A stretch of 64,000 nt of DNA from Roseivivax sediminis (GTDB taxonomy: Bacteria > Pseudomonadota > Alphaproteobacteria > Rhodobacterales > Rhodobacteraceae), in contig NZ_FOMS01000005.1 in assembly GCF_900112685.1 (NCBI RefSeq), positions 186,001 to 250,000 of the forward strand, written 5' to 3'. Position 1 is the first letter of the stretch; every line of letters begins with the position of its first letter. The translations under genes were made by a program, and so were the position numbers. Shown piece after piece: positions 1 through 64,000 of the stretch. Below the pieces are notes generated by a model. That model saw only the letters and a program-made list of their open reading frames with translations, ran no database searches and was not told the origin of the DNA.

Positions 1-2310
1 CGCAGCTTCGACATTTTCTACAGCCGCTTGAACACGCTGTCGGAAGCCGAGGCCTTCCGGGCCCTGCGCGACGTGCCCGACTACGAAGGCCCTCGCACCC
101 GGGTCTTTGAATTCCTCGACGGCGCGGTGCCGCTGATCGACGGTTCAGATGAGAGGCTGCGCGCCGGGCTCGACGAGCTGAAGCAGGACGCGCTGGCCGC
201 GCAGGAACCGTTGCGCGCACTGACGCTGGAGGGACTCTCCGCCTTCGCGGAGGTGGCGGACGACCGGCGCACGGAACTGGTTCGGGTGCTCGGCCTTCTC
301 GGGCTCGTGCTCGCGGCGCTCTTTGCCGGGCTCGTCTTCCTCGCGGTCTTTCTCTACCGGCTCGTGAACCTTGCCGAGGACCGGGAGCGCGATGTCACGC
401 GGGGCGCAGTGCGCACCCGCGCGATCGTCGAAACCTCGCTCGACGGTATTTTCGTGCTCGACGGCGAAGGGATGATCGAGGAAGTGAACATGGCCGGCCG
501 CGCGATCTTCGGGCTCGGTCCGGAAGAGGGTATCGGGCTTCAGATCACCAGCCTGTTCCCGCCAGAGGCGCAAGAGGCTCTGCGCGACGGACCGTTCGGG
601 TTCCTGACCGGCGATGCCGCCCGGTCGGTGCCGCCGCAATCGCGCCGTTTCGAATCGCCGGCCCGCGACATGGTGGGCCGCACCTTCCCCGCCGAGATCT
701 CGGTCGGCCGCGCGGACACCGAGGGCGCGCCGGTCCACATCGCCTATATTCGCGACATCTCGCGCCGCAAGGCGGCCGAACAGGGCCTGACCGAGGCGCG
801 CGACCGGGCCCTCGCCGGAGAGCGCGCCAAAGCCGAGTTTCTCGCGGTGATGAGTCACGAGATGCGCACGCCGCTGAACGGGCTGCTCGGTTCCATGCAG
901 TTGATGCGCGATCATGCGACGACGGAGCGGCAAAGCGAGCTTCTGGACCGGATGCAAAGCTCCGGCCGGATGCTGCTGGGTCTCGTCAACGACGTGCTGG
1001 ACCTGTCCAAGTACGAGGCCGGCAAGATGGAGGCGGAGCGCCGCCCGCTCTCCGTGGAACGGTTGCTGGACGGCGTGGTCGAGACCATCGCGCCCCTCGC
1101 CGCGGCGAACGGCGACACCCTGGCATGGGAATGGATCGGTCCCCCGCACGATGGCTGCACCGGCGACGCCAGGCGACTTCGGCAGGTACTTCTCAACCTC
1201 GCGGGCAATGCGGTGAAGTTCACGCGCGGCGGCGAGGTCACGATCGAGGTCGAGGCGCTGGGCGATGGCGACATGGTGGAGTTCCGCGTTATCGACACCG
1301 GCATCGGTATCGCGGAAGAGGACGTCGAACGGATCTTCCTCGATTTCGAGACGCTCGATTCGTCCTATGCCCGCGCCGCCGGCGGCACCGGGCTCGGACT
1401 CGGGATCGCGCGGCGGCTCGCCCGGCTGATGGGCGGAGACATCGGCGCCGAAAGCGAACCGGGCGAAGGAAGCCTGTTCTGGCTGCGCGTACCGCTCCTT
1501 TGCGGCGACGCCGATGCCGCAGGTGAGCATGCGGATGCCGCCGGCCCGGCGCGGCCGGCCTCCCCGCTCGACCTGTTGCTGGTGGAGGACAACCCGATCA
1601 ACCGCGCCGTCGCGCGCGAGATGCTCGAGGCGGACGGACATAAGGTGACGGAGGCCGAGGACGGCCGCGCCGGTGTCCACCGGGCCGCCACGCGGCGCTT
1701 CGACGCCATCCTGATGGACGTCTCGATGCCCGTCATGGACGGGCTGGAGGCAGCGCGCGTCATCCGCGACGGGGCCGGCCCTTGCCGCGACGTACCGATC
1801 CTCGCTGTCACCGCACATGCCCTGCCCGAGGAGATCGCCGGCTTCCACGCCGCCGGCATGACCGACGTGGTGAACAAGCCCATCGACCGCGACGTGCTCG
1901 CGCGGACACTGGCCGCCGCCATTGGGACGGGTCCGGATGTCGGCCCTGCGGTGCCCCGCACGGACCGCACCGACCCTCTGGTCGACGAGGCGCATCTGCA
2001 ATCGGTCTGGACCGATCTGCCCGAGGGCGCGCGCGAAGGCCTGCTGGCCCGCGCGATGGAAGAGATCGACGCGACCGTCGCCGCCGTGGCCGCGTCCGAC
2101 GGTCCGGACCAGGCCGCGCTGCGCGAGGATGTGCACCGCGCCGCCGGCTCCTGCGCGACGCTGGGCTTGCGCGCCCTGCACCGTGCGCTGGCGGACATCG
2201 AGACGGCGCTGAAGCGCGGCGAGCCGCTGGATCCGCTTCAGCGGGCGGAGCTGTCGACGCTCTGGGCCGGGACCTCGACAGCCTTGGCGCGCTGGCGCGA
2301 CGGGGCCTGA
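1..2310 (+). CDS. Hybrid sensor histidine kinase (PAS-HisKA-HATPase-REC-Hpt), 5' end missing
   Basis: The reading frame is open from the first base, so the gene starts before the window and the N-terminal sensor part is lost. Residues are numbered from window codon 1. One hydrophobic span lies at about 98-118, followed by a PAS domain (about 140-255). HisKA has the H-box SHEMRTP with phospho-acceptor H286. The ATPase domain shows the N-box NLAGNAVKF, the G1 box DTGIGI and the G2 box GGTGLGLGIA. The receiver has phospho-acceptor D573 in LMDVSMPVMDG. A C-terminal Hpt domain has H712 in DVHRAAGS. The order H-D-H implies an internal phosphorelay (ArcB/BarA type) to a separate regulator not seen here. 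It converges on the next gene, with only 10 bp between the stops. The ligand is unknown. Confidence 0.93.
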   Translation, partial: RSFDIFYSRLNTLSEAEAFRALRDVPDYEGPRTRVFEFLDGAVPLIDGSDERLRAGLDELKQDALAAQEPLRALTLEGLSAFAEVADDRRTELVRVLGLLGLVLAALFAGLVFLAVFLYRLVNLAEDRERDVTRGAVRTRAIVETSLDGIFVLDGEGMIEEVNMAGRAIFGLGPEEGIGLQITSLFPPEAQEALRDGPFGFLTGDAARSVPPQSRRFESPARDMVGRTFPAEISVGRADTEGAPVHIAYIRDISRRKAAEQGLTEARDRALAGERAKAEFLAVMSHEMRTPLNGLLGSMQLMRDHATTERQSELLDRMQSSGRMLLGLVNDVLDLSKYEAGKMEAERRPLSVERLLDGVVETIAPLAAANGDTLAWEWIGPPHDGCTGDARRLRQVLLNLAGNAVKFTRGGEVTIEVEALGDGDMVEFRVIDTGIGIAEEDVERIFLDFETLDSSYARAAGGTGLGLGIARRLARLMGGDIGAESEPGEGSLFWLRVPLLCGDADAAGEHADAAGPARPASPLDLLLVEDNPINRAVAREMLEADGHKVTEAEDGRAGVHRAATRRFDAILMDVSMPVMDGLEAARVIRDGAGPCRDVPILAVTAHALPEEIAGFHAAGMTDVVNKPIDRDVLARTLAAAIGTGPDVGPAVPRTDRTDPLVDEAHLQSVWTDLPEGAREGLLARAMEEIDATVAAVAASDGPDQAALREDVHRAAGSCATLGLRALHRALADIETALKRGEPLDPLQRAELSTLWAGTSTALARWRDGA

Positions 2311-2320
2311 GCGGCAGCGC

Positions 2321-3559
2321 TCAGCGCACCACCAGGCCCGCTGCACCGACGATGCCCACGACCCGCGCGACCTCGGTCAGGTTGGTCACGCCGCTGTCGT
2401 AGCAGGCGATGGCATCGCCAGGCAGAAGATAGGGATCGTAATCGTCGCGGTCGGCACGGGCGCGCATCTCCTCCACCGACCGTTCGATCACCACCGACAC
2501 GCCGGTCACCGGGTTGCGGGTGAAGAGTGCGGCCGACCGAGCCGCCGAGGACGCGCGCGCCCCGCCGACACAGTTGGCGTCGACCACCGCCTGCATGTAG
2601 CGGGTGCCGTAAGGCACCTCGCGCACCTCCTGCCCGATCGCCGAGGGCGCGTTGCCGGTCGCCGGCACGGTCAGGTTCGACAGGTAGAGCGCGATGCCCG
2701 GCGGGCTGATCGGCGAGGGCCGCATCAGGTCGTCCTGGAAGCACTGGCGCGACGGCACGTGCACCTCGTCGCCGGACGCCAGGATCACGTCCGGCACCGC
2801 CCGACCCTCCATCACCCCGCGCAGGTCGAGCGTGTAGACGCTGCCTCCGCGGGTGAGCTGCACCGCCGAGAGGTCCGCGTCGGGCCGGATGCCCCCGGCG
2901 CTGCGGATCGCGACCGACAGGTTGCGCCCCTCGGTCGAGGCACCGAGCGCCGCCTGTCGCCGCGCGTCGCGATCCTGCCCGGAGACGTTGCCGATCTCCA
3001 CCGGCTGGGGTTCGAACACCGCCCCTGACACCGCGACGCGGACGGAGGCGAGGTCGGTCACCAGAAGCGACAGCTCGGGCGTCTCGTCGTAGAACTCGCC
3101 CGCCACCAGCGCCGAGCGCAGATCGGCGGCGACGGCCTCGGGCGTGCGACCCTCGGCGCGGATCGGCCGCAGGAACGGCACCTTCAGCGTGCCGTCGCGT
3201 GAGACGACATAATCGCCGGTAAAGGTCTCCTCGTCCGGCAGGCGCAGATCCAGAAGATCGCCGCGCGACAGCGTCTCCCCCGAAAGCTGAGCGGGAACGC
3301 GCGTGCCGAGCTTTGCGCCGCCGCGTCCGTCGCCGGGGCCGCCCGCGAAGGGCCGGCATCCGGCCGCGTTCATCTCTGCCGCGCGCAGGACGGGCGGGTC
3401 CGCCGGCGGTCGCACGAGATCGCGCCACTGCGCCTGGTAACCGGCGCCGCGCGACACCGGCTCGAGGTTCTGCGCCGTCCGCGGGGCGGCACAGCCACTG
3501 GCCAGCGCCAGGACCGACAGGCCGAAAACGGCAGCTCTGCAGAAGACGAGACGGGTCAC
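2321..3559 (-). CDS. Polysaccharide export outer-membrane lipoprotein (Wza-like)
   Basis: 412 aa. A type II signal peptide ends in a lipobox, LASGC, which puts the lipidated cysteine at residue 23. The middle region resembles the Poly_export domain (LRLPDEETFTGDYVVSRDGTLKV-like strand pattern near residues 108-135) and is followed by SLBB-like segments (about 150-280). The family forms the outer-membrane channel for capsule or exopolysaccharide. It is divergent from a flippase and glycosyltransferase cluster 211 bp away, so a surface-glycan role is likely. No Wzc-type co-polymerase or tyrosine phosphatase lies beside it, so those partners must be elsewhere if it exports capsule. Confidence 0.85.
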   Translation of the reverse strand: MTRLVFCRAAVFGLSVLALASGCAAPRTAQNLEPVSRGAGYQAQWRDLVRPPADPPVLRAAEMNAAGCRPFAGGPGDGRGGAKLGTRVPAQLSGETLSRGDLLDLRLPDEETFTGDYVVSRDGTLKVPFLRPIRAEGRTPEAVAADLRSALVAGEFYDETPELSLLVTDLASVRVAVSGAVFEPQPVEIGNVSGQDRDARRQAALGASTEGRNLSVAIRSAGGIRPDADLSAVQLTRGGSVYTLDLRGVMEGRAVPDVILASGDEVHVPSRQCFQDDLMRPSPISPPGIALYLSNLTVPATGNAPSAIGQEVREVPYGTRYMQAVVDANCVGGARASSAARSAALFTRNPVTGVSVVIERSVEEMRARADRDDYDPYLLPGDAIACYDSGVTNLTEVARVVGIVGAAGLVVR

Positions 3560-3770
3560 GGGGCGCGGATCTCCGGCGGGAAGTGATGTGCCTCAGATGT
3601 CGCACGCCGCGTGCCGTCCGTCCACCGACCCGGCCGGCGCCGGCAACCTATCCGTGCGGATAGGCCACAGCCCGTCTGCCCCCCTCCGCTCTCCCCCGGC
3701 GCGGAAGATTTCGCGAGGCCATGGGCTTACACCTCCCTCACGCCCTGCAACCCAAACCCCGACGGATGCC

Positions 3771-5006
3771 ATGACCCTGACCCGCCGCCTCGGCCCCTTC
3801 GCCCGTCCGTTGATGGCCTACTGCTTGTCCGAAGGCGCCGCCAAGGTGTCGCGGCTGGCGGTCGTGGTCGCCGTCGCACGCAGCATGGAGCCCGCCGCGA
3901 TCGGCATTGCCGCCGCCGCGCTCGCCGCTGCCGATATCCTCAAGGCGCTGACCGAGAACGGCGCGGGCCAGCGCATCATCGCCGCCTCCGACGCCGATCT
4001 CGCCGCCACCTGCCGCACCGCGTCGCGGATCTTCTGGGCGTGGTGCCTGGGGCTCTTCGCGCTACAGATCGCGGTGGGCGCGGCGCTCTGGGCGATGGGC
4101 GGCTCGCTGCTGCTGTTCGCGCTGATCGCGATCCTGGCGGCAGAGTACCTGTTCATGCCCGCCGGCCTCGTGAGCTGCGCGCTGGCGATGCGCGCCGGCA
4201 AGATGCAGGCCACCGCCGCCATCGCCGGCGGCCAGGTGGTCGGCGCGAACCTGATGTCGGCAATCCTTGCCTTCGCTATGCCGGGGCCGCTCGCCCTGGT
4301 CCTGCCGCGCCTTCTTGCCGCGCCGATCTGGCTCGTCGCAATGCGCCGCCTGCACCCCTGGACGCCGGACCGCGCCGCGCGCCCCGCCCCGCTGCGCCCC
4401 TTCGTGCGTTACGGCGCGTCGGTGCTGGGCGTCGAGGTGGTGAAGGCATCGCGGATGCAGGGCGACAAGCTGATCGTCGGCGCCATGCTGGGACCGGAAC
4501 TGCTGGGCCTCTACTTCATGGCGTTCAATGCCGGTCTCGGCCTTGCCTCCTCCTTTGCACAAGCCTTCGCGACCGCCCTCTTCCCGCACCTCTGCACCGC
4601 GACCGACCGCGCCGCGGCGCTGCGCCAGGCGCTGGGTCTGTCGCTTGGCGTGATCGCCCCGGCGGTCATCCTGCAGGCGCTGGCCGCGCCCTATTACGTG
4701 CCGATCCTCTTCGGGAGCGGCTGGGACGGGATCTCGGACGTGGTCTCCATCCTCTGCCTCGCCGCGATCCCGGGGGTCGTCTGGTCGGCCGCCGCCGGAT
4801 GGCTGCGCGCCCATGACCGCCCGCAGGTGGAGTTCACCGTGACCCTCGCCATGGCCGCCGCGCTGATGCTCAACGTCGCGCTTCTGGCCCCCTTCGGGCT
4901 GACCGCCATCGCCTGGGGCACGCTCGTCGTCACCGCCCTCACCCAGCTCGGCGCCGCGGCGCCTGTGCTCCGCCCCGCCCTTCGCCCCGCCCCTCAGGAG
5001 GCCTGA
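3771..5006 (+). CDS. Oligosaccharide flippase family membrane protein (Wzx-like)
   Basis: 411 aa from the ATG at 3771. An upstream in-frame start at 3588 would add a non-hydrophobic leader running into the promoter of the divergent gene, so it was not used. The protein is almost entirely hydrophobic helices (about 10-12 membrane segments), with the layout of the MOP/PST polysaccharide-transport superfamily that moves undecaprenyl-linked oligosaccharide across the inner membrane. The motif GDKLIVGAMLGPELLGLY near residue 235 is typical of these transporters. It is separated from the next glycosyltransferase gene by 4 bp, so the two are co-transcribed. The substrate is not predictable. Confidence 0.82.
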   Translation: MTLTRRLGPFARPLMAYCLSEGAAKVSRLAVVVAVARSMEPAAIGIAAAALAAADILKALTENGAGQRIIAASDADLAATCRTASRIFWAWCLGLFALQIAVGAALWAMGGSLLLFALIAILAAEYLFMPAGLVSCALAMRAGKMQATAAIAGGQVVGANLMSAILAFAMPGPLALVLPRLLAAPIWLVAMRRLHPWTPDRAARPAPLRPFVRYGASVLGVEVVKASRMQGDKLIVGAMLGPELLGLYFMAFNAGLGLASSFAQAFATALFPHLCTATDRAAALRQALGLSLGVIAPAVILQALAAPYYVPILFGSGWDGISDVVSILCLAAIPGVVWSAAAGWLRAHDRPQVEFTVTLAMAAALMLNVALLAPFGLTAIAWGTLVVTALTQLGAAAPVLRPALRPAPQEA

Positions 5007-5010
5007 TCCC

Positions 5011-5925
5011 ATGCCGCGTTTCAGCATCGTCATCCCGGCCTTCAACGCCGACAACACCCTCGCCGACACCCTCGACAGCCTCGAACACCAGACCCTGACC
5101 GACTGGGAGGCGCTGATCGTCGACGACGGATCGACCGACGCCACCCGCGTCATCGCCGAGGCCGCCGCCGGCCGGGACCGGCGCATCCGGGTGATCGACA
5201 ACCCTGCCAAGGGCCCCAGCGCCGCGCGCAACCTCGCGCTGACCGAGACGACCGGCGAAATCATCGCCTTTCTCGACGCGGACGACGTCTGGGCGCCGCG
5301 CAAGCTCGAGATCATGGCGCAGATCTTCCGCAACGCGGGTATCGACGCTGCCTTCTCGCGCATCGCCTTCTTCGACGAGGCGGGCACGCGGACCGTGTCC
5401 TCGCTGCCGGGCGGGCATGTGACCGTGCCGATGCTGCTGGGCGAGAACCCGGTCTGCACGATGTCGAACCTCGCGGTGCGCCGCGCCGCCTTCGCCGCGA
5501 CCGGCGGCTTCGACACGCGGCTCGTTCACAACGAGGATCTGGAATGGCTGATCCGGCTCGTCGCCACCGGCAACCGGCTGGTCCCGGTGGCAGAGACGCT
5601 GGTCTACTACCGCACCAGCCCGACGGGCCTGTCCGCCGATCTCGCGGCCATGTCCCGCGGCCGCGAAGCAGCGGTAGCCACCGCCCTGCGCCATGGCTTC
5701 CGAACGAGTGCGCGCGCCGAAGCGATCCACCTGCGCTACCTCGCCCGCCGCGCGCTGCGCACTGACGCGCCCCCGCGCGAGACGCTGCGCCTCGCCCTTG
5801 CCGGGGCCTGGACGTCGCCCGCCGGCTTCTTTTCCGACCTGCGCCGCGGTGTCATGACGCTCGCCGGCGCGCTCGCTGCACAGATCCTGCCGCGCCGCAC
5901 GCGCCGCGCGCTCTTCTCTCACTGA
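5011..5925 (+). CDS. Glycosyltransferase family 2
   Basis: 304 aa. The GT-A fold starts at once with FSIVIPAFNADNTL, the nucleotide-sugar site VDDGSTDAT follows near residue 48, and the DxD-type metal site is LDADDVW near residue 89. A later NEDLEWLIRL motif (near 175) fits the ED(x)W acceptor-side motif of inverting GT2 enzymes. The C-terminal 60 residues are a helical tail without membrane segments. It is the second gene of the flippase-GT2-GT2-GT4 operon and probably adds one sugar to a lipid-linked repeat unit in the cytoplasm. Donor and acceptor are unknown. Confidence 0.88.
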   Translation: MPRFSIVIPAFNADNTLADTLDSLEHQTLTDWEALIVDDGSTDATRVIAEAAAGRDRRIRVIDNPAKGPSAARNLALTETTGEIIAFLDADDVWAPRKLEIMAQIFRNAGIDAAFSRIAFFDEAGTRTVSSLPGGHVTVPMLLGENPVCTMSNLAVRRAAFAATGGFDTRLVHNEDLEWLIRLVATGNRLVPVAETLVYYRTSPTGLSADLAAMSRGREAAVATALRHGFRTSARAEAIHLRYLARRALRTDAPPRETLRLALAGAWTSPAGFFSDLRRGVMTLAGALAAQILPRRTRRALFSH

Positions 5926-5948
5926 TCACCTTGGAAAGGACCGGTCCA

Positions 5949-6929
5949 ATGCCCCGCGCCTCCATCGTCGTGCCCGCCTACAACGCCGAAGCCACGCTCG
6001 ACGAAACGCTGCGCTCGCTCGTCGCGCAGAGCTTCCGCGATCTTGAGATCGTGGTGGTCGACGACGGCTCCTCCGACCGCACGCCGGCCATCGCCCGGTC
6101 GATCGGCGATCCGCGCATCCGGCTCGTCCAGCAGCCCAACCGCGGCCTCGCCGGCGCCCGCAATTCCGGCATCCATGCCGCAAAAGGCGAATTCGTGGGG
6201 TTCTGCGACGCCGACGATCTGTGGCGTCCCACGAAGCTGGCCCGGCACGTCGCGCATCTGGACGCATCCCCCCAGGTCGGCCTCAGCTATTCGGGGTCCG
6301 AGCTGATCGACGCCGACGGGCGGAGCACGGGACTCGCGCAGCGCCCGCGCCTGTCCGGTGTGACCGCCGCGCATGTCTTCAAGCGCAACCCGGTCGGCAA
6401 CGGGTCGGCGCCGGTCTTCCGGCGCGCCGCGCTTGACGCGATCGCCTGGCGCCCGGCGCAGGAGACGGCGCGCGACTGGTGGTTCGACGAGACCTTCCGG
6501 CAATCGGAGGACATCGAGTGCTGGCTGCGCCTGGCGCTCACCACCGACTGGGACATCGCCGGCGTGCCGGGCCTTCTGACCCGCTACCGCGTGGCCCCCG
6601 GCGGCCTGTCGGCGGCGCTCGACCGGCAATACGACAGCTGGGAGCGGATGGTCGCCAAGCTCACGCCGCTCGCGCCGGACTTCATGGCGCGGCACGCGCC
6701 TGCCGCGCGCGCCTACCAGCTGCGCTATCTCGCCCGCCGCGCCGTGAGCGCGGGTGACGCCGACGCCGCACTGGCCCGACTGCGCGCCGCCTTCGCCGCC
6801 TCGCTGCGCCCGGCGTTCGAGGAGCCGGTGAAGACCGGCGTCACGGCCGCCGCAACCCTCGCCCTCGCCGCCCTCGGCACCGGCCCGGTGGATACGCTCC
6901 GCCGTGCCGCCGCGCGTCGCACCGCCTGA
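5949..6929 (+). CDS. Glycosyltransferase family 2
   Basis: 326 aa from the ATG at 5949, chosen because GGAAAGGA lies 8 bp upstream (5933-5940) and the GT-A core starts immediately (RASIVVPAYNAEATLDETL). Other marks are VVDDGSSDRTP, the metal motif FCDADDLWRP and SEDIECWLRL. It resembles the preceding GT2 in length and layout, including a final ARRAVSAGDADAAL-like helical tail, so the pair may come from an old duplication with later change of specificity. Its place between another GT2 and a GT4 supports sequential sugar additions to one repeat unit. Confidence 0.88.
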   Translation: MPRASIVVPAYNAEATLDETLRSLVAQSFRDLEIVVVDDGSSDRTPAIARSIGDPRIRLVQQPNRGLAGARNSGIHAAKGEFVGFCDADDLWRPTKLARHVAHLDASPQVGLSYSGSELIDADGRSTGLAQRPRLSGVTAAHVFKRNPVGNGSAPVFRRAALDAIAWRPAQETARDWWFDETFRQSEDIECWLRLALTTDWDIAGVPGLLTRYRVAPGGLSAALDRQYDSWERMVAKLTPLAPDFMARHAPAARAYQLRYLARRAVSAGDADAALARLRAAFAASLRPAFEEPVKTGVTAAATLALAALGTGPVDTLRRAAARRTA

Positions 6930-6954
6930 TCCACGCATTCAAAGGAAAGCTGCC

Positions 6955-7944
6955 ATGATCCGCATCGCCCATCTCGTCGACGACACCAATCCCGGCGGCG
7001 TGACCCGCTACCTCGATTTCCTGTCGACCGACCCGCGCTTCGGCTTCGCCGCGCACGAGGTCATCGCGGTCGAGAAGAACCGCGCCGGCGCCGTGCAGAC
7101 GGACGCCCACATCATCGTGTCGCACCTCGCGGTGAGTTGGCGCGGACTGCCCGGTCTGATGGCCCTGCGCGCGCGTCACGCCGGCACACCGCTGGTACAT
7201 GTGGAACACAGCTATTCAGAGGGTTTCGTGGCGCGGAACGTGAACGCGCGCCGGCGGTTCGGCACGCTCCTGTCGGCCGCCTACGCGATGTTCGACCGGA
7301 TCGTCGCGGTCAGCCAGACGCAGGGCGAATGGCTCGTGCGCCGCGGGCTCGTCTCGGACGAGGCGCTGGCCGTGATCCCGCCTTGCGTGGATCTGTCGGC
7401 CTTCCGCGCGCTGCCGGCCCCCGATGGACCGGTCCGGACGGTCGCGGCGCTCGGGCGGTTCCACGCGCAGAAGGGCTTCGATCTTCTGATTCGTGCCATG
7501 CGCGCGTCGTCGCGGCAGGACCTGCGGCTAGTGCTGATCGGTGACGGGCCGGACCGCGACGCGCTGGTGGCGCTTGCCGACGGCGATCCCCGGATCTCCT
7601 TCGCGCCGTTCGCCGCCGATCCGGCGGCGGCTCTGGCCCAGGCTGACGCGGTCGCAATGCCGTCGCGGTGGGAACCGTTCGGGCTCGTCGCTCTCGAGGC
7701 GCGCGCGGCGGGTCGGCCGGTGCTGGTGGCCAATGTCGACGGCCTGACGGACCAGGCGCGCGACGGCGCGATCGCGGTCGCGGCCCCGACCGTGGAGGCA
7801 TGGACGACGGCCCTGGACAGCCTGGGAATTGCCGACGACGCGGCGCCGCGCGCGACCGGCCGCGAGGAGGCCGCCGCGCTCCAGTGGATGGCGCTGGCCG
7901 CCGACGTTCTGGCGCCGCAGGCCGAGGGCCGCGCCGCTGCTTGA
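6955..7944 (+). CDS. Glycosyltransferase family 4 (GT-B fold)
   Basis: 329 aa from the ATG at 6955, which has AAAGGAAAG upstream; a longer in-frame start at 6904 would overlap the preceding gene. The N-terminal half has IAHLVDDTNPGGVTRYLDF, and the second Rossmann half has AALGRFHAQKGFDLLIRAM and the retaining-GT motif EPFGLVALEARAAGRPVL (E-x7-E) for the nucleotide-sugar phosphate. It is the last gene of the polysaccharide operon and is followed directly by a strong inverted repeat at 7954-8033. Family-level function is secure; substrate is not. Confidence 0.88.
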   Translation: MIRIAHLVDDTNPGGVTRYLDFLSTDPRFGFAAHEVIAVEKNRAGAVQTDAHIIVSHLAVSWRGLPGLMALRARHAGTPLVHVEHSYSEGFVARNVNARRRFGTLLSAAYAMFDRIVAVSQTQGEWLVRRGLVSDEALAVIPPCVDLSAFRALPAPDGPVRTVAALGRFHAQKGFDLLIRAMRASSRQDLRLVLIGDGPDRDALVALADGDPRISFAPFAADPAAALAQADAVAMPSRWEPFGLVALEARAAGRPVLVANVDGLTDQARDGAIAVAAPTVEAWTTALDSLGIADDAAPRATGREEAAALQWMALAADVLAPQAEGRAAA

Positions 7945-7953
7945 TCCGGCAGG

Positions 7954-8033
7954 GGGTGGGCAGATTGCCCACCCTACGACGCATCGCACCCGGCCGATCA
8001 TGTCACCTCGTAGGGTGGGCAATCTGCCCACCC
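7954..8033. repeat. Perfect 26-bp inverted repeat between converging genes, REP-like and possible bidirectional terminator
   Basis: Arms 7954-7979 and 8008-8033 are exact reverse complements, separated by 28 bp. Each arm is itself nearly palindromic (GGTGGGCA-GAT-TGCCCACC), so DNA or RNA could fold either as two small hairpins or as one long stem. It fills most of the gap between the ends of two convergent genes (7944 and 8043). There is no long T tract, so termination is inferred from position and stem strength only. Confidence 0.75.
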
Positions 8034-8042
8034 TTGTCCGCG

Positions 8043-10175
8043 TCACCTGGCGCGCGCCTCGCGGATCAGCCGCAGGATGTCCTGCGCCGCTTCGGGGATA
8101 TTGGTGCCGGGCCCGAAGATCGCCTTCACCCCGGCCTTCTGCAGGAAGTCGTAATCCTGCTGCGGGATCACCCCGCCGCAGATCACCAGGATATCCTCGG
8201 CCCCTTGCGCCTTCAGGGCCGCCACAAGCTGCGGCGCCAGCGTCTTGTGACCCGCCGCCTGGGAGGAGATGCCAATGACGTGCACGTCGTTGTCGACCGC
8301 GTCCTGCGCCGCTTCCTCGGGCGTCTGGAACAGCGGGCCGACATCCACGTCGAAGCCGATATCGGCAAAGGCCGTCGCGATCACCTTGGCGCCGCGGTCG
8401 TGACCGTCCTGGCCCATCTTCACCACCAGCATCCGCGGGCGGCGGCCCTCGTCCTCGGCGAAGTCCTCCACCGCCTTCTGGATCGCCGCGAACCCCTCGT
8501 CGCCCTCGTAGGCCGCGCCGTAGACGCCCGCGAGCGTCTTCACCTCGGCCCGGTGCCGGCCGAACACCTTCTCCATCGCCATCGAGATCTCTCCAACGCT
8601 CGCGCGGGCCCGCGCCGCCTCCACCGCGGCGGCCAGAAGGTTGCCCTCGCCCGCCGCCACACGCTCCAGGTCCGCCAGCGCGGCGTCGCAGGCCGCCTGA
8701 TCGCGGCTGGCGCGTATCCGCTCCAGCGCGGCCACCTGGCTCTCCCGCACCGCCGAATTGTCGATGTCGCGGATGTCGAGGTCCTCTTCCTTCGGCAAGC
8801 GGTACTTGTTCACCCCGACGATCACGTCCTCGCCGCGATCGATCATCGCCTGGCGCGTCGCCGCCGCCTCCTCGATCCGCAGCTTCGGCATGCCGGAGGC
8901 GACCGCCTTGGTCATGCCGCCCATCCCGTCCACTTCCTCGATCAGCGCCCAGGCCTTCTCGGCGAGGTCATGGGTCAGCTTCTCGACGTAGTAAGATCCG
9001 GCGAGCGGATCGACGACCTTGGTCACCCCCGTCTCTTCCTGAAGGATGAGCTGCGTGTTCCGCGCGATCCGGGCCGAGAAATCGGTCGGCAGCGCCATCG
9101 CCTCGTCGAGCGCGTTGGTGTGGAGCGATTGCGTCCCGCCGAGCACAGCGCTCATCGCCTCGTAGGCGGTGCGAATGACGTTGTTGTAAGGGTCCTGTTC
9201 GGAGAGCGACACGCCCGACGTCTGGCAATGCGTCCGCAGCATCTTGGAGCGCGGATTCTTCGCGCCGAGATCGGTCATGATCCGGTGCCAGAGCATCCGC
9301 GCCGCGCGCAGCTTCGCCGCCTCCATGAAGAAGTTCTTGCCGATGGCGAAGAAGAACGACAGCCGCCCCGCGAACTTGTCGATGTCCATGCCGCGCGCGA
9401 CCGCGGCCTCGACGTATTCCTTGCCGTCGGCGAGCGTGTAGGCCAGCTCCTGCACGAGGTTCGCGCCGGCCTCCTGCATGTGATAGCCGGAGATCGAGAT
9501 CGAGTTGAAGCGCGGCATCTCGGCCGAGGTGTATTCGATGATGTCCGCGATGATCCGCATCGAGGGTTCGGGCGGATAGATATACGTGTTGCGGACCATG
9601 AACTCCTTGAGGATGTCGTTCTGGATGGTCCCCGACAGCACCGACTTGTCGTGGCCCTGCTCCTCCCCGGTGACGATGAAGTTCGCCAGCACCGGGATCA
9701 CCGCGCCGTTCATCGTCATCGACACCGACACCTTGTCGAGCGGGATGCCGTCGAACAGCACCTTGGTGTCCTCCACGCTGTCGATGGCGACGCCGGCCTT
9801 GCCGACATCGCCGACGACGCGCGGATGATCGCTGTCGTAGCCGCGGTGGGTGGCAAGATCGAAGGCGACGGAGACGCCCTGCTGCCCGGCATCGAGCGCG
9901 GCGCGGTAGAAGCGGTTGCTCTCCTCGGCGGTGGAGAAGCCGGCATATTGCCGGATCGTCCATGGCCGGCCGGCATACATCGTCGCCTTCACGCCGCGGG
10001 TAAACGGCTCCAGCCCCGGCAGGGTGCCGAGATGCGGCAGGCCGGCGACGTCCTCCTCTGTGTAAAGGGGCTGGATGTCGATCCCCTCGATCGTCTTCCA
10101 GGTCAGATCGTCGAGGCTGCGCGTCTTCAGCTCGCTCTCAGCCAGAGCCTTCCAGTCGTCCTTGGTCGCACTCAT
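8043..10175 (-). CDS. scpA: Methylmalonyl-CoA mutase, single-chain form
   Basis: 710 aa. Converts (R)-methylmalonyl-CoA to succinyl-CoA with adenosylcobalamin, the last step of propionyl-CoA assimilation. The N-terminal TIM barrel holds the catalytic region with [19 protein letters not shown] (near 90). The C-terminal B12 domain carries the DxHxxG signature DGHDRG with cobalt-ligand H592, then the GG motif CGGVIPQQD. An ATG pair at 10178/10175 follows AGAGGACAGG; the second ATG gives the usual MSATKDDW start. Its first 38 bp overlap the end of the upstream sulfotransferase-like gene. pccA and pccB, the two preceding steps, lie 2-8 kb away on the same strand. No epimerase or MeaB gene is in the window. 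Confidence 0.96.
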
Positions 10176-11058
10176 CATCCTGTCCTCTTCTCGGGCGATC
10201 CGGGCGCGCGGCCTGTGCCGCCTGGACCGGATCGGGGTCCTCCACATACCGCGCGAGGCCATCCGCCCCGGCGCGCAGCCAGTAAAGATCGTCCTGGTAG
10301 CTCTCGCGCAGGGCCGCCGCGAGCTCGTCGGGAAACGGTTGCCAGGCCTCTCCACGCAGGCGCAGCGCCGCCGGATCGCGGCCCTGCTCGGCCAGGAGCC
10401 GGCACAGCTCGGGCGGGCGCGGGGCGCGGTTCGCCCCGAAGGCGCCCGGCGGCGATGGCGGCAGGGCCGGATCGCCGGTCAGCGCGGCCATCAGTGCGTG
10501 CGGCGCATCGGCGAAGCGTTCGTATGGCGTCACCACGATCTGCGTGTCCGGCAACGCACAGGCAAGATCGGCGATCACCTCGCGCCAGCCGCGCCGGGCG
10601 GCGAGGATGCGCGCCAGCGTCACGCCGTCCGGCGGCGCCACCCCGCGCGCCACGAGACAGGCGAAGAGCGAGGTCCAGTAGCTGGCCGGTTCGCGGATCT
10701 GCAGCACCGCCCGCGCCGGCCCGAAGGCCGCGCCGAGCCGCGCCAGACGCTCCCCAACCGCCGGGTATAGGCCGTGCGCGCGCAGGTTCGCACGCGGCGT
10801 GCCGATCATGTTCGCGTCGCTCACCACCAGCGTTGTCGTGCCGCGCGCCGCCTCGGCCGCGCAGGCCAGTTTCACCCGGCCGACATCGCGCGGCCGCGCC
10901 TCTCGCGAGGCCACGTTGTGCAGCAGGCCCGTCCGGGTCCGGCGCGGATCCCAGACGGTGATCCCCCGCACCGAAAGCGCGTCGGCATGCGCGCGTGCAT
11001 AGAGCTGGAACGCGGTCGAGGCGGAGCGATGCGCGCCGAGATGCAGACAGACGTCCAT
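10138..11058 (-). CDS. Sulfotransferase-like P-loop protein
   Basis: 306 aa from the ATG at 11058, which follows GGGAGA; longer in-frame starts lack a ribosome site. The start [20 protein letters not shown] matches the glycine/Ser-Thr phosphate-binding loop of PAPS-dependent sulfotransferase-like proteins. [19 protein letters not shown] (near 150) resembles the 3'-phosphate segment (R-x-P-x3-W/Y-S). No second catalytic residue could be assigned with confidence. It overlaps the mutase gene by 38 bp, which suggests co-transcription, though no functional link to propionate is obvious. Use on the nearby surface polysaccharide is possible but inferred. Confidence 0.6.
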
Positions 11059-11228
11059 GACACTCTCCCGTAGCCGGTGGCGGGAAGCCTTGCGGCATGG
11101 CCATGAGGACGCCGTTAACGCCGGCTTTCGCCAGAGTTTCCGAACGCGCAGACGCGGCGCTGACATTTTCGGGATCGCCCGTCCGCAGGTGATACCCAAG
11201 TGCCGGCACGGGGACTATATCTAACGAG

Positions 11229-11672
11229 ATGACACGCTTTTTGACCATTCTCGCGGCGCTTCTCCTGTCCGCGCCCGCCCTTGCGGCCGACGGCACTGCG
11301 ACAGACGACCTCATCGTCTCGGCCGAGGGTCGCAGCCTCGACGAGTTCCGCTGGATCAAGCGACCCATCGTGGTCTTCGCCGACAACCCCGCCGATCCCC
11401 GATACGTCCAGCAGATGCAGTTTATTGCCGACCGCGAGGAGGCGTTGCGCGAACGCGACGTTGTGGTGATCACCGACACCGACCCCTCCGGGCGCTCCGC
11501 GATCCGGCAGGAGCTGCGCCCGCGCGAATTCATGTTGGTGCTTCTGGCCAAGGACGGCAGCCGCGTGCTGCGCAAGCCCTTCCCCTGGTCGGTGCGCGAA
11601 ATCACACGCTCGATCGACAAGCTGCCGGCGCGCCAGCAGGAGGTGCGCGACGGACGAAATGGCGCGCCATAG
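11229..11672 (+). CDS. DUF4174 domain-containing secreted protein
   Basis: 147 aa with a cleavable signal peptide (residues 1-20, ending APALAA). The mature part matches the DUF4174 pattern: a RWIKRPIVVFAD strand, QMQFIADREEALRERDVVV, and a final FPWSVREITRSIDKLPARQQE helix. The layout recalls a thioredoxin-like fold without the CxxC pair. Family function is unknown; a periplasmic location is inferred from the signal. It is divergent from the sulfotransferase-like gene and stands alone as a transcription unit. Confidence 0.75.
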   Translation: MTRFLTILAALLLSAPALAADGTATDDLIVSAEGRSLDEFRWIKRPIVVFADNPADPRYVQQMQFIADREEALRERDVVVITDTDPSGRSAIRQELRPREFMLVLLAKDGSRVLRKPFPWSVREITRSIDKLPARQQEVRDGRNGAP

Positions 11673-11788
11673 CCGCAGGGCGCGTTGATTTCGCGCCGCG
11701 CCGGACGTATGTATACCTTATGGGACCGGACGGTCCGGCCTACCGAGCGAGGAAAGCGATATGTCGAGATCACCGAAATCGCCGCCCC

Positions 11789-12388
11789 CTATTTCCGGCC
11801 AGACCGGCCCGCGCCCGGGATACTGAGGCTCGGCGCCTGTGCGCGCCGCACTTCAGATATGCTCTCGTCCAGCGCCTCCAGTGCGCTGCGCCCCATCTCC
11901 AGCGCCTCCAGTTTCAACGAGATGTAGTCCGTGTACATCTTGATGCGCTGCGGCTGCGTGCTGTCGCGGAAGCCCGTGTCTCGCAGATCGGCGATGATCG
12001 CCTCGATTGCGAAGACCTGGTTGTAATACCGAACGATCGGCTGGATTGCCGCCTCCGGCAGGAGGTGGATGCTGTCGATCGACGCCTGGAAGATGGTGTC
12101 GTTGCGCTCCGTCGGGATCAGCGGGACGTAATCGGGATCGGATTCCATCGTCTCCACCATCGCCCGCCACGCCTCGTTCAGATCGAACCGCGGATTGCCG
12201 AGGATGTCGACGTAATGCTGGATCTCGGCGCGAAGCGCGACCTGCAAATCCTCCTGTCGCGCCCGGCGCCGGCGCTTTTCGCGCCCGCGCTCGCGCAGGC
12301 CCGCCATCAGCCAGCCGACAGACGCGACGCCGGCGCCGACGAGTGCGGCGGCAAGGCGCGGATCGCTGTTGACGGCGGTATCGGTCAT
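11789..12388 (-). CDS. Hypothetical membrane-anchored protein
   Basis: 199 aa. One N-terminal hydrophobic segment (about residues 12-30) is followed by a very basic stretch (REKRRRRARQ, near 36-45), as expected for a cytoplasm-facing anchor. The remainder is soluble, mostly helical and acidic, with a likely coiled segment at 140-185. I recognise no family. It starts 4 bp after the pccA stop and is therefore very probably translated from the pccA message. A role in propionyl-CoA metabolism is only suggested by that position. Confidence 0.6.
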   Translation of the reverse strand: MTDTAVNSDPRLAAALVGAGVASVGWLMAGLRERGREKRRRRARQEDLQVALRAEIQHYVDILGNPRFDLNEAWRAMVETMESDPDYVPLIPTERNDTIFQASIDSIHLLPEAAIQPIVRYYNQVFAIEAIIADLRDTGFRDSTQPQRIKMYTDYISLKLEALEMGRSALEALDESISEVRRAQAPSLSIPGAGRSGRK

Positions 12389-12392
12389 CGCT

Positions 12393-14393
<2,001 letters not shown>

Positions 14394-14452
14394 CTCCGTC
14401 CCTTTCGATGTATCGGCCCCGGCGCGCGGCCACGTGGGCACGCGCAAACACG

Positions 14453-14486
14453 AAAAAGGCCACCGAGGCGCGATGCCCCGGTGGCC
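14453..14486 (-). terminator. Intrinsic terminator of the 70-aa lipoprotein gene
   Basis: On the minus strand an 8-bp GC stem (GGCCACCG/CGGTGGCC, arms 14479-14486 and 14458-14465) is followed at once by TTTTT (14457-14453). It sits 45 bp past the lipoprotein stop and just before pccA, so it separates the two units. Confidence 0.8.
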
Positions 14487-14531
14487 GGAAACTCGTCCGT
14501 CACGCGGCCGGTGGCCGCGGTCGGGCTCAGA

Positions 14532-14744
14532 TCAGCGGCAGACGCCCGGCGTGACGTCGTCACACACGGTGCCGGCCGCGATGCCGGCTGCCGCACCGAT
14601 GGTGCCGTCGCCACCGAGCGCGCGGTCCGCGGCATAGCCGCCGACGCCGCCGAGCGCCGCGCGCGGCACGTCCGAGCTCTCGCAAGCCGCGAGGCTCCCG
14701 CCGAGTGCGCCGACCAGTGCGGTGAACTTGATGACCTTAAGCAT
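14532..14744 (-). CDS. Small glycine-rich lipoprotein
   Basis: 70 aa from the ATG at 14744. The lipobox SLAAC puts the lipidated cysteine at residue 20. The mature part is glycine- and alanine-rich (AALGGVGGYAADRALGG, then IGAAAGIAAG), a glycine-zipper-like pattern found in small membrane-associated lipoproteins, and it ends with two cysteines (VCDDVTPGVCR) that could form a disulfide. A GGAAC-N17-TGTT element lies about 50 bp upstream and a clean intrinsic terminator follows, so it is a single-gene unit. Function unknown. Confidence 0.75.
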   Translation of the reverse strand: MLKVIKFTALVGALGGSLAACESSDVPRAALGGVGGYAADRALGGDGTIGAAAGIAAGTVCDDVTPGVCR

Positions 14745-14794
14745 GAGGAAGACTCCCTTCGTTCCCAAATCGCGTCTTGGATGTACGCGCCGGG

Positions 14795-14820
14795 AACACT
14801 TGTCCGTCGAAACTTGTTCC
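14795..14820 (-). promoter_or_regulatory. Candidate EcfG-type (general stress) promoter
   Basis: Minus strand: GGAAC (14820-14816), 17 bp, TGTT (14798-14795), ending 50 bp before the lipoprotein start at 14744. Known alphaproteobacterial EcfG promoters read GGAAC-N16/17-CGTT, so one base of the -10 element differs. A similar element precedes the PRC-barrel gene. Confidence 0.4.
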
Positions 14821-15141
14821 GCTGAAAGGGGGGAATCACATAGTATTGAGCGTTGCCTTGCCGGCGCCCCCCGCAACCGGCAAGGCTCCGCTTATGCGCC
14901 ATTTTGCGCACAGCCGGTGCCGCAGGAAAAAATCCGGGCGGCCGGTCAGGGGAAAGTCCGGTCCGCCCGGAAGGGGAAGGGTTACGGTGACCATGCGGCC
15001 GAGGTGTGCGAAGCCGCATAGCAAGTGACCCAGTTTGGGACGGTTCCACGCTGTCAGAGACGCCGGCCACCGCCAAGCCTGCGACACACGCCGCGCGTGT
15101 CTCGGCCCGTTCTCGCCCATAGGCGTCCCCCTTCGGCTGAA
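14821..15141. other. Intergenic stretch without a recognisable gene
   Basis: No convincing coding frame on either strand. It holds a 10-bp perfect hairpin (GCCTTGCCGG 14855-14864 with CCGGCAAGGC 14877-14886) that has no T tract on either side, and a G-rich stretch near 14941-14990. The hairpin may be a structural element or part of a small RNA; nothing more can be supported. Confidence 0.4.
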
Positions 15142-15501
15142 TCATGCCCAGAACTCCGGGTCGAAGGCCTCGGGAAAGCTCGCTCGGGCGGCCGCCTCGT
15201 CAATCACGAGTTGCGCATCATAGGACGCGGGGTCGAAAGGATCTTCCGCCGGCACCACTTCGCGCCCGAACAGCCAGGACAGCCGGCCCGCGTCGAGGTT
15301 ACCGCGCTCGAACGGTTCGGTGCCGAAATAGTGCCAGAGCGCGGCCATGAACCACAGATCCGCGCGCCGGTCCGGCGGACGGCGGTCGGCATAGCGCTCG
15401 CGCCGGGTGATCGGCGTGATCCCCTTGGGGTTGGCGCGGCGGATGGTGAACTGGAAATCGGTGCCGGGCAATCGCCCGGGAAACCCGCGATGCTTCAGCA
15501 T
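15142..15501 (-). CDS. Hypothetical protein of the pcc locus
   Basis: 119 aa; GGAGG lies 7 bp before the ATG, a good ribosome site. It is soluble, with no signal peptide or membrane segment. It is rich in aromatic residues and arginine (FQFTIRRANPKGITPITRRE; then DLWFMAALWHYFGTEPFERG) and ends EAFDPEFWA. I recognise no family. It lies between two small lipoprotein genes, inside the span that separates pccB from pccA. Confidence 0.65.
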   Translation of the reverse strand: MLKHRGFPGRLPGTDFQFTIRRANPKGITPITRRERYADRRPPDRRADLWFMAALWHYFGTEPFERGNLDAGRLSWLFGREVVPAEDPFDPASYDAQLVIDEAAARASFPEAFDPEFWA

Positions 15502-15546
15502 GGGCCGGCCTCCGATCTGACGAAGGCGCGGGTGCGGCCCGATGGC

Positions 15547-15573
15547 GGGACGGATCGGCGACCGATCCGTCCC
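15547..15573 (-). terminator. Strong 12-bp hairpin downstream of the 47-aa lipoprotein gene
   Basis: Arms GGGACGGATCGG (15547-15558) and CCGATCCGTCCC (15562-15573) are perfectly complementary around a 3-nt loop. It begins 10 bp past the lipoprotein stop on the minus strand. There is no T tract, so it could equally be an mRNA 3'-end stabiliser. Confidence 0.55.
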
Positions 15574-15582
15574 CCGATCCGA

Positions 15583-15726
15583 TTACTTGTACTTGCCGGT
15601 GTAGACCGGTTCGGACGTGATCGGCGCGGGTTCGACCACGACGACTTCTTCTTCCTGCTGGCCGCCGCATGCCGACAGAGCAGCGACGAAGCCGAACAGG
15701 GCGGCGAGCTTAACGGTGTGGGACAT
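15583..15726 (-). CDS. Very small lipoprotein, 47 aa
   Basis: The coding frame runs from ATG 15726 (AGGAG 8 bp upstream) to TAA. A hydrophobic segment leads to the lipobox ALSAC, with lipidated cysteine at residue 20. The 27-residue mature peptide is acidic then prolyl (GGQQEEEVVVVEPAPITSEP) and ends VYTGKYK. It is too short for most gene finders but has all the parts of a lipoprotein. Its position among the pcc genes may be incidental. Function unknown. Confidence 0.72.
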   Translation of the reverse strand: MSHTVKLAALFGFVAALSACGGQQEEEVVVVEPAPITSEPVYTGKYK

Positions 15727-15940
15727 CCTAGTCTCCTGTCAGTGTTCACAGAACGAGCGGCCCCCTTGGGATCCCCTCGTCCGAGTCGTGATGTAGCAGT
15801 CACAATACTGCGACCACCCCCCAAGCTAGCGGAATTTTTAAGGAAAGGATATGCGAGACGGTGACATAGGGGCGCATGTGACGCGAAAGACGCAAAGGAC
15901 GGCATGTCCTGCCCATGTCCCGCAAGATGTTGTGCGGCCA

Positions 15941-16399
15941 TCAGAACGGCTCCCAGATACAGGCGTCACCCTCGACGCTGTAGGCCTCGAAAACCTGAAG
16001 GATTCCGGGGCGCGCAACCCCGAATTCCACCGGCTCGGCCGAGAGGCTGATGACGATGCGCCGGACTTCCGGGTCGGCCTCCTCGAGGGCGGGCAACGCC
16101 AGGTCCCGGCACAGCGTGTCGATGTCGTCCGTCAGCTCCGGAAGGTCACCCGCGATGTCCGCCAGGCCCGGCGCGACGAAGCGGTAGCGATAGAGACCGC
16201 CAGGTTCGGACAGCACCTCGTGCAGCTCGACCGCCTGGCCCGAGGGCAGCGCAGGCATGTCTTCGGCAAGGGCGGCGACGGGAGCCAGAAGCGCGGCAAT
16301 GAGGCAGCCCCGGCCCCTTTTCAGGGCTCCTCCCGCCGGGGCTGCGCTAGCGCGGGCCGGGCCCGCTACCTCGATATGGCATCGGGGGTGTGGCATCAT
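15941..16399 (-). CDS. DUF6497-like secreted protein
   Basis: 152 aa from ATG 16399, which overlaps the stop of the upstream gene as ATGA. After a long basic N-region a hydrophobic core (LIAALLAPVAALA) ends a signal peptide near residue 46. The mature part shows QAVELHEVLSEPGGLYRYRF, a DDIDTLCRDLALP segment, ISLSAEPVEFG, and the terminal motif LQVFEAYSVEGDACIWEPF that marks this small rhodobacteral family. The two cysteines may pair in the periplasm. Family function unknown. It is translationally coupled to the pccB operon. Confidence 0.7.
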   Translation of the reverse strand: MMPHPRCHIEVAGPARASAAPAGGALKRGRGCLIAALLAPVAALAEDMPALPSGQAVELHEVLSEPGGLYRYRFVAPGLADIAGDLPELTDDIDTLCRDLALPALEEADPEVRRIVISLSAEPVEFGVARPGILQVFEAYSVEGDACIWEPF

Positions 16400-16785
16400 C
16401 GTCCGCCCCCCGTCCGCGCCCAGGCCTGCCAGCGCGCCCTGTGGGACGGCGAGGACAGCAGCGCGGCAATTTTCGCGTCGGTGTCGCAGGGCGCCCGGGA
16501 ATTCAGCCTCCCCCCGGCGCGAATGCTCATTCCTTCGCCACAATTCGTAATCTCTATCACAGGCGAGAAACCGCGCAAGTGTTGCATTTGCCGCCAGAGA
16601 TCCTGACGAACCGCGCGGGCCAGTCGGCTCCGGCGCTCGACGACCGGGAAGTGCTGCCGCGCCACCACGTCGAAGCGCGGCGGCCAATGCCGGGACTCCA
16701 CGAGGCGCCCGGGTTCCGCTTTCACGTACCAGCCGCGCTGACGCGGCGGCGCGGCGCCCCAGTCCTGATCTTTCCCCTGCCCCAT
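16396..16785 (-). CDS. Hypothetical protein coupled to pccB
   Basis: 129 aa. The start at 16785 (MGQGKDQDW) was preferred to an in-frame ATG at 16821 because it lies 5 bp past the pccB stop instead of inside pccB. Basic, tryptophan-rich soluble protein (GWYVKAEPGRL, RHWPPRFDVVARQHFPVVERR, RARWQAWAR), with no signal peptide and no recognised domain. Its stop overlaps the next start by 4 bp. Tight coupling to pccB and to a DUF6497-like gene suggests conserved linkage; its function is unknown. Confidence 0.65.
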   Translation of the reverse strand: MGQGKDQDWGAAPPRQRGWYVKAEPGRLVESRHWPPRFDVVARQHFPVVERRSRLARAVRQDLWRQMQHLRGFSPVIEITNCGEGMSIRAGGRLNSRAPCDTDAKIAALLSSPSHRARWQAWARTGGGR

Positions 16786-16790
16786 CGCGA

Positions 16791-18323
16791 TCAGAGCGGA
16801 ATATTGTCGTGTTTCTTCCACGGGTTCGCGAGCGTCTTGCCGCGCAGCGCCGCAAAAGCCCGGCTCACCCGCCGGCGGGTCGAGCGCGGCTGGATCACCT
16901 CGTCGATGAACCCCTTTTCGGCCGCCACGAACGGATTTGCGAAGCGGCTTTCGTATTCCGCCGTGCGCGCCGCGATTTTCTCCGCATCGCCCAGTTCGGA
17001 ACGGTAGAGAATCTCCGTCGCGCCCTTGGCGCCCATCACCGCGATCTCGGCCGTGGGCCAGGCATAGTTGAAATCGCCGCGCAGATGCTTGGACGCCATC
17101 ACGTCATAGGCCCCGCCATAGGCCTTGCGGGTGATGACCGTGACCTTCGGCACCGTCGCCTCGCCATAGGCGAACAGGAGCTTCGCCCCGTGCTTGATGA
17201 CGCCGCCGTATTCCTGCCCGGTCCCCGGCAGGAAGCCGGGCACGTCGACGAAGGTCAGGATGGGGATCTCGAAGCAATCGCAGAAGCGCACGAAGCGCGC
17301 GGCCTTGCGGCTGGAATCGATATCGAGGCAGCCGGCAAGAACCATCGGCTGGTTCGCCACCACGCCCACGGTCTGCCCTTCGAGCCGGATGAACCCGGTG
17401 ACGATGTTGCGCGCGAAATCGGCCTGGATCTCGTAGAAATCGCCCTCGTCCGCGACCTTCTCGATCAGTTCCTTCATGTCGTAGGGGCTGTTGGCGTTCT
17501 CGGGCACGAGCGTGTCGAGCGACGCTTCCTGCCGGCCCGGCTCGTCGAAAAACGGGCGCACCGGCGCCTTTTCGCGGTTCGACAGCGGCAGGAAATCGAC
17601 GAGGCGCCGGACCTCGGCCAGTGCCTCCACGTCGTTCTCGAACGCGGCGTCGGCGACGGAGGATTTCTTCGTATGGGTCGAGGCGCCGCCCAGTTCTTCG
17701 GCGGTCACCACCTCGTTGGTCACGGTCTTCACCACGTCGGGGCCGGTGACGAACATGTAGGAGCTGTCCTTCACCATGAAGATGAAGTCGGTCATCGCCG
17801 GCGAATAGACCGCGCCGCCCGCGCAGGGGCCCATGATGACGGATATCTGCGGGATCACCCCTGAGGCCATGATGTTGCGCTGGAACACTTCGGCATAACC
17901 GGCGAGCGAAGCCACGCCTTCCTGGATCCGGGCACCGCCGGAATCGTTCAGCCCGATCACCGGGGCGCCGTTCTGCAGCGCCATGTCCATGATCTTGCAG
18001 ATTTTCTGGGCGTGCGTCTCGGACAGCGAGCCGCCGAAGACGGTGAAGTCCTGGCTGAAGACATAGACCATGCGGCCGTTGATCGTGCCCCAGCCGGTAA
18101 CCACGCCGTCGCCGTAGGGACGTTGCTTCTCCATCCCGAAATCGGTGCAGCGATGGGCGACGAACATGTCGAACTCCTCGAAGGAGCCTTCGTCGAGCAG
18201 GAGGTCGATGCGTTCGCGCGCGGTCAGCTTGCCCTTGGCGTGCTGACTGTCGATCCGCTTCTGTCCGCCGCCGAGGCGGGCCTCGGCGCGGCGGTCCTCG
18301 AGTTCTTGCAGAATATCCTTCAT
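16791..18323 (-). CDS. pccB: Propionyl-CoA carboxylase, carboxyltransferase (beta) subunit
   Basis: 510 aa, the usual length. Moves the carboxyl group from biotin on PccA to propionyl-CoA. The start [20 protein letters not shown] follows GAGAGGAGCGGGCGG. Family marks: [21 protein letters not shown], the acyl-CoA oxyanion regions GGAR (near 140) and [11 protein letters not shown] (near 430), and [21 protein letters not shown]. The protein ends WKKHDNIPL, the standard PccB tail. It leads an operon with two small genes, and phased GCAAA repeats lie 70-122 bp upstream, consistent with control by the PccR encoded 1.5 kb away. Confidence 0.97.
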
Positions 18324-18392
18324 CCGCCCGCTCCTCTCGGCTTCATCGCGCCGGACCATACAGCGCGCGGGTCATGCCTCAAGCGATTTTCG

Positions 18393-18445
18393 GCAAATTT
18401 GCAAATCCGGCATAGGCCCCACGCGGAACATCGCAAACCCGCAAA
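18393..18445. promoter_or_regulatory. Putative PccR operator upstream of pccB: GCAAA direct repeats with 8-bp period
   Basis: GCAAA occurs at 18393 and 18401 (giving AAATTTGCAAAT) and again at 18433 and 18441, each pair exactly 8 bp apart. The first pair contains TTTGCAAA (18398-18405), the box reported for PccR at the pccB promoter of Rhodobacter sphaeroides. It lies between pccB and the divergent exporter, so it could serve both. Confidence 0.65.
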
Positions 18446-18494
18446 GTCACGGGGGCCCGTGGACAGCCCTGCCAAGCCGCCCTAGGACCGATCC

Positions 18495-19721
18495 ATGGCC
18501 AATCTTCCCAAGGTCGTCTTCCTCGACCGTTCCACCCCGCCGCATATTGTCACGCTGGTCCTGTTGTCGGGGCTTTCGGCGCTGGCGATGAACATCTTCC
18601 TGCCCAGCCTGCCGGCGATGGTCGACTATTTCGACACCGAATACCGGCTCGTGCAACTGTCGGTGGCGGTCTATCTCGGGGTGAACGCAGGGCTGCAGAT
18701 ATTCCTCGGCCCGGTCTCCGACAAGTTCGGGCGGCGGGTCGTCATCCTGGCCGGGCTGGTGATCTTCGTGCTGGCCACGATCGGCTGCCTGCTGGCGCGC
18801 GACATCTACGTCTTTCTCGCCTTCCGCATGGTGCAGGCGACGGTGGTCACCGGCATGGTCCTGGGCCGCGCGGTGGTGCGCGACATGGTCCAGCAGGACC
18901 GCGCCGCGTCGATGATCGGTTACGTGACCATGGGCATGGCGCTGGTGCCGATGATCGCCCCGGCCATTGGCGGCGTGCTCGACCAGGCGTTTGGCTGGAA
19001 GGCGAATTTCTGGCTCATGCTCGCGCTCGGCATCGCGCTGTTCTGGCTGACGTGGCGCGACCTTGGGGAAACGGCCGCCCCGTCGGGCCTGAGCCTGCGC
19101 CAGCAATTCGGCGAATACCCCGAGCTTCTGCGCAGCCCTCGGTTCTGGGGCTACGCGCTCGCCGCGGCGTTCTCTTCGGGGGCGTTCTTCTCCTATCTCG
19201 GCGGTGCGCCCTTCGTGGGCACGGAGGTCTTCGGTCTCGATCCGGCGACGCTGGGGGTCCTGTTCGGGGCGCCGGCGGTTGGCTATCTGGTGGGCAACTG
19301 GGCCTCGGGCCGCTTTTCGGCGTCCGTCGGCGTCAATCGCATGGTGCTGATGGGCGCGCTTATCAACGCCGCCGGGGTCGGCACGTCGATGCTCGTCTTC
19401 GCCGCCGGCCAGGGCTCGGCGCTCAGCTTCTTCGGCTTCATGTGCTTCGTCGGCCTTGGCAACGGCATGACCATCCCGAACGCCACCGCCGGCGCACTGT
19501 CAGTGCGCCCCCGCCTTGCGGGCACGGCTTCGGGCCTTGCCGGCGCGATCATGATCGGCGGCGGCGCGGCGCTCTCGGCGCTGGCCGGGGCACTGTTGCA
19601 ACCCGGCACCGGCCCCTGGCCGCTGCTGTGGCTGCAGTTCCTCACCGGTCTGTGCGGCATCGCGGCCATCGCGCTGGTGGTCCTGCGCGAGCGCCAGCTC
19701 GAACGCACCGCCGAGGGCTGA
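18495..19721 (+). CDS. MFS multidrug exporter, Bcr/CflA type
   Basis: 408 aa with about 12 membrane helices. The start region TLVLLSGLSALAMNIFLPSLPAM is typical of the Bcr/CflA drug:proton antiporters. Motif A (GPVSDKFGRR) lies between helices 2 and 3, and ATGWMLG-like motif C is represented by LVPMIAPAIGGVLDQAFGWKANF. A proton-driven exporter of small amphiphilic compounds is expected, substrate unknown. It is divergent from pccB and followed after about 110 bp by pccR, so the exporter may be within the PccR regulon or simply lie between. Confidence 0.88.
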   Translation: MANLPKVVFLDRSTPPHIVTLVLLSGLSALAMNIFLPSLPAMVDYFDTEYRLVQLSVAVYLGVNAGLQIFLGPVSDKFGRRVVILAGLVIFVLATIGCLLARDIYVFLAFRMVQATVVTGMVLGRAVVRDMVQQDRAASMIGYVTMGMALVPMIAPAIGGVLDQAFGWKANFWLMLALGIALFWLTWRDLGETAAPSGLSLRQQFGEYPELLRSPRFWGYALAAAFSSGAFFSYLGGAPFVGTEVFGLDPATLGVLFGAPAVGYLVGNWASGRFSASVGVNRMVLMGALINAAGVGTSMLVFAAGQGSALSFFGFMCFVGLGNGMTIPNATAGALSVRPRLAGTASGLAGAIMIGGGAALSALAGALLQPGTGPWPLLWLQFLTGLCGIAAIALVVLRERQLERTAEG

Positions 19722-19763
19722 CCCGCGCGCGGTCACGGTCATGAAACCGGCGGTCATGTCTGG

Positions 19764-19816
19764 GCAAACGGCGTGCAATTTGCAAACTATCCGGGCCACA
19801 TACGCAAATCCGCGAA
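19764..19816. promoter_or_regulatory. Putative PccR self-operator: GCAAA repeats before pccR
   Basis: GCAAA at 19764, GCAAT at 19775, GCAAA at 19782 (inside TTTGCAAA, 19779-19786), then GCAAATCCGCGAA starting at 19804 with its two halves 8 bp apart. The cluster lies 14-66 bp before the pccR start, which suggests autoregulation. Confidence 0.6.
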
Positions 19817-19829
19817 CTCCGGAGCCCCG

Positions 19830-21227
19830 ATGCCCGTCCAGAAACTCTATGCCGGTGCCAAGTTGCGCGATCTGCGCGGGCGCCTCGCGCTCACGCAGAA
19901 GGATTTCGCCGCCAAGCTCGGCGTGTCGCTGCCCTACCTGAACCAGATGGAGAACAACAACCGGCCGGTCTCCACCACGGTCCTCTTGGCGCTGGCGCAG
20001 GAATTCGGCTTCGACGTCACCGAGCTTGGCCAGGGCGACGCCGAGCGGTTGATCACCGACATGCGCGAGGCGCTGGCCGACCCGATCTTCGCGGAGACGC
20101 CACCGCTCGCCGACCTGCGGCTTACCGCGTCGAACGCGCCCGCCTTCGCCCGGGCGTTCCTCGAATTGCACCGCGCCTACCGACAGACACACGAACGGCT
20201 CGCCTCCCTCGACGAGGCGCTGGGGCGCGAGGGATCGCAGCTTCAGCCCTCCCCGTGGGAGGAGGTGCGCGACTTCTTCCACTATTGCGACAATTACATC
20301 GACGCCGTGGACCGCGCCGCCGAACGCTACGCCACGCTCGCCCCCGAAGAGCCGTCGCTGCGCGAAGCCGCCATCGCCCGGCTGCGCCGCCGCGGCGTGA
20401 CCGTTGCGCTTGCCGATATCCAGACGCTGCGCCACTACGACCCCGAGGCGCGGCGGCTGACGCTGTCGGCGCGCGCCCCGCAGGAGACGCAGACCTTCCA
20501 GTGCCTGTTGCAGGTGGCGCTACTGGATTACGGGCCGCTTCTGGACGCCACGCTCGACCTCGCGCGGTTCCAGTCGGACGCGGCGCGGTCGATCGCGAAG
20601 ATCGGGCTGGCCAATTATTTCGCCGGCGCGGCGATGATGCCCTACCGCGCCTTCCTGGCGGCGGCGCGCGAGATGCGGCACGATCTGGAACGGCTCGCCC
20701 TCGCCTTCGGCGCCTCGATCGAACAGGTGGCGCACCGGCTGTCGACGTTGCAACGTCCGGGCGCGAAGGGCATCCCGTTCTTCTTCGTGCGGGTCGACCA
20801 GGCCGGCACGATCACCAAGCGGCATTCCGCGACGCGGCTGCAATTCGCCCGCTTCGGCGGCGCCTGCCCGCTGTGGAACGTACACCGGGCCTTCGAGACG
20901 CCCGGCCGCTTCCTGCGCCAGCTGGCCGAGACCCCGGACGGGGTGCGGTACATCAGCCTCGCACGTGACGTCTCCAAGCCCGGCGGGCATTACGGTGCGC
21001 CGGTGCGCCGCTACGCCATCGCACTCGGCTGCGAGGTCGCCCATGCGGGCGCGCTGGTCTATGCCGACGGGCTGGATATCGCGCGAGCCGAGGCGTTCGA
21101 GCCCATCGGGATCTCCTGCCGGATCTGCGAGCGGCGCGATTGCCACCAGCGCGCGGTGCCGCCGCTGGAGCGCAAGCTGTCGATAGCCCCGGACCGGCGC
21201 GAAGTGCTCCCTTACGAGGTGGAGTAA
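19830..21227 (+). CDS. pccR: Short-chain fatty acyl-CoA regulator (ScfR family), PccR
   Basis: 465 aa from the ATG at 19830, which has GGAG 5 bp upstream. An earlier in-frame start at 19773 would place the operator inside the coding region. An N-terminal XRE-type helix-turn-helix (about 8-62) shows ALTQKDFAAKLGVSLPYLNQMENNNRP. A long central region binds acyl-CoA in this family. The C-terminal DUF2083-like part ends with GISCRICERRDCHQRAVPP, a four-Cys/His cluster. PccR of Rhodobacter sphaeroides activates pccB and propionyl-CoA use. Location beside pccB and the matching operator boxes make the same role very likely. Confidence 0.92.
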   Translation: MPVQKLYAGAKLRDLRGRLALTQKDFAAKLGVSLPYLNQMENNNRPVSTTVLLALAQEFGFDVTELGQGDAERLITDMREALADPIFAETPPLADLRLTASNAPAFARAFLELHRAYRQTHERLASLDEALGREGSQLQPSPWEEVRDFFHYCDNYIDAVDRAAERYATLAPEEPSLREAAIARLRRRGVTVALADIQTLRHYDPEARRLTLSARAPQETQTFQCLLQVALLDYGPLLDATLDLARFQSDAARSIAKIGLANYFAGAAMMPYRAFLAAAREMRHDLERLALAFGASIEQVAHRLSTLQRPGAKGIPFFFVRVDQAGTITKRHSATRLQFARFGGACPLWNVHRAFETPGRFLRQLAETPDGVRYISLARDVSKPGGHYGAPVRRYAIALGCEVAHAGALVYADGLDIARAEAFEPIGISCRICERRDCHQRAVPPLERKLSIAPDRREVLPYEVE

Positions 21228-21318
21228 AGGGGTCGGGCGCGAAGCCAGTGGGCCAGCCCCTCGCGCTTTCCGGGGTTTATGTGAGCAGGTGAAGGAGGGA
21301 AGCCGGCGCGCGCCTAGG

Positions 21319-21981
21319 TCAGGTGGCAGCCGGCCAGCGCGCCGCGAGGCTGGCGACGAGCGCGCGGTCGGTGTCGTCTTCCGGGCCCTGCGCCCAGGGA
21401 CGCAACCGCATCCGGAGCGCCTGCAGGAGCGCCCCGTCTTGCCCGTCCGACCAGACGTAACCGGCGCGTCGCGCATCGGCAGCGAGATCGCCCGGCCGGC
21501 CCGGCTCGGGCCAGACCGCCAGCCCGCGCCGCGCGAGGCGCCGCCAATCGAAGCGCGGGCCGGGGTCGATCTTTCGCCCGATGGCCACGTCGGAATGACC
21601 GAGGACCCGTTCCGTCGGGATCGACCAGCGGGCCAGGATGCCCTCCAGCAGGGTCTCCAGGGCGATCATCTGCGGCTCTGCGAAAGGCTGCGCGCCGTTG
21701 TTGGCCAGCTCGATCCCGATGGAGCGGGAATTGACGTCGGTCACCCTGCCCCAGGCCCCGACCCCGGCGTGCCACGCCCGGCGCGACTCGTCTACCAGCT
21801 GCCAGACCCGCCCGGCTTCCGAGATCAGGTAATGCGCCGAGACCTCGCGCTGCGTGTCGCAGAGCGTGTGAAGCGCCGCGTCGCAGCTTCGCATCGCGGT
21901 ATAGTGCAGGATGACCAGATCGGGGCGCGCACCGCCCCGCCGGGCCCCGTGATTGGGGCTGGGATGCTGAACCGGGATCAG
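21319..21981 (-). CDS. N-acetylmuramoyl-L-alanine amidase (AmiD-like, Amidase_2 fold)
   Basis: 220 aa if it starts at the CTG at 21981. Cleaves the amide bond between muramic acid and the peptide of murein. The family N-terminus HPSPNHGARRGGARPDLVIL, leading to zinc-ligand motif LHYTA, is coded in frame upstream of the first ATG (21894), but this stretch has no ATG, GTG or TTG. The CTG overlaps the upstream stop as CTGA. Other marks: VDESRRAWHAGVGAWG, NSRSIGIELAN, and the zinc/catalytic motif GHSDVAIGRKIDPG. Starting at 21894 would remove a zinc histidine. No signal peptide, so a role in cytoplasmic murein recycling is plausible. Confidence 0.85.
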   Translation of the reverse strand: MIPVQHPSPNHGARRGGARPDLVILHYTAMRSCDAALHTLCDTQREVSAHYLISEAGRVWQLVDESRRAWHAGVGAWGRVTDVNSRSIGIELANNGAQPFAEPQMIALETLLEGILARWSIPTERVLGHSDVAIGRKIDPGPRFDWRRLARRGLAVWPEPGRPGDLAADARRAGYVWSDGQDGALLQALRMRLRPWAQGPEDDTDRALVASLAARWPAAT

Positions 21982-22685
21982 CCCCGGCTGCGCCGGAAGG
22001 GCGCCGGGTTCCAGTCGCAGGCGAAGCCATCGCCGTCGGCGTCAAGGCCCTTGCGGTCGCGCTCCGGCCCGCCGGAGGCGAGGAAATCCTCCTGCGCAAG
22101 GTCGGCGGATGCGTAGTCGGCGCAATTGCGCTGCTCGCGCGACTTCGACGCGAAGGCGGAGCGGCTGTAGATCGGCTGACCCACCTGGTTCGAGGTCCGC
22201 AGCGCGTATTCCACCACGTTGACCGACTCGCCGGCCGGCCGGGGCGGCAGCGGCTCCGGCGTGACTTGCTGGTACTGCGCCGTGTTCTGCGCGACGCGCG
22301 CAGCATCCTGCTCGATGGATCGCTCGGCAGACACCGCGTCGAAATCGTTCTCCGAGGAGATTCCGGCTCCGTTCGTCACCGCCGAAGGGGCCGGCGCATT
22401 GCCCGACGGCCCCGGGAACGCGCCCGACGAATTATCCATGTCCGAGCCGGACCGGTCGAGCGCCGCGGCCGCCATCGACGCGATGTCGTCACCGCCATTG
22501 CCCCCGCTGGTCCCGGCCTCTGGCTGCGTGCTCCCGCTGTCCACGTTCGGGCGGTCGGTCTGCGCGAGCTGCCGGTCGACCTGGGCGCGCCGCGTGTCGT
22601 CGTAGCCGGCCACGTCGTTCGGCACGGTCGGGGCGCAGGCCGCGAGGGTCGCAAGCGCCACGGAGGAAAGAACAAGAAGCCGCAT
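21978..22685 (-). CDS. Lipoprotein with Excalibur-like C-terminal domain
   Basis: 235 aa from ATG 22685. The signal peptide ends in the lipobox LAAC (Cys 17). A long low-complexity linker, rich in Ser, Gly, Asp and Pro (about 40-165), leads to a C-terminal domain with NCADYASADLAQEDFL and LDADGDGFACDWN. This DxDxDGxxC loop is the calcium-binding signature of Excalibur domains, with two cysteines probably paired. It is probably an envelope protein tethered to the outer membrane. Its stop overlaps the amidase start by 4 bp, so the two are likely co-translated and may act together in the cell wall. Confidence 0.75.
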   Translation of the reverse strand: MRLLVLSSVALATLAACAPTVPNDVAGYDDTRRAQVDRQLAQTDRPNVDSGSTQPEAGTSGGNGGDDIASMAAAALDRSGSDMDNSSGAFPGPSGNAPAPSAVTNGAGISSENDFDAVSAERSIEQDAARVAQNTAQYQQVTPEPLPPRPAGESVNVVEYALRTSNQVGQPIYSRSAFASKSREQRNCADYASADLAQEDFLASGGPERDRKGLDADGDGFACDWNPAPFRRSRG

Positions 22686-22715
22686 CGGATCACCCGTCTG
22701 TCGCATGTCGCCGCG

Positions 22716-24203
22716 TTACCACCACCGGTCGGGCTTCGCCACGATCCCTGCCGCACGTTCCAGTGAGGAGGCGACGTTCAGAAGATCGCCCTCTTCCCAC
22801 GGCCGACCGATGAGCTGCAGCCCCAGCGGCAGTCCGTCCCGGTCCTGCCCGGCCGGAACCGAGATCCCCGGCAGACCGGCAAGGTTCACCGTGACAGTGA
22901 AGACGTCGTTGAGGTACATCTGCACCGGATCGGCCTCTTCCATCGCACCGAGCGGGAAGGCCGCAGACGGCGTCGCCGGGGTGAGGATTGCGTCCACCCC
23001 CTGGTCGAATGCGTCCTCGAAGTCCTTCTTGATCAGCGTCCGCACCTTGCGCGCCCGGTTGTAGTACGCGTCGTAGAACCCCGCCGACAGCACGTAGGTT
23101 CCCACCATCACCCGGCGCTGCACCTCGGGGCCGAAACCCTCGGCGCGGGTCTTTTCGTACATGTCGACGATGCCGTCGCCCTGCGCCAGCGTCGCACGGT
23201 GGCCGTAGCGCACCCCGTCGTAGCGCGCGAGGTTCGACGATGCCTCCGCCGGGGCGATCACGTAATAGGTCGGCAGCGCGTATTTCGTGTGCGGCAGGGA
23301 GATATCGACGACCTTCGCGCCGGCATCCTCCAGCATCTTGCGACCCTCGGCCCAGAGCGCCTCGATCTCCTCGGGCATGCCGTCCATGCGGTATTCGCGC
23401 GGGATGCCGATGGTCTTGCCGCGGATATCACCGGTCAGCATAGCCTCGAAATCCGGCACCGCGAGGTCGGCGGAGGTGGAATCCTTCGGATCGTGCCCCG
23501 CCATGGCGCGAAGAAGGATCGCCGCGTCGCGCACGTCCTTGGTCATCGGCCCGGCCTGATCGAGCGAGGAGGCGAAGGCGATGATGCCCCAGCGCGAACA
23601 GCGCCCGTAGGTCGGCTTCAGCCCGGTGATCCCGGTGAAGGCCGCCGGCTGGCGGATCGATCCGCCTGTATCGGTGCCCGTCGCGGCAAGGCAGAGATCC
23701 GCCGACACCGCCGCCGCCGACCCGCCCGACGAGCCGCCCGGCGTCAGTGCCGTGTCGTCGCTGCCGCGCCGCCAGGGGTTCACCGCGTTGCCGTAGGCGG
23801 AGGTCTCGTTCGACGAGCCCATGGCGAACTCGTCCATGTTGAGCTTGCCCAGCATCACCGCGCCGGCCTCGAAGAGCTGCGAGGTGACGGTGGATTCGTA
23901 TTCCGGCTTGAAGCCGCCGAGGATCCGGCTCGCCGCCTGGCTTTCGACGCCGCGGGTGCAGAACAGATCCTTGATCCCCATCGGGATACCGCAGAGGTCC
24001 GGCGCATCGCCCGCCTTGAGGCGCAGATCGGCGGCGGCGGCCATGCCGCGCGCCCGCTCCGGCGTCTTGTGCGCGAAGGCGCCGAGGGCATCGGCCCCCT
24101 CGATCGCCCCGAGGCACGCCTCGGTCAGCTCCGCGCTCGTCACCTCGCCGCGGCGCAGGGCATCGCGCGCCGCACCGATCGTCAGCTTTGTCAGCTCGCT
24201 CAT
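22716..24203 (-). CDS. gatA: Glutamyl-tRNA(Gln)/aspartyl-tRNA(Asn) amidotransferase subunit A
   Basis: 495 aa. The glutaminase of the GatCAB complex, which releases ammonia to amidate mischarged Glu-tRNA(Gln) or Asp-tRNA(Asn). The Ser-cisSer-Lys triad is complete: K78 in [10 protein letters not shown]158 in PGGSSGGSA, and nucleophile S182 in [11 protein letters not shown]. Full length with the standard C-terminal end. Its start overlaps the gatC stop by 4 bp. gatB is not adjacent, a common arrangement in this group. Confidence 0.97.
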
Positions 24204-24490
24204 TCCACCACCTTCGGGACCGCGAAGAAGCCCTCGCGCGCATCGGGCGCGTTCGACAGGACCGTCTCGGCCATGCCGCCGTCAGTCACCACGTCGTCGC
24301 GGCGCTTCAGGCGCATCGGGGTCACCGACACCATCGGCTCCACCCCCTCGACGTCGACTTCCTGCAACTGCTCAATGAATCCGAGGATGGCGCCGAATTC
24401 CTGCGCCAGTGCGGGCAGCGCGTCGTCGTCGACGCGGATCCGCGCGAGCTTGGCCACGCGCGCGGCGGTCGCGGTGTCTATGGCGGTCAT
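24200..24490 (-). CDS. gatC: Glutamyl-tRNA(Gln)/aspartyl-tRNA(Asn) amidotransferase subunit C
   Basis: 96 aa, the usual size. It wraps around and stabilises the GatA-GatB interface. Marks: [21 protein letters not shown] at the N-terminus, the [19 protein letters not shown] core, then [13 protein letters not shown] and the [15 protein letters not shown] tail that fits between the partners. It overlaps gatA by 4 bp (ATGA). Confidence 0.95.
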
Positions 24491-24528
24491 GGGGCACCTC
24501 GTCGTCGGGGTCTCTCAGGGCCCCGCCT

Positions 24529-25200
24529 TTACCCCCGTGCCCCGCCGCTCGCAAGGACATGGGCGCGCAACACCAGGATCATCCACGCCAGCATCGCGGC
24601 ATTGAGGATGTGCCACAGGAAATGCGTGCCCACCGGCAACGCCCCGCAGAGCGGCGCATCGAGCGTGCGAAAGGCAATGGACACGCACAGGAGCCCCGCG
24701 CCGAGCGCCAGGCCGCGCGCCGTTTCCGGCGCCCGCCGCGCCAGCAGCGCGGCATGGGCGAAGATCAGGAGCGGCACCGGCACGTAGGCGGCCGAGCCGC
24801 CCAGCACGTCCCGGAACGGCAGCACCTCCGCCAGCGCCATCATCGCGGGCACCGAGACGAGCGTGCAGACGCCGGCAGCAAACCGCCCCTGCCCCCAGAA
24901 TTCGCGATGCGCGGCGTAGATGTAGAGGACAATGAACCCCAGGATCGGCAGCACGTCCGCCATGCCGGCCCAAGCCTGTGCCACCGTGTGGAACAGCCCC
25001 GACCCGATCCCGATCAGGACCAGCACCGCCGCCAGCGCCCGCGCCTTCGGCAGGCCCGCCGTCTTTGGCCAGACCCAGAGCGCCGCGAACATGAACGCCA
25101 GGTTCGTCACCGCGTTCACCGGCTCGGACCAGAGGCCGGGTCCCAGGCGTTCGCAATAGCCATCCACCGCTGTCGTCCAGTCCACCCGCCGCTCCTTCAT
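24529..25200 (-). CDS. Ceramidase-like integral membrane protein (CREST superfamily)
   Basis: 223 aa with about seven membrane helices. Motifs match the alkaline-ceramidase/CREST pattern: CERLGPGLWSEPVNAVTNLAF (Glu and Asn in helix 1), GSGLFHTVAQAWAGMADVLP (first His plus Asp) and GTHFLWHILNAAML (HxxxH pair), which together can bind one zinc ion. Enzymes of this group are amide hydrolases of membrane lipids. Because alphaproteobacteria may hold sphingolipids or N-acyl amino-acid lipids, the true substrate is uncertain. The start 25200 excludes a hydrophilic leader. It lies just downstream of a convergent-free gap and upstream of gatC without overlap. Confidence 0.72.
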   Translation of the reverse strand: MKERRVDWTTAVDGYCERLGPGLWSEPVNAVTNLAFMFAALWVWPKTAGLPKARALAAVLVLIGIGSGLFHTVAQAWAGMADVLPILGFIVLYIYAAHREFWGQGRFAAGVCTLVSVPAMMALAEVLPFRDVLGGSAAYVPVPLLIFAHAALLARRAPETARGLALGAGLLCVSIAFRTLDAPLCGALPVGTHFLWHILNAAMLAWMILVLRAHVLASGGARG

Positions 25201-25341
25201 CTGCCCGGAAATATCCCGGGGAGCGCGAGGGGCTGGCCCCTCGCCTCGCACCGCCGCCCCTGCGGCCGTAGGGGCATCTAGACCCGAAGCCGGGACAATC
25301 TAGCTGGCCCGGCAGCGCAACACCTCACCGGAGAGAGACCC

Positions 25342-26034
25342 ATGAAGATAACCTGGCTCGGCCATTCCTCCTTCCGCCTCGAGATCGCGGATCACGTCAT
25401 CCTCCTCGACCCCTGGCTCGACGGCAATCCGTCCTTCCCCGAGGATCGCCGCGAGGAGGCGACGAAGGGGGCAACCCACATCCTGCTCACCCACGGGCAC
25501 TTCGACCACGCCAGCGAGGTGGTCGGCCTTGCCAAGTCGCTTTCTGTACCGGTCATCGGCCAGTTCGACCTGATGGGCCATTGGGAAGAGAACGAGGGCC
25601 TCGAGGTTACCGGCTTCAACAAGGGCGGCACCGTGGACCTAGGTGACTGCAAGATCACCATGGTCCACGCCACCCATTCCTCGACCATGCCGGGGCCGCA
25701 CGGGCCGGTCTCCGCCGGCTCGGAATGCGGCTTCATGATCGCGGCCGAGGGACACGTGATCTACGTGTCGGGCGACACCGACGTGATGGCCGACATGGGC
25801 GTGTTCCAGGCGCTGCACCAGCCGGATATCGGCATCCTCTGCGCCGGCGGGCACTTCACCATGGACATGACGCGCGCGGCCTACGCGGCGAAGACCTTCT
25901 TCGACTTCAAGACGGTCATCCCCTGCCACTACAAGACCTTCCCGCTGCTCGAACAATCGGCCGAACCGCTGAAAACGAGCCTGCCGGGTGTCGACGTGAT
26001 CGAACCCGAAGTCCTCTCACCGATCGAGATCTGA
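25342..26034 (+). CDS. UPF0173 metal-dependent hydrolase (metallo-beta-lactamase fold)
   Basis: 230 aa; GGAGAGAG precedes the ATG. Typical UPF0173 start MKITWLGHSSFRLEI. The dinuclear-metal motif is complete: H51xH53xD55H56 in THGHFDHA, then a VHATHSS segment, SGDTDVMADM, and a final HYKTFPLLEQ. Cytoplasmic hydrolase of unknown substrate. It is a stand-alone unit with no obvious partner; the next gene lies 100 bp downstream on the same strand. Confidence 0.9.
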   Translation: MKITWLGHSSFRLEIADHVILLDPWLDGNPSFPEDRREEATKGATHILLTHGHFDHASEVVGLAKSLSVPVIGQFDLMGHWEENEGLEVTGFNKGGTVDLGDCKITMVHATHSSTMPGPHGPVSAGSECGFMIAAEGHVIYVSGDTDVMADMGVFQALHQPDIGILCAGGHFTMDMTRAAYAAKTFFDFKTVIPCHYKTFPLLEQSAEPLKTSLPGVDVIEPEVLSPIEI

Positions 26035-26134
26035 TCGCGCGCGTGGGCGGGGCCTCGGGGCCCCGCTGCCACGGCAAAACCGCTCGCGGGTTCCGGGCCG
26101 CTTCGGCATAATGCGAAGCAAAACGAGCAGAGCC

Positions 26135-27133
26135 ATGACGGACCGTCCCGACCGCCCGCCCCGCGTGAACATCCTGATCGTCGCTCAGTCCGGGCGGCTC
26201 GAATACGAGGCGGCGCTGTTCGCGCTGTCGCTGTCGCGCAGCCTCACCGGGGACAGGTTCCGCCTTATCGTGGCGGAGCCGCAACCCGGTCCGCTCTGGC
26301 ACGCCGATCCGTGCATCGGCCCGGAGATCCGCGCGCTGCTGGAAGCGCAGGGTGCGACCATCGTGCCCTTCGAGAGCCGGTATTTCGGCGCCGCCTATCC
26401 TTACGGCAACAAGATCGAGGCGCTCTTCGCCCTGCCCGATGAGCCTTTCGTCTTCTTCGACACCGACACGCTCGTCACCGGCGATCTCGATGCCGTGCCC
26501 TTCGACTTCGACCGGCCGACCGCGTCGTTCAGGCGCGAAGGAACCTGGCCGGTGATCGAGCTCTACGGCCCCGGCTACGAGGAGATCTGGCGCGCGCTCT
26601 ACAACCGCTTCGGGCTCGATTTCGAGAGCACGCTCGATCCGGACTGGCCGGACGAATACTGGCAGCGCTACCTCTACTTCAACGCCGGTTTCTTCTTCCA
26701 TCGCAGGCCCCGTGTCTTCGCCGAACGCTTCCTGCGCTACGCGCTGACGATCCGCGACGACCCGCCCGACACGCTCGTCTGCCAGAGCCTCGATCCCTGG
26801 CTCGACCAGGTGGCGCTCCCCCTGGTGATCCACGGGCTCGGCGGCGGCAGACACACGCTGCCGCCCGGCTGGCTCGACGGGGCGACGACCTGCCATTACC
26901 GGATGCTGCCGATGCTCTACGCCCGCGAGGACGATCACGTCGTCGAGACGCTGGAGGCGATCTGCGCGCCGAGCAGGGTCAGGAAGGTGCTGAAGGCCCA
27001 CGACCCGATCCGACACATGGTCTATCATGGCCGCGGCCGTAAGGTGCGCGCGCTCTTCGACCGGGCCCACCTGCCGCGCAAGGAACAGGCCATCCGCAAC
27101 CGGCTGAAGCGCGAAGGCTTCTGGATGCGCTGA
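26135..27133 (+). CDS. Putative glycosyltransferase-like protein with a DxD motif
   Basis: 332 aa from ATG 26135; an ATG at 26111 is also possible and neither has a strong ribosome site. The first strand RVNILIVAQSGRLEYEAALFAL and the later FVFFDTDTLVTGDL (a DxD metal site following a hydrophobic strand) suggest a GT-A-type nucleotide-sugar transferase. Further conserved-looking blocks are YPYGNKIEALFALP, LYFNAGFFFHRRP and TTCHYRMLPMLYARED. I do not recognise a named family. No signal peptide or membrane helix. The acceptor is unknown, and the gene is not linked to the polysaccharide locus. Confidence 0.55.
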   Translation: MTDRPDRPPRVNILIVAQSGRLEYEAALFALSLSRSLTGDRFRLIVAEPQPGPLWHADPCIGPEIRALLEAQGATIVPFESRYFGAAYPYGNKIEALFALPDEPFVFFDTDTLVTGDLDAVPFDFDRPTASFRREGTWPVIELYGPGYEEIWRALYNRFGLDFESTLDPDWPDEYWQRYLYFNAGFFFHRRPRVFAERFLRYALTIRDDPPDTLVCQSLDPWLDQVALPLVIHGLGGGRHTLPPGWLDGATTCHYRMLPMLYAREDDHVVETLEAICAPSRVRKVLKAHDPIRHMVYHGRGRKVRALFDRAHLPRKEQAIRNRLKREGFWMR

Positions 27134-27215
27134 GCGCCCGCCCGCAACCGGCGATGGACGCCCCTCCCGCCAGCGGCTAGCGTCGCCCGCGGACACGACC
27201 CACGGGAGGACGACA

Positions 27216-28514
27216 ATGACCGAAACGCCCCAATACGGCTTCGACACGCTCCAGATCCATGCCGGCAGCCGGCCCGACCCCGCCACCGGCGCGCGCCAGA
27301 CCCCGATCTACCAGACCACAGCCTACGTGTTCCGCGACGCGGACCACGCGGCGGCGCTCTTCAACCTTCAGGAAGTGGGCTACATCTATTCGCGGCTGAC
27401 CAATCCCACGGTCGCGGTGCTACAGGAACGCATGGCCACGCTCGAGGGCGGCGCCGGCGCGGTCTGCTGCTCTTCGGGCCATGGCGCGCAGATCATGGCG
27501 CTGTTTCCGCTCATGGCGCCGGGGCGCAACGTCGTGGTCTCGACGCGGCTCTACGGCGGGTCGGTGACGCAGTTCAGCCAGACCATCAAGCGGTTCGGCT
27601 GGTCGGCGACCTTCGTCGATTTCGACGATCTCGACGCGGTACGCGCGGCGGTGGACGACGACACCCGCGCGATCTTCTGCGAATCGATCGCCAACCCGGG
27701 CGGCTATATCACCGATCTCGACGCCATCGCGGAGATCGCGAACGACGTCGGCCTGCCGCTCATCGTCGACAACACCTCGGCGACGCCGTACCTGTGCCGA
27801 CCGATCGAGCACGGGGCGACACTGGTCGTTCACTCGATGACCAAGTTCCTGACCGGCAACGGCACCGTCACCGGCGGCTGCGTGGTCGACTCGGGAACCT
27901 TCGACTGGTCCGCCTCGGGCAAGTTCCCGTCGCTGTCCGAGCCCGAGCCCGCCTATCACGGCCTGAAGTTCCACGAGACCTTCGGCCCGCTGGCTTTCAC
28001 CTTCAACGGCATCGCCGTGGGGCTGCGCGATCTCGGCATGACGCTGAATCCGCAGGCGGCGCATTACACGCTTCTCGGGATCGAGACGCTGAGCCTTCGG
28101 ATGAAGAAACACGTCGAGAACGCGGAGGCCGTGGCTCGCTGGCTGGAGAACCACGATGCGGTGTCCGCCGTGACCTATGCCGGCCTGCCCTCTTCGCCTT
28201 GGCACGACCGTGTGGCGCGGATCTGCCCCAAGGGGGCCGGCGGGCTCTTCACCGTGACGCTCAAGGGCGGGTACGAGGCCTGCACCAAGCTGGTCGACAG
28301 TCTGGAGCTCTTCAGCCATGTCGCCAACCTCGGCGACACGCGCTCGTTGATCATCCATTCGGCCTCCACCACGCACCGCCAGCTCACGCCGGAGCAGCAG
28401 AAGGCGGCGGGCGCGGCGCCCGACGTCGTGCGCATCTCCATCGGGATCGAGGATGCCGACGACCTGATCCGCGACCTCGACCAGGGCCTGGCCAAGGCAG
28501 CGGCGGCCGCCTGA
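27216..28514 (+). CDS. metY: O-acetylhomoserine (thiol)-lyase / aminocarboxypropyltransferase
   Basis: 432 aa. PLP enzyme that makes homocysteine from O-acetylhomoserine and sulfide. GGGAGGA lies before the ATG. Marks: the GFDTLQIHAGSRPDPATGAR N-terminus typical of this group, IYQTTAYVF, YSRLTNPTVAVLQERMATLEGG, CCSSGHGAQ, the PLP aspartate VDNTSATPY, and Schiff-base lysine K210 in HSMTKFLTGNG. Length fits MetY (about 430), not cystathionine gamma-synthase (about 390). Single-gene unit closed by a strong hairpin. Confidence 0.93.
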   Translation: MTETPQYGFDTLQIHAGSRPDPATGARQTPIYQTTAYVFRDADHAAALFNLQEVGYIYSRLTNPTVAVLQERMATLEGGAGAVCCSSGHGAQIMALFPLMAPGRNVVVSTRLYGGSVTQFSQTIKRFGWSATFVDFDDLDAVRAAVDDDTRAIFCESIANPGGYITDLDAIAEIANDVGLPLIVDNTSATPYLCRPIEHGATLVVHSMTKFLTGNGTVTGGCVVDSGTFDWSASGKFPSLSEPEPAYHGLKFHETFGPLAFTFNGIAVGLRDLGMTLNPQAAHYTLLGIETLSLRMKKHVENAEAVARWLENHDAVSAVTYAGLPSSPWHDRVARICPKGAGGLFTVTLKGGYEACTKLVDSLELFSHVANLGDTRSLIIHSASTTHRQLTPEQQKAAGAAPDVVRISIGIEDADDLIRDLDQGLAKAAAAA

Positions 28515-28520
28515 GGGCGA

Positions 28521-28580
28521 CGCCAGTGGCCCCGCGACCGCGCCGTCGCGGAGCCACTGGCGAGACTTCGCCAATTTTTT
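28521..28580 (+). terminator. Terminator-like hairpin after metY
   Basis: A stem of 17 bp with two small interruptions (arms 28521-28538 and 28545-28562: CGCCAGTGGC...GCCACTGGCG outside, CCGCGAC/GTCGCGG inside) begins 7 bp after the stop. A run of six T (28575-28580) follows. A second hairpin, ATTTTTTCG/CGAAAAAAT (28574-28582, 28591-28599), overlaps the T run. Confidence 0.7.
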
Positions 28581-28599
28581 CGCCTTCGCTCGAAAAAAT

Positions 28600-28833
28600 C
28601 GCTCGGAACATTATCGCCGGTCGTAGCACGCCCGGCATCTTCGGCGCCTGCCAAGAAAATCGGCGTGGCGCCGCGCTGCAGCAGCAGCGCTAACACCTCC
28701 GTTCTTTCCTCCGATTTCGCGCTTTCCGCGCCGGAATGCACCCGTACCCGGCGGAACATCGCCGGACGCGAGCTGTTCGCTGCTCAGGCCCTCAGCCAAT
28801 CCGAATGTGAAAGTCACGGAGGACCACGACCAC
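28600..28833. other. Rest of the metY to PRC-barrel intergenic region
   Basis: Beyond the terminator (the whole gap is 319 bp) no coding frame looks real. The stretch holds two GGAAC words (28605 and 28753), of which only the second has a matching -10, and a ribosome site (GGAGGA, 28818-28823) for the next gene. Confidence 0.5.
28753..28777 (+). promoter_or_regulatory. Candidate EcfG-type promoter of the PRC-barrel gene
   Basis: GGAAC (28753-28757), 16 bp, TGTT (28774-28777), ending 56 bp before the start at 28834. It matches the GGAAC-N16/17-CGTT stress-promoter consensus except one base, and repeats the design seen before the 70-aa lipoprotein gene. Confidence 0.4.
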
Positions 28834-30402
28834 ATGACGACCTTTACCCGCCTTCTCGTGAGCACCGCGCTCACGCTGCCCATGGCCGCCGCACCCGCCT
28901 TTGCCCAGGACTCCGATCAGCCCTGCCAAGAGCTTTCGACAATGATCGAGGACGGGGTGCCGCAGGATGCCTCGCTGACCGAGGAAGAGATCCGCACCGC
29001 GATCGAGAACGAGGAGACCTCGGTCTGCTCCGATCAGCTCGCGCAGCTCGAGCAGATGGAAACCGACAGCGACGGCGCGGAGGCGGATGCCGAAGCGAGC
29101 GCGGAAGCCGAAGTGGCCGAGCGTGAACAGACCACCGTTCAGATCGACGAAGAGCGTGTCGTCGAGGGCGTTGTCCGGCTCGAGCGCACGCCGCCGCAGG
29201 TGGACGTGGAACAAGGCGCCGCCGACGTGACCGTCCGCAATGCCGAGCCCGAGGTGACGGTCCAGCAGCAGCAGCCCGAGATCACCGTGCGCCAGCCGCA
29301 GGCGACCGTGTCGCTGGAAATGGCGCAGCCGACCGTGCGTATCGACCAACCGGCGCCCGAAATCACCATCACCATGCCGGATCCGAACGTCGACGTCGCG
29401 AACGCGGAACCTCAGGTCGACGTCCAGCAGGGCGAGCCGACCGTGTCCGTGCAGCAGGCGCCGCCGGCGGTGAACCTCGACCTTCAGGTCGTCAACAACG
29501 AGGACGCGACCGGCGACGGCGTTCAGGTCGAGGACTCTCAGTCCGGCCAGACCTACGCGCAGGGCGAAGAGCAGGAGCTCCAGCCGCTCGACAACGCCGA
29601 GGTGGCCGTCACGCAGGCCGAGCCGAACGTGACCTACGAGCAAGCGTCGAACCAATCGGGTGACGAGAGCGACGCGGCCGAGGGTAGCAACTCCGGCGGC
29701 GTAACGTTCGAGAGCGCCGGCCAACCGACGGTGAACTACGAATCCTCCGAGCCGAACATCGAGTTCAACATGACCGGCGAGCCGCAGGTCGAGTTCACCC
29801 AGTCCGGCGAGCCGCAGATCACGATGCAGACTGCGCAGTCCGGCGACGCATCGGACCAGCAGGACGGCGAGCAACAGCAGGCGTCGGATCAGTCCGGTCA
29901 GTCGGCCGAGGGCGACGAGTCCGAGATGGCAAACGCCGAGGACAGCGAGATGACCTCGGACGACAGCCAGTCCGCCGAAGCCAACGCGAGTGCCGAGTCG
30001 GACAACAGCGACAGCGGTGACATGCAGTCCGCCGATGCCGAGCAGTCGGCCGGTGAAGGCGAAGACATGCAGACGGCCGGCGGTCAGAACGATCTCGGCA
30101 TCTCGGTCGACGGCTACGAGGCAGTCGCGGCCGCGGATGTCGAGCGTGAAGAGCTGACGGACTCCGCGCTGTTCAACGCCAACAACGAGCGGATCGGCGA
30201 CATCGAGGAAGCGGTCACCAACGGTGACGGCATCGAGCAGATCGTCGTCGGCGTCGGCGGCTTCCTCGGCCTCGGTCAACGCCAGGTGGCAGTGTCCCTG
30301 GACGAACTGCAGGTGATGCGCGCCAGCGAAGGCGACGAGGTCCGCGTCTACACCGACATGACGCGCGACGAGATCGAGAACATGGAACAGTACGACGGCT
30401 GA
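28834..30402 (+). CDS. Secreted PRC-barrel protein with long acidic PxVxV repeats
   Basis: 522 aa from ATG 28834, the start that puts the signal peptide (residues 1-25, ending APAFAQ) at the N-terminus. Residues 35-85 are acidic with two cysteines. From about 118 to 217 come about eleven short repeats of 8-11 residues on the theme P-x-V/I-x-V/I (PQVDV, PEVTV, PEITV, PTVRI, PNVDV, PTVSV), and a second set lies near 265-332 (PNVTY, PTVNY, PNIEF, PQVEF). Residues 340-415 are Ser/Asp/Glu/Gln-rich low complexity. A PRC-barrel (about 425-522) closes the protein. Probably an envelope protein of the stress response; the repeats could form a beta-structured stalk. Exact role unknown. Confidence 0.75.
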   Translation: MTTFTRLLVSTALTLPMAAAPAFAQDSDQPCQELSTMIEDGVPQDASLTEEEIRTAIENEETSVCSDQLAQLEQMETDSDGAEADAEASAEAEVAEREQTTVQIDEERVVEGVVRLERTPPQVDVEQGAADVTVRNAEPEVTVQQQQPEITVRQPQATVSLEMAQPTVRIDQPAPEITITMPDPNVDVANAEPQVDVQQGEPTVSVQQAPPAVNLDLQVVNNEDATGDGVQVEDSQSGQTYAQGEEQELQPLDNAEVAVTQAEPNVTYEQASNQSGDESDAAEGSNSGGVTFESAGQPTVNYESSEPNIEFNMTGEPQVEFTQSGEPQITMQTAQSGDASDQQDGEQQQASDQSGQSAEGDESEMANAEDSEMTSDDSQSAEANASAESDNSDSGDMQSADAEQSAGEGEDMQTAGGQNDLGISVDGYEAVAAADVEREELTDSALFNANNERIGDIEEAVTNGDGIEQIVVGVGGFLGLGQRQVAVSLDELQVMRASEGDEVRVYTDMTRDEIENMEQYDG

Positions 30403-30425
30403 ACGCCGCTCAGAAACATTCCTAC

Positions 30426-30456
30426 AAAGGGCCGGTGCATTGCACCGGCCCTTTTT
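30426..30456 (+). terminator. Intrinsic terminator of the PRC-barrel gene
   Basis: A 14-bp perfect stem, AAAGGGCCGGTGCA/TGCACCGGCCCTTT (30426-30439, 30441-30454), runs into a T tract ending at 30456. It starts 24 bp past the stop. One of the clearest terminators in the window. Confidence 0.92.
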
Positions 30457-30570
30457 CTGTCGGGTTTTCCTAACCCAGTCGCCGCGAGATAACCGAAGGA
30501 CACCCGGCTGCGCGCCCTCCCCGGTGCAGAAACATGGGTCAGTGCGTGCAAGCGGCGCATCGACGGCCCT

Positions 30571-30602
30571 GCGATGCGCGGCGGCCTTAGGCCTTTATTC
30601 CG
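30571..30602. repeat. Dispersed intergenic repeat, copy 1
   Basis: The 18-mer GCGATGCGCGGCGGCCTT (30571-30588) and the 10-mer CTTTATTCCG (30593-30602) both recur in the gap before the act operon (42545-42562 and 42467-42476), in reversed order. The rest of the 30457-30661 gap shows no gene. Confidence 0.4.
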
Positions 30603-30661
30603 CGCGGGCACCATTCCGATGGTGCCCGACCAGCCAGTGCCAACGTGCAAACAACAAGAAA

Positions 30662-30688
30662 GGGCGCCTCCAGAATCTGGAGGCGCCC
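30662..30688 (-). terminator. Intrinsic terminator of the aldolase gene
   Basis: A 13-bp perfect stem, GGGCGCCTCCAGA/TCTGGAGGCGCCC (30662-30674, 30676-30688), reads on the minus strand into TTTCTT. It lies 36 bp past the aldolase stop. Confidence 0.88.
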
Positions 30689-30723
30689 CGAAACGACTTC
30701 AGCATGCCGCAGGGTGTCGGCGG

Positions 30724-31626
30724 TCAGACCGACGCGCGGTAGATCTTGTCGATGTTCGCGCCGAGCGCGGCGTTGAACTCGTCGTCGGACTGCTGCTTCG
30801 ACAGACCCTCGGTCAGCGCCCGGCTGAAGCTGGCGATCATCTTGGAGTTCTTCGACAGCCGCTCGCAGGCGTCATCGGTCGAATAACCGCCCGACAGCGC
30901 CACCACGCGCAGAACGCGGGGATGGTCGGCCAGCACGTCGTAGAGGCCCGGTTCGCTCGGAATGGTGAGCTTCAGCATCACCGTCTCGTCCTCGGGCAGC
31001 TTGTCGAGAAAGCCGTGGATCGCGTCCCGCAGCATCCCCTCGGCCTCAGCCTTGGTCTCCGAATGGATGTCCACCTCGGGCTCCAGGATCGGCACGAGGC
31101 CGGCATTGGTGACGAGCTTGGCGATCTCGAATTGCTGCGCGACGATGGCGTCGATCCCGTCGGGATTGGCCTCGTGGATGACCGAGCGTTCCTTGGTCCC
31201 GAAGATGCCGAAGCCCGCGGCCTCGGTCAGCAGCGCCTCGAGGCCGGGCATCGGCTTCATCATCTGGACGCCCTTGTCCTGCGCCTCGAGCCCCTTGTCG
31301 ATCTTCAGGAAGGGCACGATGCCGCGGTCGTTCCACAGAAGGTCCGCCACCGGCTTGCCCTCGATCTCGCCGCGCATGGTGCGCTCGAACAGGATCGCGC
31401 CCAGCACCTTCTGGCTGGTGAAATCCGGCGCGGTGATGATCCGCGCGCGCATCTCGTGGATCTCGGCGAACATCTCCTCCTCGCCGGAATACTGGTCCTC
31501 CTCGACCCCGTAGAGGCGCAACGCCTTCGGGGTCGATCCACCCGACTGGTCGAGCGCGGCGATGAAGCCCTGACCCGTCTCCATACGGCGGGCCATGTCG
31601 ACAAAAGCGGCGGTGTCCTTGGCCAT
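30724..31626 (-). CDS. Class I fructose-bisphosphate aldolase
   Basis: 300 aa from the ATG at 31626 (AAGAGA upstream). Splits fructose-1,6-bisphosphate into two triose phosphates, or runs in reverse in gluconeogenesis. The N-terminus FIAALDQSGGSTPKALRLYG carries the phosphate and substrate Asp-Gln-Ser motif; VPFLKIDKGLEAQDKGVQMM, GTKERSVIHEANPDGI, VPILEPEVDIHS, the Schiff-base region ETVMLKLTIPSEP, and the phosphate-binding VVALSGGYSTDDAC follow in order. This metal-independent bacterial class I type is common in the Rhodobacteraceae. Single-gene unit with its own terminator. Confidence 0.93.
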   Translation of the reverse strand: MAKDTAAFVDMARRMETGQGFIAALDQSGGSTPKALRLYGVEEDQYSGEEEMFAEIHEMRARIITAPDFTSQKVLGAILFERTMRGEIEGKPVADLLWNDRGIVPFLKIDKGLEAQDKGVQMMKPMPGLEALLTEAAGFGIFGTKERSVIHEANPDGIDAIVAQQFEIAKLVTNAGLVPILEPEVDIHSETKAEAEGMLRDAIHGFLDKLPEDETVMLKLTIPSEPGLYDVLADHPRVLRVVALSGGYSTDDACERLSKNSKMIASFSRALTEGLSKQQSDDEFNAALGANIDKIYRASV

Positions 31627-31735
31627 GTCTGTGGTCTCTTCCCTCAAGCGGTTATGTCGCAGACCGTCTACGACATGGCCCCGCGTCGCGATAGGGCCCG
31701 AGACGCCTTTTAACGCTAACAGCGCGCTCTGCCGC

Positions 31736-33094
31736 TCAGCGCGGGTCCACCCGCAGATGGATGCCGCCCTTCGCGCGCACGGTCAGATGCGCCACCGGCT
31801 CCGGCACCCGCCCCGGCACGGGCGCCACGCGATGATCGCGCAGGAGCCGCGCGAGCAGCAGCGGCCCCTCTACCATCGCGAAGCCTGCGCCGGGGCACAC
31901 GCGCGCGCCGGCCGAGAACGGGATATAGGCGTCGCGCTGGCAGGCGCGGCCGTTCTCGGTGCTCCAGCGCGCGGGGTCGAACCCGTCCGGGTTCTCCCAC
32001 AGCCGTTCGTGCCGGTGCAGGTGCCAGGGGCTGAGCACGACCTGCGCGCCCTTCGGCAGATCGCGATCCCGGAATCGCTCCGGGCACGTCGTCTGCCGCA
32101 CCATCATCGGCACGGGGGGATAAAGGCGCAGCGCCTCCCGAAACACGTCCCTTGCGACGCGCAGCCGGCTCATGTCACCGAACGCGCCGGTCATCCCCTG
32201 CGCCTCCTCCGCCACCCTGTCCTGCCATTCCGGGTGCGTGGCCAGGAGATACAGCGCCCAACCGAGCGCCGAGGCCGAGGTCTCGTGGCCCGCCAGGAAG
32301 AAGATCGCGACCTGGTCGACCATCTCCTCGGTGGTGAAGGTCTCTCCCGTCTCGGGATCGCGGGTGGTCATGATCTTGGTCGCCAGGTCGTCCGGCGCGC
32401 TGCCGGCCGCGATCTCGGCCATGCGCCGCTCCGTCAGCTCGGTGATGAGCGCCCGGATCCGCCGCGCCGCCCGCTTCGTGTCGCGCCGGAAGAAGCGCGG
32501 CAGCGCGCGCGGCAGCGGCACGAAGGCGGCAAGGTTCAGGATCGGCTGGCTGCGCTGATAGGCGCGGAATTCGTGGAACACCGCCTGCGCCATCCGGTCC
32601 TCGATCGGGATCGAAAAAAGCGTCCGGAAGATCACGTCGGCGGCGGCGTGGCTCGCCTGTTCTTCGGCCTCCAACTCGCCGGGGGCAAGCCGTGCCGCGG
32701 CCGCCTCGCTCGCCGCCAACATCGCGGGCCAGGTATCGCGCAGCCGCCCCCCCTCGAAGGCGGGGTCGATGATCCGCCTCTGCCGCTCCCACGCCGCGCC
32801 GTTGGTCAGGAACACGCTCTCGCCCAGGAGCGGGCGCAGCCCCTCGCCGATCCGGTCCGATTTCGGAAAATCGCGCGGGCGGTCCTTCAGCACCGTCTTC
32901 ACGAGGTCCGGCTGGTTCACGAGGTAGGACCGGAAGAAGGGCGTGCGGAACTCGGCCATCCACGCGCGATAAAGCCGCGCCGGCTGGGCCGACAGGATAT
33001 CCGCGCGGAAGAGCTTCGCATAGCGCCAGAGCGACACGCGCTCGGCGCGCGACGGCGGCTTCGGCGGCAATCCGGGCGGGCCGTCCGGGCTCAT
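31736..33094 (-). CDS. Cytochrome P450
   Basis: 452 aa from ATG 33094, which overlaps the stop of the upstream gene as ATGA. Heme-thiolate monooxygenase: the I-helix oxygen motif is FLAGHETSA, the K-helix ExxR is EALR in REALRLYPPVPMM, and the heme loop FSAGARVCPGAGFAM holds the ligand C400. The N-terminus WRYAKLFRADILSAQPARLYR fits the P450 group found widely in Rhodobacteraceae. No membrane anchor and no fused reductase, so it needs external ferredoxin and reductase. Substrate unknown; translational coupling with an alpha/beta-hydrolase-like membrane protein suggests action on a hydrophobic or lipid substrate. Confidence 0.92.
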   Translation of the reverse strand: MSPDGPPGLPPKPPSRAERVSLWRYAKLFRADILSAQPARLYRAWMAEFRTPFFRSYLVNQPDLVKTVLKDRPRDFPKSDRIGEGLRPLLGESVFLTNGAAWERQRRIIDPAFEGGRLRDTWPAMLAASEAAAARLAPGELEAEEQASHAAADVIFRTLFSIPIEDRMAQAVFHEFRAYQRSQPILNLAAFVPLPRALPRFFRRDTKRAARRIRALITELTERRMAEIAAGSAPDDLATKIMTTRDPETGETFTTEEMVDQVAIFFLAGHETSASALGWALYLLATHPEWQDRVAEEAQGMTGAFGDMSRLRVARDVFREALRLYPPVPMMVRQTTCPERFRDRDLPKGAQVVLSPWHLHRHERLWENPDGFDPARWSTENGRACQRDAYIPFSAGARVCPGAGFAMVEGPLLLARLLRDHRVAPVPGRVPEPVAHLTVRAKGGIHLRVDPR

Positions 33095-34323
33095 GCCGCC
33101 ATCGAGGTGAACTTGGACACCGGCACGTCGATCCGGCTGGCCGAGGGCGGACGCCCGGCATAGCGGGTGGCAAGGCTGAGCGGCCCCGCGGTGATCTGGA
33201 AGTAGTCGTAATCGAGCGGCCGGTCGAAGGCGCACAGGTACTGGAAATGCAGCCGGAAGAAACGCCAGCGCAGCTCCTTCCACCGCGCCGAGCTGAGCGA
33301 TCGGGTGAACTGTGCCGAGAACACCAGCGGCCAGCGTTTGCCCAAGGGCGCCACGCCCGACACAGCCACCGGATCGCAGAGCGCGAAGGCGCAGCCGTCC
33401 CCCGGCGCGGTCACGTCGACCCAGGTCAGCGCCTCGCTGGCCGACAGGAAATGCAGGTCCGCCCGCAGCCGGTGCGCGCCGGGCAGGAAGGACACCATCG
33501 GCACCACCTGCCCCAGCGACAGGAAGGCAAGGCGCGGCCCGTTCGCCGGCACCCGCCCCGACCGGATCAGGTCGGCGAGGATCGACACCCCCAGATGCGC
33601 GCCCGAGGAATGGCCGACCACCAGCACCTCGTCCGCCCCGTCCGTCAGCGCCGCTGCGATGGTGTCGGCGAATTCCGCCATGCGCCGCTCCAGCGGCGCG
33701 GGGCTGGCGCCGTTCCAGCGCGCCGAATAGGCGTAGTCGTGCATCAGGTAATAGGCGAGGAACGTGCCGTCCTTTTTCTTGAACCAGCGCAGCACCAGGG
33801 CCGCGAGCGCACCGCCCGACAGGAGCCCCACGGTACCGGCGAGGAGGCCCGACACAGGGCCGAGGAGCTCCGCCGCGACCGCGATCACCGCCGCGCCGAG
33901 TGCCAGCGCCACCAGAAGCTGCACCAGCAGCATTCCGATCGGATAGAGCGCCGCGATCACCGGCCCCTTGCGCAGCCGCATCAGCCGCCGCAGCGCGCCC
34001 GAGGCGACATAGGTCCACGCAGTCCGCACGAGCTGTGCGTAGGTCGCCGGGATGGTGTTCGACATCGACCCGCGGACGATGTCGGACCAGACCAGCACCT
34101 CGATATCCGCCGCGCTGTCCGCGTCGCCGATGCGCGCATCGACGTGCCAGCCATACGGGCCCTTCGTCGTCTTCGGCCGCAGTGTCAGATCGTAGCCGGA
34201 AATCTCGGCCTGAGCCGCGCCTTCCTTGCGGTAGAGCTCGCGGTAGCGGCGGGGGTGAATCGGATCGTAGCCGGGGATGTAGAACACCCGGCGCCTCCGA
34301 ACCTCCTGCGTGCCGTCTGCCAT
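33091..34323 (-). CDS. Membrane-associated alpha/beta-hydrolase-like protein
   Basis: 410 aa. An N-terminal RRRVFYIPGYDPIHPRRYRELY segment resembles the first strand and oxyanion loop of lipases. Two closely spaced membrane helices follow at about 125-175. The nucleophile elbow is VLVVGHSSGAH with probable catalytic S239 (GxSxG). The C-terminal part includes FLSLGQVVPMVSFLPG and WVDVTAPGDGCAF, the latter holding a possible acid residue. A serine esterase or lipase on the inner membrane is inferred. It overlaps the P450 gene by 4 bp, so the two proteins are made together. Confidence 0.7.
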   Translation of the reverse strand: MADGTQEVRRRRVFYIPGYDPIHPRRYRELYRKEGAAQAEISGYDLTLRPKTTKGPYGWHVDARIGDADSAADIEVLVWSDIVRGSMSNTIPATYAQLVRTAWTYVASGALRRLMRLRKGPVIAALYPIGMLLVQLLVALALGAAVIAVAAELLGPVSGLLAGTVGLLSGGALAALVLRWFKKKDGTFLAYYLMHDYAYSARWNGASPAPLERRMAEFADTIAAALTDGADEVLVVGHSSGAHLGVSILADLIRSGRVPANGPRLAFLSLGQVVPMVSFLPGAHRLRADLHFLSASEALTWVDVTAPGDGCAFALCDPVAVSGVAPLGKRWPLVFSAQFTRSLSSARWKELRWRFFRLHFQYLCAFDRPLDYDYFQITAGPLSLATRYAGRPPSASRIDVPVSKFTSMAA

Positions 34324-34416
34324 GCCTCGACGCTCCGTCTCGCGCGTCTTGCCAGCATAGGGCGCCAGTCCGGCCGATTTAAGGCGCGAAATGCGGCGCG
34401 ATTGCGGCCGGCGCGC

Positions 34417-35169
34417 TCAGCCCAGCATCGCCAGCGCAGGGAACGTTTCCAGCAGCCAGAACGACAACGCCGAAAACGCCCCGGTCAAAAGCGCGAGGCC
34501 GACGACGATCAGAAGCACGCCCATCACCCGCTCGATGGCCTTCATGTGCGGCTTGAGCCGGTTCATCAGCCCCATCGCACGGCTGAGAAACAACGCCGCG
34601 AGGAGAAACGGAATACCCAGCCCGGCGGCGTAGACCGCGAGCAGCACGGTGCCGCGGGTCACGTTCGCCTCGGACGCCGCGAGCGACAGGATCGCGCCGA
34701 GCTGCGGGCCGATGCAGGGCGTCCAGCCGAAGGCGAAGGCGAGGCCGAGGATATAGGCGCCGAAGGCCGATCCGCCCTGGTCGCCGGTCTCGATCCGTGC
34801 CTCGCGGTCGAGGAAGGGGATGCGGAAGACGTGCAGGAAGTGCAGACCGAACACGATCACGACCACGCCCGCACCGCGCGCCAGCCAGACCTGGTTCTGC
34901 AGGAAGAACGCTCCGAACGCCGAAGCGGTGAAGCCGAGCAGGACGAAGACCGTCGAGAGTCCCAGCACGAAGAAAAGCGCTGCCAGCCCCGCCTTCGCGC
35001 GGGCCGATCCGCCGGCGCGCATCTCGGTCACCGACACGCCGGACATGAACGCCAGGTAGGGCGGCACGATCGGCAACACGCAGGGGCTGAGGAACGAGAC
35101 GATTCCAGCCAGAAGGGCCACGAACATCGCGGGCGCGAGTCCCGCGTCGATGATCTCGATTCCGAACAT
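34417..35169 (-). CDS. ccdA: Cytochrome c biogenesis / thiol-disulfide transmembrane protein CcdA
   Basis: 250 aa, about six membrane helices. Carries electrons from cytoplasmic thioredoxin to periplasmic thiol proteins that keep apocytochrome c reduced. The two membrane cysteines of the family are present: SPCVLPIVPPYLAFMSG in helix 1 and GWTPCIGPQLGAILSLA in helix 4. It is divergent from a tusA-like gene 92 bp away. It would support maturation of the multiheme cytochromes encoded from 42.7 kb. Confidence 0.92.
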   Translation of the reverse strand: MFGIEIIDAGLAPAMFVALLAGIVSFLSPCVLPIVPPYLAFMSGVSVTEMRAGGSARAKAGLAALFFVLGLSTVFVLLGFTASAFGAFFLQNQVWLARGAGVVVIVFGLHFLHVFRIPFLDREARIETGDQGGSAFGAYILGLAFAFGWTPCIGPQLGAILSLAASEANVTRGTVLLAVYAAGLGIPFLLAALFLSRAMGLMNRLKPHMKAIERVMGVLLIVVGLALLTGAFSALSFWLLETFPALAMLG

Positions 35170-35261
35170 GCCCCGTGCTTAGGGCATCGCGGCGACAACG
35201 TCACGCGGGGCGCAGTCACAGGGGCGTGGACAAGCTGTCACATTCGGCCTAGGCCAAAGGC

Positions 35262-35483
35262 ATGACCCAAGACCTCGACGCGACCGGCCTGCTCTGCCCC
35301 CTGCCCGTGCTCAAGGCGCGCAAGCGCCTGTCGGCGCTCGCCTCCGGCGATGTGCTGGTGGTGACGACGGACGATCCCGCCGCGATCATCGACGTGCCGC
35401 ATTTCTGCACGGAGGCCGGACACGCGCTGGAAGGCCAGGACGAGGACGGCCCCCTGATGATCTGGACGATCCGCAAGGCCTGA
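35262..35483 (+). CDS. TusA/SirA family sulfurtransferase
   Basis: 73 aa. Small cytoplasmic sulfur carrier. The family signature CPLPVLKARK gives the persulfide cysteine C12, preceded by LDATGLL; VLVVTTDDPAAIIDVPHFC and a final WTIRKA strand complete the two-layer alpha/beta fold. AAAGG precedes the ATG. The sulfur acceptor (tRNA thiolation, molybdenum cofactor or other) cannot be told from sequence. It is divergent from ccdA. Confidence 0.9.
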   Translation: MTQDLDATGLLCPLPVLKARKRLSALASGDVLVVTTDDPAAIIDVPHFCTEAGHALEGQDEDGPLMIWTIRKA

Positions 35484-35523
35484 CGCGCGCCGATCCGACG
35501 CGCGTCATGGGGGTTGCCGGAGC

Positions 35524-38325
35524 TCAGAGCCCCAGCGACCACCAGCCCCGTTTCTTCGGTTTCGGCGTCTCCTCGGACGCGTCCGCGTCCTCCTCGGCCG
35601 TGTCCGGCGCGCTGTCGCCCGCACCGTTGGTGGCCGCGTGCCGCGAAGCCTCCTCGGTCGCCGCGCCCTCGGTCGCCGGCTCGGGCTCCGCTGGGGCGGA
35701 CTCGGCCGCGCGGGCTTCTGCCTCCGACACCGGTGTCGCGTCCTCGGCCGGCGCGTCTGGCTCTGAGGCGTCAGCCGCCGCCGCCGGGGTCTCGACCTCG
35801 GCGACAGGATCGGCGTCCGCGACCGGCGAATCCGATGCGGCCGGGGCCGGCTCTGCCGGAACCTCTTCCGCGCTCGGAGCCCCGTCGCTTTCAGAAACCA
35901 CCGGGCTGTCATCAACCACCGCTGGCGCTTCGGCCTCCGTGGAACCGTCCGGCGCAGGATTGGCCTCCGGCTCGGTCACGGTCGCCTCGGGCGCAGCGCT
36001 CTGTGCAGCCGCCTCGGTCTCCGCCGGGCTGTCCGCGTCGGCACTCCCGGATGCGGCGGCGTGCTCGGCCGTCTCCTGCGAAGCGTCCTGCCCCTCGGCG
36101 TCCTGGCTTTCGCCCGAGCCGGACTTGGACTTGCGCCGCCGGCGCCGGCGGCGCTTCTTGGGCTTGGGCGCCTCGTCCTCGGCGGCGACCGTTTCCTGCG
36201 GCTCCGCCTCGCCCGAGTCGGCGGCCTCCTGCGGGGCTTCCGGCGCCTCCTCGACGTCGGGTTCGACCTCTTCCTCGGCGTCGGAATCGATCGCGTCCAT
36301 CAGCGCGGCGTCACCGACCACCACCGGGGCCGCGACCTCGGGCACGTTGCGGGTAGCGGTCTTGAACTTCTCCATCGAGAAATCCGGGCTGACCAGCGAT
36401 GGGTCGCCCTCCACCCGCACGGCCATGCCGTAGCGCATCTCGATGGCGGCGATATGCTCGCGCTTCTGGTTGATCAGGAAGTTGGCGATGCCGACGGGGC
36501 ACTTCACCAGCACCTCGCGCGAGCGGCGGCGCACGCCTTCCTCCTCGATCTGGCGCAGCACCTGCAGTGCCATGTTGTCGTCCGACCGGATCAGGCCGGT
36601 GCCGTGGCAGGCCGGGCACGGCTGCGTCGTCGCCTCGATCATGCCGGGGCGCAGGCGCTGGCGCGACATCTCCAGCAGGCCGAAGCCCGAGATGCGCCCG
36701 ACCTGGATGCGCGCGCGGTCGGTCTTGAGCTTGTCCTTGAGCTTCTTCTCCACGGCGGCGTTGTTCTTGCGCTCGTCCATGTCGATGAAGTCGATGACGA
36801 TGAGGCCCGCAAGGTCGCGCAGGCGCAGCTGGCGGGCCACCTCCTCGGCGGCCTCGAGGTTGGTCTTGAGCGCGGTTTCCTCGATCGAGCCTTCCTTGGT
36901 GGCGCGGCCCGAGTTCACGTCGATCGCCACCAGAGCCTCGGTCACGCCGATCACGATGTAGCCGCCGGACTTGAGCTGCACCGTCGGATTGAACATGCCC
37001 GACAGATACGATTCGACCTGGTGCCGCGCGAAGAGCGGCATCGGATCGGCGTAGTGCTTCACGTTCTTGGCGTGGGACGGCATGATCATCTTCATGAAGT
37101 CCTTGGCGATGCGGTAGCCGCGGTCGCCCTCCACGAAGACCTCGTCGATGTCGCGATTGTAGAGGTCGCGGATCGACCGTTTTATCAGGTCGCCTTCCTC
37201 GTAGATCTTCGCCGGCGCGATGGATTTCAGCGTCAGCTCGCGGATCTGCTCCCACAGGCGCTGCAGGTATTCGTAGTCGCGCTTGATCTCGGTCTTGGTG
37301 CGCTTGGCGCCGGCGGTGCGGATGATCAGGCCCGCGCCCTTCGGCACGTCGATCGCCTGCGCGATCTCTTTCAGCTTGGAGCGGTCGGCGGCGTTGGTAA
37401 TCTTGCGGGAGATGCCTCCGCCGCGGGCGGTGTTGGGCATCAGCACGCAATAGCGGCCGGCGAGCGACAGGTACGTGGTCAGCGCCGCGCCCTTGTTGCC
37501 GCGCTCTTCCTTGACGACCTGCACCAGGAGGATCTGGCGGACCTTGATGACCTCCTGGATCTTGTATTTCCGCGGACGCGCCTTGCGCGGCGGGCGGATG
37601 TCCTCCTCGGTGTCGTCATCGGCGACGGATTCGATGCTGTCGTCGTCGGCGCGGGCGCGCGGCGGTTCCTCGGCCCCGCCGTCCGCGTAGGCCTCGGGCG
37701 CCTCGTCGTCGCCGTCGGCCTCTTCCGCCGCTTCCGCCTTCGGCGCCGCCGCGTCCTCGGCCGGAGCCGCCGCGTCCGCGGCGTCATCTCCGCCGGAGTC
37801 GGGCTCCTCGACCGGCGTTTCGGCCACGGTCTCCATCGGCGACAGACCTTCGCCGGGATCAGCGGACCCGTCGCCCTCCTCGCCGTCGCCGAGATCGATC
37901 GTCTCCATCCCGCGGACCGACTCGGCGTCGCGGGAGGCGACCTGGTCGCCGGTACGCGCGGATTCGGCCTTGGAGGACGACCTGCGGCGCGAGCGCGTCG
38001 GCTTCTTGGGCTTTTCCTCCTCGTCCTCGGCGCGGGCCTGCCGCTCTTCCTCTTCCATCAGGGCGATTCGGTCGGCGACCGGGATCTGGTAATAATCGGG
38101 ATGGATTTCCGAGAAGGCGAGGAAACCGTGCCGGTTGCCGCCGTAATCGACGAATGCCGCCTGCAGCGACGGTTCGACCCGCGTCACCTTGGCGAGGTAG
38201 ATGTTCCCCGCGAGCTGACGCTTGTTTTCGGATTCGAAGTCGAATTCCTCGACCTTGTTGCCGTCCACCACCACGACGCGGGTTTCCTCCGCGTGGGTGG
38301 CGTCGATGAGCATCTTCTTTGCCAT
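35524..38325 (-). CDS. rne: Ribonuclease E
   Basis: 933 aa from ATG 38325. Main endonuclease of mRNA decay and rRNA/tRNA maturation, and scaffold of the degradosome. The S1 domain (about 36-290) is split by an acidic, Ser/Arg-rich insertion at about 90-248. Catalytic aspartates lie in ALVAIDVNSGRATKEG and GLIVIDFIDMDERKN. The Zn-link is PCPACHGTG. The C-terminal 250 residues are disordered: acidic repeats around a basic RNA-binding patch KKRRRRRRRKSKSG (near 720), ending KKRGWWSLGL. An upstream in-frame ATG adds only five residues. The leader before it is about 360 nt. Confidence 0.96.
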   Translation of the reverse strand: MAKKMLIDATHAEETRVVVVDGNKVEEFDFESENKRQLAGNIYLAKVTRVEPSLQAAFVDYGGNRHGFLAFSEIHPDYYQIPVADRIALMEEEERQARAEDEEEKPKKPTRSRRRSSSKAESARTGDQVASRDAESVRGMETIDLGDGEEGDGSADPGEGLSPMETVAETPVEEPDSGGDDAADAAAPAEDAAAPKAEAAEEADGDDEAPEAYADGGAEEPPRARADDDSIESVADDDTEEDIRPPRKARPRKYKIQEVIKVRQILLVQVVKEERGNKGAALTTYLSLAGRYCVLMPNTARGGGISRKITNAADRSKLKEIAQAIDVPKGAGLIIRTAGAKRTKTEIKRDYEYLQRLWEQIRELTLKSIAPAKIYEEGDLIKRSIRDLYNRDIDEVFVEGDRGYRIAKDFMKMIMPSHAKNVKHYADPMPLFARHQVESYLSGMFNPTVQLKSGGYIVIGVTEALVAIDVNSGRATKEGSIEETALKTNLEAAEEVARQLRLRDLAGLIVIDFIDMDERKNNAAVEKKLKDKLKTDRARIQVGRISGFGLLEMSRQRLRPGMIEATTQPCPACHGTGLIRSDDNMALQVLRQIEEEGVRRRSREVLVKCPVGIANFLINQKREHIAAIEMRYGMAVRVEGDPSLVSPDFSMEKFKTATRNVPEVAAPVVVGDAALMDAIDSDAEEEVEPDVEEAPEAPQEAADSGEAEPQETVAAEDEAPKPKKRRRRRRRKSKSGSGESQDAEGQDASQETAEHAAASGSADADSPAETEAAAQSAAPEATVTEPEANPAPDGSTEAEAPAVVDDSPVVSESDGAPSAEEVPAEPAPAASDSPVADADPVAEVETPAAAADASEPDAPAEDATPVSEAEARAAESAPAEPEPATEGAATEEASRHAATNGAGDSAPDTAEEDADASEETPKPKKRGWWSLGL

Positions 38326-38856
38326 ATTGTCCGTTTGCACGCGCGCGCGCCGCCCGGCCCCGGGGGGCGGACGGCACGGTCGCTATGTCTTGTCAGGGCG
38401 AAGCGCGCCGCCGTGGCAGGATGCGGGGCAATGCCCACATGCGTCTGCCTCGTGTTCGGTGCGCGCGTCATCGCGGTTCTTCTCCGACGCGTGGCGCGGC
38501 TCGTCCGAGCCGGCGCCTGCGCCCGTTTGATACCCGCCCGCGTCATGCGCGGTCCGGGCGGTTTCCATGGCCCGGGATAAGGGCCTGATCGGTCTGGCAA
38601 GGGGGCCCTTTCGCACGCGGCGTCTGCGACCCGATCACCAGCGAAACTCGTGAAGGCCGGGCGCAGCGGGTCTGCGCGGCGCGGCCTGATCGCGACATTA
38701 GCCCGCCCGCGCGGCAAAAGACAATGGCAAATCGTGTCCGGGCAATGTGCGGCCGGACCGGCCGGACCGGCGCCGGGGCGTTGCCCCGGGCCCCGGGGTT
38801 TATCCAGCCGGACGAAGAGGCTGCCGGGCGCTCTTGAGGCGCGGGGGACGCTGTCT
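38326..38856 (-). other. Long rne 5' leader and upstream gap
   Basis: 531 bp without a supportable gene. The rne-proximal 360 nt are probably transcribed as leader. The segment at 38745-38800 has overlapping GC-rich palindromes (GGCCGGACCGGCC and CGGGGCGTTGCCCCG), which may end the hydroxyacid-dehydrogenase message coming from 38857. Confidence 0.5.
38695..38724 (-). promoter_or_regulatory. Candidate sigma-70 promoter of rne
   Basis: Minus strand: TTGTCT (38724-38719), 18 bp, TAATGT (38700-38695). Transcription would start near 38688 and give a leader of about 360 nt before the rne start at 38325. Confidence 0.45.
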
Positions 38857-39729
38857 TCAGCCCAGTTTGCGCAGCCGCGCGAAGAGCGAGGACGTATCCC
38901 AGCGGCCGCCGCCCATGGACTGCACGTCCTTGTAGAACTGGTCGACCAGTGCCGTGACCGGCAGCGAGGCGCCGACCTCGTCGGCCGCGTCGAGACAGAT
39001 GTTAAGGTCCTTGCGCATCCAGTCGACGGCGAAGCCGTGCTCCCAATGGTCGTCGAGCATGGTCTCGTAGCGGTTCTGCAGCTGCCAGGAGCCCGCGGCC
39101 CCCTGGCTGATCACCTCCACCACCGCGCGGCCGTCGAGGCCGGATTTCTCGGCCATGTGCAGCGCCTCCGAGAGGCCCTGGACGAGGCCGGCGATGGCGA
39201 TCTGGTTGCACATCTTGGTGGTCTGGCCGGCGCCGCTGTCGCCGATGCGGCGGCAGAGCTTGGCGTAGACGGACATGATCGGCTCGGCGGCGTCGTAATG
39301 CGCCTGCTCGCCGCCGCACATGATCGACAGCTGCCCATTCTCGGCGCCGGCCTGCCCGCCCGAGATCGGGGCGTCGACAAAGCCTGCGCCCTTCTCGGCG
39401 AAGGCATCGTAAAGCTCGCGCGTGACTCGGGCCGACACGGTCGTGTGATCGACGAAGATCGCCCCCGCCGCCATGCCGGCGAGCGCGCCGTCCTCGCCGA
39501 GGCAGACCGAGCGCAGATCGTCGTCGTTACCGACGCAGGCCATCACGAAATCCGCACCGGAGGCGGCCTCGCGCGGGGTGGCGGCACGGGCGCCGCCATG
39601 CTCCTGCGCCCAGGCCTCGGCCTTGGCGGCGGTGCGGTTGTAGACGGTGACGTCGTGGCCCGCCTTTTGCAGGTGCCCCGCCATCGGATAGCCCATCACC
39701 CCGAGCCCGAGGAACGCCAGCTTCGCCAT
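38857..39729 (-). CDS. NAD(P)-dependent beta-hydroxyacid dehydrogenase (3-hydroxyisobutyrate dehydrogenase family)
   Basis: 290 aa; GGAAGGAG precedes the ATG. Rossmann motif GLGVMGYPMAGHLQKAGH, substrate loop DAPISGGQAGAENGQL, catalytic lysine in GAGQTTKMCNQIAIAG, and a C-terminal KDLNICLDAADEVGASLPVT region, all matching the 3-hydroxyisobutyrate / tartronate-semialdehyde reductase family. The exact substrate cannot be fixed. 3-Hydroxyisobutyrate (valine breakdown) would link it to the propionyl-CoA pathway upstream in the window. Confidence 0.88.
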   Translation of the reverse strand: MAKLAFLGLGVMGYPMAGHLQKAGHDVTVYNRTAAKAEAWAQEHGGARAATPREAASGADFVMACVGNDDDLRSVCLGEDGALAGMAAGAIFVDHTTVSARVTRELYDAFAEKGAGFVDAPISGGQAGAENGQLSIMCGGEQAHYDAAEPIMSVYAKLCRRIGDSGAGQTTKMCNQIAIAGLVQGLSEALHMAEKSGLDGRAVVEVISQGAAGSWQLQNRYETMLDDHWEHGFAVDWMRKDLNICLDAADEVGASLPVTALVDQFYKDVQSMGGGRWDTSSLFARLRKLG

Positions 39730-39857
39730 TCGTCACTCCTTCCGCGATCCGTTCGGGGCCAGTCTGTCGCAAGGCCTCCCGCCCTTGGCAAGCCCGCATC
39801 GAGGCGGTAGTCCGGCACGACGCCGCACGTGCGGATCTTGGAGAGGGAATACAGGCA

Positions 39858-42326
39858 ATGCGGCTGGTCTTCCGCTGGCTTCTGCGGCTCGCCACGCTGG
39901 CGATCCTGCTGGCGGTGATCGGCGTCGGTCTGGTCTATTACCTCGCCTCGCGGTCGCTGCCGGATTATTCCAAGACGCTGCGCGTGGACGGGATCACCGC
40001 GGACCTGGAGATCGTGCGCGACAATTCCAACGTGCCGCATATCTTCGCGCGCTCCGACCGGGACGCCTATTTCGGGCTGGGCTACACCCACGCGCAGGAC
40101 CGGCTGTGGCAGATGATGCTCTTGCGGCGCACGGCTCAAGGGCGGCTGTCGGAACTGTTCGGAAGCCGCACCGTCGACACCGACACGCTGATCCGTCGGC
40201 TCGATCTCTACAACCTCGCGCGCGCCTCGGTGGAGCATCAGACGCCCGAGACGCTGGACGCGCTGGAGGCTTACGCCGCCGGTGTCAACGCGCGGATCGA
40301 CGAGATCAACCGGCGGTCGCTGGGACGCGGGGCTCCGGAGTTCTTCCTGTTCGACGCGCGCCTGCCGCCCTGGCAGCCGGCGGATTCGCTGGCCGTCATC
40401 AAGGTGATGGCGCTGCAGCTTTCGGGGCACCTCTCCGAGGAGGTGCTGCGCGCGCGCACCTCGCTGGCGCTGGAGGACGAGGACAAGCTGGCCGACATCC
40501 TGCCCGACATTCCCGGCGACGGGGTGGCGGCGCTGCCGGAATACGCCGCGCTGGCGCCGGGCGCGTCGCGGACCGCCGCGCTGGAGCCGGTGCCGGAGCG
40601 GGACGGGTTCCTGTCGCCCCTGCCCGAGCGCGGGCTTGCCGGCGCGTCGAACGCCTGGGCGGCCGCACCGTCGAGGTCGGCCTCGGGCGGCACGCTTCTG
40701 GCGGGCGATCCGCATCTGGGCTTCACGGCGCCGTCGATCTGGTATCTCGCGCGGATGCAGCTGACGGCGGGCGGAGTCATCGGCGGCACCATTCCCGGCA
40801 TCCCGGCGATCATGGTGGGCCGGTCGGAGCAGCTCGGGTGGGCGATCACGTCGTCCTATCTCGACGATCAGGACCTGCACCTGGAGGAGCTCAACCCCGA
40901 CGACCCGCAGCAGTACCGCACGCCGGACGGGTGGAAGGAATTCCGCACCCGCCGCTCGATCATCGAGATCAAGGACGCGCAGCCGATCACCATCACCATG
41001 CGCTGGACCGACAACGGGCCGGTGCTGCCCGGATCGGTCTACGACCTCGGCGCGATCACGCCGCAGGGGCACGTGATGTCGCTGTCCTGGACGGCGCTGT
41101 CCGGGCGCGACACGTCGATGAGCGCGGCGGTCGGCCTGATGGGGGCACAGGACGTGCGCAGCGCGATCGAGTTGTCGGAGGCCTATGTCGCGCCGAGCCA
41201 GAACCTCACGCTGATCGACGACGAGACCGTGGCGATGAAGACCATCGGCACGATGCCCCGCCGCGACCCTGGGCATCAGAGCCGGGGGCGCCTGCCATCC
41301 CCCGGCTGGGTCGAGGCGAACCGCTGGCAGGGCCGCCTGCCCTACGACCAGAACCCCGAATTCGTCGCGCCCGCGGGTGGTGTTGTCGGCAACACCAACA
41401 ACAAGGTGATCGACCGGCCCTTCCCACGTCACATGAGCCATGAATGGGGGGACAGCCAGCGGGTGATGCGCTGGCGCGCGATGATGCAGGGCCGCGAGGT
41501 GCATACCCGCGACAGCTTCATCGAGGCGCAGCTCGACACCGTGTCGCCGGCGGCGCGCACGCTCCTGCCGCTGATCGGCGCGGACCTGTGGTTCACCGGC
41601 GAGGCCGCCGCCGAAGGCACACCCGAGCGCCGCCGCGCCGAGGCGCTGAGCCTCCTGGCGGACTGGAACGGCGAGATGAACGAGCACATGCCCGAGCCGT
41701 TGATTTACGCCGCCTGGCTGCGCGCGCTTCAGGACCGGCTGATCCGCGACGAGCTCGGGCCCCTGGCGGACGAATACGACCATGTGCAACCGCTCTTCAT
41801 CGAACGGGTGTTCCGCGACGTGAGCGGGGCCTCGGCCTGGTGCAACGTGATCCGGTCGAGCCGGGACGAGACCTGCACCGACATCGCGCGGCTGGCGCTC
41901 GACGACGCGCTGGTATGGATCGACGAGACCTACGGTACCGCGCTCGAAAGCCTGCGCTGGGGCAATGCGCACCAGGCGACGCACGATCATCCGGTTCTGG
42001 GCGATGTGCCGGTGCTGCGGTATTTCGTGAACATCCGGCAGTCGACCTCGGGCGGCGATCACACGTTGCAGCGCGGGCGGACCTCCGGGCAGGATCCCGA
42101 ACCGTTCCTCAACGTGCACGGCGCCGGCTATCGCGGCGTCTACGACTTCGCCGATCCGGATTCGTCGGTCTTCATCAACTCGACGGGACAGTCGGGGCAT
42201 TTCCTGTCGCGCCATTACGACGATCTCGGCCAGCTCTGGCGCCGGGGCGAGTATATCCCGATGTCGCTCGATCCCGAGCTTGCCAGGGCCGCCGCCGTCG
42301 GCGTGACCCGGCTGACCGCGAAGTAA
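39858..42326 (+). CDS. Penicillin acylase family (Ntn) amidohydrolase
   Basis: 822 aa. N-terminal hydrophobic anchor or signal (residues 8-30), then the alpha part with VRDNSNVPHIFARSDRDAYFGLGYTHAQDRLWQM, a spacer, and the self-processing site GLAGASNAWA whose S264 becomes the N-terminal nucleophile of the beta chain. Beta-chain marks: GTLLAGDPHLGF, WAITSSYLDDQDLHLEEL and a late HGAGYRGVYDFADPDSSVFINSTGQSGH-like segment. Such periplasmic enzymes cleave acyl amides, including acyl-homoserine lactones and beta-lactams. Substrate unknown; a role in quorum quenching is possible but unproven. Confidence 0.9.
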   Translation: MRLVFRWLLRLATLAILLAVIGVGLVYYLASRSLPDYSKTLRVDGITADLEIVRDNSNVPHIFARSDRDAYFGLGYTHAQDRLWQMMLLRRTAQGRLSELFGSRTVDTDTLIRRLDLYNLARASVEHQTPETLDALEAYAAGVNARIDEINRRSLGRGAPEFFLFDARLPPWQPADSLAVIKVMALQLSGHLSEEVLRARTSLALEDEDKLADILPDIPGDGVAALPEYAALAPGASRTAALEPVPERDGFLSPLPERGLAGASNAWAAAPSRSASGGTLLAGDPHLGFTAPSIWYLARMQLTAGGVIGGTIPGIPAIMVGRSEQLGWAITSSYLDDQDLHLEELNPDDPQQYRTPDGWKEFRTRRSIIEIKDAQPITITMRWTDNGPVLPGSVYDLGAITPQGHVMSLSWTALSGRDTSMSAAVGLMGAQDVRSAIELSEAYVAPSQNLTLIDDETVAMKTIGTMPRRDPGHQSRGRLPSPGWVEANRWQGRLPYDQNPEFVAPAGGVVGNTNNKVIDRPFPRHMSHEWGDSQRVMRWRAMMQGREVHTRDSFIEAQLDTVSPAARTLLPLIGADLWFTGEAAAEGTPERRRAEALSLLADWNGEMNEHMPEPLIYAAWLRALQDRLIRDELGPLADEYDHVQPLFIERVFRDVSGASAWCNVIRSSRDETCTDIARLALDDALVWIDETYGTALESLRWGNAHQATHDHPVLGDVPVLRYFVNIRQSTSGGDHTLQRGRTSGQDPEPFLNVHGAGYRGVYDFADPDSSVFINSTGQSGHFLSRHYDDLGQLWRRGEYIPMSLDPELARAAAVGVTRLTAK

Positions 42327-42360
42327 GGGACGCCGCGCCGGTCGCCTCGTGGCGTGAGTT

Positions 42361-42562
42361 GCGCAGCGTCGGGCCACGGTCCCGCGATGCACGGTGGCCC
42401 GACGGGCTTGTGTCCACGCGGGAGCCGCGCAGCGCAGGGCCGCGGTCCGGGTCTCAGAGCGGCGCGCTTTATTCCGGCCACCTCGGCAAGACCTCAGAGC
42501 ATCGCGCCAAGCGTCCCCAAATCGCCGGTCCGGGGGGCGGCCCGGCGATGCGCGGCGGCCTT
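42361..42562. repeat. Degenerate repeats and hairpins in the gap before the act operon
   Basis: The 403-bp gap 42327-42729 has no real gene. A 22-mer (42361-42382) recurs with three changes at 42427-42448. A hairpin with an 11-bp stem, CGTCGGGCCAC/GTGGCCCGACG (42367-42377, 42394-42404), lies 40 bp past the acylase stop and may end its message. The words shared with 30.6 kb are at 42467-42476 and 42545-42562. Confidence 0.45.
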
Positions 42563-42665
42563 CGGCGTCCACTCGCCACTGGATCGTCGTTCGAGCGGGC
42601 GATTTTCGAACCCGCACCACAGCGCGCCCGCTCCACCTGCCTACGCGAGAAAAAATTCAATCCGT

Positions 42666-42694
42666 TTGCAACCATTTTCACGCCGATTTGTTAG
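42666..42694 (+). promoter_or_regulatory. Candidate promoter of the act-cta operon
   Basis: TTGCAA (42666-42671), 17 bp, TGTTAG (42689-42694), inside a locally AT-rich patch (42648-42715) that stands out from its surroundings, about 35 bp before the actA start. It is the only promoter-like site near the twelve-gene operon. Confidence 0.4.
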
Positions 42695-42729
42695 CTCGGG
42701 AGTCACAATAAGAGCCAGCAGGGACACGC

Positions 42730-43389
42730 ATGAGCCAGATCTTCGGGCGAGGAGCGAACACGGCCGCGCGCATCGCGCTCCCGTCGCTCGTGATCGTCCC
42801 GGTGCTGATCCTGGCCACGCTGATCTTCTTCCGCTGGACCGACTACGTCACCGGCGAGGACCGCATCGTCGACCAGCCGGTCGCCTTCAGCCACCGCCAC
42901 CACACCTCCGAGGTCGGCATCGACTGCCGCTACTGTCACACGTCGGTGACGGAGGAGGCGAGCGCCGGCCTGCCGCCCACCAAGACCTGCATGACCTGCC
43001 ACAGCCGCCTGTGGTCCGAGGAAGAGATGCTCCAGCCGATCCGCACGAGCTGGGTCACCGGCGAGCGTCTGCGCTGGAACCGCGTCCACGACCTGCCCGA
43101 CCACGTCTACTTCAACCACTCGACCCACGTGACCAACGGCGTCGCCTGCACCCAGTGCCACGGCCCCGTGGGCGACATGCGGCTGATCGGCCAGGAGGCG
43201 CCGCTGACGATGGGCTGGTGCCTCGACTGCCACCGCGACCCCGGCCCGAATCTCAGCCCGCCAGAGGAGATCTTCGCCCCCATGCCGACCCGCCGTGCCA
43301 AGATCGACGCCGCGGCGATCCATGCGCTCTTGCGAGACTACGATATCGAGGCCGGAAACCTGACGGATTGCACCACATGCCACCGATGA
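42730..43389 (+). CDS. actA: Alternative complex III subunit ActA, pentaheme cytochrome c
   Basis: 219 aa. One N-terminal membrane helix (about 17-37) anchors a periplasmic domain with five CxxCH heme sites: CRYCH, CMTCH, CTQCH, CLDCH and, at the very end, CTTCH. Extra histidines (FSHRHHT, FNHST) are likely distal ligands. In the family ActA passes electrons from ActB to the mono-heme ActE. AGGGA precedes the ATG. It is the first gene of a 12-gene operon and overlaps actB by 4 bp. Confidence 0.94.
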   Translation: MSQIFGRGANTAARIALPSLVIVPVLILATLIFFRWTDYVTGEDRIVDQPVAFSHRHHTSEVGIDCRYCHTSVTEEASAGLPPTKTCMTCHSRLWSEEEMLQPIRTSWVTGERLRWNRVHDLPDHVYFNHSTHVTNGVACTQCHGPVGDMRLIGQEAPLTMGWCLDCHRDPGPNLSPPEEIFAPMPTRRAKIDAAAIHALLRDYDIEAGNLTDCTTCHR

Positions 43390-46103
43390 GCGCGCCCCCG
43401 GATCTTCGCACCGGCACCGAAGGCGTCGACCGCCGCGGGGCGCTGAAGCTCTTTGCCGCCGGCGCCGCGGCACTTGCCACAGGCTGCCGCCCGCAGGAAC
43501 AGATGCTGCCCTATGTGGACATGCCCGAGAGCGGCGCGTCGAGCGACGCCGCGTTCTTCGCCACCGCCCTGCCGCTGGCGGGCGCCGCCCGCGGCGTGCT
43601 GGTGGAGAGCCACCAGGGCAAGCCGACCAAGGTGCACGGCAACCCCGACCACCCGGCGAGCCTCGGAGGCACGGACGTCTTCGCGGAGGCGGAGCTGCTC
43701 GCGCTTTTCGATCCCTCGCGCTCCACCAGCCCCATCGCGGGCCAGGCGCCGGTGACATGGTCGGCGGCTGCGCAGCGGCTGCGCGCCGCGGCCGGGCCCG
43801 GCACGGCGCTTCTGACCGGCCCCGTGGCCTCGCCGACACTGGCCCGCCAGATCGGCGCGCTCCTGGACGAGGTGCCGGGCCTGCGCTGGTTCACCGAGCG
43901 GCCGGCGCAGCCGGCGCTTGAGGTGCAGGCCGGCCCCGGCGCGATGGACCGGATGCAGCTCTGGCCCGATTGGGACCGCACCGATGTGGTGGTCACGCTC
44001 GGCGCCGATCCGCTCGGCCCCGGGCCCGGACAGGTGGCGCTGACCCGCGGCTGGTCGCGCAGCCGGCGCAATCGGCGCAGCGCCGCCCGCCTCTTCGCGT
44101 TCGAGCCGGTACCGACTCTCACCGGCACCAAGGCCGATTACCGCATGGCGGTCCGGCCGGAGGATCTGCCCGGCATCGCCGAGGCCCTGCGCGCGGCGCT
44201 GGACGGCGGCAGCGACGTACCTGCGCCGGTGGCCCGCGCGGCCGAGGCGCTTTCTGCCGCACCCGGCCGTGCGGTCGTTCTGCCGGGACCGGACCTGCCC
44301 ATCGAGACGCAGGCGCTCATCGACGAGATCAACCGCACGCTCGACGCGCCGCTCGCGCGACTCGCACCCGCCTGGCGCTGGCCCTCGCTCGCGCAGGAGG
44401 ACGCCGGCGCGCTGACCGACGCCATCGCCTCGGGCGAGGTGGAACGACTGGTGGTCCTGGGCGCCAACCCCGCCTACACCCTCGGCGAAGCCTTCGAGGA
44501 AGCCGCGCGCGACATCGAGATCCTGCATTTCGGCGAGCGCCGGGACGAGACGGCGGCGATGGCGGCGCTGCACGGCCCGCTGCACCATCCGCTCGAGGAC
44601 TGGTCGGACCTGCGCGCGCTCGACGGAAGCGCCGCGCTCGTCCAGCCGCTGATCGAGCCTTTGCACGAGACCCGCTCCGCCCACGAGGTGGTGGAGATGC
44701 TGCGCGGGCGCACCGGCACCGGCCCCCGCGCGCTGGTGCAGGAGACCTGGCGCGCAGAGTGGGGCGAGGATTTCGATGCACGCTGGCACGAGGCGCTCAG
44801 CCGCGGCGTGATCGAGGGCTTTCCCGTCGGCACCGTGTCCCCGGACTGGCCGGCCGATACCGCCGTCTCCGAGACCCCCGACGGCGCCTTCGCGCATGTG
44901 CGCCAGCTCTCGACCTCCGTCCTGTCCGGCGAATACGCGCCGAACGGTTGGCTGCAGGAATGCCCCGCGCCGCTGACGAAACAGGTCTGGGGCAACGCCG
45001 CCAGCTTCGCGCCCGTCGATGCCGAAAGACTTGGCATCGAAGAGGGCGACACCGTGGTCCTGCGCGGCGGAGGCACCTTCGCACGCCTGCCTGCGGTCAT
45101 CCTGTCGGGTCAGGCCGAGGGCACTGTGGGCACCACTCTCGGCTACGGGCGCAAGGCCGCCGGCGCCATCGGCAGCGGCGTCGGCATGAACACCGCCCCG
45201 CTCGGCCCCCGCGTGGACGTGGAGCGCGTCGACGGCGGCGCCGAACTCATCCGCACGCAGCGCGAGTTCGGCCAGCACGACCGCGACCTTCTGCGCAGCG
45301 TCACCGATGCAGAGGCCGGGCTCGAAAGCGAGCACCACCAGCCGGCCAGCTTCTACCGCGAGCGCGACCATGACAGCCCGTCCTGGGGCATGGTGATCGA
45401 CACCGACGTCTGCTCGGGCTGCAACGCCTGCATGATCGCCTGCCAGTCGGAAAACAACGTGCCCGTCGTCGGCCCCGAAGAGGTCGCGCGCGGGCGGCAC
45501 ATGCACTGGATCCGCATCGACACCTACGATCTGCCGGGCGAGGATCGGCGCGGCTTCCAGCCGGTGCCCTGCATGCATTGCGAAAAGGCCCCTTGCGAGC
45601 CTGCCTGCCCGGTCGCCGCCTCGGTCCATGACGAACAGGGGCTCAACGCGCAGGTCTACAACCGCTGCGTCGGCACACGCTTTTGCCAGGCCAACTGCCC
45701 CTACCAGGTGCGGCGGTTCAACTTCTTCGACTATTCCGACAGCCAGGCCTATGCCGATCTCGGCGCCGACCTGCTGCAGGCGATGCGCAACCCCGACGTC
45801 AGCGTGCGCGGCCGCGGCGTGATGGAGAAATGCACCTATTGCGTCCAGCGCATCGAGGCCGCGAACCACGCCGCCTCGCGCGAGGACCGGCCCATCGCGG
45901 ACGGTGAGGTCGTGACCGCCTGCCAGTCCGCCTGCCCGGCCGAGGCGATCACCTTCGGCGACGTCACCGACCCCGAAAGCGCCGTGAGCCGCGCCAAGGA
46001 GAATCCGCGCCACTACGCGCTCCTTGAACATCTCGGCACCCGGCCTCGCACCACCTACCTGGCCCGCGTCGCCCCCGGCGCCGAAGAGGACGAGGGCGCA
46101 TGA
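43386..46103 (+). CDS. actB: Alternative complex III subunit ActB, iron-sulfur protein
   Basis: 905 aa. A Tat-type signal ([11 protein letters not shown], ending ATGC) exports it folded. The long N-terminal part (about 40-620) resembles molybdopterin oxidoreductases but binds no molybdenum in this family. The C-terminal ferredoxin-like part (about 665-870) has four cysteine clusters: [35 protein letters not shown] and CTYC...CQSAC, the usual set for three 4Fe-4S and one 3Fe-4S centres. It shows the expected natural fusion of both parts. The start at 43386 overlaps the actA stop (ATGA). Confidence 0.94.
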
Positions 46104-47434
46104 GCGAGGCCTACATCCCCGACGCGCGCCCCGGCGCGATCACCGCGGATGTCGCGGACCCGATCCTGAAGCGGGGGCCCGGGCGGATCTGGTGGATCTG
46201 CCTCGTCGTCTCGCTCGCCCTCACCGGGCTGATGGTCGTCAGCCTCGTCGTGCTCGTGACCGGCGGCATCGGCATCTGGGGGATCAACACCTCGAACGTC
46301 TGGGGGTTCGCGCTCGTCCACTACGTCTGGTGGATCGGCATCGGCAACGCCGGCACGCTGATCTCCGCGATGCTGCTGCTGACCCGGCAGCACTGGCGCA
46401 CCTCGATCAACCGATTCGCCGAAGCGATGACCTTGTTCGCCGCCTGCATCGCCGGCCTCTTCCCGATCTTCCACCTCGGGCGGCCGTGGCTGTTCTACTG
46501 GCTGGTGCCCTATCCCAACACGCTCGGCCTCGTGCCGCAGTGGCGCAGTCCGCTGGTGTGGGACTTCTTCGCCATCGCCAGCTACATCCTGTTTTCGCTG
46601 ATGTTCTGGTACACCGGCGCGATCCCCGATTTCGCCACGATGCGCGACCGCGCCAAGGGCAAGATCGCGCAGATCGCCTATGGCATCCTCGCGCTCGGCT
46701 GGCGCGGGTCGGCGCGGCACTGGAAGATCTGGCAGAGCTATTACGGCGCGATGGCGGCGATGGGCGTGCCGCTCGTCGTCTCCGTGCACTCGGTGGTGGG
46801 CATGGATTACGCCGCGGGCATCGCGCCGGGCTGGAACGTGTCGATCTACCCGCCCTATTTCGTCGTCGGCGCGATGTTCTCGGGCTTTGCCGTCGTCGTC
46901 GTGCTCGCGGCGATCTTCCGGCGCGCGCTCAATGCCGCGCACATGATCACCGACCGGCATTTCGACGTGATGGGCAAGATCCTCCTGACCGGGTCGCTGA
47001 TCATGACCGTCAGCTACGCAACCGAGTGGTTCTATGCGTGGTACTCGGGCGAGCACGCCGAACAGCGGGTGGTGGCCGACCAGCTCTGGGGCGACTTCTG
47101 GCCGATCTACTGGGCGATGCTGCTGGGCAATTGCATCTTCCCGCAGCTCTACTGGATCCCGAAGATGCGCACCAACCTCACGGCGACGATCCTGATCGCC
47201 ATCGGTATCAATTTCGGCATGTGGTTCGAGCGGGTGGTGATCACGGTCATCCCGCCCGCGCGCGGCTTCCTGCCCTCGCAATGGTCGTTCTACTGGCCGA
47301 CCTTCTGGGACTGGTCGCTGTTTCTCGGCACGCTGGGCTTCTTCACGCTGCTCTTCACGCTGTTCCTGCGGGTGATCCCCGCCATCTCCGCCCACGAGAT
47401 GAAGGAGCACCTGGGCGAGGAGAAGCGCACATGA
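46100..47434 (+). CDS. actC: Alternative complex III subunit ActC, quinol-binding membrane protein (NrfD/PsrC-like)
   Basis: 444 aa with about ten membrane helices. NrfD-family marks: WWIGIGNAGTLISAMLLLTR, the FHLGRPWLFYWLVPYPN loop that belongs to the quinol site in ACIII structures, and SVHSVVGMDYAAG. ActC takes electrons from quinol at the periplasmic side and hands them to ActB. Overlaps of 4 bp at both ends. Confidence 0.94.
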   Translation: MSEAYIPDARPGAITADVADPILKRGPGRIWWICLVVSLALTGLMVVSLVVLVTGGIGIWGINTSNVWGFALVHYVWWIGIGNAGTLISAMLLLTRQHWRTSINRFAEAMTLFAACIAGLFPIFHLGRPWLFYWLVPYPNTLGLVPQWRSPLVWDFFAIASYILFSLMFWYTGAIPDFATMRDRAKGKIAQIAYGILALGWRGSARHWKIWQSYYGAMAAMGVPLVVSVHSVVGMDYAAGIAPGWNVSIYPPYFVVGAMFSGFAVVVVLAAIFRRALNAAHMITDRHFDVMGKILLTGSLIMTVSYATEWFYAWYSGEHAEQRVVADQLWGDFWPIYWAMLLGNCIFPQLYWIPKMRTNLTATILIAIGINFGMWFERVVITVIPPARGFLPSQWSFYWPTFWDWSLFLGTLGFFTLLFTLFLRVIPAISAHEMKEHLGEEKRT

Positions 47435-47943
47435 GCCGCAAGCTCCTTCTCGTCTTCACCGAGGTCGCGCCGATGGTCGCGGCAGTGCGGAGCCTCAGGG
47501 GTGAGGGCGTCACCGGCCTGGATGCGCACACGCCTTGGCGGGTGCCAGAGATCGAGAACGCTCTGGAACCCGATGGCCCGGGCGTGCGCCGGGCAATGCT
47601 GATCGGCGGCGCGCTCGCGGCCTCCGCGACCTTCGCGTTCCAAGCCTGGTCGGCGGTCTGGTTCTACCCGCTCGACATCGGCGGGCGGCCGCTGTTTTCC
47701 TGGCCCGCCTTCGGGTTCGCGACGTTCGAGATGGCGATCCTAGGCGCGGCCGTCACCGGCTTCGTGACGATGATCCGGCGCTGCGGGCTGCCGCGCCTCA
47801 ACCACCCGTTCTTCGCCACGGCAGAGACCGAGGCGGCGACCGACGACACGCTCTACCTGTCGGTGCCGGAGGCAGCGGCGCCCGACCGACTGCGCCTGTC
47901 GAAGCTCTCCGGGCTGCAGGGCATCGTGGAGGTGGACGGATGA
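47431..47943 (+). CDS. actD: Alternative complex III subunit ActD (DUF3341)
   Basis: 170 aa. A soluble N-terminal part (LLLVFTEVAPMVAAVRSLR, GLDAHTPWRVPEIENAL) is followed by two membrane helices (about 55-80 and 90-115) and a short C-terminal tail. The DAHTPWRVPEI block matches the DUF3341 signature (D-xx-SP-PVHG-like region) of ActD, which clamps ActC/ActF on the cytoplasmic side. The true start is 47431, overlapping actC by 4 bp. Confidence 0.85.
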   Translation: MSRKLLLVFTEVAPMVAAVRSLRGEGVTGLDAHTPWRVPEIENALEPDGPGVRRAMLIGGALAASATFAFQAWSAVWFYPLDIGGRPLFSWPAFGFATFEMAILGAAVTGFVTMIRRCGLPRLNHPFFATAETEAATDDTLYLSVPEAAAPDRLRLSKLSGLQGIVEVDG

Positions 47944-48482
47944 ACCGCCTGCCCCTCGCCCTTCTCGCCCTCGCCGCGCTCGCCGCCTGCCGGGAGGAGG
48001 ACTCTTCCCTGACGGACCAGCCCAAGCTGGAGGCGTGGGAGACGAGCGCGATCTGGGCCGACGACGCGGCCGCGCGCCCCTGGCCCGAGGGCGTCGTGCG
48101 CCGCGATGCGCCCGCGCCCGGCGCGGAGATGACACCGCCCGAGGTGGACGCCGCGCTGCTCGCCCGCGGCCGTGAGCGGTTCGACATCTTCTGCAGCCCG
48201 TGCCACGGCCTGACCGGCGCCGGCGACGGCCGCGTGGTGGAGCGCGGCTTCCCGCAACCACCCTCGCTTCTCAGCGCGCGGCTGCGGGACGCCCCGGCAG
48301 AGCATTTCGTGCGCGTGATCGCCGAGGGTTACGGCGTGATGTTTCCATACGACGACCGCGTGCCGGCCCCCGATCGCTGGGCCATCGCCGCCTATATCCG
48401 CGCGCTGCAGGCGGCCGAGCCGGACGTGGCCGAGGACAACCCCGCGCGGGCGCTCGTCCCGGTGGGAGGCGCCGATGGCTGA
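47940..48482 (+). CDS. actE: Alternative complex III subunit ActE, mono-heme cytochrome c
   Basis: 180 aa. A lipoprotein signal ends LAAC (Cys 17). A single heme site, FCSPCHGLTGAGDG, sits near residue 85, and the distal methionine is probably the one in GYGVMFPYDDRV. This lipid-anchored cytochrome c is the exit of electrons from ACIII toward the oxidase. It overlaps actD by 4 bp and actF by 8 bp. Confidence 0.92.
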   Translation: MNRLPLALLALAALAACREEDSSLTDQPKLEAWETSAIWADDAAARPWPEGVVRRDAPAPGAEMTPPEVDAALLARGRERFDIFCSPCHGLTGAGDGRVVERGFPQPPSLLSARLRDAPAEHFVRVIAEGYGVMFPYDDRVPAPDRWAIAAYIRALQAAEPDVAEDNPARALVPVGGADG

Positions 48483-49491
48483 GGTTCCGAGCGTGCCCCG
48501 CGCCACTCCGATGCGGATGGCCGCACTGGCGGTGCCGGCGGCGATCCTCGCGGTGATCCTGGGGATCTTCGAGCCGGCGGCGCTCGCCTCGGGCTTCCTC
48601 GTGGCGTGGGTGACGTGCCTGTCGGCCTGCATCGGCGCGGGTGTCTGGCTACTGATCGCGCAACTGACGGGCGGGGTGTGGCCGCTGGCGGGCGGCGCGA
48701 CGCTGCCGGCGCTGTCACGGATGACGCCGCTCGTCGCGGTGCTGGGGCCGATCGTGTTCCTGTGCGGCCCGATCCTCTACCCGTGGTGGCACGAAAGCGA
48801 GGGGCTGCGCGGCGAAATCTACCTCGTGCCGTGGTCGTTCGGGCTGCGCGGCGCGGTGATGCTCGCGCTCTGGGCGCTGATCGGCTGGCTGGCGCCGCGC
48901 CGGCCCGGCGCGCCGGTCTCGGCGCTGCTGCTCACCGGCTACGGCATCACCGTCGGGATCGCGGGGCTCGACTGGATCCTGTCGCGCGATCCGCACATGC
49001 TGTCGACCGCGTTCGGGATGCTGCTGGCGGCGATGCAGCTCGGCCTCGCGCTGGCGGTCTGCGCGATAAGGGGACTGGACACCGCGACGCCGCGGGCGGT
49101 GGCGGATTGGGGCGGGCTGATGCTCGCCACCTGCCTCGGGACCTTCTACCTCTCGGCGATGCAGTTTCTCGTCAGCTGGTCGGGAAACCTGCCTTACAAG
49201 GCCGAATGGTTCGGCGCGCGTACCGACGGCATCGGCACCTTCGTCATCGTCGCGGCCTTCCTGCTCGGAATATTGCTGCCGTTCGGGACCCTGATCGCCA
49301 CGCACCGGCGCGGATCGGCGCGGGCCCTGCGGGCCGTGGGCGGCAGCATGGCCGCGGCGGTCTTCCTGCACATGCTATGGCTGACCGAGGGCGGCGGGAT
49401 GCACGTCGCGCTCGTCGCTGCCGCGGCGGTGCTGGGCGCGGTCGCGGGCCTGATCTGGCCGCTGCTGGAGCGGAGGGCCGGAAATGGATGA
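48475..49491 (+). CDS. actF: Alternative complex III subunit ActF, membrane protein
   Basis: 338 aa with about ten membrane helices. It is the ActC-like second integral subunit. Typical content: SACIGAGVWLLIAQLTGGVW, a WWHE motif (PWWHESEG), GLDWILSRDPHMLSTAFGM and LMLATCLGTFYLSAMQFLVSWSGNLP. It is shorter than many ActF proteins, mainly through small loops. In solved ACIII structures ActF has a putative proton path but no quinol site. It overlaps the next gene by 8 bp. Confidence 0.9.
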   Translation: MAEVPSVPRATPMRMAALAVPAAILAVILGIFEPAALASGFLVAWVTCLSACIGAGVWLLIAQLTGGVWPLAGGATLPALSRMTPLVAVLGPIVFLCGPILYPWWHESEGLRGEIYLVPWSFGLRGAVMLALWALIGWLAPRRPGAPVSALLLTGYGITVGIAGLDWILSRDPHMLSTAFGMLLAAMQLGLALAVCAIRGLDTATPRAVADWGGLMLATCLGTFYLSAMQFLVSWSGNLPYKAEWFGARTDGIGTFVIVAAFLLGILLPFGTLIATHRRGSARALRAVGGSMAAAVFLHMLWLTEGGGMHVALVAAAAVLGAVAGLIWPLLERRAGNG

Positions 49492-49810
49492 ACTCAGGAC
49501 CCCCGATTTCCCGGTCCGCTGGGTGCTGATCACGATCGTCGCCGGTTTCGTGCTCGTCGGCGCCGTGGTCGGAGTGATCACGCTGACCTATGGCGGCGCG
49601 CGCCCGTCCTCCTTCCCGCAGCCGTCCGACCTCGGTGCGCCGCGCCTGGAGACCGAACCGGTCGCCAATCACGAGGCATGGCTGGCCCGCCAGCGCGCGC
49701 TCCTGAGCGGCGCCGAGGGCCGCACGCCAATCACCGAGGCGATGGAGGCGATCGCCGCCCGCGGCGCCGAGGCCTACGCGCCCCTGCCCGCCGAGGGAGG
49801 CGCGCAATGA
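49484..49810 (+). CDS. Small membrane protein of the act-cta operon, unknown
   Basis: 108 aa. One membrane helix (about 13-37: WVLITIVAGFVLVGAVVGVIT), then an extended periplasmic tail with proline-rich and helical parts (LGAPRLETEPVANHEAWLARQRALLSG, then ITEAMEAIAARGAEAY). No cysteine and no heme or metal motif. Family not recognised. Overlaps of 8 and 4 bp with actF and the SCO gene make it a true member of the operon; an assembly factor or linker between ACIII and the oxidase is inferred only from position. Confidence 0.7.
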   Translation: MDELRTPDFPVRWVLITIVAGFVLVGAVVGVITLTYGGARPSSFPQPSDLGAPRLETEPVANHEAWLARQRALLSGAEGRTPITEAMEAIAARGAEAYAPLPAEGGAQ

Positions 49811-50535
49811 TCCGGGTCTGTCTCTCCCTCGCGCTGATCTGCCTGGCCCTGCCGCTGCGCGCGGGGCTCACCCCGGCCGAGCTCGACACGGTGCGCGCCG
49901 ATCCGCCCGAAGGCGCAAGCGTCGAGCTCGGGACCGACCAGCCGACGGTGCTGATCTTCGCGGATTACGATTGCGGCGCGCTCTGCGATGCGATCCTGGC
50001 GCAGACGGCCGAAACGCTGTCCGGCACGGGCCTGACGCTCGGCGCGGACTACGCGCTGGTCGTCGTCGGCATCGACCCGCGCGACGGCCCGGGCGCGGCG
50101 CAGAGCTTCGTCGAGGCGCAATCCGGCGCGCTGGCCGCCCAGAGCATCGACACACGAACCCCGGACGAGACGACGCTCTCGGATCTGACGCAGGCGCTCG
50201 GCTACACCTACCGCTTTGATGCGGAGAACGACCGTTTCGCCCATCCTTCCGCCCGCTACGTGCTGACGGCCGACGGCCAGGTCTCCCGCGTGCTGCCCGC
50301 CTTCCGCGCCGCGCCAGAGGACCTGCGCCGCGCGCTGATCGAGGCCGGAGAGGGCCGGATCGGCGGGATCGCGGAGCGCATCGCGCTGGCCTGCTACGGC
50401 TTCGACCCTGTCACCGGGAAATATTCGCTGTCCATCGCGCGCGCGGCGACCGCGGGGGGCATCGCAAGCACGCTGCTCGTCGCCGGCGGTATCGCCATCG
50501 CGCTGCGCCGCGAACGCAGAAAAGGAGCGACATGA
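49807..50535 (+). CDS. SCO1/SenC-type copper chaperone with C-terminal membrane anchor
   Basis: 242 aa. Signal peptide (1-19) and a thioredoxin-like domain. The copper pair CGALC in FADYDCGALCDAIL is near residues 57-61 and the third ligand is probably the histidine in FAHPSARYVLTADG, the position found in SCO proteins. A C-terminal membrane helix (about 213-235, IASTLLVAGGIAIAL) with a basic end anchors it. It would load the CuA centre of the subunit II encoded next. Starts 4 bp before the previous stop. Confidence 0.87.
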   Translation: MIRVCLSLALICLALPLRAGLTPAELDTVRADPPEGASVELGTDQPTVLIFADYDCGALCDAILAQTAETLSGTGLTLGADYALVVVGIDPRDGPGAAQSFVEAQSGALAAQSIDTRTPDETTLSDLTQALGYTYRFDAENDRFAHPSARYVLTADGQVSRVLPAFRAAPEDLRRALIEAGEGRIGGIAERIALACYGFDPVTGKYSLSIARAATAGGIASTLLVAGGIAIALRRERRKGAT

Positions 50536-51473
50536 ACCGCGCCGCCCTGCCCGACCAAGCTTCCACCCAGGCCGTCGCCTTCGACCAGCTGTTCTGGACG
50601 ATGGTCGGCTTCTCGGTCTTAATCGTGCTGCTGGTCGGCGCGCTGATCTTCGTCTTCTCGCTGCGCTTCCGCGCCAGGACCGGCGTGCCGCGCAAGAGCG
50701 TGGCGGTGCTCGAAAGCCGGCGGGTGGAGATCTTCTGGACCGCCGCCACCGCCTTCTTCGCGGTGTTCTTCTTCTGGTACACCTCCACCGTCACGCTCGA
50801 CACCGTAGAGGCACCGCCCGACGCGATGGAATACCACGTCGAGGCGAAACAATGGATGTGGAAGACGCGCCACCCCTCGGGCGTGCGCGAGATCAACGCC
50901 ATGCACGTGCCGACCGGGCGGCCGGTGACGGTGTTCCTCAACTCGCAGGACGTGATCCATTCGTTCTTCGTGCCCGCCTTCCGGATCAAGAAGGACGTGG
51001 TGCCGGGCCGGACCTCCACCGTCTGGTTCGAGGCGACGAAGCCGGGAACCTATCCGCTGTTCTGCACCGAGTATTGCGGCACCAACCATGCGGTGATGAC
51101 CGGCGAGGTTACGGTGATGACCCCCGCCGATTACGCCGCCTGGCTGGAGACGCGGGCCGAGGGCGAGACGCTCGCGGCCACCGGCGCGCGGCTCTTCACC
51201 GAGGCCGGCTGCTCGGGCTGTCACGCGGAGGCATCGCAAGTGCACGCCCCGGACCTGTCGGGCCTCTTCGGCCGCGACCGGCCGCTGGCGAACGGTGACA
51301 TCGTGACGGCCGACACCGCCTATATCCGCGATGCGATCCTGCTGCCCGAACGCGACATCGCCGCCGGCTTCGAGCCGATCATGCCGAACTTCACCGGCAT
51401 TCTCGAGGACGGCGAGGTCGAGGCGCTCGTCGCCTATATCCGCACGCTGGGACAGGAGGGTCTGGGGCAATGA
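50532..51473 (+). CDS. ctaC: Cytochrome c oxidase subunit II with fused cytochrome c domain
   Basis: 313 aa. Two membrane helices (about 20-45 and 68-88), then the cupredoxin domain with the full CuA set: the histidine in [12 protein letters not shown]178, C182, H186 and M189 in [14 protein letters not shown]-terminal cytochrome c domain has CSGCH (C227, C230, H231) and a distal methionine in [11 protein letters not shown]. This fusion defines caa3-type oxidases, which accept electrons directly from a donor complex. Here the donor is probably ActE. Overlaps of 4 bp at both ends. Confidence 0.95.
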
Positions 51474-53152
51474 GCGCGACCGACGCACACGGCCATATCG
51501 AGCAGGAGCCCGACTATCTCGGCGCCGGGCACAGCATCCGGTCGTGGCTGCTGACCACCGATCACAAGCGCATCGGCATCCTATACCTCGGCACGCTGAT
51601 CATCTTCTTCCTGATCGGGGGCGCGGCGGCGACCTTCATCCGGCTGGAGCTTGCGACGCCGGAAGGTGATCTCGTGACGGCGGACACCTACAACCGGCTC
51701 TTCACGCTGCACGGCGTGATCATGGTGTGGTTCTTCCTGGTGCCGGCGGTGCCCTCCACCCTGGGCAACTTCCTACTCCCGCTCGCCATCGGCGCGCGCG
51801 ACATGGCGTTCCCCAAGCTCAACCTCGCGAGCTGGTACATCAACCTCGCCGGCGGCGCGCTGGCGCTGGCCGCCCTCTTGCTCGGCGGGGTCGATACCGG
51901 CTGGACGTTCTACACGCCCTATTCGTCGCTCTATTCCAATTCCTACGTTACGCTCGCCGCGCTCGGCGTTTTCATCGCCGGGTTCTCGACCATCGCCACC
52001 GGCCTCAACTTCATCGTGACGGTGCACACCCATCGCTGCGAGGGGCTGACGTGGATGCGCCTGCCGCTCTTCGTCTGGTCGCTCTACGCCACCTCCATCG
52101 TCATCGTGCTCGCGACCCCGGCACTGGCCATCGCGCTTTTGATGGTGGTGATGGAGCGGCTCTTCTCGCTCGGGCTCTTCGACCCGGCGCAGGGGGGCGA
52201 TCCGATCCTCTTTCAGCACATCTTCTGGTTCTACAGCCACCCGGCGGTCTACATCATGATCCTGCCCGGCTTCGGCGTGGTGACCGAGGTGCTGACCTGC
52301 TTCTCGCGCCGCAAGGTCTTCGGCTACGAGGCGATGGTGTTCGCGATCCTCGGCATCGCGCTTTTCGGGTTTTTCGTCTGGGGCCACCACATGTTCGTGT
52401 CGGGCCAGTCGGCCTATGCGAGCCTGATCTTCTCGCTGCTGTCGTTCCTCATCGCGATCCCCTCGGCGATCAAGGTGTTCAACTGGTCGGCAACACTCTA
52501 TGGCGGGCACATCACCTTCGAGGCCTCGATGCTCTACGCGCTCGGCTTCGTCGGGCTCTTCACGCTCGGCGGGCTGACGGGGCTGTTCCTGGCCTCCATC
52601 CCGATCGACGTGCACATGCACGACACCTACTTCGTCACCGCGCATTTCCATTACATCATGGTCGGCGGCATGGTCTCGGCCTTCTTCGCCGGCCTGCACT
52701 TCTGGTGGCCGAAGATCACCGGGCGGATGTATTCGGAACTCTGGGCGCGGCTCGCGGCCCTGCTGATGTTCCTCGGGTTCAACTTCACGTTCTTTCCGCA
52801 ATTCATCCTCGGCTACATGGGGATGCCGCGGCGCTACCATTCCTATCCGCCCGAGTTCGAGATGTGGAACGTGCTGAGCTCGGCCGGCGCTGTGATCCTT
52901 GCCGTCGCCTATCTCATGCCGATCGTCTATTTCAGCGTCTCGCTGCTGCGCGGGCCGCGGGCGGGGGACAATCCCTGGCAGGCGCGCGGGCTGGAATGGC
53001 AGACCTCCTCGCCGCCCCCGCGCGAGAATTTCGGCCCCCTTCCGGTCGTCACGCGCGAGCCCTACGACTACCACGCCGCCGACGAAGAACCGACGGCGCG
53101 CGAGGGCGAGCTGAACTTCCCCACCCGGTCCGAGACGGAGTTCCGCGAATGA
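51470..53152 (+). CDS. ctaD: Cytochrome c oxidase subunit I, A2-type heme-copper oxidase
   Basis: 560 aa with 12 membrane helices. Heme ligand in [11 protein letters not shown]; CuB ligands H257 in [10 protein letters not shown] and HH in WGHHMF, with the His-Tyr pair conserved (H257, Y261); heme a3/a histidines in [19 protein letters not shown]. Helix VI carries Y255-S256 before the histidine and lacks the glutamate of the A1 type, which marks the A2 subfamily. K-channel lysine present in PSAIKVFNW. It is the terminal oxygen-reducing, proton-pumping subunit. Starts inside the ctaC stop. Confidence 0.96.
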
Positions 53153-53778
53153 GCGAGGCCCTGCACGAACCGTTCGAGGATATCTCCAAGCAGCGCAGCG
53201 CCGAGCAGGCGGGGATCTGGATCTTCCTCGCCTCCGAGGTGATCTTCTTCGGCGGCCTGTTTCTCGGCTACGCGGTCTACAGGTACCGCTACCCCGACGG
53301 CTTCGCGCAGGCGCTCGCGGAGACCAACCTCACCCTCGGCGTCGTCAACACGATCCTGCTGCTGTGTTCGAGCGCGACCATGGCGCTGAGCGTCTGGGCG
53401 GGGCACGCGGAGATGCGGCGCCTCGTCGTCCTCGGTCTGAGCGCGACGCTGCTGCTGGGCTGCGGTTTTCTCGGCGTGAAGGGGTTCGAGTATTACGAGG
53501 ACATCCACCACCACCTCGTGCCCGGCCACCCAGAATTTCCCGTGGAGACCATCGGGGCGGAGATGTTCTTCAGCCTCTACTGGGCGATGACGGCGCTGCA
53601 CGGGGTGCACATGGCCATCGGCCTCGGCCTCATCGGCTGGACGATCCTCGCGGTCCGGGGCGAGCGCCTCGCCTGGCGCGAGACGGCGCATCTGCACGTC
53701 GTGGGGCTTTACTGGAACCTCGTGGACATGGTGTGGATCTTCCTCTTTCCGCTGCTCTATCTCGTGGGGCGCATGTGA
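53149..53778 (+). CDS. ctaE: Cytochrome c oxidase subunit III
   Basis: 209 aa with about five membrane helices, the short form usual in caa3 oxidases. Marks: [21 protein letters not shown] (helix with conserved E in SEV), [39 protein letters not shown] and [19 protein letters not shown]. It stabilises subunit I and proton pumping. Start 53149 overlaps the ctaD stop by 4 bp. Confidence 0.95.
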
Positions 53779-54095
53779 TGGCAGAGCACTCCGCAGCCCC
53801 CCTGATCCGCAAGGCCGCGTGGCTCGCCCTCGTGATGCTGCTTCTGATGGCGTGCTCGGTCGTGTCTGTCCTGATGCTGGACGGCTGGCTGGCCGTGGCC
53901 GTGCCGCTGGCGGTCGCCGTGCTCACCGCGACCATCGTGGCGCTGGCTTTCATGGAGGTGCAGAAGGCCGACGTGGTAAGCCAGATTTCCGCCGGAGTGG
54001 CGGTCGCCTTCCTCGGCATCCTCTTCGCGCTGACCTTCGCGGACGAGCTGACGCGCGCCCATATCCCGCCGACCTTCGAGGGCGCGGGCGAGTAG
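53778..54095 (+). CDS. ctaF: Cytochrome c oxidase subunit IV-like membrane protein
   Basis: 105 aa, three membrane helices (about 15-33, 37-57, 68-88). The order after subunits II, I and III, and the FMEVQKADVVSQISAG and ADELTRAHIPPT segments, fit the small prokaryotic subunit IV. It starts on the last base of the preceding stop (TGATG). It is the last gene of the 12-gene operon and converges on the DUF2783 gene with 12 bp between them. Confidence 0.8.
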   Translation: MAEHSAAPLIRKAAWLALVMLLLMACSVVSVLMLDGWLAVAVPLAVAVLTATIVALAFMEVQKADVVSQISAGVAVAFLGILFALTFADELTRAHIPPTFEGAGE

Positions 54096-54107
54096 GACGC
54101 CGCTGGG

Positions 54108-54302
54108 CTAGCGGTCAGGGCGCGCAGCGGCGTCGAGTGCCTGTTTCAACACCTCCCGGTCGCCGATGTGATTGCCAAGGATCAGGATGAGGCGCGCGTT
54201 GAAGGCGTGGCTTTCCGCCTCGCTCAACCCTTCGTGGGCGGCGAGAAGATCGCAATAGACGCCGTCGGGATCGGACAGGTTGGGATCGAGCGTCAGGGTC
54301 AT
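54108..54302 (-). CDS. DUF2783 domain-containing small protein
   Basis: 64 aa from ATG 54302. Soluble and mostly helical, with the family pattern DPNLSDPDGVYCDLLAAHEG, LSEAESHAFNARLILILGNHIGD and a final EVLKQALDAA. DUF2783 genes commonly follow an FAD monooxygenase in aromatic-degradation clusters; here the gap is 5 bp. A helper or stabiliser of that enzyme is a reasonable guess without proof. Confidence 0.85.
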   Translation of the reverse strand: MTLTLDPNLSDPDGVYCDLLAAHEGLSEAESHAFNARLILILGNHIGDREVLKQALDAAARPDR

Positions 54303-54307
54303 GTCGG

Positions 54308-55933
54308 TCACTCCTTTGCGCAGGCGTGGTGCAGGGCCGCGCGAACGGCGTCCGCCTCGAAAACGTCCCACCGCGCGGCGACATGCTGGTCGGGTCGGAT
54401 CAGGTAGACGCCCGACGAGGCATCCCCGAGATAGCGCTCGGCGAGCGCGCCGGCGGGGCTCTCCGAGGTGGACAGCGCCAGGCGCGTCGCGGTGATGCCG
54501 CCGTCCTCCACCGCCTCCGGCGCGTCCGCGTCGATCGTCAGGAGGGTGAAATTGGTGCCGAGCCGCTCCAGCAGATAGCCATCTGCGACTGGCGCGTCGG
54601 GACATGGCGCACCGGGCCGCGTCCGCGCCGGGCCACCGGTGAGCGCATCTGCCCCGTTGAGCGGCCCGGCGTCGTAGCTGCACGGCACCGACAGCCGGCC
54701 CGAGTTCACCAGAGGCCGGGCGAAGGCGTGCCGCTCTGCCAGGTCCAGCACCGCGTTCCGGAAAAGATGGCTGATCGCCGATTTCGGTGTGATGAAATCG
54801 GTGGAGCGCGTGGAATTCAGGATGTTCTCGTCGGCGCCGTGGCACCGCTCCGCGCAATAGGTGTCGAGGAGGCTCTCGGGGGCCTTGCCCGCCACGACGA
54901 GGCCGAGCTTCCAGCCGAGGTTGTCGACGTCCTGGATGCCGGAATTGGCCCCACGCGCCCCGAAGGGCGACACCTGGTGCGCCGCGTCACCGGCAAAGAG
55001 GACCCGACCGTGGCGGAACCTCTTCATCCGCCGGCACTGGAACGTGTAGATCGAGGACCAGACGATCTCGTACTCCACGCCGTCACCGAGCATCGCGTCG
55101 AGCCGCGCGCGGATGTTCTCTTCCTTCAGCTCCTTGGCGCGGTCCACGTCCCAGCCGATCTGGAAGTCGACGCGCCAGATGCCGTCCGGCTGCTTGTGAA
55201 GAAGGCAGGACGCGCCCGAGGACTTGAACGACGGCTCGAACCAGAACCAGCGCTCGGTCGGGAAATTGGCGCTCATGCGGATGTCGGCGATCAGGAAATT
55301 GTCGGTAAAGACCCTTCCCTCGAAATCGAGGCCCATCATCTTGCGCAAGGGAGACCCCGCGCCATCGGCTCCGATCAACCAGTCGGCGGCGACGCGATAC
55401 GGCCCCTCGGGCGTCATCACGTCGAGCAGAACGTGGTCGTCTCGCACCTCGGCCGCGTCGACCCTGTTCTTGCCGCGGATCTCGATGGGTGCCCCCTGCG
55501 TCTGCGCCTCGCGGACCCGCTCGACGAGGAAACGCTCGAAATATGGCTGCTGGAGGTTGATGAAGGCCGGGAACTTGTGCCCATCCTCCGGCAGGAGGTT
55601 GAATTCGAACACCTTGCGGTCCTCGTGGAAGACCTTGCCGAGGTTCCACACCACGCCCTTGCCCAGCATCGGCGCCGCCGCGCCCCAGCGGTCGCAGATC
55701 TCGAGCGTGCGCTTGGCAAAGCAGATCGCGCGGGAGCCTTGGCCGATCCCCTCGTGATCGTCGAGCACGACGACCGGGATGCCCTGCAGGCCGAGGTCGA
55801 GCGCGGTCGCGATCCCGATCGGGCCACCGCCGAGCACGACGACCGGATGCCGGACCGGCGCGCCCGCGTCCTGGTCGGCGCACTTGGCGTATGGATAGAG
55901 CTTGAACGCCAGGCCGTAACGGTCGTCCAGCAT
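54308..55933 (-). CDS. FAD-dependent aromatic monooxygenase (PheA/TfdB type)
   Basis: 541 aa from ATG 55933, which follows GGAGGACAACGGGG. Flavoprotein hydroxylase: the FAD beta-alpha-beta motif VVVLGGGPIGIATALDLG, the substrate/NADPH DG motif ADWLIGADGAGSPLRKMMG, and the second FAD motif VLFAGDAAHQVSPFGARG. The C-terminal thioredoxin-like part is present. Within a homogentisate operon it probably makes a ring hydroxylation that produces homogentisate or its precursor, such as from hydroxyphenylacetate. The exact substrate is not determined by sequence. Confidence 0.87.
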   Translation of the reverse strand: MLDDRYGLAFKLYPYAKCADQDAGAPVRHPVVVLGGGPIGIATALDLGLQGIPVVVLDDHEGIGQGSRAICFAKRTLEICDRWGAAAPMLGKGVVWNLGKVFHEDRKVFEFNLLPEDGHKFPAFINLQQPYFERFLVERVREAQTQGAPIEIRGKNRVDAAEVRDDHVLLDVMTPEGPYRVAADWLIGADGAGSPLRKMMGLDFEGRVFTDNFLIADIRMSANFPTERWFWFEPSFKSSGASCLLHKQPDGIWRVDFQIGWDVDRAKELKEENIRARLDAMLGDGVEYEIVWSSIYTFQCRRMKRFRHGRVLFAGDAAHQVSPFGARGANSGIQDVDNLGWKLGLVVAGKAPESLLDTYCAERCHGADENILNSTRSTDFITPKSAISHLFRNAVLDLAERHAFARPLVNSGRLSVPCSYDAGPLNGADALTGGPARTRPGAPCPDAPVADGYLLERLGTNFTLLTIDADAPEAVEDGGITATRLALSTSESPAGALAERYLGDASSGVYLIRPDQHVAARWDVFEADAVRAALHHACAKE

Positions 55934-56071
55934 CCCCGTTGTCCTCCCTTGGAATGCCGGGGCCGGCCTGCGACCGGCCCTCGGGCCTCTCGTCATGACG
56001 GGCTTTGCGCCCGTGATCCCCGCAAACGCTCCCCCTGAGCGTTTGCCGCGCCTCTGGCGCGGTCCCGGCGC

Positions 56072-57022
56072 TCACCCCTGCAGCGCCGCCCACATCTCCT
56101 TGTCGCGCGCGGCGGTCCAGACGCGCGGGGTGTCGATGCCTTGCGCCTCGTCGTAGGCCCGCGCAACGTTGAACGGCAGGCAATGCTCGTAGATCGCGTA
56201 ATCCTTGAACTTGGGGTCGCACTCCGCCCGCACGGCATCCCAAGCCTCTTTGAGCGTGCCGCCGCGGGCGACGACCTTGGCCGCAGGCTTGTACGTGCTG
56301 GCGACGAAATCGGCCGTGTTGGCGATGGCCTCGGCGACCTTTTGCTCGCCGACGAGCGCGTCGCCGCGGCCCGGCGCGATGCTCTTGGGCTCGAAAGAGG
56401 CGATGGCCGCCAGCGTCTCGGGCCAGTCCGCGAAATGCCCGTCGCCGCAATAGCAGGCCGAGTGATACTCGACGATGTCGCCGGTGAACATGACCTCCTG
56501 GTCGGGCACCCAGATCACCGCGTCGCCGGCAGTGTGCGCCCGGCCGAGATGCATGATGTCCACCCGCCGCTTGCCCAGATAGACGGACATGCCATCGCTG
56601 AACGTGGTCGTCGGCCAGGTCAGCCCGGGGATCTCCTCGTGCCCCTGGAAAAGCCGCGGGAAGCGCTCGAACTCGCTGTCCCAGTCCTCCTGCCCGCGTT
56701 CGGCCACCATGGACCGCGTCACGTCGGACATGATGACCTCGGGCGCGCCGTAGGCCGACGCGCCGAGCACGCGCACGGCGTGGTAATGGGTCATCACGAG
56801 ATGGCTGATCGGCTTGTCGGTCACCGAGCGCACGCACTCGATCACCTTGCGGGCAAGGCGCGGCGTGGCCTGCGCCTCGACGATCATCACGCTCTCGTCG
56901 CCGATGATGACGCCGGTGTTCGGGTCGCCCTCGGCGGTGAAGGCGTAAAGCCCGTCGCCCACTTCCGTGAAGCTGACGGTCTTCTCTTCCATGTCTCCGG
57001 CAGAGGCGAATGCCTTGGCCAT
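56072..57022 (-). CDS. MBL-fold protein of the homogentisate operon with changed metal motif
   Basis: 316 aa; AGGAGA 6 bp before ATG 57022. The metallo-beta-lactamase fold is clear (GDGLYAFTAEGDPNTGVIIGD, then THYHAVRV, HLGRAHTAGDAVIW, MFTGDIVEYH). The usual HxHxDH becomes H79xH81xV83R84, so one metal site lacks its Asp and His; histidine in the GRAHTAGD loop and the aspartate of TGDIVE remain. It may bind one metal or act differently. It sits between fahA and the FAD monooxygenase, with 12 bp to fahA, so it is part of the pathway. Confidence 0.82.
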   Translation of the reverse strand: MAKAFASAGDMEEKTVSFTEVGDGLYAFTAEGDPNTGVIIGDESVMIVEAQATPRLARKVIECVRSVTDKPISHLVMTHYHAVRVLGASAYGAPEVIMSDVTRSMVAERGQEDWDSEFERFPRLFQGHEEIPGLTWPTTTFSDGMSVYLGKRRVDIMHLGRAHTAGDAVIWVPDQEVMFTGDIVEYHSACYCGDGHFADWPETLAAIASFEPKSIAPGRGDALVGEQKVAEAIANTADFVASTYKPAAKVVARGGTLKEAWDAVRAECDPKFKDYAIYEHCLPFNVARAYDEAQGIDTPRVWTAARDKEMWAALQG

Positions 57023-57034
57023 GCGATCTCTCCT

Positions 57035-58300
57035 TTACTCTGTCGCCCAGCCGGGCAGGTCCCCGGCCGGCAGTATCGTTCCGGTGCAGACGCCGAAGCC
57101 GACGCGGTATCCGTCGCCCTGCGCGGCGCCGCGCAGGATCACCGTGTCGCCATCCAGAAGGAAGCTGCGGGTCTCCCCGGTCTCCAGCGTCAGAGGCGTC
57201 TGGCCGCCCCAGGAGAGCTCCAGCAGCGAGCCTAAGGCGCCCGCCTCGGAACCCGAGATCGTGCCCGAGCCCATCAGATCGCCGACCCGCATCGGGCAGC
57301 CCGACGTCGTGTGATGCGCCAGCTGCTGCGCCGAGGAATAGTACATCTCGCGGTAATTCGTGCGCGCGATCACCGTCTCGGCGCCGCCCTCCGGCACGAG
57401 CCCGACCTCCAGTGCGATGTCGTAGAGCATCGGCCCCGGTTCGCGCAGATAGGGCAGCAGCGCGCGCTCGCGCTCCGGCGCCCCGACGCGGAACGGCTCC
57501 AGCGCGGCTTTCGGCACGATCCAGGGCGAGATGCTGGTCGCCGTCGCCTTGGACTGGAACGGCCCGAGCGGCTGGTATTCCCAAGCCTGGATATCCCGCG
57601 CCGACCAGTCGTTCAGCAAGACGTAGCCGAAGATCATCTCGTCCGCCTCGGCCACGCTCACCATTCCGCACGACGGCTGTCCGACCACTGCGCCCAGCTC
57701 CAGCTCGAAGTCGAACCGCGCGCTCGGCGCGAAGCGCGGCAGCGTGTCCTCCGGTCCCTTGAGCTGGCCGTGCGGCCGCGTGACACCGGTGCCCGACACC
57801 ATCACCGAGGAGGCCCGCCCGTTATAGCCGATCGGGATCGACAGCCAGTTCGCCGGCAGCGCGTTCTCCGCCCCCCGGAACATCGTTCCGACATTGGTCG
57901 CGTGGTGCTTTCCGGCGTAGAAATCCGTGAACTCTGCCACGGTGAACGGCAGAACCATGCGGACACCGGCCTGCGGGACGAGGTACGCGTCCAGCGTCTC
58001 CGCCTCCGGCGCGCCTTCGGCCAGCATCTCGGTCAGCGCCGCGCGCAGCCGCGCCCAGACCGCGGGGCCGCGCGCCATGAACGCGGTCCAGTCGCCACCC
58101 GAGAAGACGGCCGGGGCCCCCGGCTCCACTTCGATCCGTCCATCCGCCTCGAGCCGCGTCACATCGAGGATCATCGCCCCGATCGCCACCCCGCAATGCG
58201 CGCCCGCCCCCACGGCGAAGGCGCCACAGGGCAGGTTGTTCAGCGGAAAGTCGGTCCCGGTGGAATTCGCGCTCTCCACCCAGCTTCGCATCAGGCCCAT
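57035..58300 (-). CDS. fahA: Fumarylacetoacetase
   Basis: 421 aa from ATG 58300 (AGGAG 5 bp upstream). Final step of homogentisate breakdown: fumarylacetoacetate to fumarate and acetoacetate. The N-terminal SH3-like domain starts SWVESANSTGTDFPLNNLPC. The catalytic barrel has FTDFYAGKHHATNVG, SSVMVSGTGVTRPHGQ, the metal-site FDFELELGAVVG, NDWSARDIQAWEYQPLGPFQSK and LMGSGTISGSE. It lies between hmgA and the MBL gene. No maleylacetoacetate isomerase gene (maiA/hmgC) is present in the window. Confidence 0.96.
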   Translation of the reverse strand: MGLMRSWVESANSTGTDFPLNNLPCGAFAVGAGAHCGVAIGAMILDVTRLEADGRIEVEPGAPAVFSGGDWTAFMARGPAVWARLRAALTEMLAEGAPEAETLDAYLVPQAGVRMVLPFTVAEFTDFYAGKHHATNVGTMFRGAENALPANWLSIPIGYNGRASSVMVSGTGVTRPHGQLKGPEDTLPRFAPSARFDFELELGAVVGQPSCGMVSVAEADEMIFGYVLLNDWSARDIQAWEYQPLGPFQSKATATSISPWIVPKAALEPFRVGAPERERALLPYLREPGPMLYDIALEVGLVPEGGAETVIARTNYREMYYSSAQQLAHHTTSGCPMRVGDLMGSGTISGSEAGALGSLLELSWGGQTPLTLETGETRSFLLDGDTVILRGAAQGDGYRVGFGVCTGTILPAGDLPGWATE

Positions 58301-58397
58301 GCGCACTCCTGCAGCCGCGCGCCCCTGCTTCTTCTCGTTCGAAATACTCCGGGGGAGTCGCCGCAGGCGACGGGGGCGGAGCCCCCATTCCGGCCCC

Positions 58398-59759
58398 TCA
58401 CTTCACCCCCGGCGTTCCGTCGAACTTCTTCTCGATCCCGTCCCAGCAATCGACGTAATCGTCCTGCAGCGGCGCCTCCCTCCCGGCGAACTCCGTCAGA
58501 TGCTGCGGAAAGCGCGTCTCGAACATGAACGACATCGTGTTGTCGAGCTTGGCGGGCGCCAGCTCGGCGTTCGACGCGCTCTCGAAAGCCTCGCGGTCGG
58601 GCCCGTGCGGCAGCATCATGTTGTGCAGCGACATGCCGCCGGGAACGAAGCCCTGCGGCTTGGCGTCGTACTGGCCGTAGATGTTGCCCATCAGTTCGGA
58701 CATGACGTTCTTGTGGTACCAGGGCGGGCGGAACGTGTCCTCGGCGACCATCCAGCGCTCGCGGAAGAGCACGAAGTCGATATTCGCGGTGCCCTCCACA
58801 CCGGAGGGCGCCGTCAGCACCGTGAAGATCGATGGATCGGGATGATCGAAGAGGATCGCGCCGACCGGGCAGTAGGTGTTCAGGTCGTACTTCACCGGGG
58901 CGTAATTGCCGTGCCAGGCGACGACGTCGAGCGGGCTGTGCCCGATCTCGCATTCATGGAACTGCCCGCACCACTTGATGGTGAGCGTCGAGGCCACGTC
59001 GCGATCCTCGAACGCCGCTACCGGCGTCTTGAAGTCGCGCCGGTTGGCCATGCAGTTGGCCCCGATCGGCCCGCGCCCCGGCAGGTCGAACTTCTGGCCG
59101 TAATTCTCGCACACGAACCCCCGGCACGGCCCCTCCAGCACCTCGACCCGGTAGACAAGCCCGCGCGGCAGGATCGCGATTTCCTGCGGGGCGAGGTCGA
59201 TCACCCCCAGCTCGGTCGAAAAGCGCAGCCGCCCCTCCTGTGGCACGACGAGCAATTCGCTGTCCGCCGAATAGAAATAGGCGTCCTCCATCGAGGCGTT
59301 CACGAGATAGACATGGCTCGCCATGCCCACTTGCGTGTTCACGTCGCCCGCGGTGGTCATCGTGCGCATGCCGGTCAGCCAGGTCAGCGCGTCCTCGCTA
59401 TGCGGGATCGGGTCCCAGCGGTACTGGCCGAGGCTCGTGACACCCTCCGGAACATGCGGGGCGCTCTTCCAGTACGGAAGATCGATGCGCTGGTACCGCC
59501 CGGAATGCTTCACCGAGGGGCGGATGCGATAACACCACGTGCGCTCGTTCCGGTGGCTCGGCGCGGTGAAGGCGGTGCCCGACAGCTGCTCGCCGTAGAG
59601 GCCGTAATTACACTTCTGCGGGCTGTTCATGCCCTGAGGCAGCGCGCCCGGCAGCGCTTCGGTCTCGAAGTCGTTGCTGAAGCCGGGCATGTAGCCCTCG
59701 GTCGTGCCGCCGCTTCCGGCTGCGCGCACCATACCGTTCGGAAGCTCCTGTGATGTCAT
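58398..59759 (-). CDS. hmgA: Homogentisate 1,2-dioxygenase
   Basis: 453 aa; GGGAGGGAGAGGG precedes the ATG. Non-heme iron ring-cleaving enzyme, homogentisate to maleylacetoacetate. Marks: [25 protein letters not shown], the jelly-roll core, and the iron site area [34 protein letters not shown] (His and Glu ligands), then [19 protein letters not shown]. First gene of the five-gene minus-strand operon, with an operator-like palindrome 53-70 bp upstream. Confidence 0.97.
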
Positions 59760-59811
59760 CGACCCTCTCCCTCCCGGCTGAGGCCGGCACGATTCGATGT
59801 GCGGGCAGTAT

Positions 59812-59860
59812 TCGTTGCATACGCAACGAGGTCAAGAAACCGTTGCATTCGAGACGAATT
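59812..59860. promoter_or_regulatory. Palindromic operator between hmgA and the MarR-type regulator
   Basis: TCGTTGC-ATAC-GCAACGA (59812-59829) is a perfect 7-bp dyad. A second, partial site, CGTTGCATTC followed by GAGACGAATT (59841-59860), shares the CGTTGCAT half. Two such sites in the divergent promoter fit dimer binding by the adjacent MarR protein. Confidence 0.65.
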
Positions 59861-59900
59861 CGGGAAATCAAGGGCCGAGGACAAGACCGGGACACTCCCC

Positions 59901-60341
59901 GTGAGCAAGGACCTGCCCGATTTTCACCTGGCGCGCTTCCTGCCCTACCGGCTGACCGTGGCGGGCGCGCATCTGAGCGCGGGACTCGCCCGGCGCTACA
60001 AGGCCGAGTTCGGCATTTCGGTCGCCGAATGGCGCATCCTCGTACATCTTGCCGATGCCGGCGAGGTCTCGATCCGCGATCTCGAGGCGCGCGTGCATCT
60101 GGAGAAGTCGAAGGCGAGCCGCGCCGCATCACGACTCGTCGCGGCAGGCCATGTCACCAAGGTTCCGAACGCCGACGACCGGCGCCTGGTGCGCCTGTCG
60201 CTGAGCGATGGCGGGCGGGCGCTGATGGGCGAGCTGCTGCCGATGGCGGCGGCGTACCAGGAGAAGCTGGAAATCGTGCTCGGTCCCCATCTCCATGGCC
60301 TCGAAGCCGCGCTGGACCGGCTGATGGCGGAAGACCTGTGA
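59901..60341 (+). CDS. MarR-family regulator of the homogentisate operon (HmgR-like)
   Basis: 146 aa from GTG 59901. The start was chosen because the next in-frame start upstream (59799) would put the operator inside the gene and add a non-conserved leader. Winged-helix DNA-binding protein: RRYKAEFGISVAEWRILVHL, recognition helix LEARVHLEKSKASRAASRLV, and the wing NADDRRLVRLSLSDGGRALM. Such regulators repress until the aromatic ligand binds; homogentisate is the natural candidate. Divergent from hmgA across a palindromic site. Confidence 0.88.
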   Translation: MSKDLPDFHLARFLPYRLTVAGAHLSAGLARRYKAEFGISVAEWRILVHLADAGEVSIRDLEARVHLEKSKASRAASRLVAAGHVTKVPNADDRRLVRLSLSDGGRALMGELLPMAAAYQEKLEIVLGPHLHGLEAALDRLMAEDL

Positions 60342-60429
60342 TCGCGGAATTTACCGGTTTCGGGGCGACGCCGGCGCCTGCCTCTGCCGCCCCGCACGCC
60401 CTTTCCGCGACCGACACGGATGCCACCGC

Positions 60430-61812
60430 ATGAAACTGGTCAACCGGATCTACGACGACCTGCGCCCCGGCGAGACGGCCGAGCTCAAGAAACTGGTGAC
60501 GCAGGACGATCTCTATATCTTCGCGGCGGCGTCGGGGAACTACAACCCGATGCACCTGCCCGAGACCGACGGCGACGGCCGGCCCGAGCAGGTCGCCCCC
60601 GGCATGTTCGTCGCCTCGATGATCTCGGCCGTTCTGGGCAACCTGCTGCCCGGGCCCGGCACGCTCTACCGTACGCAAAGCCTGGAGTTTCATGACCGCG
60701 CGCATGCGGGGGACGAGCTCATCTGCACCGTCACGGTCGAGGAGAAGCTGCCCGGTGGCGCCGTGCGCCTGTCGACCAGGGTGCGGCGCAGTTCGGACGA
60801 CGCGCCCATCGTGACCGGCACCGCCGAGGTGCTGGCCCCTGACCGGCCCTTCGACGGCGGCGACCTGGAGATCCCCGGCCTCGTCGTCCAGCGCCACCGC
60901 CACTTCGACGCGCTTCTGGAGCGTGTGCGCCCCCTCCCCGCGCTGCCGACCGCGGTGGTGGCGCCGGACGATCCCAACTCTCTCGGCGGCGCCCTGCTGG
61001 CGGCCCGGGAAGGGTTGATCGAACCGATCCTCGTCGGTCGGGAGCCGGGCATCCGCGCCGCCGCCGAAGGCATGGGCGCCGACCTTTCGGGGATCGAGCT
61101 GATCGACGTGCCGGGGGGCGACAAGCTCGCCGCGGCGATGGCCTGCCGGCTGGTGCACGAGGGCCGCGCCGCGGCGGTAATGAAGGGGCACCTGCACACC
61201 GACGATCTGCTGGTGCCGATGCTGGACAAGCAGACCGGCCTTCGGGTGGGCCGCCGCTTCACGCATGTCTTCGTGATGGACGTGCCGGGCCTGCCGCATC
61301 CGGTCATGGTGACCGACGCGGCGATCAACATCACGCCCGACCTTTTGACCAAGGCCGACATCGTGCAGAACGCCATCGACCTGTCGCACTCGCTGGGGAT
61401 CGAGCCGCGCGTCGGCATCCTGTCGGCGGTGGAGACGGTCAATCCGGCGATCCAGTCCTCGCTGGACGCGGCGGCGCTGTCGAAGATGGCCGACCGCGGC
61501 CAGATCACTGGCGGCGAGGTGGACGGCCCTCTGGCGATGGACAACGCCGTGGACCCGGGCGCGGCGACGACCAAGGGCCTCAAGGGCGGTGTCGCGGGCC
61601 GGGCCAATATCCTCGTGGTGCCGTCGCTCGACGCCGGCAACATGCTGGCCAAGCAGCTGGCCTTCATTTCCCACGCCGAGGGCGCGGGTCTGGTGCTCGG
61701 CGCGCGCGTACCGGTGATCCTCAACTCCCGCTCCGACAGCCCGATGTCGCGGCTCGCCTCCTGCGCCGTCGCGGTGCTGCACCACGCCGCCCGCACGGGG
61801 GCGCCGGCATGA
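60430..61812 (+). CDS. Bifunctional MaoC-like hydratase / phosphate acetyltransferase fusion
   Basis: 460 aa. N-terminal MaoC hot-dog domain (about 10-145): the R-hydratase motif reads AASGNYNPMH, keeping H42 but with N37 where the catalytic Asp normally stands. The C-terminal phosphate acetyl/butyryltransferase domain (about 165-450) has VMKGHLHTDDLLVPML, FVMDVPGLPHPVMVTDAAIN, ILSAVETVNPAIQSSLDA, ITGGEVDGPLAMDNAVDP and NILVVPSLDAGNMLAKQL. It swaps acyl-CoA and acyl phosphate. It overlaps ackA by 4 bp, so both act together in acetate or propionate activation or disposal. Confidence 0.9.
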   Translation: MKLVNRIYDDLRPGETAELKKLVTQDDLYIFAAASGNYNPMHLPETDGDGRPEQVAPGMFVASMISAVLGNLLPGPGTLYRTQSLEFHDRAHAGDELICTVTVEEKLPGGAVRLSTRVRRSSDDAPIVTGTAEVLAPDRPFDGGDLEIPGLVVQRHRHFDALLERVRPLPALPTAVVAPDDPNSLGGALLAAREGLIEPILVGREPGIRAAAEGMGADLSGIELIDVPGGDKLAAAMACRLVHEGRAAAVMKGHLHTDDLLVPMLDKQTGLRVGRRFTHVFVMDVPGLPHPVMVTDAAINITPDLLTKADIVQNAIDLSHSLGIEPRVGILSAVETVNPAIQSSLDAAALSKMADRGQITGGEVDGPLAMDNAVDPGAATTKGLKGGVAGRANILVVPSLDAGNMLAKQLAFISHAEGAGLVLGARVPVILNSRSDSPMSRLASCAVAVLHHAARTGAPA

Positions 61813-62993
61813 GCGGCGCGATCCTCACGCTGAACGCGGGCTCCTCCTCGCTCAAGGTCGCGCTTTATGCCGAGTGCGGCGAGCGGCAGCTCGCCCGCGG
61901 TCACGCAGACCGGATCGGCCCGGACGGCACGCTGACCCTGACCGATGCGGACGGCGCGGCGCTGCCGGTGGGCGCGGGTCCGGTTGCGACGCATCGCGAC
62001 GCGCTCGACCGGGTGCTGGAGACCCTGGCCCGCGCGCGACCCGAGGACCGCATCGCCGCGATCGGACATCGCGTCGTGCATGGCGGGATCGCCCACGAGG
62101 CGCCCGTGCCGGTTACCGAGGGCCTGCTCGACGTTCTCGACCGGCTGTCGCAATTCGCGCCGCTGCACCAGCCCCACAACCTCGCCGGCATCCGTGCGGC
62201 AGAGGCGGCCTTTCCGGGCACGCCACAGGTGGCCTGCTTCGACACCGCCTTCCACCGCACGCACCCCTTCGTGAACGACACCTTCGCCCTGCCCCGCCGC
62301 TTTTACGACCGAGGCGTGCGGCGCTACGGCTTCCACGGGCTGAGCTACGAGTACATCACCGGCGAGCTGGCCCGGACCGACCCGGCGCTGGCCAGAGGTC
62401 GGGTCATAATCGCCCACCTCGGCAACGGCGCCTCGATGTGCGGCATCCGGGGCGGGCGTTCCGTCGCCTCCACGATGGGGTTCTCGGCGCTCGACGGGCT
62501 GCCCATGGGCACCAGGTGCGGGCAACTCGATCCCGGCGTGGTCCTGTACCTGATGACCGAGGAAGGCATGGACGCCGCCGCGATCTCGGATCTTCTCTAT
62601 ACGCAATCGGGTCTTCTGGGCCTGTCGGGCGGGCTGAGCAACGACATGCGCACGCTCGAAGCCTCGGCGGCGCCCGAGGCGCGCGAGGCCATCGATTACT
62701 TCACCTTCCGCATCCGCCGAGAGCTCGGCGCCATGGCCGCCGCGCTCGGCGGGGTCGACGCGATGGTCTTCTGCGGCGGCATCGGCGAGAACTCCGCACC
62801 CATCCGCGAGGCGGTCTGCGCGCCGCTGGAATGGATGGGCGTCGTCCTCGACAACGCCGCCAACCGCGCCCATGCCCGTGTCATCTCGACGGCCGGGGCG
62901 CCGGTGCAGGTCATGGTCGTGCCGACCAACGAGGAACTGGTGATCGCGCGCGCCACCCGCGCGCTGACGGGCGGTGAGGCCGCGCAGACCTGA
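61809..62993 (+). CDS. ackA: Acetate kinase (acetate/propionate kinase)
   Basis: 394 aa. Makes ATP from acetyl phosphate or the reverse. ASKHA fold: the start [16 protein letters not shown] binds phosphate; [27 protein letters not shown] (catalytic Asp), [47 protein letters not shown] and [17 protein letters not shown] follow in order. Propionyl phosphate would also fit and would connect it to the pcc pathway; sequence alone does not decide. Coupled to the phosphotransacetylase fusion by an ATGA overlap. Confidence 0.95.
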
Positions 62994-63133
62994 CAGTTCC
63001 ATTGGCGCACGAGACGCCCCGTCGGCTGCCACCCCTCGACCGCTGGGGCGCCCTGGCCCTGCCATATCCCGACGCGCTCCGGGCCGCGTGGACTGTTGCC
63101 GTGCCACCATTTGGCTGTTATCCAGCGCTCAAA

Positions 63134-63217
63134 TCCGTTGGGGTGCCCCGCTCGGGGCTGAGAGGCGACAGCCAACCCATCGAACCTGATCCGGACAATA
63201 CCGGCGTAGGGAACGGA
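63134..63217 (+). ncRNA. TPP (THI-box) riboswitch
   Basis: All conserved blocks are present: P1 stem TCCGTT/AACGGA (63134-63139, 63212-63217), GGGGTGCC (63140-63147), the pyrimidine-sensing CTGAGA (63158-63163), the diphosphate-binding GAACCTGATCCGG (63182-63194), and TAGGGAAC (63207-63214). It sits 67 bp before thiD, a thiamine gene, on the same strand. The 140 bp before it (62994-63133) hold nothing else recognisable. Confidence 0.95.
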
Positions 63218-63262
63218 ACTTGATCTGCCGGCTGCGATCCCGGCGTGACATGTCCTCCGTCT

Positions 63263-63284
63263 CCCCCGTCGGTTGGGGGTGACG
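63263..63284 (+). promoter_or_regulatory. Riboswitch expression platform: stem hiding the thiD ribosome site
   Basis: CCCCC (63263-63267) can pair with GGGGG (63275-63279), extended by outer pairs, and this G run is the thiD ribosome site 5 bp before the ATG. No T tract follows, so TPP control is probably on translation, not termination. Confidence 0.65.
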
Positions 63285-64000
63285 ATGAGACACGCGAGCG
63301 CACTTACAATCGCAGGCTCCGACAGCGGCGGCGGCGCGGGCATCCAGGCGGACCTGAAGACATTCTCCGCGCTCGGCGTCTTCGGCACCAGCGCGATCAC
63401 CGCGATCACCGCGCAGAACACCCGCGGCGTCTTTGCCGTGGAGGCCATCTCTCCGGCCACGGTGTCGGCACAGATCGCCGCCGTGCTGGACGACATTCCC
63501 CCGCAAGCCATCAAGATCGGCATGCTCGCCTCCGCAGAGATCGTGGCCGCCGTGGCCGAGGCACTGGCGGGCTACGACGGGCCGGTCGTGCTCGATCCGG
63601 TCATGGTGGCGAAATCGGGCGATGCGCTGCTGGCGCAGGAGGCCGAGGCCGCGTTGATCGAACGCCTTCTGCCCCGCGCCGACGTGCTGACGCCCAACCT
63701 GCCCGAGGCCGCGCGCCTCATCGGCACGGCCCCCGCACGCGACGCGAGCGAGGTCGAGGCACAGGGCCACGCTTTGCTGGCGCTCGGCACGCAAGCCGTT
63801 GTGATGAAGGGCGGCCACGCGGAGGGGCCGACCTGCACCGACCGGCTGGTCACGGCCGGCGGATGCACCGCGATGGATCAGCCCCGCATCGGCACCAGCA
63901 ACACCCACGGCACGGGGTGCACCCTGTCCTCGGCCATCGCCGCGGAGCTTGCGAAGGGCGCCGGGCTGGAGCAAGCGGTCCGGCGGGCGCAATCCTGGCT
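63285..64000 (+). CDS. thiD: Hydroxymethylpyrimidine / phosphomethylpyrimidine kinase, 3' end missing
   Basis: 239 codons from ATG 63285 to the window edge, still open. Two successive phosphorylations of the thiamine pyrimidine moiety. Ribokinase-like fold: [21 protein letters not shown] at the start (substrate pocket), [40 protein letters not shown], and the anion-hole/catalytic motif [20 protein letters not shown] with the base aspartate replaced by Asn-Thr-His as usual for ThiD (cysteine kept). A GTG at 63279 is a possible alternative start. Controlled by the TPP riboswitch just upstream. Confidence 0.95.

Follow-up and report, generated by a model that had tools for sequence, protein, structure and literature searches.

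Operons in which the genes of alternative complex III (ACIII) are attached to an A2-type oxidase, with a cytochrome c fused to subunit II and an SCO protein, have been published as "COX operon type a-I" and are known from alphaproteobacteria such as Azospirillum and Inquilinus (passages of PMC4013037 and PMC6431628). The ACIII-caa3 pair of Rhodothermus marinus (6f0k) combines a pentahaem ActA, a monohaem lipoprotein ActE, an ActG, and a haem c on oxidase subunit II; its ACIII hands electrons straight to caa3, and the pair is suggested by a map at 20 Å (sections of PMC5928083). The ACIII of Flavobacterium johnsoniae (6btm) has an ActA with a sixth haem domain and is paired with an aa3 oxidase (sections of PMC8552683). 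Sections of PMC5928083 and PMC8552683 give menaquinol as the quinol oxidised by those ACIII that have been studied to date.

The window analyzed here (the whole stretch of 64,000 nucleotides of Roseivivax sediminis) contains a further case of COX operon type a-I, in which ACIII genes adjoin an A2 oxidase and SCO is present. The arrangement is not new, as the published operons show, but its rarity in the order Rhodobacterales, pointed out in a first-pass annotation made from the sequence alone, stands. The host differs from those of the described type a-I operons in belonging to the Rhodobacterales, the vast majority of which hold type b operons only, according to passages of PMC4013037. The operon shares the above features of the R. 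marinus system, as well as its quinol-site residues. It differs in that its host appears to be ubiquinone-only and has bc1, in a short ActF without several proton-path residues, and in the ActC substitutions H97N and F89Y. With F. johnsoniae it shares the ACIII core subunits, from which it departs by a five-haem ActA and an extra haem c site on CtaC (compared with sections of PMC8552683).

Gene content of the operon

The first-pass annotation had described a complete ACIII and A2-type caa3 oxidase encoded by 12 genes with 11 overlaps at positions 42730 to 54095. An ORF check of the window reproduced the layout exactly: 12 ORFs on the + strand, all open and with ATG starts, are arranged as actABCDEF, actG, SCO, ctaC, ctaD, ctaE, ctaF (Table 1), and 11/11 junctions overlap (4, 4, 4, 4, 8, 8, 4, 4, 4, 4, and 1 bp). 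The completeness of the set was borne out by family, profile, and motif matches, and as judged from its sequence, the operon is a full ACIII plus A2-type caa3 oxidase gene set. The overlaps would provide translational coupling. Upstream of actA, no promoter-like site was found, and a footprint search gave nothing firm.

Table 1. Genes of the ACIII-caa3 operon, with positions in the window
Gene	Product or feature	Coordinates	Strand	Evidence
actA	Pentahaem cytochrome c, N-terminal hydrophobic helix	42730..43389	+	Five CXXCH; structure matches
actB	B1 domain and Fe-S B2 domain	43386..46103	+	ActB of 6lod, E 6.2e-180
actC	NrfD-like quinol-oxidising membrane subunit (predicted)	46100..47434	+	PF03916, 4.2e-20
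actD		47431..47943	+	PF11821, E 1.6e-36
actE	Monohaem cytochrome c, lipobox (read by eye)	47940..48482	+	PF13442, one CXXCH
actF	Second NrfD-like membrane subunit, short, divergent	48475..49491	+	6f0k_F, E 7.8e-11
actG	108 aa, one hydrophobic stretch near N-terminus	49484..49810	+	Family profile vs 8k9e_G
SCO	SCO-type copper chaperone, divergent	49807..50535	+	CxxxC and His; annotation of a relative
ctaC	Oxidase subunit II, CuA domain fused to cytochrome c	50532..51473	+	CoxB TIGR02866 above cut-off; PF00116, PF00034
ctaD	A2-type oxidase subunit I	51470..53152	+	TIGR02891 above cut-off; YSHPAV
ctaE	Oxidase subunit III	53149..53778	+	PF00510 (COX3)
ctaF	caa3 subunit IV	53778..54095	+	TIGR02229 (caa3_sub_IV) above cut-off

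ActA matches the ActA of 8k9e, 6lod, 6f0k, and 6btm (best E value, 3.1e-58); among the other loci compared that have an ActA, only L097 and L099 differ in their haem sites, with three CXXCH motifs each, and L099 is cut by a contig end. By eye, the ActB leader shows RR and a lipobox-like Cys, and homology to the 6lod ActB spans both the B1 and B2 domains. The NrfC-like Fe-S domain of ActB has 15 Cys within the last 260 residues, which as a total count, with ligands not assigned singly, is the number needed for one [3Fe-4S] and three [4Fe-4S] clusters. ActC matches all four solved ActC structures. The A2 type is recognised by a YS that replaces the helix VI Glu of subunit I, seen in CtaD as YSHPAV, and CtaC has a CuA site and one CXXCH motif.

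Three of the gene products are divergent. The 108-aa gene, previously called unknown, was identified as actG through a 17-row family profile that matches 8k9e_G, the ActG in the Chloroflexus ACIII structure (E value, 2.7e-6); the identity rests on this profile, as the window sequence used alone as a query gave no match, and the YGWxDR part of the family motif is lost. Neither ActF nor SCO had a match in the Pfam search of the window proteins. For SCO, CxxxC and one His are invariant in an 11-row alignment of relatives, one acidobacterial row matches PF02630 above the cut-off, and a plasmid-borne relative at the equivalent operon position is annotated as SCO.

Host respiratory chain and proposed function

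The standard respiratory chain of the order consists of bc1 plus aa3 or cbb3. Elsewhere in the genome, where a search for it had been suggested, bc1 is present, as are bd and three further haem-copper oxidases, and by gene content the host quinone appears to be ubiquinone only. An ACIII-caa3 chain would run beside the bc1-based chain of the genome rather than replace it. On the basis of the gene content, cofactor and quinol-site residues, host respiratory inventory, congruent trees, and plasmid-borne relatives, it is very probable that the operon encodes a complete ACIII-caa3 electron transport module of COX operon type a-I, standing beside the bc1 chain, that is mobile among alphaproteobacteria and has entered the Rhodobacterales at least twice.

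In the proposed route, ActC would oxidise quinol (by gene content, ubiquinol) on its periplasmic side, and electrons would travel via the ActB [3Fe-4S] cluster and the five ActA haems to the ActE haem. From there they would reach haem c and CuA of CtaC and finally CtaD, where haem a would relay them to the a3-CuB site for the reduction of O2. The complex would presumably also pump protons. SCO would load CuA, and ActG and CtaF would be small accessory subunits. By analogy with R. marinus, an ACIII-oxidase supercomplex is plausible and a direct ActE-to-CtaC electron route is reasonable; the finding that F. johnsoniae can pass electrons to aa3 without ActE (sections of PMC8552683) counts against a route via ActE.

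Alternatively, ACIII may act on its own as a quinol:cytochrome c oxidoreductase, delivering electrons to soluble cytochrome c and hence to other c-type oxidases, with no supercomplex and with co-location reflecting co-transfer only. This explanation is possible, if somewhat doubtful. The other haem-copper oxidases of the genome are compatible with it, as are the isolation of the Roseiflexus ACIII without an oxidase (sections of PMC8552683) and loci (e.g., L190 and L192) that have ACIII genes but no oxidase genes inside the fetched stretch. The cytochrome c carried by CtaC itself argues for the integrated module, as in R. marinus, where transfer is reported to be direct (sections of PMC5928083), and so does the finding that the ACIII and oxidase gene sets give the same tree.

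The integrated module would place a complete quinol-to-oxygen pathway in an order that uses bc1 and aa3/cbb3, beside that chain and in an apparently ubiquinone-only host. The carrier strains offer a clean setting in which to ask whether ACIII conserves energy with a ubiquinol donor and to what extent, and whether, in the presence of competing oxidases, it passes electrons to its own oxidase alone.

Distribution and horizontal transfer

ActD was found in 3/390 genomes of the Rhodobacterales, in agreement with the earlier view that the set is unusual for the order; full-length ActB was found in 3/9 genomes of the genus, and the operon is present in 5/385 genomes across the class. Among 80 loci fetched, 50 had actA-F, ctaC, and ctaD all seen and were judged for gene order, which was the same in 47/50. 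All 11/11 junctions overlap in two congeners, and CtaD is 93% and 91% identical to the copies of two congeners. BLAST found eleven or twelve of the 12 genes in each of four relatives, with ctaF of G117 and G378 found by profile only. Automatic start picking for overlap statistics proved unreliable and was set aside; it gave 8/11 for the window itself, and its 56 loci were prefiltered to at least 10 adjacent junctions.

ActC relatives occur on 19/72,556 plasmid records, four of them conjugative; none of the 19 matches is rhodobacteral, and the search may have missed close relatives of the window copy. The three plasmids that were opened each have ACIII and oxidase genes together in the same gene order. 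Plasmid pS11L-1 of Bradyrhizobium japonicum (NZ_CP126014.1) has the same 12-gene order with 11/11 junctions overlapping in the annotated operon, which differs from that of the window in its location on a conjugative plasmid and has an ActC 56.7% identical. We propose that the operon travels as a whole among alphaproteobacteria and that plasmids account for at least part of this movement.

The ActC, CtaD, and ActB trees are concordant on the placement of the window copy, and together with the joint presence of both gene sets on 3/3 plasmids, this upholds the first-pass suggestion of transfer as one unit. The window copy and those of three relatives (G393, G392, and G117) form one clade with copies from Roseomonas, Roseicella, Methylobacterium, and Bradyrhizobium (support of 100/100, 100/99, and SH-aLRT 99 in the ActC, CtaD, and ActB trees), and the Psychromarinibacter copy is placed elsewhere in all three; Psychromarinibacter sediminicola C21-152 is a carrier strain with a copy of this other clade. 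A single rhodobacteral clade was rejected (AU P value of 1.4e-5 for ActC and 2.8e-4 for CtaD). In place of the Bacteroidetes, Chloroflexi, and deltaproteobacterial lineages in which the annotation called ACIII best known, the nearest relatives found are alphaproteobacterial. A vertical alphaproteobacterial placement, raised in the same annotation as evidence against transfer, was found in part: the genes do lie among alphaproteobacteria, but the pattern is not vertical. Sequence comparison thus supports transfer of the operon as a unit from an alphaproteobacterial pool rather than from Bacteroidetes or Chloroflexi, with what seem to be at least two entries into the Rhodobacterales; we infer the direction of transfer.

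The operon could instead be ancestral to the Rhodobacterales and lost in most lineages, with no transfer into the order. This is quite improbable and already disfavoured by the rejection of one rhodobacteral clade, by the very many losses that presence in 3/390 genomes would require, and by the relatives found on plasmids. Descent of this kind would fit the base composition, which matches the host (GC and third-position GC are within or above the flank range, and recent import was rejected on this ground), and the branching of carriers, as the window copy and G393 exclude G392 in the ActC tree, and G392 lies outside the set holding G000 and G393 in a two-gene genus tree. On two genes, the carriers within the genus are not one clade (AU P value of 0.0165), a pattern that fits loss as well as transfer, so vertical descent with losses is possible within the window's own genus. 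In G392 and G393, the operon occupies a different location from that in the window. An empty site was not found among nine genomes of the genus, because the flanking genes, present in 9/9, are nonadjacent outside the window's own genome.

Quinol-site and proton-path residues

In ActC, the equivalents of the R. marinus quinol-site residues H139, S164, D169, and D253 are all kept, as are 19/20 residues of the proposed half-channels, with Asn at H97; in ActD, E100 (equivalent to E122) is retained. H97N is common to 10/10 rows of clade I and its sister and therefore represents an old stable state. It is no excess over the other conserved positions of ActC (path, 18/19 kept; other conserved positions, 88/106). 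Silent or decaying cargo is a highly improbable reading of the operon: the divergence of ActF and ActG, the missing motif part of ActG, and H97N would fit, but all 12 frames are open in the window, 11 to 12 genes were found by BLAST in each of the four relatives, CtaD has the identities given above to the copies of two congeners, the cofactor motifs and H139/D169/D253 are kept, and H97N is old.

In the proposed ActF half-channels, the window retains 6/17 of the R. marinus residues that were checked. Where path columns are at least 75% conserved elsewhere, 4/8 are kept, compared with 27/48 of other conserved columns (Fisher P value of 1.0). R100 and E103 are both kept in 0/23 alpha-, beta-, and other Pseudomonadota rows versus 53/64 others, a count that left out ActF of ≤260 aa and L091 (same genome as G378); the pair is likewise kept in 0/7 additional Pseudomonadota rows, an eighth (G654) lacking coverage. 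The motif loss requires only four changes on the ActC tree, so these rows are not independent. Reading it as the loss of a pump was rejected because the ActF path columns show no higher rate of loss than its other conserved columns, and after this control, pump loss can be put forward only as a hypothesis. In that form, which we consider unlikely, ACIII in ubiquinone-only proteobacteria would be a ubiquinol-fed, low-driving-force machine that retains the ActC quinol site along with almost the entire ActC proton path, with ActF (the proposed second pump) relaxed and some charged path residues lost from it, and its H+ yield per electron would fall below that of the menaquinol-oxidising ACIII of Rhodothermus or Flavobacterium. 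In that case, the operon would be a low-yield side route, spread by horizontal transfer, that leads around bc1 to the caa3 oxidase.

A complete ACIII-caa3 module with overlapping genes

The first-pass annotation had described actABCDEF, a 108-aa gene, an SCO gene, and ctaC-D-E-F as a twelve-gene run in which every junction overlaps. Its coordinates were reproduced on the window sequence, with all 12 frames beginning with ATG where it had placed them and the 11 overlaps measuring 4, 4, 4, 4, 8, 8, 4, 4, 4, 4, and 1 bases. All 11 junctions also overlap in two congeners, G392 and G393 (starts set by homology), and in the annotated operon of Bradyrhizobium japonicum plasmid pS11L-1. Overlap at every junction thus characterizes some of the alphaproteobacterial copies and is not peculiar to the window genome. 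The copies on plasmids pMRAD01 (without SCO, two gaps) and pR132503 (two gaps) are looser.

The encoded proteins carry the following motifs: five CXXCH in ActA, an Fe-S domain with 15 Cys in ActB, one CXXCH in ActE, a CuA site plus one CXXCH in CtaC, and YSHPAV in CtaD. ActA through ActD each have matches in the solved ACIII complexes 8k9e, 6lod, 6f0k, and 6btm, with ActD reaching 6btm at an E value of only 0.0024. ActF had no match in Pfam and matches all four solved ActF proteins (E values of 7.8e-11 to 8.4e-4). The 108-aa gene is present as annotated, but it is no longer unknown: searched as a single sequence it gave no match, and a 17-row profile of its family matches chain G of 8k9e, which is ActG (E value of 2.7e-6; the same search also gave two unrelated chains, at 0.0049 and 1). 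The YGWxDR part of the family consensus, FPxPRLQ..P..DL...YGWxDR..G.ARIPI..AM, is absent from the window and from the loci of G392 and G117, a further rhodobacteral carrier. No Pfam match was found for the SCO proteins of the window, G117, and pS11L-1; across the 11 aligned SCO rows, CxxxC and one His are invariant, and one acidobacterial row matches SCO1-SenC over its cut-off.

Distribution and gene order

ActD was detected in 3/390 genomes of the order, 5/385 of the class, and 33/398 of the phylum (17/213 genera), ActC in 2/394 genomes of the family (E values up to 1e-40; genomes drawn nearly one per genus), and full-length ActB in 3/9 genomes of the genus. PMC8076601 gives a figure of 46 alphaproteobacterial species, or 6%, with ActC/ActF. 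Among the papers listed by literature searches on ACIII in Rhodobacteraceae, caa3 in Rhodobacter, and plasmids in Alphaproteobacteria, none describes the present case, judging by title or abstract opening.

Gene order was compared in 80 named-genome loci of at least 588 confirmed relatives, the window's near kin being left out. actA-F, ctaC, and ctaD were all visible in 50 of these loci, 47 of which have the window gene order; in the other three (L052, L056, and L061), actC comes first. An ActG profile match was lacking in 10/50 and an SCO match in 5/50.

ActC relatives were present in 19/72,556 plasmid records, all at <60% identity, on 4 conjugative, 5 mobilizable, and 10 non-mobilizable plasmids, none of them rhodobacteral. 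The best matches came from B. japonicum (56.7%) and Methylobacterium radiotolerans (56.5%), whose genera have copies in the sister clade described below; the plasmid copies themselves lie outside the tree row sets. ACIII and oxidase genes occur together on all three plasmids inspected (pS11L-1, pMRAD01, and pR132503).

Phylogeny of the module

Trees of ActC (53 rows), CtaD (50 rows; bootstrap still unsettled), and ActB (35 rows; built by a quick method) were concordant. They are unrooted and thus give neither donor nor direction of transfer; long branches are G1175 and L109 in ActC, L109 in ActB, and L081 in CtaD. The comparison with other ACIII operons that the first-pass annotation had proposed placed the copies among alphaproteobacteria, but not as one rhodobacteral group. 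The window, G393, G392, and G117 form one clade (clade I) adjoining Roseomonas, Roseicella, Methylobacterium, Bradyrhizobium, and the alphaproteobacteria G1160 and G1278, these ten rows being supported together at 100/100 in ActC, 100/99 in CtaD, and an SH-aLRT of 99 in ActB. G378, taken to be Psychromarinibacter and in one family group with the window genome, joins another alphaproteobacterial genus (100/100, 100/100, and 100, respectively). A constraint test run on ActC and CtaD rejected a single clade of the five rhodobacteral rows (p = 1.4e-5 and 2.8e-4).

Within the genus, the three carriers are not one clade in a two-gene tree (p = 0.0165), a pattern that fits one gain followed by losses and, equally, repeated gain. 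The operon neighborhood is common to G392 and G393 and unlike the window's, whose flanking genes occur in 9/9 genomes of the genus, yet are not adjacent to each other in the others. The window operon is a complete module, ordinary in kind, in an unusual host group, and is best explained by transfer among alphaproteobacteria.

Respiratory context, quinol site, and electron route

The window genome (4.62 Mb in 37 contigs, estimated completeness 99.96%) has four COX1 genes, counting ctaD of the operon. The others are an aa3-type subunit I (FGHPEV), a 1176-aa protein (FGHPEV; COX1 the sole domain detected) that is perhaps a COX1-COX3 fusion, and cbb3 (ccoNOP). A bc1 set, which the first-pass annotation had proposed looking for, is present (Rieske, cytochrome b, and cytochrome c1), as is one bd oxidase. 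Three UbiA-family proteins were assigned, to heme O synthase (over cut-off), UbiA (267/275 bits, sequence partial), and PRK08238 (316/351 bits, sequence partial), with no MenA or MqnP over cut-off among them. From sequence, we infer that the host is ubiquinone-only.

In ActC, the pocket residues W82, P136, H139, S164, L166, D169, V250, and D253 are kept, I86 is Leu, and F89 is Tyr; 19/20 half-channel residues are kept. Position 89 is Tyr in all 15 rows of clade I, its sister clade, and the alphaproteobacterial clade III (G429, G462, G491, G1127, and G1175), and Phe in 70/72 of the remaining rows. Since Phe is also found in 4/4 clade II and 2/4 beta/other rows, its state does not simply follow quinone type. 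H97 is Asn in 10/10 rows of clade I and its sister and His in 72/72 of the rest, 4/4 of clade II, 4/5 of clade III, and 3/4 beta/other rows. D253 is Leu or Met in 5/5 clade III rows and Asp in all others compared. The ActF R100/E103 pair is kept in 0/23 Pseudomonadota rows, and in 0/7 additional ones, versus 53/64 of the rest, in contrast to the conservation given in PMC8076601 (path residues >80%, E103 73%). A control counts against a specific meaning of this loss: other conserved ActF columns were lost equally often.

For Rhodothermus marinus ACIII, PMC5928083 gives direct transfer to caa3, a map of ACIII with caa3 at 20 A, and the route quinol, FeS1, five ActA hemes, ActE, and caa3 subunit IIc. 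Electron flow to aa3 persists in Flavobacterium johnsoniae without ActE, which counts against a direct ActE route, although the authors of that study allow that R. marinus, with no sixth heme in its ActA, may be unable to do without ActE (PMC8552683). The window ActA likewise lacks a sixth heme. The module is no new kind of system; it would serve well for testing ubiquinol-fed ACIII.

Neighboring genes and variant loci

Features flanking the operon in the window
Feature	Position	Strand
Penicillin-amidase family enzyme, directly upstream of actA	39858-42326	+
DUF2783, FAD monooxygenase (PRK08132 type), metallo-beta-lactamase-fold hydrolase, fumarylacetoacetase, homogentisate dioxygenase block	54108-59759	-
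Bifunctional enoyl-CoA hydratase/phosphate acetyltransferase, then acetate kinase (4-base overlap)	60430-62993	+
TPP riboswitch (76.8 bits), close to window end	63129-63229	+

The penicillin-amidase family gene is present in 9/9 genomes of the genus, and its downstream neighbors in the congeners examined are unlike the window's. Parts of the homogentisate dioxygenase block stay together in these congeners, and the sequence past its 3′ end varies. Upstream of actA, both G117 (L019:3329-6412) and G392 (L022:5813-9562) encode a CheB-CheR-PAS-HWE histidine kinase fusion; none was called adjoining the window operon.

Among other loci, ActC and ActD are fused in a single open frame in 3/4 genomes found of one alphaproteobacterial genus (L189 in G1175, L195 in G1268, and L196 in G1153), and two of the three loci hold the fusion and ActF only, with no ActA, ActB, ActE, or oxidase genes within the 15-kb stretch. 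The operon of L178 (G654) is complete except that actB and actF are each split into two frames, for which sequencing error and decay are both possible. A Phycisphaerae locus, L037, has an extra sco-ctaCDEF set immediately upstream of its ACIII operon.
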